Assembly (NCBI GenBank): GCA_004292855.1
Contig: RDXN01000072.1
Location: 1 to 48,093, forward strand
Length of the DNA stretch: 48,093 nucleotides
Source: Cytophagales bacterium
GTDB taxonomy: Bacteria; Bacteroidota; Bacteroidia; Cytophagales; Spirosomataceae
Direction: 5' to 3'
Of this stretch, positions 1 through 48,093 are shown in pieces. The position numbers and the translations under genes were made by a program. The first letter of the stretch is position 1; every line of letters begins with the position of its first letter. The notes under the pieces are model-generated. The model saw only the letters and a program-made list of their open reading frames with translations, was not told the DNA's origin and ran no database searches.

Positions 1-180
<180 letters not shown>

Positions 181-245
181 ATATTATTTGCTAGGTCCTA
201 AAACTTAGCTGTGCTTTTCGCCTGTGTCGTTCACTTATTGTGATG

Positions 246-313
246 CCAATATTTCAAAGAACGGTCTCACTTCTTTCGACGTGATGGAGGTCAACCGCTG
301 TTGTTGTTGACCT
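246..313 (-). promoter_or_regulatory. rRNA leader: hairpin and boxA-like element
   Basis: Between the promoter and 16S, the minus strand carries a hairpin (AGGTCAAC at 306-313 paired with GTTGACCT at 288-295), followed by GTTCTTTGAAATATTGG at 246-262. The second motif resembles the boxA antitermination element of rRNA leaders and is common before Bacteroidota 16S genes. The hairpin is seen directly; the antitermination role is inferred from position and family knowledge. Confidence 0.55.
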
Positions 314-333
314 GTTTCCCTCATTTGGGACTG

Positions 334-365
334 CAAAGGTAGGGCATTTTTAGGGCTTTTGTCAA
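334..365 (-). promoter_or_regulatory. rRNA operon promoter
   Basis: On the minus strand, TTGACA (360-365) is followed after 18 bases by TACCTTTG (334-341). This matches the Bacteroidota primary sigma factor consensus (TTG, about 17-23 bases, TAnnTTTG) very closely. It lies just beyond the pruA stop and would start transcription near position 328, giving a 16S leader of about 150 bases. Confidence 0.85.
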
Positions 366-393
366 GTCTTCGCCTAAAAAAAGTTTAAATATT

Positions 394-2025
394 TTATTCT
401 GCCTCCAGAAACGGGTAGCGGTATGAATTAGGTGAAACAAACGTTTCCTTGATGGTTCTAGCTGATACCCAACGCAACAAGTTTAGTAGCGAACCCGCTT
501 TATCGTTGGTTCCAGACGCCCTTGCTCCTCCAAATGGTTGTTGCCCGACAACGGCCCCAGTTGGCTTATCGTTGATATAGAAGTTGCCCGCAGCATTTCC
601 CAACAGTTTGCTTACTTTGTTAATAACATAACGGTCTCTGGCGAAGATGGAGCCTGTTAATGCGTACGGCGATGTGGTGTTCACGATCTTTATTACCTCA
701 TCAAACTCCTCGTCGTTGTACACATATATTGTCAATACAGGTCCAAAGATTTCTTCACACATTGTCCTGTATTTTGGATCATCTACTCGAAGCACTGTTG
801 GTTCTACGAAGTACCCTGTTGATTTATCGTAGTTCCCCCCAGCAATAACTTCTACGTTCGGATCATTCTTTGCTTCAGCTATGTATCCAGCTATTTTATC
901 AAAAGAACGTTCATCAATCACTGCGTTAACAAAATTTGAGAAGTCTTCAGTGCCCCCCATTTTAATTGTTCGCAACTCGTTTTGCATCTTTTTTTTCACC
1001 GCAGGCCATAACGATTCAGGAATGTAAGCTCTCGAAGCAGCCGAGCACTTTTGACCTTGATATTCAAACGCCCCCCGAATCAAAGCGGTTACCACCTCAT
1101 CCACGTACGCTGATTTGTGCATTAAAACGAAGTCTTTTCCACCCGTTTCTCCCACTATGCGTGGATAACTTTTGTATTTGTGGATATTCGTACCAATCGT
1201 CTTCCAAATCTGCTGAAAAACGCCAGTGCTTCCAGTAAAATGAATGCCGGCAAATTCGGGATGGTTGAAGATCACCTCACCTGCTACAGGCCCGTCTACA
1301 TAAATGAGATTAATCATACCGTCGGGTAGTCCTGCTTTTTTCAGCACTTCCATAATCACATGAGCTGAATAAACTTGTGTATAGGCAGGCTTCCAGACTA
1401 CTGTATTACCCATCATAGCTGCCGATATTGGTAGATTCCCAGCTATGGCTGTAAAATTGAACGGCGTTAATGCAAACACAAACCCCTCCAACGGGCGGTA
1501 TTCTAAACGATTCCATACTCCTGGCGACGAATTTGGCTGCTGACTGTAAATCTCCGTCATGTATTGCACATTGAAGCGTAGGAAGTCAATCAACTCGCAA
1601 GCTGAATCAATCTCAGCCTGATATACATTTTTCGATTGTCCAAGCATCGTTGCCGCGTTGATATTGGCTCTGTATGGTCCAGCAAATAATTCGGCAGCTT
1701 TCAGAAAAATACCTGCGCGGTGTTCCCAAGTCAATGCAGCCCATTCGGTTTTTGCAGCTAGTGCGGCCTCAATTGCCTGCTCTACATGAGTGGCATCCCC
1801 TTCTGAAAAATAACCTAGTGTATGCTTGTGGTCGTGAGGGGGAGCTATTCGCATTTTGGTTTCTAGCCGGACTTCTTTATCCCCGATATACATGGGAATG
1901 TCGATTTCTCTACTACGAGCTTCGGCCAGTGCTTTCTGTATGGCTAACCGCTCTGGCGAGCCTGGACGATACTCTTTTACTGGTTCGTTATGGGGAAAAG
2001 GCGGCTTAAACGTTCCAAAATTCAT
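394..2025 (-). CDS. pruA: L-glutamate gamma-semialdehyde dehydrogenase (1-pyrroline-5-carboxylate dehydrogenase)
   Basis: Oxidises glutamate semialdehyde/pyrroline-5-carboxylate to glutamate with NAD+, the second step of proline catabolism, in the cytoplasm. The 543-residue product has the length and sequence of the stand-alone PruA dehydrogenases. The aldehyde dehydrogenase core is clear: catalytic Glu293 in VGETGGKDF and nucleophile Cys327 in YQGQKCSAASRAY. The frame stays open 70 codons upstream, but that part looks non-coding and contains a TATCTTTG promoter box (2046-2053). I therefore place the start at the ATG of MNFGTFKPPFPHNEP, the usual N-terminus of this family. No proline dehydrogenase gene lies beside it. 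It points away from thrC and towards the rRNA operon promoter. Confidence 0.95.
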   Translation of the reverse strand: MNFGTFKPPFPHNEPVKEYRPGSPERLAIQKALAEARSREIDIPMYIGDKEVRLETKMRIAPPHDHKHTLGYFSEGDATHVEQAIEAALAAKTEWAALTWEHRAGIFLKAAELFAGPYRANINAATMLGQSKNVYQAEIDSACELIDFLRFNVQYMTEIYSQQPNSSPGVWNRLEYRPLEGFVFALTPFNFTAIAGNLPISAAMMGNTVVWKPAYTQVYSAHVIMEVLKKAGLPDGMINLIYVDGPVAGEVIFNHPEFAGIHFTGSTGVFQQIWKTIGTNIHKYKSYPRIVGETGGKDFVLMHKSAYVDEVVTALIRGAFEYQGQKCSAASRAYIPESLWPAVKKKMQNELRTIKMGGTEDFSNFVNAVIDERSFDKIAGYIAEAKNDPNVEVIAGGNYDKSTGYFVEPTVLRVDDPKYRTMCEEIFGPVLTIYVYNDEEFDEVIKIVNTTSPYALTGSIFARDRYVINKVSKLLGNAAGNFYINDKPTGAVVGQQPFGGARASGTNDKAGSLLNLLRWVSARTIKETFVSPNSYRYPFLEAE

Positions 2026-2045
2026 GTTCTGAAGTGTTTTTTGTG

Positions 2046-2053
2046 CAAAGATA
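2046..2053 (-). promoter_or_regulatory. pruA -7 promoter box
   Basis: TATCTTTG on the minus strand matches the Bacteroidota -7 consensus TAnnTTTG and lies about 20 bases before the chosen pruA ATG. No clear -33 TTG is visible at the right distance. It supports the short start of pruA. Confidence 0.5.
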
Positions 2054-2128
2054 ATTCCTTTTCTACTGGTTCTTTTTACCGCTTTTGACCCGTTTTGGGA
2101 TGGGTTTTGCACATTTTGTCTGGCTCTA

Positions 2129-2137
2129 TGTGGATAA
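2129..2137 (-). other. consensus DnaA-box 9-mer
   Basis: TTATCCACA on the minus strand (TGTGGATAA on the plus strand), a perfect match to the classic DnaA box, in the pruA/thrC divergent intergenic region. It is about 3.3 kb from the main box cluster at 5.4-5.8 kb. Binding is inferred. Confidence 0.4.
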
Positions 2138-2172
2138 GCTCGTAAATTGCCCCCTTCATTTTGAGCGGTCGT

Positions 2173-3480
2173 ATGCAATTCTACAGTACAAACAATTCCG
2201 ACAGATTTGTGTCTGTCCAACAAGCACTTTTCCACAGTTTACCTGTTGATAATGGGTTATATATGCCGTCGGTTATTCCTCGTTTGGGTGCCGATTTCTT
2301 TAATCGCATCGCTACTGACTCACTTGCTGATATTGGTTTTCAAGTTAGTCGCGAACTCTTCGCGGGCGAAATACCGAATGCAGCTTTGGAAGAGCTGACA
2401 CATCACGCGTTCCCATTTGCAACACCCGTTATCCCACTCGAAACCGGTAAACTCTCCATTCTTGAGTTATTTCATGGACCTTCTCTAGCGTTCAAAGACG
2501 TGGGTGCCCGATATATGGCTGGCTTAATGTCGTATTTCTCTCAAAAGGGTGATGCTGACGTACACATTTTAGTAGCTACCTCTGGCGATACAGGGGGAGC
2601 CGTTGCTATGGGTTTTCACGATGTTCCGGGTGTTCGCGTTTCTATTCTGTACCCCAGTGGGCGGGTCAGCGATTTACAAGAGAAACAGTTGACTACTCTC
2701 GGCGGAAATATCCAAGCGTTTGAAGTTGATGGCACGTTCGATGATTGTCAGGCTTTGGTAAAACAGGCTTTTCTTGATAGCGAATTAAACGCACGCCTTT
2801 CGCTCTCTTCGGCTAATTCAATCAATATTTTCCGGCTTATTCCGCAGGGTTTTTACTACGTCAGTGCTTACGGGCAGGTTGCTCAATATCGAAAACCGGT
2901 TGTTTTCTCCACCCCCAGCGGAAATTTTGGCAATTTGAGTGCTGGTGTATTAGTACAAAAGATGGGGCTGCCAGTCCATCATTTCATAGCAGCCACTAAC
3001 GCAAACCACGTTGTTCCCGATTACCTTCATTCTGGACAATACGAACCGAAACCGTCTGTGTCCACTATTTCAAACGCTATGGATGTGGGTGCCCCGAGCA
3101 ATTTTGTTCGTTTGACCCATCTGTATCAGAACTCGTATGACGATATCTCAAAACATATTTCTGGATACTTTTTCGACGATGATCAAACTCGTGCTGGTAT
3201 GCAGGTTATTCATGATGACTTCGGTTACGTAAGCTGCCCACATACGGCAATTGGTATTTTGGGGCTTCAACAGTATTTAAATCAAACTGGGTCCGATTGC
3301 TGTGGCGTCGCTTTAGCAACGGCTCACCCGTCGAAGTTTAAGCCTTTAGTTGAAGAAGTTCTAGGCGTTGAGGTCGACGTTCCCCAACGGCTTGCGGTTT
3401 TAGCGAACCGGGAAAAACAGTCAATTCCTATCTCTTGCGACTTCAACCATTTCAGAGAAGCCTTTCTACAAACGGTTTAA
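2173..3480 (+). CDS. thrC: threonine synthase
   Basis: PLP enzyme that converts O-phosphohomoserine to threonine, the last step of threonine synthesis. The 435-residue product has the full ThrC architecture: an N-terminal part with DNGLYMPSVIPRL, the PLP-lysine motif SLAFKDVGARYM (Lys108) and the phosphate-binding ATSGDTGGAVAMGF. I use the ATG of MQFYSTNNS rather than the in-frame TTG four codons earlier. It is divergent from pruA and ends before a hairpin shared with the converging TPR gene. No other threonine-pathway genes (thrA, thrB) are adjacent, although many bacteria cluster them. Confidence 0.95.
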   Translation: MQFYSTNNSDRFVSVQQALFHSLPVDNGLYMPSVIPRLGADFFNRIATDSLADIGFQVSRELFAGEIPNAALEELTHHAFPFATPVIPLETGKLSILELFHGPSLAFKDVGARYMAGLMSYFSQKGDADVHILVATSGDTGGAVAMGFHDVPGVRVSILYPSGRVSDLQEKQLTTLGGNIQAFEVDGTFDDCQALVKQAFLDSELNARLSLSSANSINIFRLIPQGFYYVSAYGQVAQYRKPVVFSTPSGNFGNLSAGVLVQKMGLPVHHFIAATNANHVVPDYLHSGQYEPKPSVSTISNAMDVGAPSNFVRLTHLYQNSYDDISKHISGYFFDDDQTRAGMQVIHDDFGYVSCPHTAIGILGLQQYLNQTGSDCCGVALATAHPSKFKPLVEEVLGVEVDVPQRLAVLANREKQSIPISCDFNHFREAFLQTV

Positions 3481-3505
3481 CTGTTCTTGTCAATTGTTCA
3501 CAAAG

Positions 3506-3550
3506 AAGCCGAACAAACTAGTTGCTTTTGGAGCAGTGTTTGTTCGGCTT
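3506..3550. terminator. bidirectional terminator between thrC and TPR gene
   Basis: A perfect 13-base inverted repeat, AAGCCGAACAAAC (3506-3518) and GTTTGTTCGGCTT (3538-3550), separated by 19 bases, lies between two convergent genes. The plus-strand side is followed by a T-rich stretch. Its location fits a shared terminator. Confidence 0.7.
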
Positions 3551-3572
3551 GTTGTTTTAGCTTTTTCAATGA

Positions 3573-5387
3573 CTAGTTTAGCACGTCACCCCGTAAAGCT
3601 CTAAATCGTTTTCGGGCTTCGGCCACGTAAATGCTCCCCGAATGATCCGTTAAGAGTTTCTGATAGATTGCCATTGCCTGTGCTTTATCTTTCTTGCGCT
3701 CCTCGAAAATTTTCCCTTGTAGGAACAAGGCATCGTCTCCCAATATGTCGCTTCCGTGGGCGGCTGTGATCTGTTTCAGGTCTTCCATAGCCTCATCCGT
3801 TTTTCCCTGCTTCAGGTATGTGTTTGCCCGCAACCAGAATACTTCATCAGCCAACATGTGTGACGAGTGCTTCTTTTGCATCTCGGTGAGTGCCTTAACG
3901 GCTTCATGAAGCTTGTTTTGAAACAACATTAGCTCGATGGCAGCGTACTCACGCATAGCTACTCCACTCGTATCCATTTCGGTGTTATCCTGAATGAGCA
4001 AACCCAGTTGTTCGGCATCGTTGGCAATTTCGCGTGAGGTAGCCAGTTTTAAGATATTCAAAATGTCTTTAGCCAATGCAAAGTTGCCACTGTAGTAATG
4101 CAGCTTGGCATTTTTCAGCTTGGCCTCGTGGCCCAGTTGCTCTTCACGCTGCGACTTTTCCACTTGTGAGTACAACAATGTGGATTCCCACGGCTCATTT
4201 TTCAGCAAATAAATATCGCCTTTATCGAGCTTGCACTTATCCACAAAATTCCGGTCGGTTTTCCCCAAATCAATCGCTAAATCCAACACTGTCAATGCCG
4301 TATCTTTTTGATCGAGGTAATTAGCGTACAGATTTGCTGTGCTTCGGAGAGCTTCCAATGTCTTTGCGTTGGAGCCAATTTCTTGTAACATGCTTTGATA
4401 GCTCGCTATCAGCTTTCGGATTTCTGACGTATCAACGGGGTACACATTTTTAACTTGCTCCTCCCGTGCCTGTATAGTCAAACGGCGGGCAAACGGATAA
4501 AGCTGACCTTGTGGATAATTGCTGGCAACAAAATCAAACGCGTCGGCGGCTGTCTTGAACTCCTTGTTATTCAGAGCTATAGTACCCAAATCGTACACCC
4601 GGCTCCCGTTTAGTTTAAGGCGTTTGTCGATGGCCTTTTCCTGTAATAATGCCCGACTGAATTTCTGCTTCTGTACTAAATACCATGTTAATAACTCGGT
4701 GTAGCTAAGTTCATTGGGTTCTTGCTGCACCCGTGTGTACAACGCCTTTTCCAACATTTCCTCCTCCTTAGTGTTGATAACTCCCTGCAATGCTCCCATT
4801 ACCTTCTCCTTTTTTTCGGGAATCCGGTTGAGTGTAAACAACTCGTTTAGCCATTTATCATTTTGGCCCGTTGCCCGATATAAACTTGCAAGCTCTTCAC
4901 TGTAGGCACTTGGGTCTTGGGTTTGCTCTCTCGCCACATTAAGGGCCATTATAGCCCACTTCGGCTCTCCAATGTCTGAGAACGCGACCGCCGACTGTTC
5001 GGCCCTTACAATTGATTTCTGTGCGTTTTTCAATGCTGCCGCGAAATGCCTGGCAATTTCCAGGCTGTCATTACTCCGGGCGGCCAGTTGACCTGCTAAA
5101 ATTTCGAACAGGTGTGTATTCTCATTTTCATTACGGGTCTGCCGTTTCAAATACTTTTCGGCTTCATCAACCTTGTTTGCTTTTGTAAGGCTTGTGATAT
5201 ACCGATAGGCTGTTGGCCAACTTACCCCATTTTTTAAAACCCGCGCATATTCGTTCGCTGCTTTGTCGAACTCGTCTTTTTTATAATACTCATCGGCTAA
5301 GTCAGCGGCTGACTGACCCCTCACAACGACACTCACTCCCAGCATCAGGATTGACGTCAATACGATATGCACAAACCTATATTTCAT
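3573..5387 (-). CDS. secreted tetratricopeptide-repeat protein
   Basis: A 604-residue protein with an N-terminal signal peptide (hydrophobic IVLTSILMLGVSVVVRG, probable cleavage near residue 25, no lipobox cysteine), then repeated helical pairs of TPR type throughout. Examples are DEYYKKDEFDKAANEYARVL near the start and WLRANTYLKQGKTDEAMED near the end. Such proteins usually scaffold envelope complexes; the partner is not visible here. It is the first gene left of the 513-base gene-free stretch and is transcribed away from it. Two perfect DnaA-box 9-mers lie inside its coding sequence (4237-4245 and 4510-4518). Specific function unknown. Confidence 0.85.
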   Translation of the reverse strand: MKYRFVHIVLTSILMLGVSVVVRGQSAADLADEYYKKDEFDKAANEYARVLKNGVSWPTAYRYITSLTKANKVDEAEKYLKRQTRNENENTHLFEILAGQLAARSNDSLEIARHFAAALKNAQKSIVRAEQSAVAFSDIGEPKWAIMALNVAREQTQDPSAYSEELASLYRATGQNDKWLNELFTLNRIPEKKEKVMGALQGVINTKEEEMLEKALYTRVQQEPNELSYTELLTWYLVQKQKFSRALLQEKAIDKRLKLNGSRVYDLGTIALNNKEFKTAADAFDFVASNYPQGQLYPFARRLTIQAREEQVKNVYPVDTSEIRKLIASYQSMLQEIGSNAKTLEALRSTANLYANYLDQKDTALTVLDLAIDLGKTDRNFVDKCKLDKGDIYLLKNEPWESTLLYSQVEKSQREEQLGHEAKLKNAKLHYYSGNFALAKDILNILKLATSREIANDAEQLGLLIQDNTEMDTSGVAMREYAAIELMLFQNKLHEAVKALTEMQKKHSSHMLADEVFWLRANTYLKQGKTDEAMEDLKQITAAHGSDILGDDALFLQGKIFEERKKDKAQAMAIYQKLLTDHSGSIYVAEARKRFRALRGDVLN

Positions 5388-5900
5388 TTCTTAATTTAAT
5401 TAATTCTTAAAGCTATTAAAAGGTATTAGGGGTGTGGAAATGTGGACGACTTTGTTTTCCACAAACGTACCCCAATAACGTTGATTTTCTCAACATAGTT
5501 ATACCCAGTGTATTTTTTGTTGTCCACTTTTAGTATATTGATAATCAACACTATAACAAGTTATCCACTTGCGCTCTATTCTGTTTTTAACTTATACACG
5601 CATCTACACTATCAACAACTTTGGCCTGATTAAAACTTGTGCTTGACCTGTCCACAAGAATGTGGTTATCCTTTTCTCACTAGCTTAGCTATCCGCAAAT
5701 TGGGCAACCCAGTGTTTATTCACAATTGCAAGGCTTATTCACAGCTCTCTTTCCACCGTTATACTTATGTTTTCAACACTGTTTTCCACGCTAATCTTCA
5801 ACATTTTTTATTTTCAATTGACCTTTTCCGATACGCTTATTTTTTAAGACACCAGTCAAGTTACTCGTCTCCTCCTTGACCTAACACCAGCAGTGTGGGC
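5388..5900. other. candidate replication origin (oriC): DnaA-box cluster
   Basis: This 513-base stretch has no credible gene and is AT-rich. It holds two perfect TTATTCACA boxes in the same orientation 19 bases apart (5716-5724 and 5735-5743). One-mismatch boxes are TTTTCCACA (5455-5463), TTATCCACT (5561-5569) and TTATACACG (5592-5600), with weaker ones such as CTGTCCACA (5649-5657). AT-rich blocks lie at both edges (5388-5425 and 5796-5820) and could be the unwinding element. mnmG (gidA), a classic origin neighbour, lies about 1 kb to the right, with a parS-like site beyond it. The rRNA operon to the left is transcribed away. The boxes are seen directly; the origin function is inferred. Confidence 0.6.
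5716..5743 (+). other. tandem pair of perfect DnaA boxes
   Basis: TTATTCACA occurs at 5716-5724 and again at 5735-5743, both in the same direction, and matches TTATNCACA exactly. Starts are 19 bases apart, close to two helical turns, so two DnaA molecules would sit on the same face of the DNA. Confidence 0.6.
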
Positions 5901-6785
5901 CTATTGCTTTTGAAAAATATAGATGAGGCTTGAATAATTGCCCGTTCGGCGTGCGTGAAAATTTGATTTTAAGCCTCCAAAGAAACTTCCCAACAAATTT
6001 GTTTTTCCATCACGGTATTTTGTACTGAGCATGCTGATGTAGAATGAGTCGAAGTACATGGGCTTTACAGTTACCGATTTGAAATTTGCCTCTGTGGCTA
6101 ATCGGGTGATCGAAGCAGGTGTAAAGTGCGAGAGATGGCGGGGTACATCGTAGGCCGCCCAATGTGGACCATAATGTTTGGCATCGTAACTTTCGGAATT
6201 TGGTAATGCCAGTAGTAAAATGCCGTTGTCATTTAGCCGATCTCGTAACTCACGGATTGTTTTATGAGGATTGGGTACGTGTTCCAATACGTGCCACATC
6301 GTAATGATGTCGAATTGTTGCTTGTGCAATTGCCCAACGGTTTCATGTATCTGTTGACCTAATCGTTCTTCAGCCGTTGACCTGGCAAAGCTGTCTGGTT
6401 CTACACCCTCTATGGCCCATCCCCCTCTTTTGATCACATCCAGAAATAATCCTGTGCCGCATCCAACATCGAGTAAGCGGCCTCTTTTGCTGCCCACTGA
6501 ATTTATCAACCTGAGTTTCTGACCCAGCGTATAGCGACGAACCCATTTATAAATTTCGTTTATGATTCCACCACTGTTGTCATTATGCGAAACATACTGC
6601 TCCGACTTATAATAATCGCCAAGCGTTGACTCATCGGGGCGAGGATTTGTGAATCGAAACCCACAATTCTGACATTCATCTATTTTGAATATGTTTTGAC
6701 TAACCAAAAAATCCTGACACTGCTGGTGAGTTCTGAATTTATCTTTCTGGCACACTTGGCAAATTAACTTTGTTTCTACTGTCAT
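5901..6785 (-). CDS. class I SAM-dependent methyltransferase with N-terminal zinc ribbon
   Basis: The 294-residue product begins with two CxxC pairs (CQVC and CQNC, about 25 residues apart) that probably bind zinc. A Rossmann methyltransferase domain follows, with motif I LLDVGCGTGLF around residue 105 and the later WHVLEHVPNP. This layout is typical of the many methyltransferases that modify sugars or small metabolites in cell-surface polysaccharide pathways; the substrate here is unknown. The start is the ATG of MTVETKLICQVC. An in-frame ATG eight codons earlier falls inside the mnmG terminator hairpin and is rejected. It lies alone between the DnaA-box cluster and mnmG. Confidence 0.85.
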   Translation of the reverse strand: MTVETKLICQVCQKDKFRTHQQCQDFLVSQNIFKIDECQNCGFRFTNPRPDESTLGDYYKSEQYVSHNDNSGGIINEIYKWVRRYTLGQKLRLINSVGSKRGRLLDVGCGTGLFLDVIKRGGWAIEGVEPDSFARSTAEERLGQQIHETVGQLHKQQFDIITMWHVLEHVPNPHKTIRELRDRLNDNGILLLALPNSESYDAKHYGPHWAAYDVPRHLSHFTPASITRLATEANFKSVTVKPMYFDSFYISMLSTKYRDGKTNLLGSFFGGLKSNFHARRTGNYSSLIYIFQKQ

Positions 6786-6801
6786 TTTTTGTCTAAAAAT
6801 G

Positions 6802-6832
6802 AATCCCACCTGCTCGCCGAGCAGGTGGGATT
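6802..6832. terminator. terminator after mnmG
   Basis: An almost loop-free palindrome: AATCCCACCTGCTCG (6802-6816) pairs perfectly with 6818-6832. T-rich runs follow on both sides, so it could stop transcription in either direction. For mnmG, transcribed leftward and ending at 6849, it is the expected rho-independent terminator. Confidence 0.75.
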
Positions 6833-6848
6833 TTTGTGATTGACTTTG

Positions 6849-8711
6849 TTATCGGCCCATGTAAACGAGCAAGATCGAAATGTCTGATGGGCTTACGCCA
6901 CTGATTCGAGATGCTTGCCCAATTGTAGCCGGTTTTATCTTCTTGAGTTTGTCCCGGCCCTCATACGAAAGTGCTTTTAAGCGGTCATACTCAAAATCGG
7001 GTTGAATTTCGAGGTTCTCCCACTTCCCTATTTTCTCGGCGTTCACGCGCTCCCGGCTCAAATAATCTTCGTATTTGATCTCAATCATTGCCTGCTCTAC
7101 GGTTTCCTCAGCAGGTTTGTCCTCGGCAGTTGGAATGAACTGGAGCAGGTAATCTATTTCAGTTGTGCCAATTTCGGGACGTTTGATAAGTGCGTAAATG
7201 CTGTTTTTTTCTTTGAGTTGCGCACTGCTTAAATCGGCTAACCAACCGTTGATCTCGTCAGGTTTGAGCTTTGTGGTTCGCGTTTCTTCAATCAAATTTG
7301 CAATCTTTTTACGCTTCTCCCCTACTCGCTCAAAACGTTCTTCTGAAGCTAACCCAATTGCATAGCCCTTTTCGGTTAGTCGAAGATCCGCATTGTCTTG
7401 CCGTAGCAAGGTTCGATATTCGGCTCGCGACGTAAACATTCGATAAGGTTCCTCCGTACCCTTTGTGATGAGGTCATCTATTAAAACGCCAATATACCCC
7501 TCCGCCCTACTGACCGTGAACGGGTCTTTTTCATGGGCATTCTGATGGGCATTGATCCCTGCCATTAATCCTTGGCAGGCTGCTTCTTCGTAGCCCGTAG
7601 TACCATTGATCTGACCAGCAAAAAATAAATTCTTGACCAAATGTGTCTCTAACGTGTGTTTTAACTGGGTTGGCGGAAAGTAGTCGTACTCGACGGCATA
7701 GCCCGGTCTGAACATTTTCGACTTCTCAAATCCCGGTATTTTGCGCAATGCTTTCTGTTGAATTTCTTCTGGAAGTGATGTCGAAAAACCATTCACATAC
7801 ACTTCTACGGTATCCCAACCTTCAGGCTCCACAAAAATCTGGTGACGATCTTTGTCGGCAAACCGATTGATTTTGTCCTCGATTGATGGGCAGTATCGAG
7901 GGCCTAATCCTTTTATTCTACCCGTGAACATAGGCGATTGCTCAAACCCCTCTTTCAAAATTTCGTGAACATCGGTGCTTGTGTAGGTTATCCAACAGCT
8001 CCTTTGCTTTGCCAATGCTGTTGTGTCGGTATACGAGAACTTTCCGGGCTTTTCATCCCCTTGTTGTTCTTCCATAGCTTCATAATTTAAGCTACGTCCA
8101 TCTATTCGAGGAGGTGTTCCCGTCTTCATGCGGCCTGCTTCAAAGCCTATTGACTCTAATTGTTCCGTTAATCCTGTCGATGCTCCTTCGGATGTTCGGC
8201 CTCCTCCAAAAGTCTTTTGCCCAATAAAAATTCGCCCGTTTAGAAACGTACCATTCGTAAGCACCACAGTCTTTGCATGAAACGTTTGTCCCATACTGGT
8301 TTTCACTCCCTTCACGAACTCACCTTCGACAATGATTTCTTTGACTGTATCCTGCCAAAAATCTACATTGAGATTACGTTCTAGAGCCAGTCGCCATTCT
8401 AAAGCAAATAAATTACGATCACTTTGGCAGCGTGGACTCCACATTGCCGGACCTTTTGAGCGATTAAGCATCCGAAATTGGATCATGCTCTTATCGCTGA
8501 TAATTCCAGACATGCCTCCAAGTGCATCAATCTCACGTACGATCTGTCCTTTTGCCACACCACCCATTGCTGGATTGCAGGACATTTGAGCAATCGTCTG
8601 CATGTTCATCGTTATCAGCAATGTTTGAGAACCCATCGTTGCTGCGGCATAGGCTGCCTCGCATCCTGCATGACCCCCTCCCACTACTATAACGTCGTAT
8701 GTTTCGTGCAT
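6849..8711 (-). CDS. mnmG: tRNA uridine-5-carboxymethylaminomethyl(34) synthesis enzyme MnmG (GidA)
   Basis: FAD protein that works with MnmE to add the carboxymethylaminomethyl group to wobble uridine 34 of certain tRNAs. The 620 residues match the family length. Visible motifs are the FAD dinucleotide fold VVGGGHAGCEAA at the start, SCNPAMGGVAKG, GLGPRYCPSIEDKI and AGQINGTTGYEEAA. The C-terminal helical domain ends in SRISGVSPSDISILLVYMGR, the MnmE/tRNA-binding tail. In many bacteria this gene borders oriC or the par locus; here it is close to the DnaA-box cluster and starts 22 bases from a parS-like palindrome. mnmE is not in the window. Confidence 0.98.
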   Translation of the reverse strand: MHETYDVIVVGGGHAGCEAAYAAATMGSQTLLITMNMQTIAQMSCNPAMGGVAKGQIVREIDALGGMSGIISDKSMIQFRMLNRSKGPAMWSPRCQSDRNLFALEWRLALERNLNVDFWQDTVKEIIVEGEFVKGVKTSMGQTFHAKTVVLTNGTFLNGRIFIGQKTFGGGRTSEGASTGLTEQLESIGFEAGRMKTGTPPRIDGRSLNYEAMEEQQGDEKPGKFSYTDTTALAKQRSCWITYTSTDVHEILKEGFEQSPMFTGRIKGLGPRYCPSIEDKINRFADKDRHQIFVEPEGWDTVEVYVNGFSTSLPEEIQQKALRKIPGFEKSKMFRPGYAVEYDYFPPTQLKHTLETHLVKNLFFAGQINGTTGYEEAACQGLMAGINAHQNAHEKDPFTVSRAEGYIGVLIDDLITKGTEEPYRMFTSRAEYRTLLRQDNADLRLTEKGYAIGLASEERFERVGEKRKKIANLIEETRTTKLKPDEINGWLADLSSAQLKEKNSIYALIKRPEIGTTEIDYLLQFIPTAEDKPAEETVEQAMIEIKYEDYLSRERVNAEKIGKWENLEIQPDFEYDRLKALSYEGRDKLKKIKPATIGQASRISGVSPSDISILLVYMGR

Positions 8712-8715
8712 TTTT

Positions 8716-8768
8716 GCGAAAAATTACAAAACGTTTCACGTGGAAACTTTTGTGAAAAATTACAAAAC
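8716..8768. repeat. direct repeat flanking the parS-like site
   Basis: A 17-base sequence (G, then C or T, then GAAAAATTACAAAAC) occurs at 8716-8732 and 8752-8768. The two copies differ at one base, are 36 bases apart, and flank the palindrome at 8733-8747. No family assignment. Confidence 0.7.
8733..8747. other. parS-like ParB-binding palindrome
   Basis: GTTTCACGTGGAAAC closely resembles the chromosomal parS site. Compared with TGTTTCACGTGGAACA, the 16-mer at 8732-8747 agrees at 13 positions, including the whole central TTTCACGTGGAA. It lies directly upstream of mnmG, a common position for parS in bacteria with a gid-par arrangement. Identity is inferred from sequence similarity; parA and parB are not in the window. 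Confidence 0.65.
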
Positions 8769-8798
8769 CAGACAAAAAGTTCAGAGTCCTTGTCTCCG

Positions 8799-11700
8799 TT
8801 ACTTAGAAACCTTCTGCAAATATTCGTTGGCCTGCTTCTTGTAATAAGGGTTGTACGTCGGAAGAACAGAGCGTAATACCTCAGCTTGCTTCATTTGTGG
8901 ACGGTTATTTAATGAATCGAAAAACGAAGGATTGCTAACTTTTGGTGATTTGGCCGTTTGCGACTGACGTTGTGGATCTTCCTCCTGTTGCTTCAACGCT
9001 TTCTCAGATTCTAATAATCGAGTCAAAATCTCATTTTGACGATTAATCGTGTTCGGATTTACGCGCTTGTTCACAAGATCAGTTTCGGTCTGATCCATTT
9101 TCTCCATGAGTTCGCCTACTTGTTTCTCCAGTTGCTTGCCTACCTCGGTGCCTTTTGCGTTCTCCTGAAGTTTTTTCAACAAACCACGAATCATCGCCTG
9201 CTCAGCGGCCATCTGTGCCATTTGTTCGGATTGGGCACGACCTGTTGTGCCACCTTGGGACATCTGTCGCATTTTGGCGTTCAACTGCTTTTGCATCTCG
9301 CCCATTGCACCCGATGGATTATTGCTCTTGCCTTTGCTCTGACCTGAACCCGGCATACCCATACCATTCATTTGCTGCTGCATATTTTTCAACACATCGC
9401 TCAGTAACAACGCAAGATTGTTCATTGAAGTCATGGCAAACTGTTGACGCGACGAGGCTTGTGAAAGCTTGCGTTCTTTAAGCTGTTGCGTACTCTGATC
9501 CATATAGTACTTCATATTCGACATTTCACGCGTGACGAATGACTGAATCTGATTCACGCGAGATGCTAATGAGGTCAAACTATCTTCAACAATTCGGGCA
9601 TCGTCCTGTAGCTTTAACTGATCCTGAGAAAGCTTCGCTACACGAGGATCTTGCAGATTTATTCCCCGAAATTCCTTCATAAGACGCTCCTGACCAAACG
9701 AAAGGGTGATTAGGTTTTCAAGCAGATTACGAAGATCATCCATGTTTTCTTGAAGCTCCTGCGCTTCCATTGAGGCCATCGACATCTGCATAGCCTTCGC
9801 CATACTCCGCATCGACTTCGAGGTTTTACTCTGAGATTTGGATGCTTTTTGACTCTGTTTCTGATCGAGCGATTGTTTGGATTGTTGCATCTGCTGCTCA
9901 ATCTCTTTCTGAGACTCTTCTTGTTGCTCAGGTGACCGGAGCTGATCTTTCTCCGCCTGCTTCTCAATTTCCTTCAATTGCTCTTGTAGCTTCTTGAAAT
10001 CTTCTATCGCTTTTTCCTGCTCCTTTGCCTGTTGTTCCTGGTCTTTAGCTTGCTGTTCCTTCTCTGTACCTTGTTTTTCTTTATCCTTAGGGGAGTTTTT
10101 ATCAGCGTTTTTGCTATTCTCTTCCTTACTGTTTTCTTCAGCCTCTTTGTCTTGTTTCTCAGCCTGCTTTTCTAGTTCATTGATGGCATTCTCTACCTTC
10201 TGCTCAAGCTGCATTTGCTTGAACATTTTCATGGCGCGTTCCAAATCACGCTGCATGTTGCGCTCCTTACGGTTTAATCGGTCGAGTACTTCGCTAGCTT
10301 TATCATCTTGCTTTTTCTCAAGAAGCTGCTTTAATTCATCGTACAGCTTCTTGGATTCAGGGTCGAGCAGGTCTTTAAACATCTTCTCTAACTGCTCCAT
10401 TTTCTGTTGCATCTGAGGGTCTGTTTGGGCGAACCGTTCCTGGGTCTGGTTTGTCTTTTGAAACTGTTCCTGAAGCTGCTTAATCTGCTCAATCAGTTCC
10501 TCGCGTTTTTTCAAGACATCCTCCAATTGCTTTTTATCCTGAAAATCGGTGGCCTTTTTTGTGCGGAGACGATCTTCCATCTGGGCCAATTCCTTCTTAA
10601 TTTCCTGCGTCTTACTGAGTGCCTGATCAAGTTGCTCCTCAGTTTTCTCGGCCGCTTTGTCTATCTGTTTCTGAACATCCTGATTCGATGGCACAGCAAA
10701 ATTCATCGGGTTAGACCGAGCTGACTTGGCACCATTAGCTCCGTCATTGTCCCATACTTGAACAAAATAATCGAGCCGATCCTCTTTGTCTAGTTTAAGA
10801 CTATCGAGCGACCAATTGTAGGCGAAGTTTTGGGAGGTCGACGACCGGTTGATTGGGATGTCTTTCGAGAACAAAGGCGACTCTTTTCCCTTCCGAATGA
10901 CTTTGTAATTGAGCCGAAGTTTGGTAAAACCGTAATCGTCGGAAATAAGGCCGTTTAGAGCGATAGCACTATACGCAACCGTGTCCTGGATTTTATCTAC
11001 TGAAATACTAGGAAATCGGTCAGGGATAACCTGAATGGCATAATTGATGGCGGAGGGAGTGGGTACCTGATTGTTTTTAAGGGTAACGGTCAGGGGCATA
11101 TTCTGCATGAGCCGACGCGATGCCGTAAACTGATTATCATCGGAAAGTTGGGCAACGACCGGCTTCGCTCCTATCCCAAACTGGAGTAACAAAGAGTCGG
11201 TGTGATCGGCCACAAAGTTCCAGGTAACAACTGTCCCTTGCGGCACTAACAAGTTGCCGACGTTTGAAAGCTGCTCGGAAGGTTTGTTCAGATAGGCCGG
11301 ATAGACGAGTTTGACGTCAAAGTTCAAAACAGCCGGACGGTCAATTAGCTCAACCTGATAATCGGCAGAGCGGAACCCCGATGCTTCCAGATGAAAATCG
11401 AGATCGCGCTGAACATTGTCGAACGTATAGGTAAAAAGGCCGTTCGAGGGCTCAAGTTTAAATCGGGTTTCATTCGTAACCAAATACACATCCTGCGGAA
11501 TGGCACTGCCCGTCAGGCGGACCGTCAGGGGGAAATCCTCGTTGCGAAAGGCCTTAAGCGATTTATTTTGAAGCAAAAATTGGAAAGGTGCCTCCTCAGC
11601 AAACTCCCGGTTGTAGTTCACAATACGCTTAGACGAAGCCGAAAAGAAAGTCGGATTCACTAACAGAATACCGGCGATTAAGAGCAACGGCGGCAAAGCA

Positions 11701-12167
11701 AATTTCAGAAAACGGCGGTTGCGGTTTATCTGAATGGCATTGGCGAATCGCGTAATGAGCAATTGTTGCGAACGCTGTTGTAAACTGGCTTGCATCAAAT
11801 CACTTTGAGCCGACGACAGCCGTTGAAGCTGAAGTGTGTTCAGAAGCTTGTCGCCCACCTCCGGGAAAAACTGACCAATTTGCCGGGCAGCTTCATCATC
11901 GGGAAGAGCCTTCTTTAACGTGTAAAGCCCGTAAAGTGGTTTGATAATAAACAGATAAAGGGTAATAGCTACGGTGAGCAAAAACCCAAAAAACATAATG
12001 GCTCGCCCTGATGAACCAAAACGCCCCACGAACTCAGCCGTATTCAAGAGAAGATAAAGTGATCCACTCAAGGCCACAAAAAAAAGTGAACCCTTTACCA
12101 GTTGATTCAAAAAATAACGCTTCTTGTACTCCTCAATGCGTTGGAGTAAGGTATCGTATGACTGCAT
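8799..12167 (-). CDS. DUF4175 family membrane-anchored coiled-coil protein
   Basis: A 1122-residue protein. Near the N-terminus are two membrane helices (SLFFVALSGSLYLLL and MFFGFLLTVAITLYLFII) and a third around residue 155 (LPPLLLIAGILLV). A beta-rich periplasmic-type region follows, then a very long charged, Gln- and Lys-rich coiled coil from about residue 500 to 820 (repeated EKQ, QEQ and EKQAEKQDKEAEEN segments). The C-terminal part is Met/Gln-rich. This layout matches the large DUF4175 proteins of Bacteroidota; their role is not established to my knowledge, though a structural envelope function is plausible. It is followed by mnmG on the same strand and preceded 30 bases away by a small conserved gene, so those two probably form an operon. 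Confidence 0.85.
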   Translation of the reverse strand: MQSYDTLLQRIEEYKKRYFLNQLVKGSLFFVALSGSLYLLLNTAEFVGRFGSSGRAIMFFGFLLTVAITLYLFIIKPLYGLYTLKKALPDDEAARQIGQFFPEVGDKLLNTLQLQRLSSAQSDLMQASLQQRSQQLLITRFANAIQINRNRRFLKFALPPLLLIAGILLVNPTFFSASSKRIVNYNREFAEEAPFQFLLQNKSLKAFRNEDFPLTVRLTGSAIPQDVYLVTNETRFKLEPSNGLFTYTFDNVQRDLDFHLEASGFRSADYQVELIDRPAVLNFDVKLVYPAYLNKPSEQLSNVGNLLVPQGTVVTWNFVADHTDSLLLQFGIGAKPVVAQLSDDNQFTASRRLMQNMPLTVTLKNNQVPTPSAINYAIQVIPDRFPSISVDKIQDTVAYSAIALNGLISDDYGFTKLRLNYKVIRKGKESPLFSKDIPINRSSTSQNFAYNWSLDSLKLDKEDRLDYFVQVWDNDGANGAKSARSNPMNFAVPSNQDVQKQIDKAAEKTEEQLDQALSKTQEIKKELAQMEDRLRTKKATDFQDKKQLEDVLKKREELIEQIKQLQEQFQKTNQTQERFAQTDPQMQQKMEQLEKMFKDLLDPESKKLYDELKQLLEKKQDDKASEVLDRLNRKERNMQRDLERAMKMFKQMQLEQKVENAINELEKQAEKQDKEAEENSKEENSKNADKNSPKDKEKQGTEKEQQAKDQEQQAKEQEKAIEDFKKLQEQLKEIEKQAEKDQLRSPEQQEESQKEIEQQMQQSKQSLDQKQSQKASKSQSKTSKSMRSMAKAMQMSMASMEAQELQENMDDLRNLLENLITLSFGQERLMKEFRGINLQDPRVAKLSQDQLKLQDDARIVEDSLTSLASRVNQIQSFVTREMSNMKYYMDQSTQQLKERKLSQASSRQQFAMTSMNNLALLLSDVLKNMQQQMNGMGMPGSGQSKGKSNNPSGAMGEMQKQLNAKMRQMSQGGTTGRAQSEQMAQMAAEQAMIRGLLKKLQENAKGTEVGKQLEKQVGELMEKMDQTETDLVNKRVNPNTINRQNEILTRLLESEKALKQQEEDPQRQSQTAKSPKVSNPSFFDSLNNRPQMKQAEVLRSVLPTYNPYYKKQANEYLQKVSK

Positions 12168-12197
12168 GATTGAGCCTGTTAGAAGTCAAAAAGGAAA

Positions 12198-12563
12198 TTA
12201 ATAGGTGAGGACTTTGGAGAAGTACTGAAGCACATTTCGCTTTAAATAAGCTTCCTGTTCTTCCAGACTGCCCGACGGTAGAGGTATCTGCAACGTCCAG
12301 ATTGGCCAGCCATCGGCGTCATAACCGTCAAGAGAGTAGTGACCTGCTTCATTCATAACCCGACAAACGGCGATGTGTAACAAGTCCTGTTTCTGCTCTT
12401 TGGTGAACCGTTTAGGACCGCGCCCAAGCTCTTGTAAGCCAATCAAAAATAATACAGCGTTGAGATCAGCGGGCCGTTTCCCGACCAGCGTTTCTAGATC
12501 ATTCAGAAGCAAATTCCACTCGGAATCGAGGCCACTAACCGACACATTGTTAACATCATCCAT
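12198..12563 (-). CDS. small conserved hypothetical protein
   Basis: A 121-residue acidic, soluble protein with no signal peptide or membrane segment. It has the look of a conserved Bacteroidota protein (segments ADLNAVLFLIGLQELGRG and NEAGHYSLDGYDADGWPIW), but I cannot assign a domain or role. It is the first gene of a leftward pair with the DUF4175 protein, with a 30-base gap. It is divergent from the comF-type gene. Confidence 0.75.
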   Translation of the reverse strand: MDDVNNVSVSGLDSEWNLLLNDLETLVGKRPADLNAVLFLIGLQELGRGPKRFTKEQKQDLLHIAVCRVMNEAGHYSLDGYDADGWPIWTLQIPLPSGSLEEQEAYLKRNVLQYFSKVLTY

Positions 12564-12609
12564 AAGTCTGACTAAATTACAACATCTAAATCAATAACGC
12601 ACATTGACT

Positions 12610-13314
12610 ATGTTTCGGTTTGTTTCAGAACTGCTGTCTGACTTTTTTGATCTGGTTTACCCAACAATATGTTTGGGTTGTCAAAAGACGCTGGAAACTA
12701 CCGAACCGTTGCTTTGTGTGTCGTGTCGGATGAGCTTGCCCGAAACCCAAACGCATCGGGGTAATGACTCCGAATTGATCAATAAGTTTGCGGGTAAAGT
12801 AAAGGTTGAACACGTTGCAGCACGTTACCGGTATAGTAAAGGAAGCGTTGTGCAAAAACTGATTCACGCCATCAAATACAAAGATCAACCCGAGGCCGCT
12901 ATTCAGGTTGGACAGTGGTTCGGCCATACATTAAAGGCAGAATGCCCGTGGATTGAGGATGTCGATGTACTGATTGGTGTACCGCTTCACAAAAAACGGT
13001 TAAGGCAACGAGGCTATAATCAGGCCGACTGTATTGCACAGGGAATAGCTGAAGTGACCCAATTACCTGTGTCAACGAGTGCATTAGTGCGAACGCGATT
13101 TCAGGGTTCGCAGACACGTAAAAACCGACTGCAACGATGGCTAAATGTAGAGACAGTGTTCCGGGTAGCAGACCCTAAGCAGATTATTGGTAAACACGTG
13201 GCAATCGTAGATGATGTGCTAACAACAGGGGCCACCATTGAATCGTGTGCAATTGAACTGCACAAGGCAGGTTGCCGTTCAGTTAGTGTATTAACTATTG
13301 CCGCTACCCGATAA
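12610..13314 (+). CDS. ComF family phosphoribosyltransferase-like protein
   Basis: The 234-residue product has the ComF layout: an N-terminal zinc-ribbon-like pair of cysteine motifs (CLGC and CVSC), then a type I phosphoribosyltransferase fold ending in the PRPP loop VAIVDDVLTTGAT near residue 205, with KRLRQRGYNQA before it. In naturally transformable bacteria ComF acts in DNA uptake, and related proteins are widespread where competence has not been shown. The start is the ATG of MFRFVSELLSD; an in-frame TTG two codons earlier is less likely. Its stop codon overlaps the T-run side of the gldJ terminator. Confidence 0.9.
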   Translation: MFRFVSELLSDFFDLVYPTICLGCQKTLETTEPLLCVSCRMSLPETQTHRGNDSELINKFAGKVKVEHVAARYRYSKGSVVQKLIHAIKYKDQPEAAIQVGQWFGHTLKAECPWIEDVDVLIGVPLHKKRLRQRGYNQADCIAQGIAEVTQLPVSTSALVRTRFQGSQTRKNRLQRWLNVETVFRVADPKQIIGKHVAIVDDVLTTGATIESCAIELHKAGCRSVSVLTIAATR

Positions 13315-13342
13315 AAAAAGCGGGAAGCTTTCGCCCCCCGCT
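13313..13342 (-). terminator. terminator after gldJ
   Basis: On the minus strand, AGCGGG (13337-13342) and CCCGCT (13319-13324) form a stem with a 12-base loop, followed by an unbroken run of seven T. It lies 23 bases past the gldJ stop codon and overlaps the comF-type stop, so both genes end in the same 50 bases. Confidence 0.8.
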
Positions 13343-13364
13343 CTCTTATTTACCGTTAGATTTC

Positions 13365-14666
13365 TTATTTGTTCCGACCCAAACCAATCATTGCACAACG
13401 GAAACCGATTGCCGCAGTGGCTGAATCCTGATCGAGTGACCGGCGTGTTCCGGGGGCTAACCAATAGGCTACGTCGTTCCATGAACCGCCTTTATACACC
13501 CGAATCTTATCGTCGATGATCGACTGGTTATTTTTCCGGTCGTAATTCTTGGCTTCGTCAAGATAACCATTCCGACGGATTGGGTTCAAATCGCTCACGT
13601 CCTGATACGAAAGAGGACGGTACACATCGTAAACCCACTCATTCACGTTACCCGACATGTTGTACAAGCCAAAGTCGTTCGCTGGGAACTTATAAATCTC
13701 ATCGGTGATAATAGCGTGGTCATTGGAGCGACCGGCGATACCTGCATAATCACCACGCCCCCGCTTGAAGTTAGCAAGCATTTGACCTTGCTTACGTCCT
13801 TTCTTCGGGTTGCGTACCGAAGAGCCGTCCCACGGATAAATACGCTGATTGGCCTGATTTTCGTCCAGATACTGCGTACCAATCATGGCTTTAGCAGCAT
13901 ATTCCCACTCGGCCTCTGTTGGCAAACGGTACTCAGGTAGCACCATGCCACTCTCGATGCTCATCCGGGCTGGTGCATTTGACGCGGGTGCTGCTTCGGC
14001 TAATACAGGCTCAGGGGCAGACTTCGATTTGCGCTTGAGTGAGAAACCGCCTTTCTTTCCTTTACCCTTACCCGCGTTGCCCAGTTTTTGCCCTTTCTTG
14101 GCAAGTTCATTATTCACGACTTCAGTACGCCAAGCTGCGTAATCGGCAGCCTGCGTCCAGCTAACACCTACAACCGGATAGTAGCGGAAAGCAGGGTAGC
14201 GCAGGTATTGTGTTACGTACGAATCGTTGAACGAAAGGGGGTTTGCCCAAACGGTTGTATCGGGCAAAGCTGCCTTAACCACTTCTTCTGACGAATCACG
14301 CTGGATGGCGTTCAGATATTCCAGATAGTGAACATTGGCCATCTCGGTTTCGTCCATATAGAACGATTGAATACTAACCGTACGCTCGCGGTTGTCGCGT
14401 GAGTTGAGCACATCCTCTTCCAACGCACCCATTGTAAAGCGACCTCCTTCGATGAATACAAGGTTTGGTCCACCGTTTGGGGCTTTAAACGATTTTACCT
14501 GAAAACCTTCTTTCTGGTTATAGGCAATACCCGTCGCCGTACTCTTCTTACCGGGTTTCACACTCGTCGGGTGTTTCGACTTACAAGCGGCAAAAGCCAC
14601 TGTCGCCAACAACACATAAGCTACGCGTTTGAGTTGAACTCGCGCAGTCTGATACTTTTTGATCAT
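13365..14666 (-). CDS. gldJ: gliding motility lipoprotein GldJ-like (SUMF1/FGE fold)
   Basis: A 433-residue lipoprotein with signal peptide and lipobox FAAC (Cys28). A formylglycine-generating-enzyme-like domain follows: LVFIEGGRFTMGALEEDV near residue 70, SFYMDETEMANVHYLEYL, YPVVGVSWTQAADYAAW, RLPTEAEWEYAA and YKGGSWND near the end. The opening TGIAYNQKEGFQ and the ETEMANVHYLEYL segment resemble GldJ more than GldK. GldJ is needed for gliding and type IX secretion in Flavobacterium; the protein lacks obvious catalytic cysteines and is thought to be structural. The start is the ATG of MIKKYQTAR; the frame opens earlier only at a TTG that abuts the mfd stop. Assignment to GldJ versus a paralogue is from memory of sequences. 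Confidence 0.8.
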   Translation of the reverse strand: MIKKYQTARVQLKRVAYVLLATVAFAACKSKHPTSVKPGKKSTATGIAYNQKEGFQVKSFKAPNGGPNLVFIEGGRFTMGALEEDVLNSRDNRERTVSIQSFYMDETEMANVHYLEYLNAIQRDSSEEVVKAALPDTTVWANPLSFNDSYVTQYLRYPAFRYYPVVGVSWTQAADYAAWRTEVVNNELAKKGQKLGNAGKGKGKKGGFSLKRKSKSAPEPVLAEAAPASNAPARMSIESGMVLPEYRLPTEAEWEYAAKAMIGTQYLDENQANQRIYPWDGSSVRNPKKGRKQGQMLANFKRGRGDYAGIAGRSNDHAIITDEIYKFPANDFGLYNMSGNVNEWVYDVYRPLSYQDVSDLNPIRRNGYLDEAKNYDRKNNQSIIDDKIRVYKGGSWNDVAYWLAPGTRRSLDQDSATAAIGFRCAMIGLGRNK

Positions 14667-14692
14667 TGCTGTATCTGTGTCAATCGAAGTTG

Positions 14693-14700
14693 CAAAAGTA
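14693..14700 (-). promoter_or_regulatory. gldJ -7 promoter box
   Basis: TACTTTTG on the minus strand matches TAnnTTTG and sits 27 bases before the gldJ ATG, just past the mfd stop. It suggests that gldJ has its own promoter besides readthrough from mfd. No convincing -33 element is visible. Confidence 0.5.
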
Positions 14701-14701
14701 A

Positions 14702-17700
14702 TCAATTCGTAAGGGCTTTAAGTACCTGATCCATCTGTTCAACGGATTGAACGTCAGAATGCGTAAAAACCGGGCGTCCCTTTAGCTCTTTAAGCGAGAA
14801 TTTTGCCGGGTTTGCCCGTAGGTAGTCAATAACCTTGCCAAAGCCATCGGATTTAAAGAAACCATCGTCCCTGCTATTGCTACCCTCCGAAGAAACGAAG
14901 TACCCCTTTAGGATATTACTTTTGAGCGTCAGTTTTTCCAGATGGAGTTGCTCAGCTTTCCAGCGGACACTCACCATTTTAATCAGGTTTTCAACGTCTT
15001 TTGGTAGCGGCCCAAAACGGTCGAGAACCTCTTGCCGGAAGGCGTTTAGCTCGTCTTGTGTTTCAATACTGTCTAACCTCGTATATAACGCCAGACGCTC
15101 TGAAATATTCGACACGTATTTGTCGGGAATAACAACCTGTAAATCGGTCTCGATGACGGTGTCGGGCAGGATCGGTTTCAGAGCATCTATGTTGGGTGCG
15201 AAGAGATCTTTGAACTCGGTTTCGCGAAGTTCCTGAACGGCTTCATCAAGCAATTTATGGTACATCTCGTAGCCGAGGTCGTTAATAAAACCGCTTTGTT
15301 CGGCACCTAACAGATTTCCCGCTCCACGTATGTCCAGATCGCGCATGGCAATTTTGAAACCCTCACCAAGATCCGAAAAGTCCTCAAGGGTTTGTAGTCG
15401 CTTCCGGGCATCCGACGAGAGCATGGAGGCCGGGGGGGTAAGCAAGTAACAAAACGCCTTCCGGTTCGACCGCCCTACCCTACCCCGCATTTGGTGCAGG
15501 TCGGACAAGCCAAACATGTGGGCTGAGTTGATCAGAATTGTATTGGCATTCGGAATATCGAGACCCGACTCAATGATGTTGGTCGATACCAGAACATCGT
15601 AGTCGCCTTCGATAAAGCGGGTCATGATCCGTTCGAGCTTTTCGCCTTCCATCTGCCCGTGAGCAACGGCTACTTTGGCTTCGGGAACGAGCCGTAAAAC
15701 CAAGTTGCCAATAGACTCGATGTCAGCAATCCGGTTATGAACAAAGAATACCTGCCCCCCGCGTCGAACCTCGTAGCTGATGGCGTCGCGCACAGTAGCC
15801 TCGTTAAATAGGTGAACCTCTGTCGTAACAGGTTGCCGGTTAGGTGGGGGCGTAGCGATCACAGAGAGATCACGGGCACCCATCAGCGAGAAGTGCAGCG
15901 TGCGCGGGATAGGTGTGGCCGTGAGCGTCAACACGTCGACATCAACGCGCATTTCTTTTAGGCGATCCTTAGTTTTGACACCGAATTTCTGCTCCTCATC
16001 GACCACCAACAAACCGAGATCTTTGAACTTAATGTCTTTATTCACAATCCGGTGCGTACCGATCAGGACATTTATCTCACCCGATGCCACCCCCTTTAAA
16101 ATCTCCTTAACCTGATTGGGGGTACGAAATCGGTTGATGTAATCAACTTTTACCGGAAAATCGGCAAAACGGTCGGTGAACGTTTTGTAGTGCTGCATGG
16201 CCAGAATGGTAGTCGGGACCAGAACAGCCACCTGCTTGTTATCGGAAACCGCTTTGAATGCCGCTCGAATCGCTACTTCTGTTTTACCAAAACCGACATC
16301 GCCACAAACCAGCCGATCCATTGGGTGGGGCTGTTCCATATCGTTTTTGACGTCGTTGGTGGCCTTCGCCTGATCGGGGGTGTCCTCATATAAGAAAGAC
16401 GATTCGAGTTCAACCTGCAAAAACGTGTCGCGGCTGTAGGCATAGCCCGGAGCCTGCCGACGTTTGGCATACAAGGCGATTAACTCCTTAGCAATGTCCT
16501 TGACCTGCTTCTTAATCCGCGACTTTTTCAGATCCCATTCCTGCGAACCAAGCTTGTTCATGGTGGGCGGGCCACCTTCTTTGCCGCTGTATTTGGCAAT
16601 TTTGTGCAGGCTGTGGATGTTAACCAGCAAAATGTCGTTATCGCGGTAGATAAGCCGGATGGCCTCTTGTTCGCGCCCACCAGCATCGACTTTCTCAAGT
16701 CCTGCAAACCGCCCAATGCCGTGGTCCACGTGCGTTACGTAGTCGCCGGGTTGGAGGGTTTTTAATTCGCGTAGAGTAAGAGCTTTCGACTTAGAGAATT
16801 TATCCTGTACGCGGTATTTGAAGTATCGGTCGAAGATTTGGTGATCCGTAAAGCAAACGACTTTGAGGGCTTCGTCGGTAAAACCTTCGCGCAAGCCGAT
16901 GTTAAGCGGCTGAAATTTGAGGTGTGGGTCAAGCTCTTCAAAAATGGTCCGCAGCCGCTCCAACTGTTTGAATGACTCAGCGGCAATAATGTTGGTATAG
17001 CCTTTCGACTGATTCTCAGCAAGATTCTCAACCAGTCTTTTGAAATCTTTATTGAACGAGGGCTGCAATTTTGATTGATACTGTTGCCGTGCCTCGGTTT
17101 TGAAATAAAACTTGCGGCCAAACTCAATCGTTGTCAACCCCTTCAAGTTGTTGAGCAATGTCCGGCGAGTCTCAAACAAGTCACCGGGGTCCGACACCAC
17201 CTGAACACCCCCACTGCCCGCCAATACCGACGCGAAACTGTGTTGGGCACGCTCGAAACAGGTATCCACAATTTCAAGTGTATAATCCACATCCTTAGCC
17301 CAGGCAATGGTGTTTTTAGGCAGGTAATCCAGGAATGACTCGCGGGTTTCTTCCACCAACTTGGTCTGAATGTTGGGGATAATGTTGATAAACCCGACAT
17401 CGCCTGTGGAAATCTGTGTTTCGGGGTTAAATTTCCGAATGCTCTCTACCTCATCGCCAAACAGATCAATCCGATACGGAAACTCGCTGGCAAACGAGAA
17501 TACGTCGATGATACCCCCACGAATCGAAAACTGCCCCGCTTCGTACACAAAATCGGTCAACTCGAATGAGTAATCCTGAAGCAGTTCGGACACGAAATTG
17601 GTGTCAAGCTTATCCCCTACCCGTACCGTAAGTGTGTTGGCTATGAGGGTCTTCTTACTAACAACTTTTTCAGAAAGAGCTTCGGGGTAGGTAACGATCA

Positions 17701-18118
17701 GCAAACCACCTTTTGGGGGTGGATTCAACTTATTAAGGACCTCTGCCCGCATGAGCACGTTTGCATTTTCAACTTCCTCATACTGATACGGTTTCTTATA
17801 AGACATCGGGAAGAGCAGCACTTCTTGCTCCGACAGGTTTTGCAGATCGTTGAAGAAGTAGGCAGCATCGTCACGGTCGGCCATCATAAAAAGGTGATTG
17901 CCGCCACTCATTTTGTAGATGGCCGTCGCCAACAAGGCATCCAAACTGCCAGACAACCCTTTAATCTGTAGCCGTTGAGGTTCCGCCGATTTACGGGTTA
18001 GCGGCTCGGCTAAGAGCTTAATAAAACTATCGTCGGTGTAGAGACCGATCAATTCCTGTGCGTTCAAAAGAAACGATTTAGAGAATGCGAAAAGCCGCCA
18101 AAAGGTCTTCGGCGGCAC
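14702..18118 (-). CDS. mfd: transcription-repair coupling factor Mfd
   Basis: SF2 translocase that removes stalled RNA polymerase from DNA lesions and recruits UvrA. Visible parts are the N-terminal UvrB-like domain (LIVTYPEALSEKVV), the RNA polymerase-interacting CarD-like module (LKTLQPGDYVTHVDHGIGRF), the helicase motor with Walker A GDVGFGKTEVAIRA, DEEQ box VVDEEQKFG, TATPIPRTL and MRGRVGRSNRKAFCYLL, and the C-terminal TRCF domain. From the GTG at 18118 it has 1138 residues. A TTG at 18067 (LNAQELIGLYTDDSF) would give 1121 residues and resembles the usual N-terminus better. It would also leave a hairpin at 18090-18116 untranslated, so the true start is uncertain. gldJ follows immediately. 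Confidence 0.95.
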   Translation of the reverse strand: MPPKTFWRLFAFSKSFLLNAQELIGLYTDDSFIKLLAEPLTRKSAEPQRLQIKGLSGSLDALLATAIYKMSGGNHLFMMADRDDAAYFFNDLQNLSEQEVLLFPMSYKKPYQYEEVENANVLMRAEVLNKLNPPPKGGLLIVTYPEALSEKVVSKKTLIANTLTVRVGDKLDTNFVSELLQDYSFELTDFVYEAGQFSIRGGIIDVFSFASEFPYRIDLFGDEVESIRKFNPETQISTGDVGFINIIPNIQTKLVEETRESFLDYLPKNTIAWAKDVDYTLEIVDTCFERAQHSFASVLAGSGGVQVVSDPGDLFETRRTLLNNLKGLTTIEFGRKFYFKTEARQQYQSKLQPSFNKDFKRLVENLAENQSKGYTNIIAAESFKQLERLRTIFEELDPHLKFQPLNIGLREGFTDEALKVVCFTDHQIFDRYFKYRVQDKFSKSKALTLRELKTLQPGDYVTHVDHGIGRFAGLEKVDAGGREQEAIRLIYRDNDILLVNIHSLHKIAKYSGKEGGPPTMNKLGSQEWDLKKSRIKKQVKDIAKELIALYAKRRQAPGYAYSRDTFLQVELESSFLYEDTPDQAKATNDVKNDMEQPHPMDRLVCGDVGFGKTEVAIRAAFKAVSDNKQVAVLVPTTILAMQHYKTFTDRFADFPVKVDYINRFRTPNQVKEILKGVASGEINVLIGTHRIVNKDIKFKDLGLLVVDEEQKFGVKTKDRLKEMRVDVDVLTLTATPIPRTLHFSLMGARDLSVIATPPPNRQPVTTEVHLFNEATVRDAISYEVRRGGQVFFVHNRIADIESIGNLVLRLVPEAKVAVAHGQMEGEKLERIMTRFIEGDYDVLVSTNIIESGLDIPNANTILINSAHMFGLSDLHQMRGRVGRSNRKAFCYLLTPPASMLSSDARKRLQTLEDFSDLGEGFKIAMRDLDIRGAGNLLGAEQSGFINDLGYEMYHKLLDEAVQELRETEFKDLFAPNIDALKPILPDTVIETDLQVVIPDKYVSNISERLALYTRLDSIETQDELNAFRQEVLDRFGPLPKDVENLIKMVSVRWKAEQLHLEKLTLKSNILKGYFVSSEGSNSRDDGFFKSDGFGKVIDYLRANPAKFSLKELKGRPVFTHSDVQSVEQMDQVLKALTN
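18090..18116 (-). promoter_or_regulatory. leader hairpin at the 5' end of mfd
   Basis: On the minus strand, GCCGCC (18111-18116) pairs with GGCGGC (18094-18099) around an 11-base loop and is followed by TTTT (18090-18093). It resembles a weak intrinsic terminator or attenuator between the mfd promoter box and the likely TTG start. If the GTG start is used, it lies in coding sequence. Confidence 0.4.
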
Positions 18119-18176
18119 TGAAAAGGTAACAGGGAGTCAAAGAGAAATGTTCGGGCAACTCTTGTGAATCAGATTG

Positions 18177-18184
18177 CAAAAGTA
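18177..18184 (-). promoter_or_regulatory. mfd -7 promoter box
   Basis: TACTTTTG on the minus strand fits TAnnTTTG. A TTG occurs 25 bases upstream, slightly farther than usual. Transcription would start near 18170 and give a leader of about 50 or 100 bases, depending on the mfd start. Confidence 0.45.
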
Positions 18185-18283
18185 GTCCACTGGAGAAGAC
18201 ACATTTATACAATAATCCTCTGATTACCAGTTTCTTGTAAAAAATTTAGAATAAACCGTTACCGTTCGCTCAAAATTATAGCG

Positions 18284-18333
18284 ATGGATTTTAAAGGTTT
18301 CGAGACAAAAGTCTCGAAACCTTTAAAATCCAT
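18284..18333. repeat. perfect 23-bp inverted repeat with AAAA loop
   Basis: Bases 18284-18306 are an exact reverse complement of 18311-18333, with a 4-base loop. The stem starts with ATGGATTTTAAAGG and ends with its mirror, six bases before the next ATG. No T-run follows on the plus strand, so it is not a standard terminator. In RNA it would hide the ribosome-binding area of the downstream lipoprotein gene. Confidence 0.9.
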
Positions 18334-18343
18334 TTCTTCATGA
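18284..18343 (+). CDS. possible 19-codon leader peptide
   Basis: The palindrome contains an open frame that reads MDFKGFETKVSKPLKSISS. Its TGA stop (18341-18343) overlaps the ATG of the next gene (18340-18342) as ATGA. Translation of the leader would open the hairpin and could couple to the lipoprotein gene. Such a short frame can arise by chance, so translation is speculative. Confidence 0.3.
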   Translation: MDFKGFETKVSKPLKSISS

Positions 18344-19917
18344 AAAAACTATTACGCTTGGTGGTGCTCATTGCGTGTATCGCCCTAAACGGTATATCGT
18401 GCCGGGTTCAGGAGATTGAAAAAGTGGAGAGTTCGGTGAGTCAGGACATCACTATTGAAGAGGCCAAAACGTGGATGCAGAGCCAAAAGGCAGGCGCAAG
18501 GGTAGCCGTAGGTGGCTCTACCATTCGTACCGAATATTGGAGCGAAGCAAAAAAAGTAAACTATGAAAATGGGCTTCCTGCAATCATGGTTCCTGTACTA
18601 TATAATTTTCAGAAAAGTACAGGCATGACAAGTAAGCCAGTTAATGGACAAAAATACGATAAACGAGATTACACTTTTGAGACTAATCTCGTAGTTTACA
18701 AAGACGAAAAGGGTAAGTTGCTGGCTGATGTAGTCCGTATGATACCATTGCCCGGCAGTAAGAATAGTAATTCAAAAATGAATGGGAAAGATTTTACAGG
18801 TTATGTTTTGGCGTATGACCAAACCGAAAAGAGTTTCATGGGTGGTTGGTACTGTGAGAAAGGAAAAGCTACGAGTAAAATTAAGTTAAACCGTTCAAAA
18901 TCAGCACGGGTAGCTAGTAGCGATTGTGATATTTTGATTTATAAACCGGCGGATCCAGACCGGCCAGCGAAATTAGGCGACGGACAACCTACATCTACAG
19001 ACGGCTCTTACTACGATTCAGAAGGAACGTTGTGGGTATTGGAAAAAACAATTCCAATGGCTTGTGGGCCAGCGGAAGGAGGCAACAATAACCAGTCAGT
19101 GCCCACAGTTGATTGGGGAGATCCTAACTGGTATTGGACCGTTTACGAAATGGCTGGCGGAGTCGGTTCTAATACAAATTACAACAGCAATCCAAACACA
19201 GCTTGGATGCCTTATGCTGTATCTATGCTCAGCGAATATGGCAATGTAAACTTTGACCCAAAGGGTAATTTTTTCATAGCTGCTGAAAACCGAGGTATAT
19301 ACTTTGGAGACGACGAAAAAGCCTTGATTCGTGAAGAATGGGCATCATTAAGTAATGCAATTTGGAATTATATAACTACTGCCAATCGAAAGCCTAATCT
19401 GAGCGATTTATCTTTCGACGTAAATACTTCTACCGAAGAACAAATGCTTTCGGCTGCAATGCGTTTAATGGTTGAAGAAGAAAATTTGAATTCTCTACCT
19501 CGTGAAGAGCGTAGATTGTTGGGAGAAGGTACACCCAACTACAGAAGAAATTGTGAATTGTATTTGAGTGATGCGCGAAAAGCAACGATTAGAGCAATCA
19601 GGCATTACACATATTCTGAAGCCCAAGAGGATGGTTTTTCTCAAGCAAATGCATTCAAGCACGCTATATTTGCTTGTTATCACGCAGATACATTTGGGCG
19701 AAACTTAGCTGAACAAATCTGTGAAGCGCATGAAGGTGGAAGTATGTTACTGGATAGTGAGATGGATCGATGGAATAACGCTCAGGGGTTCAAATACTGG
19801 GATACAGGAGAACACGAATTGATGAGATTAGACTATCTGATCCACCAAGCTACATTAAATGGAGAATTGAGATGGATTAAGAGAAATGATTTAGTACTAA
19901 CCCCAACCAATCGATGA
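18340..19917 (+). CDS. secreted lipoprotein with C-terminal DUF6973-like domain
   Basis: A 525-residue protein with an N-terminal signal (MKKLLRLVVLIACIALNG) and candidate lipid-attachment Cys21 or Cys13. The N-terminal half shows no domain I recognise. The C-terminal part has NAFKHAIF (His441), AHEGG (His464, Glu465) and EMDRWNNAQG (Asp476, Asn479, Asn480). This pattern resembles the small family catalogued as DUF6973, with conserved His, His-Glu and Asp-x-x-Asn-Asn that could form an active or metal site. The gene looks AT-richer than mfd and the dehydrogenases around it and carries its own palindromic leader, both hints of transfer. Its stop overlaps the next ATG by ATGA, so the two products are probably made together. 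Function unknown; an effector-like role is a guess. Confidence 0.8.
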   Translation: MKKLLRLVVLIACIALNGISCRVQEIEKVESSVSQDITIEEAKTWMQSQKAGARVAVGGSTIRTEYWSEAKKVNYENGLPAIMVPVLYNFQKSTGMTSKPVNGQKYDKRDYTFETNLVVYKDEKGKLLADVVRMIPLPGSKNSNSKMNGKDFTGYVLAYDQTEKSFMGGWYCEKGKATSKIKLNRSKSARVASSDCDILIYKPADPDRPAKLGDGQPTSTDGSYYDSEGTLWVLEKTIPMACGPAEGGNNNQSVPTVDWGDPNWYWTVYEMAGGVGSNTNYNSNPNTAWMPYAVSMLSEYGNVNFDPKGNFFIAAENRGIYFGDDEKALIREEWASLSNAIWNYITTANRKPNLSDLSFDVNTSTEEQMLSAAMRLMVEEENLNSLPREERRLLGEGTPNYRRNCELYLSDARKATIRAIRHYTYSEAQEDGFSQANAFKHAIFACYHADTFGRNLAEQICEAHEGGSMLLDSEMDRWNNAQGFKYWDTGEHELMRLDYLIHQATLNGELRWIKRNDLVLTPTNR

Positions 19918-20570
19918 AAAGGTTATTAGTCTGCTTTCTCGTTATTTTAGGTTGTGGAAATGGAGGGAAAAGAACGGAACCAACCCCCTTTACACGCGTT
20001 CTGGTGGGAGAGTTGATTAAGTTTCCATTGACTATAGAACAAATCTTGTTAGATAGCTCGGTCAGAGGTGTATCAGATGGACATTATCAAATAATCAATG
20101 CGTCCCGGCGCATTGATTATTTTTATGACTGGCATGAATATAGAACGGATATTGATAGTCTTGGGCGTTATAGGTTGCCTCCCAACATCCCGTTTTACGG
20201 GGTTAGTATTTCATTAATCAATAAGGCTTATCGAATGGATTCTGTTATAAAAGTTCTTGAGAGAGAAATTCATTTACCTTTTAAGCCTATACAGGTTGAA
20301 AACATAAATCTCAACACAGAACACATTTATCACATTGATTCGCCTGTTTACACATGCTCACCACAACCGGGGGTTTATGTATCAGTAAGAAAATCATCTT
20401 GTTGGCGGGGTGATTTTCCGTACGTCTGCGGTCGAGTACATTACAATGACCCACCCTCTTCTGACAATCCAGAAAATAGTCTGCGCATTAGTATTAGCTA
20501 TGGCTTAAAACCTGATGAGAAGGAGCGATTTGCATTAGGAAGCGGAGCTATTTGGAAACGAACGGATTAA
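19914..20570 (+). CDS. small lipoprotein of unknown function, coupled to the DUF6973-like gene
   Basis: A 218-residue protein with a short signal peptide and lipobox ILGC (Cys14), predicted to be membrane-anchored outside the cytoplasm. The body is beta-rich with many aromatic residues. It has three further cysteines in one segment (VYTCSP, SSCWRGD, YVCGR) that may form disulfides. I recognise no family. Its ATG overlaps the stop of the preceding gene (ATGA), and a terminator follows directly, so the two lipoproteins form a closed transcription unit. By analogy with other paired secreted proteins it could be a partner or protective factor for the first protein; nothing in the sequence proves that. 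Confidence 0.75.
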   Translation: MKRLLVCFLVILGCGNGGKRTEPTPFTRVLVGELIKFPLTIEQILLDSSVRGVSDGHYQIINASRRIDYFYDWHEYRTDIDSLGRYRLPPNIPFYGVSISLINKAYRMDSVIKVLEREIHLPFKPIQVENINLNTEHIYHIDSPVYTCSPQPGVYVSVRKSSCWRGDFPYVCGRVHYNDPPSSDNPENSLRISISYGLKPDEKERFALGSGAIWKRTD

Positions 20571-20582
20571 CCGCACAACGAA

Positions 20583-20611
20583 AAAGCCGACCCTCAGCGA
20601 AGGTCGGCTTT
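20583..20611. terminator. bidirectional terminator
   Basis: AAAGCCGACC (20583-20592) and GGTCGGCTTT (20602-20611) form a stem with a 9-base loop. T-rich sequence follows on the plus strand, and TTTTT follows on the minus strand. It separates the lipoprotein pair from the convergent acyl-CoA dehydrogenase. Confidence 0.8.
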
Positions 20612-20644
20612 GTTAGTTTTTAGTTGTTGGTTGAATTAAAGTCT

Positions 20645-22459
20645 CTAAAAAATATACTTGTTCTCGGCGATCATGGCCTCAGCAATCCGCCGACGGGCGT
20701 TTTTGAGGTTCATCGGCTCGATTTTCGTGAATCGTTTCAAGCCCATCAGCATCACGCGGAGTTCGTCGCCCTCGGCGTATGAAGTGATCGCTGACCGGCC
20801 TGCGTTGGCTACTTTCTCAACGGCTTCGTGCAGGTAGCACATCGCCAGGTCTTTTTGCAGTTCCAAAGCGGCCTCGCCCCGGATACCAATGAGCTTCTCA
20901 ACACGTAGCAATACTGACTCCGCTACGTACGTTTCGATAGCCATATCGGCCAGGTTCATCAGGATTTCCTGCTCTTCGGAAAACTTCATCATGAACTTCT
21001 GCACTGCTGAGCCAGCAACCATCAGAACGGCCTTCTTGAGGTTGCGGATCACTTTTTTCTCCGCAATGAAAATACCCTCTTCCTCATCCGTGCTGAAGTC
21101 TGGAATAGACATGATTTCTTTGCCAACAGCCATCGCCGGACCCATCAAGTCGAGTTCGCCTTTCATGGCCCGCTTCAAAATCATATCCACTACGAGCATC
21201 CGGTTGATCTCGTTAGTGCCTTCAAAAATCCGGTTAATGCGGGCATCGCGATAGCTCCGGTCCATTGGCGCGTCGGCTGAGTAGCCCATACCGCCATACA
21301 CTTGAACCCCTTCGTCCACAACATAGTCGAGGGCTTCAGAGCCGTGAACCTTCATAATGGCGCACTCGATAGCAAACTGCTCCAAGGCCTTCAACTTGGC
21401 TTCGGCATCGTTCATGCCTGAGCCTTTGAGGTCTTCGATCATGTCGTCGATGTTCTGACCTGCCCGATAAGACGCTGTTTCGGAGGCATACACCTTCACG
21501 GCCATTTCGGCCAATTTGTGCTTGATAGCACCGAAAGTAGAGATAAGTGTATTGAACTGACGACGCTCGTTTGAGTAACGAATGGCGTTGTTAATCACCT
21601 CTTTAGCACCACCGATAGTAGCAACACCCAGTTTAATACGGCCAATATTCAGGATATTAACAGCGATCTTGAAACCGTTCCCCCGATCTGAAAGCAGGTT
21701 TGCAACGGGTACTTTGCAATCTGTGAAGAATACCTGTCGGGTGTCAGAGCCTTTGATGCCCATCTTATGCTCCGGCTCGTTCATCGTAATGCCCTCGTAC
21801 GAACGCTCTACAATAAAGGCCGACAGGTTTTTGTCCAGTTTGCCCGTGCCGTCGTCAATCTTGGCAAACACGATGAAGACATCTGCGAAACCACCATTGG
21901 TAATCCACATTTTCTGCCCGTTCAACACATAATGCGTGCCATCTTCGGTCAATACTGCCTTCGTCTTACCTGAGTTCGCATCCGAACCAGAATCCGGTTC
22001 GGTCAGGCAATAGGCCGATTTCCACTCACCAGAAGCTAGTTTGGGCAAGTAACGCGACTTCTGATCTTCGTTACCGTAGTAAACAATAGGAAGCGTGCCA
22101 ATGCCCGTGTGTGCCGATAGAGCTACCGAGAAGGAGTGACCGGCGCCCGTTACCTCTGCTACAAGCATGGAGGTGTTGAAGTTCATGCCAAACCCACCGT
22201 ACTCTTCAGGGACGCCCGTACCCAGCAGGCCCAATTCACCCGCTTTATCCATCAGCGATGAAATGAGCGCAGGCGATTCTGCTTTATCAATTTCTTCAAC
22301 GCGTGGCCAGATTTCACGCTCCAGGAACTCGCGGCAGGTTGCTGCAATCATTTGCTGCTCTTCCGTGAACTCTTCGGGGATGAATACCTGATGAGCACTC
22401 GTCTCTTTTATCAAAAATTCTCCGCCCTTGATAGACGCTTTGTTCTCCGTGGCAATCAT
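20645..22459 (-). CDS. acyl-CoA dehydrogenase (long, about 600-residue type)
   Basis: FAD enzyme that introduces the alpha-beta double bond into acyl-CoA during fatty acid or branched-chain degradation. Family motifs are AYCLTEPDSGSDANSGKT (FAD/substrate loop), MWITNGGFADVF and YGGMGYSADAPMDRSYRDAR. FEGTNEINRM contains the glutamate normally acting as catalytic base. The 604-residue length includes a C-terminal helical extension of about 200 residues beyond the classic 380-residue core, as in the long ACADs common in Bacteroidota. Substrate chain length cannot be read from sequence. It is divergent from the quinone oxidoreductase, with two similar palindromes between them that suggest control by a TetR-type repressor. 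Confidence 0.93.
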   Translation of the reverse strand: MIATENKASIKGGEFLIKETSAHQVFIPEEFTEEQQMIAATCREFLEREIWPRVEEIDKAESPALISSLMDKAGELGLLGTGVPEEYGGFGMNFNTSMLVAEVTGAGHSFSVALSAHTGIGTLPIVYYGNEDQKSRYLPKLASGEWKSAYCLTEPDSGSDANSGKTKAVLTEDGTHYVLNGQKMWITNGGFADVFIVFAKIDDGTGKLDKNLSAFIVERSYEGITMNEPEHKMGIKGSDTRQVFFTDCKVPVANLLSDRGNGFKIAVNILNIGRIKLGVATIGGAKEVINNAIRYSNERRQFNTLISTFGAIKHKLAEMAVKVYASETASYRAGQNIDDMIEDLKGSGMNDAEAKLKALEQFAIECAIMKVHGSEALDYVVDEGVQVYGGMGYSADAPMDRSYRDARINRIFEGTNEINRMLVVDMILKRAMKGELDLMGPAMAVGKEIMSIPDFSTDEEEGIFIAEKKVIRNLKKAVLMVAGSAVQKFMMKFSEEQEILMNLADMAIETYVAESVLLRVEKLIGIRGEAALELQKDLAMCYLHEAVEKVANAGRSAITSYAEGDELRVMLMGLKRFTKIEPMNLKNARRRIAEAMIAENKYIF

Positions 22460-22472
22460 GACGATGAAATGT

Positions 22473-22533
22473 TATGCGTGCATACTAATTATGATGCAAA
22501 GGAAATAGTTTAGAAAATAGTATGCAAGCATAC
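22473..22533. promoter_or_regulatory. pair of palindromic operator-like sites
   Basis: TATGCGTGCATA (22473-22484) and TATGCAAGCATA (22521-22532) share the frame TATGC-NN-GCATA, with centres 48 bases apart, in the 117-base divergent intergenic region. Two copies of the same short palindrome between divergent fatty-acid-type genes are typical of a repressor operator; the regulator is unknown and not in the window. Confidence 0.6.
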
Positions 22534-22576
22534 GGTTAAATTATTTTATTGTGAAGAATTTAGACTTTTAGACAAA

Positions 22577-23551
22577 ATGAGAGCAGTACTCTGCCATCAA
22601 TATGGCCCACCCGAAAGCCTTCAGGTTAACGAAGTTGATCCGCTCAAAGCCACAAAAGGGAAGTTAGTGATAGACGTAAAGGCGTGCGGGGTCAACTTCC
22701 CCGATACACTGATTATTCAGGGGAAATACCAGTTCAAGCCCGCCTTCCCGTTCTCACCGGGTGGCGAGGTGGCGGGCGTTGTGCGTGAGGTGGGTGAGGG
22801 TGTTACGCACCTGAAACCGGGCGATAATGTGTTTTCGCTGACCGGGTGGGGTGGTTTTGCCGAGCAAGTGTTGGCCGATGGTTATCGGTCATTTCCAATG
22901 CCACCGGGCATGGATTATCAAACTGCAGCGTCGCTCATGTACACCTACGGGACGTCGTACCATGCCCTGAAAGACCGTGCTCAACTACAGGCAGGGGAAA
23001 CCCTTTTGGTGTTGGGCGCGGCTGGCGGGGTTGGTTTAGCCGCCGTAACGCTGGGCAAAATCATGGGGGCACGCGTCATCGCGGCTGCTTCGACCGACGG
23101 GAAACTGGCCCTTTGCCGTGAATACGGTGCTGATGAAACCATCAATTACACAAGCGAAGACCTGCGCGAACGTATTAAGGAACTTACGAGCGGGAAAGGT
23201 GTCGATGTTATTTATGACCCCGTCGGGGGCGATTTGGCCGAACCCGCGCTCCGATCTATGAACTGGCGCGGTCGGTATTTGGTGATCGGGTTTGCGGCTG
23301 GCCCAATTCCAAGCCTGCCCTTCAACTTGCCTCTGCTAAAAGGCTGCTCAGTGGTGGGCGTGTTTTGGGGAGCTTTCGCTGAAAAGCAACCCAAAGACAG
23401 TATGCGGAATGTGCAGGAACTGATCGGTTTTTGGCAAAGCGGTCAACTCAAGCCGCACATTCACGCCACGTATCCGCTTGAGCAAGCCGCCGACGCGCTT
23501 AATGAAATGTTAGGTAGGAAAGTAATGGGTAAAGTGTTGATTATAAACTAA
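22577..23551 (+). CDS. NADPH:quinone oxidoreductase family protein (zinc-independent MDR)
   Basis: A 324-residue medium-chain dehydrogenase/reductase with a GroES-like N-terminal half (PGGEVAGVVREVGEGVTHLK) and a Rossmann domain with LVLGAAGGVGLAAVTLGK and VDVIYDPVGGDLAEPALRSM. It lacks the structural-zinc cysteine cluster, which puts it in the quinone reductase/enoyl reductase branch. The likely reaction is NADPH-dependent reduction of quinones or enoyl compounds. It is divergent from an acyl-CoA dehydrogenase and shares the operator-like palindromes with it, so it may act on the same class of acyl compounds. Its last 11 bases overlap the end of the convergent PQQ dehydrogenase gene. Confidence 0.92.
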   Translation: MRAVLCHQYGPPESLQVNEVDPLKATKGKLVIDVKACGVNFPDTLIIQGKYQFKPAFPFSPGGEVAGVVREVGEGVTHLKPGDNVFSLTGWGGFAEQVLADGYRSFPMPPGMDYQTAASLMYTYGTSYHALKDRAQLQAGETLLVLGAAGGVGLAAVTLGKIMGARVIAAASTDGKLALCREYGADETINYTSEDLRERIKELTSGKGVDVIYDPVGGDLAEPALRSMNWRGRYLVIGFAAGPIPSLPFNLPLLKGCSVVGVFWGAFAEKQPKDSMRNVQELIGFWQSGQLKPHIHATYPLEQAADALNEMLGRKVMGKVLIIN

Positions 23552-25673
23552 ACGCCACCCACTGATTACCCTTTTTGGTACCCAATTTACCGCCCCCGCA
23601 CGCGATCACCACGTACTGCTTTCCACCAACCTGATACGTTGAGGGAGTAGCGTGGCCCGCTGCGGGGAGTTTCGTTTCCCATAGCAACTGCCCCGTTTTC
23701 CGGTCGAAGGCCCGGAACATCTCGTCTTTCGTAGCGGCAATAAACACAAGCCCACCAGCCGTGACTACTGGTCCACCATAGTTTTCGGTGCCGGTATTAT
23801 CAACGCCCTTCTTTTTGAGGTCGGGGTCTTCGCCGAGGGGAATTTTCCAACGGTATTCGCCCGTATTGAGGTCAATAGCGTTAAGCGTTCCCCAGGGTGG
23901 TTTGATGGCGTAAGCTCCCTTGCTGTCCAAGAATTTATTGTAGCCTGAAATACGGTACGGCGGAAATTTGGGCTTGCTCCCTCCACTTTTGGCGGCTGTA
24001 GTAGGCTCCACTTTTTCGTCGCCAAACAGGAACGAAACAAGAGCTTGTTTTTCGTCAGCAGAAAGTTGGGTAAAGCCGGGCATCATACCTCTTCCGTTTG
24101 TGATGATCCGGCTCACAAAAGCTTTGTCGCGCCTGGTGTTGATGTTGACGAGCGACGGAAAACCACTTTTGGGATTGCCCTTGCGGTCGGTGCCGTGACA
24201 GTTGGCGCAGTTGATTGTATAAGCTTTCTGGCCGGGGCTTAGACTCGCCAGTTGGTCATCTTTAGGCCGCTCTTTCATGGTGAACAACCAGGCAATATCG
24301 TTGGAGTTTACGTACAAAACGCCCTCCGGGTCGGCGGCAGAGCCACCCCACTCGGCTCCCCCATCGCAACCGGGCAAGAGCAACGTTCCGCGTTGGCTAA
24401 TGGGCGTAAACGACTTGGTGTCGATGCTGCGGAAGCGGGTCAGCAACGAGTCGCGTTCGGTGGAATGGGGGTTGATGTCGGCCTCGGTCATTTTTTGCCG
24501 GGCATAGGGGGCGGGCTTCGTGGGAACGGGTTGCGTGGGCCAGGTGGTCTCGCCCGGAATGGTCGATTTCGCCACCGGAACCTCGTTAATGTCGAACAGG
24601 GGTTTGCCCGTAACCCGGTCGAAAACAAATACATAGCCTTGTTTGGAGGTTTGCGCGACGGCGTCGATCTTTCGGGGCCGACCGTCGGGACCATTACGCG
24701 TTACGGTTAGCAGGGTTGGGGGCGAGGGCAGGTCGCGATCCCAAATGTCGTGGTGCATGGTTTGGAAGTGCCAGAGCCGTTTGCCCGTGCGGGCATCGAG
24801 AGCCAGCAGGCAGTTGGCAAACAGGTTCTGACCGGGGCGGTTGCCGCCGTAAAAATCGTACGAAGCCGAGCCAGTTGGTACGTACAAGATTCCCCGTTGC
24901 CGGTCAACGGCCATGCCTGCCCAGCAATTTACACCTCCAATGTCGGGATCATTAGCCATGTCTTTGGGCCATGTATCGTAACCAAATTCGCCGGGGCGCG
25001 GGATTGTATGGAACGTCCAGGCCACCTTACCCGTACGCACATCGAACGCCTGAATATAGCCGGGAGCGGCCCCCGCGCCCTCGTCCACGCGGGTGGGCAT
25101 CACAATCAAATCCTCGAAAACGGTGCCCGGTGTGTTTGAAATCAAGAATTTAGACGCGTGTTCTGGTCCCAGGCTCACGCGCATGTCCACGCTACCTCCG
25201 TCGCCAAATGAATCTACGAGCTTACCTGTTTCGGCGTTAATGGCGTAGAGTTTAGGACCGACAGTGAATATAATTCGGCTGTCCGGGACGCCGGACCGAT
25301 CACCGTTTTTCCAGTACGCCACTCCCCTACTTGTGCTGTGCCAGGCTTTGAGCGGGTCGCCGAAAATCCAGCGTTGTTTGCCGGTTGCTGCATCGAGCGC
25401 GAATACTTGAACGGTTGCCGTAACACCATACAAAACTCCACCCACGATGATTGAGTTAGCCTGCATCTGCCCGCTATCGGGGGCTGCGTAGCTCCAGGCC
25501 TGCTTTAATTGCCCTACGTTGCCCGTGTTGATTTGCGTCAAAGGAGAGTAATGACTACGGTCAGGTCCGCCAAGATATTCTGGCCAATCGGTATCAGCAG
25601 GGTCTTGCTGGAAGGAATGGACGAAAGCAAACAAGATAAGGGCAATGCCGAGAAGAGGTAGGAGTTTTTTCAT
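23541..25673 (-). CDS. PQQ-dependent dehydrogenase with cytochrome c domain
   Basis: A periplasmic quinoprotein of 710 residues with an N-terminal signal peptide (MKKLLPLLGIALILFAF). The eight-bladed propeller begins with DWPEYLGGPDRSHYSPL and carries tryptophan-docking motifs such as GVLYVNSNDIAWLF. A cytochrome c insertion with heme motif CANCH lies near residue 490, and GRGMMPGF supplies the distal Met. It should oxidise an alcohol or sugar and pass electrons through the heme to the respiratory chain. No PQQ synthesis genes are in view, so the cofactor may be scavenged. The frame is open 20 codons upstream, but that part is encoded by a palindrome, so I use the ATG of MKKLL. It is the last gene of a three-gene oxidation operon. 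Confidence 0.9.
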   Translation of the reverse strand: MKKLLPLLGIALILFAFVHSFQQDPADTDWPEYLGGPDRSHYSPLTQINTGNVGQLKQAWSYAAPDSGQMQANSIIVGGVLYGVTATVQVFALDAATGKQRWIFGDPLKAWHSTSRGVAYWKNGDRSGVPDSRIIFTVGPKLYAINAETGKLVDSFGDGGSVDMRVSLGPEHASKFLISNTPGTVFEDLIVMPTRVDEGAGAAPGYIQAFDVRTGKVAWTFHTIPRPGEFGYDTWPKDMANDPDIGGVNCWAGMAVDRQRGILYVPTGSASYDFYGGNRPGQNLFANCLLALDARTGKRLWHFQTMHHDIWDRDLPSPPTLLTVTRNGPDGRPRKIDAVAQTSKQGYVFVFDRVTGKPLFDINEVPVAKSTIPGETTWPTQPVPTKPAPYARQKMTEADINPHSTERDSLLTRFRSIDTKSFTPISQRGTLLLPGCDGGAEWGGSAADPEGVLYVNSNDIAWLFTMKERPKDDQLASLSPGQKAYTINCANCHGTDRKGNPKSGFPSLVNINTRRDKAFVSRIITNGRGMMPGFTQLSADEKQALVSFLFGDEKVEPTTAAKSGGSKPKFPPYRISGYNKFLDSKGAYAIKPPWGTLNAIDLNTGEYRWKIPLGEDPDLKKKGVDNTGTENYGGPVVTAGGLVFIAATKDEMFRAFDRKTGQLLWETKLPAAGHATPSTYQVGGKQYVVIACGGGKLGTKKGNQWVAFSL

Positions 25674-25686
25674 GGCTACGGGTGAA

Positions 25687-25797
25687 ATTGGAACGCGGAT
25701 GACGCGGGTGCCTGCGGCAGCGCGGATTTTCACTGATCTTTTTTAAAATCCGTGTTATCCGCGCTGCCGCAGGCACCCGCGTCATCCGCGTTCCAAT
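25687..25797. repeat. perfect 41-bp inverted repeat (dispersed palindrome type)
   Basis: Bases 25687-25727 are the exact reverse complement of 25757-25797, with a 29-base loop that itself contains CGGATTTT and AAAATCCG able to pair. The arms contain iterated GCGGAT/ACGCGG motifs, as in the dispersed palindromes common in Cytophagales genomes. It fills most of the gap between the GMC and PQQ dehydrogenase genes and would form a very stable hairpin in their shared mRNA. Confidence 0.9.
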
Positions 25798-25807
25798 CAA
25801 TACAATC

Positions 25808-27526
25808 CTAAAACGACTTCTTCTTCATTTCCTGCACGGCGAAGTTGGCCGCGCGGGCCGTCAGAGCCATGTAGGTGAGCGATGGGTTCACACACGAGGC
25901 CGAGGTCATAGCGGCTCCGTCGGTGTTGAACACGTTTTTCACCGAATGAAGCTGATTGTTGGCGTTTAGTACCGACGTTTTTGGGTCGCGGCCCATGCGG
26001 GCGGTGCCCATTTCGTGGATACCAATGCCGAGGTGCTTTGAGTTGTCGTTGTAAGGCGTTACGTTTTTGACACCAGCGGCCTCAAGCATTTCAGCCGCAT
26101 CGTTCATCATGTCGATACGCATTTTACGCTCGTTTTCACCGTAGGCGGCATCAAATACGATCAACGGCAGGCCCCACTTATCTTTTTGGTCGGGCGATAG
26201 CGTCATGCGGTTGTTTGCGTCGGGCAGAACCTCGCCGAAACCACCAATACCCATCGACCACGGGCCGGGTGTGGTGAGCGATTCTTTAAAATCGGCCCCA
26301 AAACCGTCCATGCCGTTGCCCCGGCCCCAGCCCGAGCGACTTGCACCGCCCTGATAGCCGAAGCCGCGCAGATAGTCGCGTTTGTCGCCCGCCCAGTTAC
26401 GGTAGCGTGGCACATACACTCCGTTGGCCCGCCGACCGTAATAATACTTGTCGTTCATCTCGTCGAACGTGCCCGAGGCACCCACGGCTAGGTGGTGGTC
26501 CATGATGTTCCGGCCTAACTGATCCGAATCGTTGCCCATTCCGTTCGGAAACCGGCTTGACTTTGAGTTCATCAGGATCGACGTGCTGGCAAAAGCCGAG
26601 GCATTCAGGAAGATGACACGGGCAAAATACTCGCGCACTTCTTTGGTGTTCTGGTCGATGACCCGCACACCCGTTGCCATCCCTTTCTTATCGTCGTACA
26701 GCACCTCCGACACGATTGAGTCAGGGCGGAGCGTCAAACGACCCGTTGCCACTGCCGCAGGCAAAGTCGATGACTGGGTGCTGAAGTAGGCACCGTAGGG
26801 GCAACCCCGCATACATTGATTGCGGTATTGGCAACCAGCCCGGCCTAACGCATAATGATGGGCCTGCGGGTTGGTAAGGTGGGCCGTCCGGCCAATGGTG
26901 AACACGCGCCCTTTGAAGGCTTTCTCAACCCGACTTTTTACCTCTTTCTCCACGCAGTTCAGTTCCATTGGGTTCAGAAACTGACCGTTTGGTAGCACTG
27001 CCAGGTTGTCTTTGTTACCCGAAACGCCCACAAACCGCTCCACATAATCGTACCAGGGGGCAAGGTCTTTATAGCGAATGGGCCAGTCAACAGCGATGCC
27101 ATCTTTGGCGTTAGCCATAAAGTCCTCCTCGTTCCAACGATAGCTCTGACGGCCCCACATGAGCGACCGACCGCCCACGTGATAACCGCGAATCCAGTCC
27201 ATCGGGCGTTTCTCGATGTACGGATTTTCTTTGTCATTCTCGAAATGGTGACGCCACTCTTCGTTGGCTGTGTAGCCGGTACGCATGTTTGCCCAATATT
27301 CTTCAGCAGCCTGTGCCGTAACACGGCCCCGGTGCGGGAAGTCCCAGGGATTATTAGTCGCTGTTGTGTAGCCTTCGACGTGTTTAATGTCGCGACCCCG
27401 CTCCAGCATCAGCACTTTCAGACCTTTTTGGGTTAGCTCTTTCGCTGCCCAGCCGCCCGAAATGCCCGACCCAACGACGATGGCGTCGTAGGTCATGTCT
27501 TTTACTGCATCAATGTTAAGATTCAT
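25808..27526 (-). CDS. GMC family oxidoreductase
   Basis: A 572-residue FAD enzyme of the glucose-methanol-choline family. It shows the FAD-binding VVGSGISGGWAAKEL and LMLERG near the N-terminus, the substrate-domain GGRSLMWGRQSYRW, a cysteine cluster CQYRNQCMRGCPYGAY and, near the C-terminus, HEMGTARMG and FNTDGAAMTSASCVNP. These features match the large subunits of membrane-bound gluconate/sugar dehydrogenases. Together with the subunit 3-like protein, four bases upstream, it probably oxidises a sugar or sugar acid at the membrane. The MNLNIDAVKDMTYDAIVVGSG start is used; an internal Met 11 is possible. A long palindrome separates it from the PQQ dehydrogenase. Confidence 0.93.
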   Translation of the reverse strand: MNLNIDAVKDMTYDAIVVGSGISGGWAAKELTQKGLKVLMLERGRDIKHVEGYTTATNNPWDFPHRGRVTAQAAEEYWANMRTGYTANEEWRHHFENDKENPYIEKRPMDWIRGYHVGGRSLMWGRQSYRWNEEDFMANAKDGIAVDWPIRYKDLAPWYDYVERFVGVSGNKDNLAVLPNGQFLNPMELNCVEKEVKSRVEKAFKGRVFTIGRTAHLTNPQAHHYALGRAGCQYRNQCMRGCPYGAYFSTQSSTLPAAVATGRLTLRPDSIVSEVLYDDKKGMATGVRVIDQNTKEVREYFARVIFLNASAFASTSILMNSKSSRFPNGMGNDSDQLGRNIMDHHLAVGASGTFDEMNDKYYYGRRANGVYVPRYRNWAGDKRDYLRGFGYQGGASRSGWGRGNGMDGFGADFKESLTTPGPWSMGIGGFGEVLPDANNRMTLSPDQKDKWGLPLIVFDAAYGENERKMRIDMMNDAAEMLEAAGVKNVTPYNDNSKHLGIGIHEMGTARMGRDPKTSVLNANNQLHSVKNVFNTDGAAMTSASCVNPSLTYMALTARAANFAVQEMKKKSF

Positions 27527-27530
27527 AGCG

Positions 27531-28157
27531 TTAGATAGCCCAGGCTTTTTGGCCGGGTTTTAGGGGTACACAACCGTCAAAACGACCCGGAACGGCCACG
27601 TATTCGAGGGCTTGCGTAGCACCAATTTCAGAAGTAAAATAACCCATCAAGGTTAGGTCTTTGAGCATGGTGAAGAACGGCGTGAACTTCTTCTGCTCCT
27701 TTGGAACCTGCACGTCCTGCTGACCGCCGTTGGCAACAGGCTTATTCATTTCGGCTTTTTGCTGCTTGGCTTCGGCCTCCAATTTCTTCACAATCTCAAT
27801 GCGTTGGTTCGCATCAAGACCCACGAACGCCTTACCGTAAGCGTCCTGCGAGAGTTTGTTTGTTTGGGCCAAGCCTTCCAGAAATCGCTGTTGATCTTCG
27901 GCTTTGTAACAATCTTTCAGAACAACGTCGATAATTTCGTTCACCTTAGCTGCTTTTGCGCCGGGTGTTTTGGTGGTCGGGATGATGGTCTCGGCCAGTT
28001 CGGCGACCGTAGCATCCTGGTCGGCGGAGAAAAGGACGGGTTTCCCCGTGCTGTCGCGGAGGGCTGCCGACCGTTCGAGGGTGTCGGCCAAAGCCGGGAG
28101 CGACATCGTCGTTCCGACAAGGGTGGCCACACGGAGAAGGGCGTCTCTTCTGTTCAT
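27531..28157 (-). CDS. gluconate 2-dehydrogenase subunit 3 family protein
   Basis: A 208-residue protein starting MNRRDALLRVATLVGTTMSLPALA, a twin-arginine-like signal. The mature part has ELAETIIPTTKTPGAKAA and a C-terminal GYFTSEIGATQALEY, both typical of the small subunit (subunit 3) that helps export and stabilise the FAD subunit of periplasmic sugar dehydrogenases. It is the first gene of the operon; only four bases separate it from the GMC gene, whose protein has no export signal of its own and presumably rides along through the Tat system. A middle Lys/Glu-rich loop (KQQKAEMNKPVANGG) looks like a lineage-specific insertion. Confidence 0.88.
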   Translation of the reverse strand: MNRRDALLRVATLVGTTMSLPALADTLERSAALRDSTGKPVLFSADQDATVAELAETIIPTTKTPGAKAAKVNEIIDVVLKDCYKAEDQQRFLEGLAQTNKLSQDAYGKAFVGLDANQRIEIVKKLEAEAKQQKAEMNKPVANGGQQDVQVPKEQKKFTPFFTMLKDLTLMGYFTSEIGATQALEYVAVPGRFDGCVPLKPGQKAWAI

Positions 28158-28203
28158 AGTTCGTATAAATTAACGGGTAAGATCTAAACGGTTTCAGAGC
28201 GTA

Positions 28204-28211
28204 CAAATGTA
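28204..28211 (-). promoter_or_regulatory. -7 promoter box of the sugar-oxidation operon
   Basis: TACATTTG on the minus strand fits TAnnTTTG exactly and lies about 46 bases before the first gene of the operon. No convincing -33 element was found. Confidence 0.45.
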
Positions 28212-28365
28212 TAAAAATCAGGGGTTCGATTTGCAGGATTTTGAGAGTTAATGGAGGCAAAATCATTGGATCAACCTATCCCTAACCCAAAACTCGACTG
28301 AACGGACTTAACGCCATTGAGTGTTACCCAATTACACAACTGCGTTGAACCTCTAAAGAATTTGC

Positions 28366-29757
28366 ATGGACCTTCTTTCTACCCTTCGGAGTTTTCCAAA
28401 TTTTCGAGCCGTACCCGACGAGCAGCTACGCTGGATAGCTGACCGGGCCGAGATTCGCCACATTGATAACATCACTACGCTGCAACAGGCAGGTGAGCCA
28501 ATTGACCACCTGACGATTTTGATACAAGGGGAGATTCGTATCGACGGGGGAGCCGCCGATGACTTGATAAATTACGATGTGCCAGGAAGTATTTTAGGGG
28601 TACTACCCTATTCGCGTATGAAAGAAGCGATGTTCCCGGTGATCGCTGAAGCAGAGACTACCCTTTTGCAACTCCACCGCGACCACCTACGCGAGATGAC
28701 GAGCCAATGCTACGAACTGACCGAGGTTATGGTTCGGCAAATGACCGACCGAGTGCGCGATTTTACCCGGCAGGCGCAGCAAGGCGAAAAAATGGCCTCG
28801 TTGGGGCGACTGTCGGCGGGGTTGGCGCATGAATTGAACAACCCCGTGTCGGCGGTGGTGCGCACGGCTGATGCGCTGAAAAACCACATGAAAGCCACAC
28901 CGGAACGATTCAAGGCAGTAATGAGTATTCAACTGCCCGAAGATGAGGTCGATGTGGTGAACAGCGTGATGTTCAATCGCCTGCAACAGCCCTCCCCTAC
29001 CCTGACGATGCTCGAACGAAACAGCCGCGAAGACGACCTCACCGACTGGCTCGACGATCACTCCATTGAAAACCCCGAAGATTTGACCGAAATGCTGGTC
29101 GAGTTTGGGTTTACGGTTGATGATCTGGACGAAATTGGCGACCGTGTGGCCGACGAGAATTTGGGGGCTGTGCTGGGCTGGATTGTGAATAATCTGGTAA
29201 CCGAGAAGCTGGTTCGGGAGATTGCCGACGCGTCGGGACGGATTTCGACACTGGTGGGCAGCATTAAGTCGTACACACACATGGACCGGGGCGAGGGTCG
29301 TGAGCCGGTGAAACTCGAAGAGGGTATTCGTAGCACGTTGACTCTGTTGAACCATAAACTTCGAGCAAAGAAAATTGCGGCTACGGTCAACATTCCATCG
29401 AATCTGCCCATTATTCACGGCTGGCCGGGCGAACTAAATCAAGTCTGGACTAACCTGATCGACAATGCCGTAGATGCCATGCCCGAGGGGGGGCAGCTCA
29501 AAATCTGGGCTGACCTCGACCAACGCGCCGATGGCTCTGCGTTCGTGCTTACGCACGTGCAGGACAACGGCGAGGGTATTCCCGCGAACATCCAAGCCAA
29601 AATATTCGAGCCGTTTTTCACGACAAAGGAAATTGGCAAAGGTTCCGGTCTCGGTCTCGATATTGTGCAGGGAATCATCAAACACCACCGGGGCAGCATT
29701 AAAGTTCAATCCGAACCCGGCCAAACCGAGTTTATCATTTGCCTACCTGTTGAATAA
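28366..29757 (+). CDS. soluble histidine kinase with N-terminal cyclic-nucleotide-binding domain
   Basis: A 463-residue cytoplasmic sensor. Residues 1-115 form a cNMP-binding-type beta barrel (LTILIQGEIRI). A dimerisation helix with phosphoacceptor His155 in GLAHELNNP follows, then a helical spacer (about 170-300) and an ATPase domain with NLIDNAVDAMPEGG, DNGEGIP and GSGLGLDIVQGIIKHH. There are no membrane segments, so the input is intracellular, possibly a cyclic nucleotide or another small ligand. The response-regulator fusion gene starts five bases after its stop; the two form a two-component system. The classic phosphate-binding-cassette arginine is not obvious, so the barrel may have a different ligand. 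Confidence 0.9.
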   Translation: MDLLSTLRSFPNFRAVPDEQLRWIADRAEIRHIDNITTLQQAGEPIDHLTILIQGEIRIDGGAADDLINYDVPGSILGVLPYSRMKEAMFPVIAEAETTLLQLHRDHLREMTSQCYELTEVMVRQMTDRVRDFTRQAQQGEKMASLGRLSAGLAHELNNPVSAVVRTADALKNHMKATPERFKAVMSIQLPEDEVDVVNSVMFNRLQQPSPTLTMLERNSREDDLTDWLDDHSIENPEDLTEMLVEFGFTVDDLDEIGDRVADENLGAVLGWIVNNLVTEKLVREIADASGRISTLVGSIKSYTHMDRGEGREPVKLEEGIRSTLTLLNHKLRAKKIAATVNIPSNLPIIHGWPGELNQVWTNLIDNAVDAMPEGGQLKIWADLDQRADGSAFVLTHVQDNGEGIPANIQAKIFEPFFTTKEIGKGSGLGLDIVQGIIKHHRGSIKVQSEPGQTEFIICLPVE

Positions 29758-29762
29758 ACTAT

Positions 29763-31424
29763 ATGCGCTTACCAATCATTTTCTCCATCGACGACGATCA
29801 GCAGGTTTTGGATGCTGTACGACGTGATTTGCGGGGGCAGTACCGCAAGGAATACCGAATCATGGCGACTACGTCGGCGCAGGAAGTGCTCGACTCGTTG
29901 CCCGAATTAAAGAAAAAAGGCGAAGAAGTTGCCCTGTTTCTGTCGGACCAACGGATGCCCGAAATGGGGGGCGTTGATTTTCTCAAGAAGGCCCGCACGG
30001 TGTTCCCAAATGCTAAACGGGTGCTTCTGACGGCCTATTCAGATACCGATGCGGCTGTTCGGGCTATTAACGAGGTCCAACTCGACTATTATATTGCCAA
30101 ACCTTGGGACCCACCCCAAGAGAAGCTGTATCCTATTCTGGATGATTTGTTGTCGGATTGGCGGTCGAGCTACCGACCCGCTTTTGAGGGGTTGAAACTG
30201 ATTGGCTACCAGTTCTCGCCAGCTTCACATGAGTTGAAAGATTTTCTGGCGGGTAACCTGTTTCCTTACCAGTGGATCAATGTGGAGACCGATCCCGAAG
30301 CCGAGAAAACGCTTCAACTGTATGACCTGCAAAAAAATGACCTGCCCGCTGTTTTAGTGGGTGATGGCTCCGTGCTGAAACGCCCAACGCTAGCCGAACT
30401 GGGTGAGAAAGTTGGTTTGAGTCCTAAAGCCTCAGAATCGCTTTATGATCTAGCGATCATCGGCGCGGGTCCGGCCGGGCTGGCTGCTGCGGTATACGGC
30501 GGCTCAGAAGGCCTCAAAACCATCATGATCGACAAGCGGGGGCCGGGTGGTCAGGCGGGCACGAGTTCGCGCATTGAGAATTATCTCGGTTTTCCGAACG
30601 GCCTGAGCGGGGCCGAACTCGCCCGACGCGCCATTGCGCAGGCGCAACGGTTTGGGGTGGAGTTTCTGGCCCCGCAGGAGGTTGTTTCGATAAAGTCGGA
30701 GGGGCAGTACAAACGCATCCGTATGGCCGACGAGAGCGAGGTCGTAGCGCGGGCTATCCTGTTGAGCACGGGCGTTTCGTATCATAAACTCGAAAACGAA
30801 AGTCTTGATAAATACACGGGTGCCGGAGTCTACTACGGAGCCGCCACAACGGAAGCTTATGCCTTCAAGGGTCAGCCCGTGTACATTGTAGGCGGGGGTA
30901 ACTCGGCGGGGCAAGGGGCCATGTACCTCTCACGCACGGCCTCGGAAGTGTTCATTTGCGTGCGCCGGGCCGACCTCACCGAAACCATGTCGCAGTACCT
31001 GATCGACCAAATCGACCACACGCCCAACATTACGGTGCTGCCGTTTACAGAAATAGTTGAGGGTCAGGGAGAAGACAAGCTGGAGTGCCTGATTTTGGAA
31101 GACACCAAAAGTAAGGAACGCCGGAAGGTGCCTGCTGCCGGGGTGTTTATTTTCATTGGGGCCAAGCCCTTCACCGACTGGATCGAGATGGATATCTTAA
31201 AGGACGACAAGGGATTCATTGCCACTGGGCGCGACCTGGGCCGCTATGCCGAGTACAAAAAAGTCTGGAAGCAAGAGCGTGAACCCTATTCCCTAGAAAC
31301 CTGTAGCCCCGGCATTTTCGCGGCTGGCGACGTACGGGCGGGGGCTATGAATCGGGTTGCCTCAGCCGTTGGCGAAGGGGCAATGGCCGTTAGTTTCGTG
31401 CATAAGTATTTGGCAGAGAGTTAG
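29763..31424 (+). CDS. response regulator fused to thioredoxin-reductase-like flavoprotein
   Basis: A 553-residue three-part protein. Residues 1-125 are a receiver domain (acidic IDDDQQ, phosphoacceptor Asp62 in LSDQRMPEM, LLTAYSD, KPWDPP). Residues about 140-220 look like a glutaredoxin fold, but the usual CxxC is replaced (YQFSPASHEL). Residues about 228-550 are a thioredoxin-reductase-type flavoprotein with FAD site IIGAGPAGLAAAVYGG and NADPH site VYIVGGGNSAGQGAMYL. The position of the redox CxxC reads GAATTEA, so no disulfide centre is present. Phosphorylation by the upstream kinase may switch NAD(P)H or flavin chemistry. Similar fusions are annotated in many genomes; their reaction is not known to me. 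Confidence 0.9.
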   Translation: MRLPIIFSIDDDQQVLDAVRRDLRGQYRKEYRIMATTSAQEVLDSLPELKKKGEEVALFLSDQRMPEMGGVDFLKKARTVFPNAKRVLLTAYSDTDAAVRAINEVQLDYYIAKPWDPPQEKLYPILDDLLSDWRSSYRPAFEGLKLIGYQFSPASHELKDFLAGNLFPYQWINVETDPEAEKTLQLYDLQKNDLPAVLVGDGSVLKRPTLAELGEKVGLSPKASESLYDLAIIGAGPAGLAAAVYGGSEGLKTIMIDKRGPGGQAGTSSRIENYLGFPNGLSGAELARRAIAQAQRFGVEFLAPQEVVSIKSEGQYKRIRMADESEVVARAILLSTGVSYHKLENESLDKYTGAGVYYGAATTEAYAFKGQPVYIVGGGNSAGQGAMYLSRTASEVFICVRRADLTETMSQYLIDQIDHTPNITVLPFTEIVEGQGEDKLECLILEDTKSKERRKVPAAGVFIFIGAKPFTDWIEMDILKDDKGFIATGRDLGRYAEYKKVWKQEREPYSLETCSPGIFAAGDVRAGAMNRVASAVGEGAMAVSFVHKYLAES

Positions 31425-31479
31425 TATCCTCACTCGTATGAAACCACCTCGCTCTAAACTCAACTACATGGGTTATCTG

Positions 31480-32853
31480 TCAAGTTTTAAATGATTCCCG
31501 CTGAGCATATTGCCACACCCGCTCAACTTCCTCTCGCAGCGGCCTTGTGGCATCGAACGGCAACACGTGCAGACGCATGGTGAGGTCGTAACCAAACACG
31601 TCGAGCGGCTTAGTGAAGGTGGGGTTGGCGGGGTAAACCAGAAACACGTCGCTTGCTTCGTACTTCTTGCCGTAGGCGAACAACTGGTACAGGTCGGCAG
31701 AGTCGATGCCGTATTGGCGTTGGGGGTTGGTGCCATCAACCCGTTTCCATTTTGTGTCGAAGACCAGCGTGCGGTCGGGTTGGCGCACCAGAATGTCGGG
31801 GCGGAGCCGGAATTTGGGCAGGCCTCCGTGGTGTTCCACCAAATGTGCCGACGACTCCTGCGTGCTCACATCGCCTGTGGGCCAAAATGCCCGAAACCCG
31901 TGGGCCACAAACTCCTCAAATACCCGCTGCATCGGAAACAGCAACGAAAACGTCGAAACCGCACCGCTGCGGGGGCCAAATGCCCGACCCGTGAGCAATA
32001 ATTCGGCCCAGCGCAAGGCAGGGGCGTACCGCTCGAACAGTCGGTTCAGGGCGTGAATCCGGGCAAAATCGGCGGACAGGTCGCTGGCGGGTAGTACGTC
32101 GTGCATAATGGACAGCAACTGATAGAGTCGGGTTTCGAGCCGGGCCGAGCCAACACGGGGCAACACGTGCAGCAGGGCCGATTTGAGCACTCGGTTAGGT
32201 GGCACGTCGAGCGTGAGGGCGTCGTAGGCCACGGCCACGCGCTCGGCATGAACGAGGTTTTCGCGCAGGTGGCGGGCGGGCTGTATGCGCCCCCGAACAA
32301 ACGACCCGTTGCATTCGACCCTCTGATAAGCCGTTTGCAACCCCTGCCGCGTGAGGGCGGTGAGAGCATCCAGAAAAGCCAGCACAAACACATTCCACAG
32401 GGGCAAGTGGGTGGCTCCGAGATGAGCATCGGTAAGGGTCCGAAACGGGCAATCGGGCAGGTGCCTGAGCATACGGAGCAGGGCGGTCCGCGCCGGTTGA
32501 TACGTGGGAGTATCGTTAGGGCCGCCGACCGTCGGATCGCCGACCGTCGGATCGCCGACCGTCGGATCGCCGACCGTCGGATCGCCGACCGGACCAATTT
32601 TGGGCAGAATTTCGAGCGTGGCCCCACCGGGCAAGGCTAGTAACCCCACACAGTTGCCCAATCGAATCGTTTCGTGCCCACGGCTGTAACCGTAACTCAG
32701 CACGCCTTCGGCTTCGGGCAGGCCCGCCAACGCCCGCAGGTGAACAAATACCCGTTCGTCGACAACCAAAACCGACTCTGCCGAAGCATCGGTAGTGACC
32801 GCATGAGTCATGCGAATCGAGCCATTCTCGGTTGTTGCAAGGTGGGGGGGCAT
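31480..32853 (-). CDS. McrC family nuclease-like protein, orphan
   Basis: A 457-residue protein of the McrBC system McrC type. It has an N-terminal beta domain (LPGGATLEILPKI), a middle segment with NGSFVRGRI and LKSALLHVLPRV, and a C-terminal PD-(D/E)xK nuclease core with LRPDILV and LVFDTKWK. McrC normally works with the GTPase McrB to cut modified DNA; no McrB lies next to it on either side, so it is either an orphan or acts with a distant partner. A 15-bp tandem repeat adds four GDPTV-type units after residue 87. The ATG at 32853 is used; a second ATG 14 codons later (MTHAVTTDASAES) is possible. Confidence 0.85.
   Translation of the reverse strand: MPPHLATTENGSIRMTHAVTTDASAESVLVVDERVFVHLRALAGLPEAEGVLSYGYSRGHETIRLGNCVGLLALPGGATLEILPKIGPVGDPTVGDPTVGDPTVGDPTVGGPNDTPTYQPARTALLRMLRHLPDCPFRTLTDAHLGATHLPLWNVFVLAFLDALTALTRQGLQTAYQRVECNGSFVRGRIQPARHLRENLVHAERVAVAYDALTLDVPPNRVLKSALLHVLPRVGSARLETRLYQLLSIMHDVLPASDLSADFARIHALNRLFERYAPALRWAELLLTGRAFGPRSGAVSTFSLLFPMQRVFEEFVAHGFRAFWPTGDVSTQESSAHLVEHHGGLPKFRLRPDILVRQPDRTLVFDTKWKRVDGTNPQRQYGIDSADLYQLFAYGKKYEASDVFLVYPANPTFTKPLDVFGYDLTMRLHVLPFDATRPLREEVERVWQYAQRESFKT
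32524..32590. repeat. 15-bp tandem repeat inside the McrC-like gene
   Basis: The unit GCCGACCGTCGGATC is repeated four times exactly (32524-32583), followed by a partial copy to 32590. Fifteen bases keep the frame, so the repeat adds a run of GDPTV units to the protein. The unit contains the near-palindrome CCGACCGTCGG. Copy number may vary between strains. Confidence 0.9.
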
Positions 32854-32944
32854 GGGGTAAAATTAGTTTATTTATAGAGAATCTTTTAACTAAAGTAAAA
32901 TGATACAGTTAGTCTATTGAAATAATCAACTAAATTTATTCCTT

Positions 32945-33847
32945 ATGATTCTCAAAATAGACCAGCTTCCAATCGAGCTACCTCGTCCCACAAACCCTTC
33001 GGCAAACAATGCTGCCGCTATTCAGGAGCTTCTTGGTGGTAAATTCGGCGAAATGTCGACCTTGATGAACTAGACCTATCAGTCGTTCAACTTTCGGGGC
33101 CGCAACAAACTTCGCCCATTTTACGACCTCATTTGCAGTATTGCCGGTGAGGAATACGGCCACATCGAGGTAGTTTCGTACGCTATCAATCTGTTGCTGA
33201 CCGGCACGAGCAAGCGTGGCATGGACCCCACCACGGCTCCGCTGTCGGGTGCGGTAGATGCCCGCAATACGAGCCATTTTATTGCCAGCGGGCAAACAGC
33301 CCTGCCAATGGATTCGATGGGCCGCTTCTGGTCTGGTGAGAACGTGTTTAGTAGTGGCAACCTGAAACTCGACTTACTACACAACTTCTTTTTGGAATGC
33401 GGGGCGCGGGCAAACAAAATGCGGGTTTACGAAATGGTCGACGATCCAACAGCCCGCACGATGGTGGGTTACCTACTCGTACGTGGAGGTTTACACGTGG
33501 TGGCCTACGCTAAAGCTTTGGAAGTGCTGACGGGTGTGGACGTGAAGAAACTGTTGCCCATCCCCGACCTGAGCAACGATGCATTCCCCGAGGCTAAAAA
33601 GTTCATGGAGAACAAGATGCACCTGAAACTGTACACCTTTAGCCAGGACGATTACACGCAGGCGGGCATTATCTGGAACGGCGACCACCCCGAAACAGGC
33701 GAACCCCTCGAAGTAATTAAGGGCGCGATTCCGGGCCACACGCCCCCCGACCTCGACGAGGAGCCTCAACTCAACGCCCCCGGTGCCGACGATATAGACC
33801 CCCAAATGTTCGCCGATATCGCCCGGAAGTTAGGGGTAAAGATGTAG
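32945..33847 (+). pseudogene. manganese catalase, interrupted by an in-frame TAG
   Basis: The frame from the ATG at 32945 encodes a 300-residue manganese catalase except for a TAG at 33071-33073 (codon 43), between STLMN and TYQSFNFRG; related proteins appear to carry a sense residue there, probably Tyr. All five expected metal ligands are present and in order: Glu36 (GKFGE), Glu70 and His73 (EEYGH), Glu151 (FFLEC) and His184 (GGLHV). There is no frameshift or other stop. It is a recent nonsense mutation, a sequencing error, or a readthrough case. The enzyme would decompose hydrogen peroxide. A truncated product from an internal start would lack Glu36. A strong terminator follows. Confidence 0.85.
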
Positions 33848-33866
33848 AGACTAGCTCTTGATTATT

Positions 33867-33904
33867 GCTGACGCCTGTCGAAAGCCACAGGCGTCAGCCT
33901 TTTT
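33867..33904 (+). terminator. rho-independent terminator after the catalase gene
   Basis: GCTGACGCCTGT (33867-33878) and its exact complement at 33887-33898 form a 12-bp stem with an 8-base loop. A run of five T follows (33900-33904). It is placed 20 bases after the catalase stop. Confidence 0.9.
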
Positions 33905-33991
33905 CATTGCCAATGACACCAATTCAGTGAGAAATCGGGGCTATTTTTCTTATCCGGCTATACCTTGCACGACTATCGCCTTAGTCCCGAC

Positions 33992-35677
33992 ATGTTCAAC
34001 TTCACCCTTACGTCTCTTTGCCGTGTTACGGCTTTTTTACTAACCGGCTTGCTCACAACAGCTTCGGCTTTTGCCCAATCGACTTCCGGTTCATTGCCCC
34101 GGCTGGCTACTGAGTCATTAACCTTACCTGCCAACTGGCAACGTGCCGGAAGCGTGATAGCCTCGCCCACACAGGCAACCTTTAAAACGAGCGGAGGGAG
34201 CAATCTGTTGATTGGCAACGCCGGACAGGGCCTGACAATCATTAACAATGCCCCCGATTTTGCCCTGCAAGCCGATCTTTTAATAACGCCCGGCGCATCG
34301 GGCCAATTGACCCTGCCAACCGGCCAAACCCTGCCCCTCACCGACGCCCGTTTGAACAAGGCCCCCGGCTTGTGGCAAAAACTGGACCTGCGTTACCGGG
34401 CAGCCACGCCCACACGCCCCGCTACGCTCGAACGACTAGCCATCAACGGCGTTACGGTTCGCGAAGGTGTAACGTTGAATCGGGCCGCTACCAACGGTCC
34501 TGTTGTGCTGACCGTTCAAAACGGCTCAATGGCGGTGCGCAACCTGGGCTATCGCGCCTTGAACAATCGGAATGTAGCACAATGGGCCGGGCCAATCACG
34601 TATACAATTTACGATGGTGAAAACCCTGACAAAACTGAGGCAAGAAAGTTCAAAGTGCTCAAACAAGATACAACGTCGGCCATCAGCTACGAGTCGTCGT
34701 ATGGACAGAAGTCTCGCAACTATAGTATGGTGTTTGGCGGAAAACTAAACACAACCGACGCAGGCACTTATCAGTTTGATCTGGATTACGGCGGACGGGC
34801 AAGCCTGTATGTCGATAGCAAAGCTGTAATCAAAGGAGATTACAAAGACCTCGGCCCGCAGCAATCGGCCTCGGTGCCTCTGACTGCCGGAACGCATGAA
34901 ATTGAGGTCGTTTTGGCGCGTACGCCCTGGATTCGGGCCGGTTTGGGGTTGTTTATATCGTTGGCCGACACGCGCCCGCAGGCTCTGCACACACAGGCAT
35001 CCCTGCCCGAACCCAACCCGGTTAGTCAGATCAGCGTACAGGCCGATGCAAAACCGGCTTTGATCCGCTCGTTTGTGCAGTTGCCCGGCGAAAAACTCAA
35101 GCGCACCCACGCCCTCTCGGTAGGTACACCCGCAGGTATGCACTACACGCTCGACCTGAACCAAATGGCCTTGTTGCAAGTCTGGAAAGGCGATTTTGCT
35201 GATGTTACCGAAATGTGGTACGAGCGGGGCGAACCCCAACTCCTTAAACCGCTCGGAGCCAATGTATTACTCGCCCCCCAAACGGCTCTGATGGTGCTGA
35301 ACGACGCCAATGCTGCCTGGCCCGACAGCGTTTCCGAAACCATCCTGCAATACCGGGGTCTCTCGCTCGACAAACAGGGTATGCCCACCACCGAATACAC
35401 CCTCGGCGGGGTCTCCGTTACCGACGCCATCCGCCCCGTTACCGACGGCCTGACCCGTACGCTGACCGTGACAGGCACCGCCAACGGCCCGCTTGTTTGC
35501 CGCTTAGTGGCAGGGAATCAGATCGAGGAGATTGAAAAAGGTCTTTATGCCATCAACGACCGCTCATACTACATTCGCCTGGACCCCAAACTCAAGCCCG
35601 TAATCAGCACGATTAGTGGCAAACAGGAGTTGCGTTTGCCTGTGAAAGGCGGGGTGAGTTATGAGATTGTCTTTTAA
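33992..35677 (+). CDS. secreted PA14-domain protein
   Basis: A 561-residue exported protein with a signal peptide ending near TASAFAQS (start at the ATG of MFNFTLTSLCRV; an in-frame TTG nine codons earlier is less likely). Residues about 30-190 look like a concanavalin-like (DUF1080-type) domain (NWQRAG, LWQKLDLRYR). Residues about 200-320 are a PA14 domain (ITYTIYDGENPDKTEARK, GRASLYVDSK). The rest contains LLQVWKGDFADVTEMWYERG, a segment I associate with large cytochrome-type proteins of Cytophagales, but no heme motif is present. A role in binding or processing carbohydrate at the cell surface is plausible. It converges with the head-GIN gene; the two stops overlap by four bases. Confidence 0.85.
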   Translation: MFNFTLTSLCRVTAFLLTGLLTTASAFAQSTSGSLPRLATESLTLPANWQRAGSVIASPTQATFKTSGGSNLLIGNAGQGLTIINNAPDFALQADLLITPGASGQLTLPTGQTLPLTDARLNKAPGLWQKLDLRYRAATPTRPATLERLAINGVTVREGVTLNRAATNGPVVLTVQNGSMAVRNLGYRALNNRNVAQWAGPITYTIYDGENPDKTEARKFKVLKQDTTSAISYESSYGQKSRNYSMVFGGKLNTTDAGTYQFDLDYGGRASLYVDSKAVIKGDYKDLGPQQSASVPLTAGTHEIEVVLARTPWIRAGLGLFISLADTRPQALHTQASLPEPNPVSQISVQADAKPALIRSFVQLPGEKLKRTHALSVGTPAGMHYTLDLNQMALLQVWKGDFADVTEMWYERGEPQLLKPLGANVLLAPQTALMVLNDANAAWPDSVSETILQYRGLSLDKQGMPTTEYTLGGVSVTDAIRPVTDGLTRTLTVTGTANGPLVCRLVAGNQIEEIEKGLYAINDRSYYIRLDPKLKPVISTISGKQELRLPVKGGVSYEIVF

Positions 35678-36411
35678 TCCCGCTCTACCCTGCTGGCCCC
35701 CGACACCACTTGTTGAACCGTCGGGCTGCCCCGGTAACGAACCTTGCTGGCCCCGGATGCCGTTACGTTGAGCGAGGTGTTGGCCGTCAGATAGGCATGG
35801 CTGGCCCCCGAAATGTCCAGAACGGCATCGGCAAAGGGGTAGTCGAACGATTGAAGCTCCGACGCGCCCGACACCGTCCCTCGGAAGTTGGTGCCCCGTC
35901 CGATCAGTTCAAGTTTGCTGGCTCCGCTCAGGTCAAGCGTTAGGCGGGTGGCCTGCACATCGACGTAGCTTTTCGAGGCTCCTGACAGGTCGATACTCAG
36001 GTCGCTCAGGTTGCGGAAGCCCGTGATGTCGGATTTGGTGGCTCCCGAAAATGTTACGCCCCGCAGGGTGGGCATCGTTACCGTCACGCGCATGGTGTAC
36101 CGACGAACCCGACTGACGCTGTAGCGCAGCTTGAGCGTATTGGATCGGGTGGTTTGTTCGAGGTCTTCTACATCGCGCCGGTCTCCTTTAACAGTCATGG
36201 ACGGGGTGTTGCCAGGCACAACCGTAATTAGAAACGCGCTGCCCATGTCGAGCCGGTCGAACGAGCCGAGGGTGGTGGCGGAGTAGGTGCGCTCGATTTC
36301 GTCGGTTGAGCTGCCCATCGGGACCGACGCGGGGTCGAGGTTGATGATGCAACTAGTGAGGCATACGTTCAGCAGCAGTAGAATAAGAGTGGTTGGGAAG
36401 ATGCGTTTCAT
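35674..36411 (-). CDS. head GIN domain-containing protein (DUF2807), lipoprotein
   Basis: A 245-residue lipoprotein with signal peptide and lipobox LTSC (Cys21). The rest is the DUF2807 'putative auto-transporter adhesin, head GIN domain', with its typical beginning (SFDRLDMGSAFLITVVPG). A beta-helix-like ladder with recurring SGAS or SGAT turns follows (VTFSGATKSD, LSGASKSY, LSGASKLE, VSGASELQ, ISGASHAY). Such proteins are abundant in Bacteroidota; their function is unproven. It is divergent from the propeller protein at 36522 and overlaps the PA14 gene end. Confidence 0.9.
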   Translation of the reverse strand: MKRIFPTTLILLLLNVCLTSCIINLDPASVPMGSSTDEIERTYSATTLGSFDRLDMGSAFLITVVPGNTPSMTVKGDRRDVEDLEQTTRSNTLKLRYSVSRVRRYTMRVTVTMPTLRGVTFSGATKSDITGFRNLSDLSIDLSGASKSYVDVQATRLTLDLSGASKLELIGRGTNFRGTVSGASELQSFDYPFADAVLDISGASHAYLTANTSLNVTASGASKVRYRGSPTVQQVVSGASRVERD

Positions 36412-36521
36412 CGTATTTGGATTGTTTAATTATACCCTTGACAACTAAGCGCGTACCTACCCCCACGCGATCTTCCAAATCTTTCCGAAATTTGTTTGCT
36501 TCACTATCGCTTACTTTACCC

Positions 36522-37391
36522 ATGCGACTACCCCTACTCTACTTTCTGGCATTTGGCCTGTTGCCCGCTTACGCGCAAAATGGTACTGAGATCTACCAAC
36601 TCGACCTCACCGAGCGGGCCGGGCAACTGACCCTGTCGAACCCGCGCAACGTGTCGGACAAGCCGGGTTACGACAATCAGCCCTTTTTTCACCCGACCAA
36701 ACCGCTGTTGTACTACACCTCGATGATGGCCGACGGGCAAACCGATATTTGGTCGTACGACCTTAACGCAAGTACCCGGACCCAACTCACCCGTACGCCC
36801 GACTCCGAATATTCGCCCACGGTGCTGCCCGGCGAACGGCAGTTCTCGTGCATTGTGCAACGCAAAGCCAACGGCGATCAGGATCTGGTTCGGTTTGACT
36901 TGGACGATCCTACGAAAACAGCACTGCTTCTGGAATCGCAGAAAACGGGCAAGATTGGCTATCAGGCTTGGCTCAATATAGATGAAGCCGTGGTGTTTGT
37001 ATTAGGAGAACCTGCCACGATGCACTACATAAACCGCAAAACCGGTCGCGATACGGTGATAGCGGGGCAAATTGGCCGTTCGTTGCATCGGATACCGGGA
37101 CAACAAGCGTTTAGCTTTGTTCAGCAGGTGGGCGAGAAATGGATGATTCGTACGTACGAGCCTGCACGGAACCGGGTCCGCGACCTGACCGAAAGCCCGT
37201 CCACCTCCGACCATTACAACGCCTGGACACCCGGCGGCCTCCTGCTCGAAAGCCGGGGCACCGAGTTATGGGCGTTCAACCCGAAAACGAACGCGTGGAA
37301 GATGGTCGCCCTGCCAGAAAACCTCCCCAAGAAGAAAATGACTCGCTTAGCGGTGCGAAAAAACGGGTTAGCGGTGGTTTTGGACGAATAA
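36522..37391 (+). CDS. secreted TolB/PD40-type beta-propeller protein
   Basis: A 289-residue exported protein with signal peptide MRLPLLYFLAFGLLPAYAQ. Repeated propeller blades of the PD40/WD40-like TolB type follow: NQPFFHPTKPLLYYTSMMAD, DIWSYDLNASTRTQLTRTP and SEYSPTVLPGERQFSCIV. It lacks a catalytic domain, so it probably binds a ligand or protein. The frame is open 43 codons upstream, but those codons overlap the divergent gene's start and lack a signal peptide, so the later ATG is chosen. Confidence 0.85.
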   Translation: MRLPLLYFLAFGLLPAYAQNGTEIYQLDLTERAGQLTLSNPRNVSDKPGYDNQPFFHPTKPLLYYTSMMADGQTDIWSYDLNASTRTQLTRTPDSEYSPTVLPGERQFSCIVQRKANGDQDLVRFDLDDPTKTALLLESQKTGKIGYQAWLNIDEAVVFVLGEPATMHYINRKTGRDTVIAGQIGRSLHRIPGQQAFSFVQQVGEKWMIRTYEPARNRVRDLTESPSTSDHYNAWTPGGLLLESRGTELWAFNPKTNAWKMVALPENLPKKKMTRLAVRKNGLAVVLDE

Positions 37392-37407
37392 TTATTAGAA
37401 ATGACCT

Positions 37408-37570
37408 AACCCCAGCGGGGTGGCATGTCAATAGAGCTTAGATGCGTGAAGGTGATTAAAGCCCCATCGGGGCGGCATGTTGAAGAGGTTGCCTTTTGAC
37501 ATATCGCCCCGATGGGGCTATCGTTACCGCTAACGTTTCGTTTCTATTGACATGCCACCCCGCTGGGGTT
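37408..37570. repeat. nested palindromic repeat
   Basis: Outer arms 37408-37434 and 37544-37570 are exact reverse complements (27 bases, beginning AACCCCAGCGGGGTGG). Inner arms 37460-37480 and 37499-37519 (AGCCCCATCGGGGCGGCATG type) pair with two mismatches. Outer and inner arms are themselves related (CCCC, AGC or ATC, GGGG, GGCATGT), so the element looks like four copies of one REP-like motif arranged as a nested hairpin. Confidence 0.9.
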
Positions 37571-37584
37571 TTTGAATTACAGTT

Positions 37585-38943
37585 ATGAAAACCTTCCAGA
37601 GCATCAACCCAAATACGGGGCAGGTTGTGGCGCGATACGAAGCCGAAACGCCCGAACAAATCGGCGACCGGCTGGCTCAGGCCGTAGCCGCGCAACGCGA
37701 TTGGTCGGCGGGGTCGTTTGCCGAACGGGGTGCGCTGTTTCGCCAATTGGCCGAGCATCTGCGCGACCAAAAAGAGCCGTTAGCCGACCTGATTACGACC
37801 GAAATGGGCAAGATTCGGGCGGAATCGCTGGCCGAAATTGAAAAGTGCGCCGGTCAATGCGATTACTACGCCGACCATGCCGACCGATTGCTGGCTCCCA
37901 ATGTGATCGAAACCGATGCGCAGGAAAGCCGGGTGGTTTACGAACCGGTGGGCGTTGTGCTGGCCATTATGCCCTGGAATTTTCCGTTTTGGCAAGTGTT
38001 TCGCTACGGCGTTCCGGCCCTGATGGCGGGTAACGTCACGCTGCTCAAACACGCGCCCAACGTGTTTGGCTGTGCCCTGGCTATTGAAAACGCGTTTCGG
38101 TCGGTGGGTTTTCCGGCGGGTGTTTTTGGGGCTATCGTGGCCGACACCGACGCTATAGAACAACTCTTGGCCGACGACCGGGTGGGCATGGTTACGCTCA
38201 CGGGTAGCGAGCGGGCGGGGTCGGCGGTGGCTGCATTGGCGGGGGAAAACATCAAAAAATCGGTGCTCGAACTAGGTGGCTCCGACGCGTTTATCGTGCT
38301 GGCCGACGCCGATCTCGACAAAGCTGCCCAAGCCGCTGTGCAGTCGAGGATGAGCAACGCGGGGCAGGTTTGCATTGCGGCCAAGCGGTTTCTGGTCGAA
38401 TCGTCGGTGAAGGAAGTGTTTACGGAGAAGCTGAAAACCCGCATCGAAACCCTCAGACAAGGCGATCCAATGCACCCCGATACAAACCTTGGCCCCCTTG
38501 CCCGCCTTGATCTGGCCGAAATGCTCGAAAAACAGGTGCAAACGGCTCTCACTCAAGGGGCAACGTTGCTCACGGGCGGCACCCGACGCGACTGCCACTT
38601 TGCCCCTACCCTGCTCGATAACGTCGCGCCGAACTCCGTTGTGTTTCAGGAGGAAACCTTCGGGCCGGTAGCCGCCCTGACTGAAGTAGCGGACGCCGAC
38701 GAGGCCGTTCGACTAGCCAACGCCACACGTTATGGCCTGAGCGCGGCCATCTGGACTGCCGACCTCGACCGAGCAAATCGCCTGAGCCGCCAACTCCAGG
38801 CGGGCAGCGTGTTCATCAACGCCGTGGTTCGCTCCGACTCGCGCCTGCCCATTGGCGGCATGAAAAAGTCCGGCTACGGGCGCGAACTCGCCGAAGCAGG
38901 CATCAAAGAATTTTGCTACACGAAGACGGTGTTTATTGGATAA
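37585..38943 (+). CDS. NAD(P)-dependent succinate-semialdehyde dehydrogenase-type aldehyde dehydrogenase
   Basis: A 452-residue aldehyde dehydrogenase. It has the cofactor and catalytic motifs IMPWNFPFWQVFRYG, VLELGGSDAFIV (general base Glu229), NAGQVCIAAKR (nucleophile Cys263), EETFGPVAAL and IGGMKKSGYGREL. Length and sequence match the shorter succinate-semialdehyde dehydrogenases (Sad/YneI type, about 460 residues), which oxidise succinate semialdehyde to succinate. The substrate is inferred from family resemblance only; no GABA-pathway genes are adjacent. A nested palindrome ends 14 bases before its ATG. The SprT-like gene follows nine bases downstream and may be co-transcribed. Confidence 0.9.
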   Translation: MKTFQSINPNTGQVVARYEAETPEQIGDRLAQAVAAQRDWSAGSFAERGALFRQLAEHLRDQKEPLADLITTEMGKIRAESLAEIEKCAGQCDYYADHADRLLAPNVIETDAQESRVVYEPVGVVLAIMPWNFPFWQVFRYGVPALMAGNVTLLKHAPNVFGCALAIENAFRSVGFPAGVFGAIVADTDAIEQLLADDRVGMVTLTGSERAGSAVAALAGENIKKSVLELGGSDAFIVLADADLDKAAQAAVQSRMSNAGQVCIAAKRFLVESSVKEVFTEKLKTRIETLRQGDPMHPDTNLGPLARLDLAEMLEKQVQTALTQGATLLTGGTRRDCHFAPTLLDNVAPNSVVFQEETFGPVAALTEVADADEAVRLANATRYGLSAAIWTADLDRANRLSRQLQAGSVFINAVVRSDSRLPIGGMKKSGYGRELAEAGIKEFCYTKTVFIG

Positions 38944-38952
38944 TTTTGTTCC

Positions 38953-39567
38953 GTGACAGACCCATTCGACAAACACCTTCCCCCCGCAGCCGTGCCCTAT
39001 GCCCGGCAGTTGTGGCAACAATACAAGTTCCGGTTTGTGGTGAGCCGCCCCCGGCGCACGCGCTTAGGCGATTTCCGCGCCCTCCCCGACGGCTCGCTCC
39101 ACATCACCGTTAATGCCGATCTGAATCCTTATGCGTTCCTGCTCACGTATGTACACGAGGTAGCCCACGCGGCTGTGCATCGCCATACGCAAACCCTCAA
39201 ACGTCGGGCACGGCCTAAACCCCACGGTCCGCTTTGGCAACAAACCTTTGCTAACCTCATGGCCCCGCTCCTGACCGAGGCCGTATATCCGCCCGCCATT
39301 CTCGAACCCCTCCGCGACTACATGCGCCGTCCGGCTGCAAGTTCGTACGCGCACCCGGCCCTGATGCAAGCTTTGCGCGAGGCCGACCAACGCCCCACGG
39401 GGCAAACCCAGTTGCGCGATATTCCCGAAGGTCAGGCATTTATCTTTGCCAAAAAGACATTCGTCCGGGGCACGTTTCGGCGTACCCGCATCGTTTGTAA
39501 AGAGGTTGAATCGGGGCGCAGCTACACGATTCTGGCCCACGCGCTGGTGGAAATAGACAGGATATGA
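38953..39567 (+). CDS. SprT-like zinc metalloprotein
   Basis: A 204-residue protein with the SprT/Spartan-like zinc-protease motif HEVAH (LTYVHEVAHAAVHRH, near residue 72) preceded by a conserved fold (RRTRLGDFR). SprT-like domains cleave or bind proteins on DNA in eukaryotes; the bacterial function is unclear. The GTG start of MTDPFDKHLPP follows the dehydrogenase stop after nine bases. Its TGA stop overlaps the porU ATG as ATGA, so translation of the two is coupled. The C-terminal end may carry a metal-binding tail (RRTRIVCKEVESGRSYTIL). Confidence 0.85.
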   Translation: MTDPFDKHLPPAAVPYARQLWQQYKFRFVVSRPRRTRLGDFRALPDGSLHITVNADLNPYAFLLTYVHEVAHAAVHRHTQTLKRRARPKPHGPLWQQTFANLMAPLLTEAVYPPAILEPLRDYMRRPAASSYAHPALMQALREADQRPTGQTQLRDIPEGQAFIFAKKTFVRGTFRRTRIVCKEVESGRSYTILAHALVEIDRI

Positions 39568-42500
39568 TAGTGAAAAAGTGTTTAGACAGGATTACGGGAT
39601 TTAACAGGATTTTCCGGACGCAGAGAATCCTGTTAAATCTTGTAATCCTGTCCATTATTTTAATTTCTAATCATCAGTCATCATTCGCTCAGTCGGTTTT
39701 GCGGGCGGGGAGTTGGTACAAGATTGGGGTGGTGCAAACGGGGCCGTATCGGTTGGATTATGACGCCCTGACGCGGCTCAATCCAGCCTTTGCGAGTGCC
39801 GACCCGCGTCGGTTTCGGCTCTACGGCAACGGCGGGGCACCCCTGCCTCAACTCAACGCGGCCCCGCGCTCAACTGATCTCACCGAAAATGCGATTCTGG
39901 TCGAAGGCGAAGCCGACGGGCGGTTCGACCGGGGAGACGCGCTGTTGTTTTGGGGCGAAAGCCCGCACACGGTCCGGCGCGACTCCGTTACGGGTCAGCT
40001 CGGCCACACAATCAACCCCTACGCTGACACGACGTTTTATTTCCTGACCATTAGCCCCGACCTGGGCCGACGCATCGCAACGCGAGCATCGGGTTTGGCG
40101 GGCAGTTTGTCGGCTATTAGCACGTGTATGCATTACGCCTTCCACGAGGTCGAAGAGACAAGCCGCATCCGGTCGGGGCGGGGTTGGCTAGGTGAATTTT
40201 TCGGGGTGACTGCCGAGCAAACGTTTGCGTTTAACACGCCTGGCCTTGTGGCTGTCTCACCTGTAGTCGTAACGTCGTCCGTGATGGCCGATGCACCAGC
40301 AGATACACGATTTGCGGTTCGGCTGAACGGCCAACCCATTGGTTCACAAACCTTAACAGCCTTGTCCGGATACCGATACGATCTGAAAGGCGTGGAGAAT
40401 CGGAGCGTGTTCACGACCACCGCCCCCGGCTCCGAAACCGCCCTGCGTCTCGCGCTCACTTACGACCGCGCGGGGCAATCGTCGGCGGTGGCCCACCTGA
40501 ATTATTTAGGCATCCAAACCACGCGCGAACTCCGGCCCTATGCCGAACCCACCGTTGCCTGGCTCGCGCCCGGTCGGTACACGCTCCGGCAGGCAGGTGC
40601 GGGTCTGCGCGTGTGGGACATCTCTGCGCCCACACAACCCGTGAGTCAGTCCGTTGCGCTCAACGGGTCTGAGGCCATCTGGAGCCACGCCAATCGGGCG
40701 ACGTACGCCGTGTTTACCGACGCCCAGTTTGGGCAACCTATTTCGCTGGAGCCGGTTGTGAACCAGAACATAGGGTCCGAAGCCACCCCCAATTTACTGA
40801 TTGTGGTGCCACCCGCCTTCCGGGCCGAGGCCGAACGGTTAGCCGCATTCCGTCGGAACCACGATGGCCTGACGGTACTCGTTGTGACGACTACGCAGGT
40901 GTACAATGAATTTGCATCCGGCCAACCCGACCCTACCGCCATCCGCGACGCGGCCCGATTTTACAGCCGCAAAACGTCCAACACACTTCGATACCTGCTT
41001 CTTTTTGGTGACGCCACGTATGATTACCGGAACCGGGCGGGTTCGCTCACACCGGCTCAGTGGGCCAATATGGTGCCCATTTACCAAAGCCGCGAATCGC
41101 TCGACCCTATCCGCAGTTATTCGTCCGACGATTATTTCGGTTTTTTGAAAGACGCTGACGGTGAATGGCTTGAGACCACTGCGGGCGACCACCAGCTTGA
41201 TATTGGTGTGGGGCGGCTCCCGGTGAAGTCGGCAGATGAGGCCCGTACTGTTGTGGATAAGCTGATTCGCTACAGTTCCGACAAAACCTTGGTGGGCGAC
41301 TGGCAAACGCGGCTGGCCCTGGTAGCCGACGATGGCGATGGAAACATTCACCAGCAAGACGCCGACCAACTAGCCCGCGAAATTGAAGTCAACACGGCGT
41401 TTCGGCCACAACGCCTGTTTACAGACGATTTTGCCCAAGAGTCGGCACCGGGCGGACCACGCGCTCCGGGAGTGAACCGCGCCCTAAACGACGCGCTCAA
41501 CGAGGGTCGGCTTATTATCAATTACGCTGGTCACGGGGGCGTTTCGGGGTGGGCCGAGGAACAAATTCTGACCCTGTCCGACATTTTTTCGTGGCGTAAC
41601 CGCCGACTGCCCCTGTTCGTAACGGCCACCTGTGAGTTTGGCCGCTACGACGACCCCGGCACGGTTTCGGGGGCCGAACTGGCCCTGTTGAGTCGGCAGG
41701 GCGGGGCCATTGGCTTGCTCACGACCACACGGCCCGTGTTTGCCAATACCAATTTTTTGCTCAATGAAGCTTTTTATCGGTCGGTGTTCACGCCCATAAA
41801 CGGCCAAATGCCGCGCCTGGGCGACGTAATGCGCGACACCAAAAACAACAGCTTGAGCGGGAGTCTCAACCGCAACTTCGCGCTCCTCGGCGACCCCTCC
41901 ATGCGACTCGCCTACCCCGATGCCGAGGTGGCCGTTACGCGCCTGGCGGGGCGAGTTGTGCAACCAAACCGGCCTGACACGCTCCGCGCTCTGCAAACAG
42001 TAGTGCTCGAAGGCGAAATCCGCAACCCGGTCACCGGCCAATTGCTTACCGATTTTTCGGGACAGGTTCGCCTGACGCTTTTCGATAAAGCCACCAACCG
42101 CAGCACACGGGGTACCGAGAGCCTGCCCATGACCTATCGAGCCTTTACGAGCACAATTTTCAGCGGACAAACACCCGTGAACGCAGGCCGTTTCCGGGTG
42201 CAGTTTACCGTCCCGAAAGACATTGATTACACCGTTGGCCCCGGTAGGCTGTATGCCTACGCTGTGCGGGCCGACAGCCTGCTCGAAGCGTCGGGGCAGT
42301 ACGCGAATCTGCTTATTGGTAGTAGCGACCCCCAACCCCTTGCCGACACACAGCCGCCCGCGCTCACCCTAACCATACCCGGAGCCACGCTTGATGCTGA
42401 CGCCACACCTCGTATTGCCGGACCAGATGTGTACTTGCAAATTAATCTCTCCGACAACGTCGGCATTAACATCACCCGCACTGGTTTGGGTCACGAATTA

Positions 42501-43013
42501 ACGGCTCAATTGCAACAGAGTGAAGTAGTTACCCTCAATGATAAGTATGTGGCGATGGGGGCCGATGGGCGGCAGGGAATGGCTACCTACACCTTCAGAG
42601 GGTTGCAACCCGGTCGGTATAGCGTTCGGGTGAAAGCGTGGGACGTCAACAATAATTCAAACGAGGGTGCGTTGACGTTTGTAGTATCGGACAAACCGGC
42701 TCTGACCATCGGGACGTTGCGGGCATACCCCAACCCAATGGCCGAGCAGACCACCCTCGAACTGACCCACAACCGACCGGGCGACGCCCTCGATTGGACG
42801 CTGACGTTCTTTGACCGAAGCGGGCGGGTGCTGGGTAGTCAGACCGGGCAGTGCGACCAATGCCCTGAAACGGTTTCCTTGGGGCAATGGGAGGGCCGAA
42901 CAGGCGGCAACAGTCCGTTACCCAACGGGTTATATCTGTACCGGGTCGATGTTCGGGCCGCGTCGGATGGGTCGGCGGCTGGAGCGAGTGAGCGGGTTTT
43001 GCTCATACGATAA
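39564..43013 (+). CDS. porU: type IX secretion system sortase PorU
   Basis: Cell-surface cysteine protease that removes the C-terminal signal of T9SS cargo and attaches the cargo to the surface. The 1149-residue product has an export signal, an N-terminal beta domain (VGVV-type prodomain) and a gingipain C25 core with catalytic His657 in YAGHGGVSGW and Cys690 in TATCEFGRYDD. The C-terminal part has GDPSMRLAYP and ends in a T9SS-type sorting domain (YPNPMAEQTTLEL, LPNGLYLYRVDV). The ATG overlaps the SprT-like stop. Residues 8-30, which include much of the signal peptide, are encoded by a dispersed palindrome. porV follows, as in many Bacteroidota. Confidence 0.93.
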   Translation: MIVKKCLDRITGFNRIFRTQRILLNLVILSIILISNHQSSFAQSVLRAGSWYKIGVVQTGPYRLDYDALTRLNPAFASADPRRFRLYGNGGAPLPQLNAAPRSTDLTENAILVEGEADGRFDRGDALLFWGESPHTVRRDSVTGQLGHTINPYADTTFYFLTISPDLGRRIATRASGLAGSLSAISTCMHYAFHEVEETSRIRSGRGWLGEFFGVTAEQTFAFNTPGLVAVSPVVVTSSVMADAPADTRFAVRLNGQPIGSQTLTALSGYRYDLKGVENRSVFTTTAPGSETALRLALTYDRAGQSSAVAHLNYLGIQTTRELRPYAEPTVAWLAPGRYTLRQAGAGLRVWDISAPTQPVSQSVALNGSEAIWSHANRATYAVFTDAQFGQPISLEPVVNQNIGSEATPNLLIVVPPAFRAEAERLAAFRRNHDGLTVLVVTTTQVYNEFASGQPDPTAIRDAARFYSRKTSNTLRYLLLFGDATYDYRNRAGSLTPAQWANMVPIYQSRESLDPIRSYSSDDYFGFLKDADGEWLETTAGDHQLDIGVGRLPVKSADEARTVVDKLIRYSSDKTLVGDWQTRLALVADDGDGNIHQQDADQLAREIEVNTAFRPQRLFTDDFAQESAPGGPRAPGVNRALNDALNEGRLIINYAGHGGVSGWAEEQILTLSDIFSWRNRRLPLFVTATCEFGRYDDPGTVSGAELALLSRQGGAIGLLTTTRPVFANTNFLLNEAFYRSVFTPINGQMPRLGDVMRDTKNNSLSGSLNRNFALLGDPSMRLAYPDAEVAVTRLAGRVVQPNRPDTLRALQTVVLEGEIRNPVTGQLLTDFSGQVRLTLFDKATNRSTRGTESLPMTYRAFTSTIFSGQTPVNAGRFRVQFTVPKDIDYTVGPGRLYAYAVRADSLLEASGQYANLLIGSSDPQPLADTQPPALTLTIPGATLDADATPRIAGPDVYLQINLSDNVGINITRTGLGHELTAQLQQSEVVTLNDKYVAMGADGRQGMATYTFRGLQPGRYSVRVKAWDVNNNSNEGALTFVVSDKPALTIGTLRAYPNPMAEQTTLELTHNRPGDALDWTLTFFDRSGRVLGSQTGQCDQCPETVSLGQWEGRTGGNSPLPNGLYLYRVDVRAASDGSAAGASERVLLIR
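39585..39652. repeat. palindromic repeat overlapping the 5' end of porU
   Basis: Arms 39585-39611 and 39626-39652 are complementary over 27 bases with two mismatches that would be G-U pairs in RNA. The loop is 14 bases. The arms iterate ACAGGATT and its complement, a motif found in dispersed palindromes of many Bacteroidota. A further GACAGGAT copy lies at 39556-39563 in the SprT-like gene. The repeat is in the porU reading frame. Confidence 0.9.
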
Positions 43014-43063
43014 GACTCCGGCATCAATTTTGAACACAGTTTTCATTACATAGCGATTCGTCG

Positions 43064-43071
43064 TAATTTTG
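43064..43071 (+). promoter_or_regulatory. porV -7 promoter box
   Basis: TAATTTTG fits TAnnTTTG and lies 54 bases before the porV ATG in a 111-base gap after porU. It suggests that porV has its own promoter. A matching -33 is not clear. Confidence 0.45.
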
Positions 43072-43124
43072 GCCCCCCAACATGGGTTCTCGTAGATTCT
43101 CATGTTGCTCATTTATCAAACTTT

Positions 43125-44312
43125 ATGAAGCGCAGCTTTTCCCGCCTGTTTATCGGAGTAATTTGCCTCCTCCCTCTTTTTGCCAGTGCTCAGACCACGC
43201 CCGGATCAACAACACTCGGTTTTACGCCGAGCGGAACGCGGCTCAACACGGTTAATACGGCGGTTCCGTTCTTAAACTTTACGCCCGATGCCCGTAGTGG
43301 AGCCATGGGCGACGCCGGTGTGGCCCTCAGCCCCGATGCCAACTCGGTGTTCTGGAACCCCTCGAAATTGGTGTTTGCGCCCAAAAGTTCGGGAGCTTCA
43401 CTCTCATACACCCCCTGGCTCCGCGACCTCATCGGCGACATGTATTACACCTACCTAACGGGTTACAAAAAAGTAGGTAAGAATCAGGCAATTGGTGGGT
43501 CGCTGATGTATTTCGACCTCGGCACCATCCAGTTTACGACTGCTTCGGGCTTGTCGGCAGGTTCGTTTAATTCAAGAGAATATGCCTTTACGGGTTCGTA
43601 TGCGGCCCGATTGACGAAGAATTTCTCGATGGGTGTGAACCTCAAGTATCTGAACTCGAACCTTGCCGGAGCCACCACAGTTGCGGGCGTTCCTATTAAA
43701 CCGGGTGCTACGGCTGCCGCCGACATCAGCGCGTTTTATAACAATCAGGTGCGTGACGATGCTACAGGCCGGGGTCTTGGCTGGGCGTTTGGCGGGATGA
43801 TCTCTAACTTGGGCGGTCAGGTTTCGTACGGTAGCCCCCAACGGTTCTATATCCCTACGAATCTGCGCATTGGTACGGCCATTACGTATTACGCTGATCA
43901 GTTTAACAAGTTCAATTTCGCCCTCGACCTGAACAAACTGATGGTGCCAACCCCCCCCATTGATCCGAACAAGGGCTATCTGGCTTCGGTATTTGGCTCG
44001 TTTGCCGACGCACCTTTCAACGAAGAACTACAGGAAATTAACATTGCGTCGGGTATCGAATACTGGTACAACGATCAGTTTGCGGCCCGGCTCGGCTATT
44101 ACAACGAACCCAACGCCAAAGGCGGACGTAAGTTCTTCACGGGCGGGGTGGGTATCCGGCTTCAGGACCGCTATGGTATTGACTTTTCGTACCTGATGCC
44201 CGTTAAGCAGGGTAGCCCATTGGCCAACACGTTCCGCGTCTCGTTGCTGATCGACCTGACTAAAGGCATCCGCATCACCGACGACGAGGAAGAAGAAACT
44301 GAAGAAAATTAA
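43125..44312 (+). CDS. porV: type IX secretion system outer-membrane protein PorV
   Basis: A 395-residue FadL-like outer-membrane barrel with signal peptide (MKRSFSRLFIGVICLLPLFASA). It begins with NTAVPFLNFTPDARSGAMGDAGVALSPD (in parts), the family hallmark. The rest has alternating beta-strand segments ending in FRVSLLIDLTKGIR and an acidic tail (DDEEEETEEN). PorV carries cargo from the translocon to PorU, so the adjacent porU fits. No other translocon genes (sprA, porT and so on) are in the window. Confidence 0.93.
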   Translation: MKRSFSRLFIGVICLLPLFASAQTTPGSTTLGFTPSGTRLNTVNTAVPFLNFTPDARSGAMGDAGVALSPDANSVFWNPSKLVFAPKSSGASLSYTPWLRDLIGDMYYTYLTGYKKVGKNQAIGGSLMYFDLGTIQFTTASGLSAGSFNSREYAFTGSYAARLTKNFSMGVNLKYLNSNLAGATTVAGVPIKPGATAAADISAFYNNQVRDDATGRGLGWAFGGMISNLGGQVSYGSPQRFYIPTNLRIGTAITYYADQFNKFNFALDLNKLMVPTPPIDPNKGYLASVFGSFADAPFNEELQEINIASGIEYWYNDQFAARLGYYNEPNAKGGRKFFTGGVGIRLQDRYGIDFSYLMPVKQGSPLANTFRVSLLIDLTKGIRITDDEEEETEEN

Positions 44313-44319
44313 TTATCAG

Positions 44320-44391
44320 GACGTTAGACAAAGGACGTTGGATGTTGGACTCCGAAAAGGGTCCAGCGTCCAACGTCCTTTGTCTAACGTC
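44320..44391. repeat. 31-base inverted repeat between porV and the M16 gene
   Basis: Arms 44320-44350 and 44361-44391 are complementary with two mismatches (G-U compatible), around a 10-base loop. The arms iterate GGACGTTGGATGTTGGAC-like units. It starts eight bases after the porV stop and could end porV transcription, but no T-run follows. Confidence 0.85.
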
Positions 44392-44403
44392 TATTTGGAA
44401 CCT

Positions 44404-45687
44404 ATGCAACTCGACAGAACACAATCGCCCGCGTTTCAGGCGATTCATGACGTACGCTTACCGGCCCTACAATCGGCCACACTCGATAACGGCATACCTA
44501 TTCATTGGATTGCCGTGCCGCAACAGCCGGTCATGCGCATCGAATGTATTTTCAACGCCGGGGCCTGGTACGAGAACGGCCAACCGGGGGCGGCTTTCTT
44601 CGCGCTCAAAATGCTGGCCGAGGGCACCACGCGCCGGTCGTCTGCTGAAATCAGCGAATACGTCGACCGTTTCGGGGCGTTTCTGGAACTCAACGCCGGT
44701 CCCGACCGGGCGAGTTTGGTGGTGTATTGCCTCACGCGTCATTTGGGTAGTATTCTGCCCCTGATTGAGGAGCTGCTCACCGAGTCGACGTTCCCGCAAA
44801 AGGAGCTTGACGATCTGCGAAACATCACGCTGCAAAACCTCAAGGTCAACAACGAAAAGAATGCCTACGTGGCTGGGGTGCTGTTCCGGCAAAATCTGTT
44901 CGGGAAAGAACACCCCTACGGACGCAGCCAACAGCCCAATGTGGTGGAGAATCTGACCCGCCAACAGGTAGCCGACTTCTACGAGCGGTCGATTCGTAAT
45001 CGGTCTTTCCGCGTTTTGCTGGCGGGGCACGTGGGCGAGCTGGAGATTGAACTCGTTAACAAGCAACTCGGCGCCATGCCAGTTGGGGAAGTTGTAGGTG
45101 AGCAGCACACCTACGCGCAACCGCTTGCGCCGGAGGCTACCGTACTGGCCGAAAAAGCCGAGAGCTTGCAATCGTCGATTCGGATGGGGCGTCGGTTGTT
45201 CACCCGCCATCACCCCGATTTTTTTCCGATGCTCGTTACCAACGAGGTATTGGGCGGCTATTTTGGTTCGCGACTGATGCGGAACATCCGCGAGGAAAAA
45301 GGCTTCACGTACGGTATCTCGTCTAACCTGGTGTCGTTTCGGAACGATGGCTACTTCCTGATTGGCACCGACGTGAAAAAGGAAGTTACTCAGGCCACGC
45401 TCGACGAGATCCGAAAGGAAATAAATATCCTGCAAACCCAACCCGTTCTGGACCACGAACTCGACACCGTGAAGAACTTCATGGCCGGTGAATTTGTGGG
45501 TTCGCTCAACACCCCGTTCGAGATTGCCGACCGCTACAAGACTATCCTGCTCGACGGCCTGCCGACCGATTTTTTGAGCAACTACGTGCAGAACCTGCGG
45601 GCGGTGTCGGCAGAGCAGATTCAGAAAATGGCCCAATCCTACTTAAATGACGAGGTTTTGATGGAAGTGGTCGTTGGTGGCAAGTAG
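44404..45687 (+). CDS. M16 peptidase homologue lacking the zinc motif
   Basis: A 427-residue protein with two M16 (pitrilysin/MPP) half-domains. At the place of the HxxEH zinc motif it reads AFFALKML, so all three metal residues are lost. The C-terminal Arg/Tyr substrate region GFTYGISSNL, which in two-chain M16 enzymes supports the active partner, is kept. It therefore resembles the inactive subunit of a heterodimeric peptidase; the active partner is not adjacent. The start is the ATG of MQLDRTQSPAF, after the inverted repeat; the frame is open earlier through the repeat. There is no signal peptide. Role: processing or structural, unknown. Confidence 0.85.
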   Translation: MQLDRTQSPAFQAIHDVRLPALQSATLDNGIPIHWIAVPQQPVMRIECIFNAGAWYENGQPGAAFFALKMLAEGTTRRSSAEISEYVDRFGAFLELNAGPDRASLVVYCLTRHLGSILPLIEELLTESTFPQKELDDLRNITLQNLKVNNEKNAYVAGVLFRQNLFGKEHPYGRSQQPNVVENLTRQQVADFYERSIRNRSFRVLLAGHVGELEIELVNKQLGAMPVGEVVGEQHTYAQPLAPEATVLAEKAESLQSSIRMGRRLFTRHHPDFFPMLVTNEVLGGYFGSRLMRNIREEKGFTYGISSNLVSFRNDGYFLIGTDVKKEVTQATLDEIRKEINILQTQPVLDHELDTVKNFMAGEFVGSLNTPFEIADRYKTILLDGLPTDFLSNYVQNLRAVSAEQIQKMAQSYLNDEVLMEVVVGGK

Positions 45688-45834
45688 TAATACACCAAAA
45701 AGGCAGATAAAGGCGAATAAATCTTAAATTGAGCTTATAAATTCTTAACGTGGGGATAACATTGCCTAAATTGCGTGCTATTATTGTGGCCTGTTTTGAA
45801 CTCATGGTGTTCAACCCGTAAATAACTCACGTTT

Positions 45835-46485
45835 ATGACTGTACTGGCTGTTGCCGTAGCATTTATAGCCGCTTATTTGTTAGGATCTATCCCCTCTGCG
45901 GTCTGGTACGGACAAGCCTTTTTTGGTGTCGATATTCGTAATCATGGCAGCGGTAACGCCGGGGCCACGAACACGTTTCGGGTACTGGGCAAACGGGCTG
46001 GCACGGTTGTGATGCTGGCCGACGTGTTGAAAGGCTATACAGCCGCGCTACTCGCATCGCTGCTCTGTCAGCTTGGGTATATCGGTGAGGATTCTGTTCT
46101 GACGTTCAAGCTATTATTTGGTCTTACGGCTGTTGTTGGGCATTTGTATCCGGTGTTTGCGCAGTTCCGGGGTGGCAAAGGCGTGGCCTCGCTGTTGGGT
46201 ATGGTGCTGGCCACACACCCGGAGGTGGCTGCTGTTTGCATTGGTATTTTTCTGCTGGTGGTGCTTGCCTCGCAATACGTCTCGCTAGGGTCGATGCTGG
46301 CCGCGCTGGCGTTTCCAATTCTCTTGTTATTGCGGGTGTTTGGACAAAAAGAAAGCCCTCTGCTCATTGTGTTTGGCTTTGTGGTGTTTTTGCTGGTCGT
46401 GCTTACGCACAAGAAAAACATTACCCGGATTTTGAGCGGTCAGGAAAGCCGCACGGTGTTGATTCGGTTGCGAAAGCGCAAATAG
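45835..46485 (+). CDS. plsY: glycerol-3-phosphate 1-O-acyltransferase PlsY
   Basis: Integral membrane enzyme that transfers an acyl group from acyl-phosphate to glycerol-3-phosphate, the first step of phospholipid synthesis with PlsX. The 216 residues hold several membrane helices and the three conserved loops: GSIPSAVW, GSGNAGATNTFRVLG and FRGGKGVAS. A basic C-terminal tail (RLRKRK) ends it. The plsX partner is not in the window. Its stop codon overlaps the -7 box of the following dipeptidase gene. Confidence 0.95.
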   Translation: MTVLAVAVAFIAAYLLGSIPSAVWYGQAFFGVDIRNHGSGNAGATNTFRVLGKRAGTVVMLADVLKGYTAALLASLLCQLGYIGEDSVLTFKLLFGLTAVVGHLYPVFAQFRGGKGVASLLGMVLATHPEVAAVCIGIFLLVVLASQYVSLGSMLAALAFPILLLLRVFGQKESPLLIVFGFVVFLLVVLTHKKNITRILSGQESRTVLIRLRKRK

Positions 46486-46490
46486 TTTTG
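46459..46490 (+). promoter_or_regulatory. promoter of the M20 dipeptidase gene
   Basis: TTG (46459-46461), 21 bases, then TAGTTTTG (46483-46490) fits the Bacteroidota promoter pattern well. It overlaps the end of plsY and would start transcription about 25 bases before the dipeptidase ATG. Confidence 0.6.
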
Positions 46491-46520
46491 CCAACTTTGT
46501 AGGCAGAAAACTAATCGCCC

Positions 46521-47894
46521 ATGAACGCGACCACAGCAACCTACATCGAATCGAACAAACAACGGTATCTCGACGAACTCTTCGACCTGCTCCGAATCCC
46601 CTCGGTTTCGGCAGACTCCAACTTTAAGGACGACGTACGCCGGGCCGCCGAGTTTGTGCGTGATAAACTCAGTGCGGGAGGCCTCGACAATGCTCAACTC
46701 CACGAGACCCCCGGCCACCCCATCGTTTACGCCGAAAAACTGATCGACCCGGGCCTGCCAACCGTACTGGTTTATGGCCACTACGACGTTCAACCCGCCG
46801 ACCCCTACGACCTTTGGCATACGCCCCCCTTTGAGCCGACGATCCGTAACGAGCGCATCTACGCCCGTGGTGCCTGCGACGACAAGGGGCAGTTTTACAT
46901 GCATATCAAGGCTATCGAAGCCATGTTGGCTACAAACAGCTTGCCCTGCAATGTGAAAGTGATGATAGAAGGCGAAGAGGAAGTTGGTTCCGACCATTTG
47001 GGCCTATTTGTGGCCGAAAACCGCGACATGCTCCGTGCCGATGTGATTCTGATCTCCGACACGAGCATCATCGCGAACGATGTGCCATCAATTGAGTCGG
47101 GCTTGCGGGGACTGTCGTACGTGGAAGTGGAAGTAGTCGGACCAAACCGCGATTTGCATTCGGGGGTGTATGGCGGGGGTGTCGATAACCCGGTGAATGT
47201 GTTGTGCCAGATGATTGCTTCGCTCAAAGATGCCGACGGGCGCATCACGATCCCCGGTTTCTACGACAAAATAGCCGACCTTTCCCCCGACGAACGCGCC
47301 GAACTCGCCAAAGCTCCCTTCGACCTGACCGAATACAAACGTGACCTGGGCATCCGGGAGGTGTTCGGCGAGGCTGGCTACTCGACCAACGAACGCACCT
47401 CTATCCGCCCGACACTCGACGTGAATGGTATTTGGGGCGGCTACATCGGCGAAGGAGCTAAAACGGTGCTACCCTCGAAAGCCTCGGCCAAAATCAGCAT
47501 GCGGCTCGTCCCGCACCAAACCCCCGACGAGATCACCGCGCTGTTCAAGAACCATTTCGAGTCTATCGCGCCCCAATCGGTGCAGGTGACGGTGCGCCCG
47601 CACCATGGGGGCCTGCCCTACGTGACCCCAACGGATTCGGTGGAGTTCGAGGCTGCAAGCCGGGCAATGGAAGAATCATGGGGCACCAAACCCATCCCAA
47701 CGCGGGGCGGGGGCAGTATTCCCATCGTGGCTCTGTTCGAGCAGGAGTTAGGCATCAAGTCAATCCTGATGGGCTTCGGCCTCGACATCGACGCTCTGCA
47801 CTCGCCCAACGAGAGTTACGGCCTGTTCAATTTCTACAAAGGCATCGAGACCATTCCATTGTTTTTCAAGCATTATGCAGAGTTAAGGGGTTAG
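46521..47894 (+). CDS. M20 family dipeptidase
   Basis: A 457-residue zinc peptidase of the M20 family (carnosinase/ArgE-like). The metal-binding motifs are VYGHYDVQP, RGACDDKGQF, EGEEEVGSDH and DALHSPNE. The dimerisation domain in the middle includes DLHSGVYGGGVDNPVN, typical of the dipeptidase subgroup that handles carnosine-like or general dipeptides. No signal peptide, so cytosolic. It is followed by a terminator and has its own promoter, so it looks monocistronic. Confidence 0.93.
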   Translation: MNATTATYIESNKQRYLDELFDLLRIPSVSADSNFKDDVRRAAEFVRDKLSAGGLDNAQLHETPGHPIVYAEKLIDPGLPTVLVYGHYDVQPADPYDLWHTPPFEPTIRNERIYARGACDDKGQFYMHIKAIEAMLATNSLPCNVKVMIEGEEEVGSDHLGLFVAENRDMLRADVILISDTSIIANDVPSIESGLRGLSYVEVEVVGPNRDLHSGVYGGGVDNPVNVLCQMIASLKDADGRITIPGFYDKIADLSPDERAELAKAPFDLTEYKRDLGIREVFGEAGYSTNERTSIRPTLDVNGIWGGYIGEGAKTVLPSKASAKISMRLVPHQTPDEITALFKNHFESIAPQSVQVTVRPHHGGLPYVTPTDSVEFEAASRAMEESWGTKPIPTRGGGSIPIVALFEQELGIKSILMGFGLDIDALHSPNESYGLFNFYKGIETIPLFFKHYAELRG

Positions 47895-47918
47895 TAACTC
47901 GTCAGATAAATGCAATCC

Positions 47919-47980
47919 AGATAGCATCATGGCTTAACCTAATCGATGACTTAGGAGGGTTATGATGCTGTCTATTTTTT
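47919..47980 (+). terminator. terminator after the dipeptidase gene
   Basis: AGATAGCATCAT (47919-47930) pairs with ATGATGCTGTCT (47962-47973) with one G-U pair, and the interior AACCTAA/TTAGGAGGGTT extends it loosely. Six T follow at 47975-47980. Confidence 0.65.
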
Positions 47981-48024
47981 GACGGGTTGAAGAAGTCAAT
48001 AGTCCGAGCAGTTGTTTAGGTTAG

Positions 48025-48093
48025 TTAAGCCGCCCTAGCCGACCAGAACTGCCAACTGGCTGCGTCGGGCTTATTTATCAACACTCGGCTTTC
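48025..48093 (-). CDS. possible 3' end of a leftward gene (partial)
   Basis: On the minus strand one frame is open from the window edge to a TAA at 48025-48027 and reads NKPDAASWQFWSARAA at its end. The composition is protein-like, but 22 codons are too few to identify anything. The rest of the last 110 bases shows no feature. Confidence 0.25.
   Translation of the reverse strand, partial: ESRVLINKPDAASWQFWSARAA

Follow-up and report, generated by a model that had tools for sequence, protein, structure and literature searches.

Our analysis of a 48,093-nucleotide stretch of DNA (the window; contig C19 of a source genome of 6.25 Mb in 108 contigs) points to the gap at positions 5388–5900 as, very probably, the chromosomal replication origin (oriC). 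Judging from its mnmG matches, the window belongs to Spirosomataceae; among the best 80 loci listed, the closest match of mnmG is from Rudanella paleaurantiibacter, with 82% identity. An earlier note on this DNA had proposed the gap as a candidate origin, and the proposal is supported by the conservation of its DnaA boxes, by a GC-skew flip in three relatives, and by parS-like sites, of which the window's own is unique in its genome; all of these, like the box cluster itself and the distance to dnaA, were observed directly. Overall, the oriC reading is well supported, by the relatives more than by the window.

The gap carries a DnaA-box cluster in an intergenic region, as expected of an oriC (Table 1). 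Counting TTATNCACA-like words with at most one mismatch as boxes, we found six in the 513 bp, two perfect and four with one mismatch, all six on the + strand, versus a mean of 1.02 expected by composition when the gap sequence was dinucleotide-shuffled 5000 times (P 0.0002). The two perfect boxes compare with 0.05 in the same shuffles (P 0.0012). The two perfect boxes 19 bases apart that had been noticed earlier are indeed present as copies of TTATTCACA whose starts are 19 bases apart, and the "at least three" one-mismatch boxes turned out to be four. Within the window, box density peaked at the gap, with six per 505 bp and five in the next best place elsewhere; moving the 505-bp frame leftward gave seven. 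We further sampled 400 kb of the 6.25-Mb source genome as 20 stretches, hand-chosen to take in two box pairs seen earlier and the dnaA locus. This sample displayed a mean of 0.34 boxes per 505 bp, a best sliding 505-bp window of five and a maximum of four among 780 non-overlapping 505-bp windows. As for the genome-wide TTATNCACA matches that the earlier note had suggested counting, density was highest at the gap within the 400 kb sampled, and the total across the genome was not raised (113 matches versus 109 for a reversed control). Since the word lacks genome-wide enrichment, only its clustering at the gap is special.

Table 1. Features of the window at and around the candidate origin
Feature	Position	Strand	Basis
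16S rRNA 5' end, truncated by the contig end and reading away from the cluster	1..178	-	SSU rRNA 5' end at 178
TPR-repeat protein gene, adjoins the cluster	3573..5387	-	Pfam; synteny (TPR match in 48 of best 80 loci)
Candidate oriC, intergenic DnaA-box cluster, 36% G+C	5388..5900 (513 bp)	none	Box counts
Candidate duplex-opening stretch, the AT-rich edge that adjoins the TPR start codon	5388..5412	none	
Candidate unwinding module, conserved and terminal (two weak box-like words in tandem, a C-rich spacer and TAATA...TAATA)	5413..5447	-	Alignment of five gaps
DnaA-box-like TTTTCCACA, 1 mismatch	5455..5463	+	Box scan
DnaA-box-like TTATACCCA, 1 mismatch	5499..5507	+	Box scan
DnaA-box-like TTATCCACT, 1 mismatch	5561..5569	+	Box scan
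DnaA-box-like TTATACACG, 1 mismatch	5592..5600	+	Box scan
Perfect DnaA box TTATTCACA	5716..5724	+	Box scan
Perfect DnaA box TTATTCACA	5735..5743	+	Box scan
SAM methyltransferase gene	5901..6809	-	Pfam; synteny
mnmG (gidA), transcribed toward the cluster	6849..8711	-	Pfam
parS-like palindrome TTCCACGTGAAAC, upstream of mnmG	8733..8745	-	Sole own-genome match to TTYCACGTGRAAC

The surroundings of the gap largely agree with their earlier description. The 3' end of mnmG lies 949 bp to the right of the gap, where about 1 kb had been given, and the outward rRNA operon corresponds to an SSU rRNA on the - strand that is transcribed away from the gap. The statement that no other gene-free stretch exceeds 300 bases is sensitive to how genes are called, as positions 32854–33193 likewise hold no ORFs of 110 aa or more. 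The G+C content of the window is 46% at positions 1–20000 (the origin side) versus 55% at 20001–48093, with 53% in the sample of the source genome.

To place the cluster among relatives, public genomes were scanned with MnmG and the best 80 loci were kept, more being available. At least eight boxes per 505 bp were found in 50 of the best 80 mnmG loci, including 46 of the 51 loci L002–L052, and in all 50 the best box window lay 0.9–3.2 kb downstream of mnmG and, where a TPR gene was found, ahead of it. The other 30 of the best 80, with short contigs and more distant matches among them, displayed no cluster of eight boxes. In 42 stretches of 800–850 bp upstream of the TPR gene, that of the window among them, TTATCCACA was the top 9-mer, with 126 sites in 36 of the 42 stretches. 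A prediction written beforehand was then borne out in 20 related genomes of a single genus (g25), where all 20 loci displayed 12–16 boxes in a 505-bp window whose end falls near the TPR start; one of these genomes (G127) had already been sampled for skew, and three contain N letters. The window's cluster, with 6–7 boxes, is poorer than the 9–16 of its nearest relatives (L002, L003, L005, G103 and g25).

The gene order is also kept in the nearest loci, such as L002 and L003, reading mfd (assigned by Pfam), FGE-sulfatase, phosphoribosyltransferase-like gene, small gene, DUF4175, mnmG, methyltransferase, gap, TPR, threonine synthase and aldehyde dehydrogenase. A TPR match was obtained in 48 of the best 80 loci; a methyltransferase match was absent in several loci, including some relatives whose TPR gene still lies beside the cluster. 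The latter qualifies the earlier suggestion of an origin marked by gidA and TPR/methyltransferase genes. In Larkinella (L007, 10808–12424), a gene for an Ig-like-domain (Big_5) protein is located between the methyltransferase gene and the box gap; many other loci display similar spacing, and the window, L002, L003 and L092 have no room for it.

A parS-like palindrome is located 2.8 kb from the candidate oriC, and parS sites are expected close to an origin. The looser pattern TTYCACGTGRAAC, chosen after the conserved variant upstream of mnmG had been viewed in the loci, has a single match in the whole source genome and occurs in 22 of 22 genomes searched, every one of them having a match just upstream of mnmG. 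Its 37 distinct sites in these genomes include 36 at most 15 kb from mnmG and a last one at 48 kb, compared with three matches over the 22 genomes for a reversed control. In 67 of the best 80 loci, the parS-like palindrome TTYCACGTGRAA precedes mnmG at a distance of no more than 170 bp. The earlier hint of a parS-like site near the gap proved both right and strong. Stricter patterns gave less: perfect GTTNCACGTGNAAC occurs in 8 of the 22 genomes and not in the source genome, and the window's site has three mismatches to a 16-base parS pattern, with one such match versus 2.6 expected by chance. The published parS consensus is TGTTTCACGTGAAACA (PMC10197239); the same source located origins by parS and skew, states that read coverage agrees, and describes dnaA as not always near. 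One ParB-family match was identified in the source genome. The palindrome is also found upstream of mnmG where there is no 8-box cluster, for example in Mucilaginibacter (L080 and L081), and in L071 and L073 it lies at the mnmG 3' end instead. Nine g25 genomes have a second parS-like site, across mnmG from the boxes and at a nearly constant 9.9–10.0 kb from that gene.

The candidate origin is not placed beside dnaA, as the earlier note had anticipated. The dnaA of the source genome sits on another contig (C79), and the gene is remote from mnmG in relatives, with distances of 1.0–2.3 Mb in 12 chromosomes of known length and of 1.2–5.5 Mb in nine further genomes, for which the distance is linear only. 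In the 20-kb stretch around the organism's own dnaA (L218), no box cluster was found, the best window holding two per 505 bp. Of 21 chromosome-level genomes (20 in a single contig and one in four), 6 have a dnaA domain match that begins no more than 600 bases from the start of the sequence. These six (G094, G134, G013, G021, G039 and G025), all single-contig, seem to have been rotated to dnaA instead of the candidate mnmG–TPR origin.

GC skew was sampled as twenty 20-kb stretches per chromosome in four chromosome-level relatives. In three of them, representing three genera (G103, of the window's genus, 6.33 Mb; G025, 6.97 Mb; and G157, 4.94 Mb), the skew was mainly negative before and positive after the mnmG–gap locus, with single samples departing from this trend. 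In the fourth (G127, 10.3 Mb), a clear two-arm pattern was not seen with this 20-point sampling. Fine scans over 400 kb in G103 and 200 kb each in G025 and G157 (with 10 kb of N letters in each of the latter two and 3.7 kb in the G103 locus stretch) located the cumulative-skew minimum 14.5, 23.6 and 17.2 kb from the boxes, respectively, toward the mnmG side. The predicted skew minimum at the gap was thus borne out as a change of sign at the locus in three of four relatives, but not as a fine minimum, which lies 14–24 kb to the mnmG side. This offset is the main result against pinpointing the origin at the boxes. Computed in the window alone, the skew has its minimum near 16–18 kb, away from the boxes. 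An apparent origin island of low G+C (34–38% over 20-kb stretches in G103, G025 and G157) proved to be an artefact of N letters, the corrected values being 44–49%.

The offset could mean that the origin is in this neighbourhood and its forks start 10–24 kb to the mnmG/mfd side, the array serving as a nearby site that loads or titrates the initiator. We consider this very unlikely. The shift is consistent across the three genera, and the genes between the boxes and the skew minimum are more leading-strand-like by third-position skew in G103 (6 genes on the main strand) and G157 (9 on the main strand), with an ambiguous outcome in G025 (11 genes); the second parS-like site of the nine g25 genomes, which lies toward the mnmG side at about 10 kb, points the same way. 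However, local skew is unreliable because the intervening genes are few and conserved, and the shift amounts to less than 0.4% of the chromosome. Moreover, the densest box window of each fine scan is the gap and not the skew minimum, with maxima of 9, 13 and 18 (G103, G025 and G157) and next-best windows of 3–6.

The position of the boxes, immediately ahead of the TPR start codon, would also suit a DnaA-regulated TPR promoter, or a datA- or DARS-like site of DnaA titration or reactivation, with the origin elsewhere. Such a role in place of an origin seems extremely improbable, given that the skew flip and the parS-like sites converge on the same place and that no denser cluster was found in the 400 kb sampled of the 6.25-Mb genome or around its dnaA. 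The grouping of box-like words might also have arisen by chance in AT-rich sequence, which would fit the absence of a genome-wide excess of TTATNCACA; this reading has practically no likelihood in view of the shuffle P value and is contradicted by conservation in the relatives and in the 20 later g25 loci.

At the TPR side of the gap, a terminal module is common to the window and four aligned relatives, beside the TPR start. The broader gap comparison used the 41 loci with long TPR matches among the best 80, leaving aside seven with weak TPR matches (L037, L039, L045–L048 and L051) and 32 without a match; seven of those left aside were viewed. The module pattern is post hoc, in that a first strict regular expression matched 8 of 50 regions and was loosened after the sequences had been viewed; in its loosened form it matched 21 of 43 gaps on the strand reading toward the TPR gene and 3 of 43 on the opposite one, with 2.0 for shuffled sequences. 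In the later genus g25, the corresponding values were 14 of 20, 0 of 20 and 1.0. A published loose DnaA-trio rule is uninformative here because it passes on both strands in 43 of 43 gaps and in about 36 of 43 shuffles.

Taken as an oriC, the gap suggests the following course of initiation. DnaA, the product of a distant gene, would load on the box array and, starting at the weak tandem boxes on the TPR side, spread into the AT-rich TAATA edge (about 5388–5430). There the duplex would open, the helicase would be loaded and two forks would leave. Segregation of the new origins would fall to ParB, presumably bound to the parS-like site upstream of mnmG. A more far-reaching idea, which we regard as unlikely, is that the mnmG–parS–box–TPR block forms an origin unit, ancient and fixed, in Bacteroidota of the Cytophagales type, and that strand asymmetry in it switches 14–24 kb from the DnaA array, so that one fork regularly starts late or outside the array (asymmetric initiation).

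These findings give the probable location of the origin in a family whose chromosome sequences frequently start at dnaA although mnmG is elsewhere. The mnmG–TPR gap is the place to use when growth rate is estimated from read depth, when strand bias is studied and when oriC vectors are built for these bacteria, and the parS-like site just upstream of mnmG offers a simple origin marker in incomplete genomes.

In E. coli, the origin is arranged as mioC–oriC–gidA. The candidate origin resembles it in having a box cluster near gidA/mnmG and dnaA elsewhere. It differs in that mnmG is transcribed toward the boxes, with a methyltransferase gene between them (and in many relatives also room for the Ig-like gene), whereas the E. 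coli-type gidA lies directly beside oriC and is transcribed away; in addition, a TPR gene occupies the far side of the boxes. Cytophaga hutchinsonii belongs to the same order as the window's organism and has a working chromosomal oriC. The E. coli oriC is named in PMC10225481, and replicative plasmids carrying oriC are mentioned in PMC5288383.

In the basal unwinding system (BUS), as outlined in PMC8287927, a box is followed by a spacer of up to 16 bp and at least three DnaA-trios. The TPR-side edge of the gap resembles this outline in its weak tandem boxes, C-rich spacer and TAATA words, and differs from it in lacking an evident run of three trios immediately after the window's terminal boxes. 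Parallels in position come from Flavobacteriaceae, another lineage, where Ori-Finder 2022 predictions in agreement with GC skew place oriC beside mnmG in Mariniflexile litorale KMM 9835T (PMC11278836) and in strain KMM 8389T (PMC12843772); the comparison concerns mnmG position, skew and dnaA only. In the former, the position of dnaA disagrees with the skew, and a figure legend of that paper swaps oriC and ter relative to its text. In the literature searched, no description of a Spirosomataceae origin of this kind was found; DoriC, outside that search, may hold predictions for some relatives. Origins adjacent to mnmG are thus already in print for other Bacteroidota, and the gap described here adds another probable example, in Spirosomataceae.
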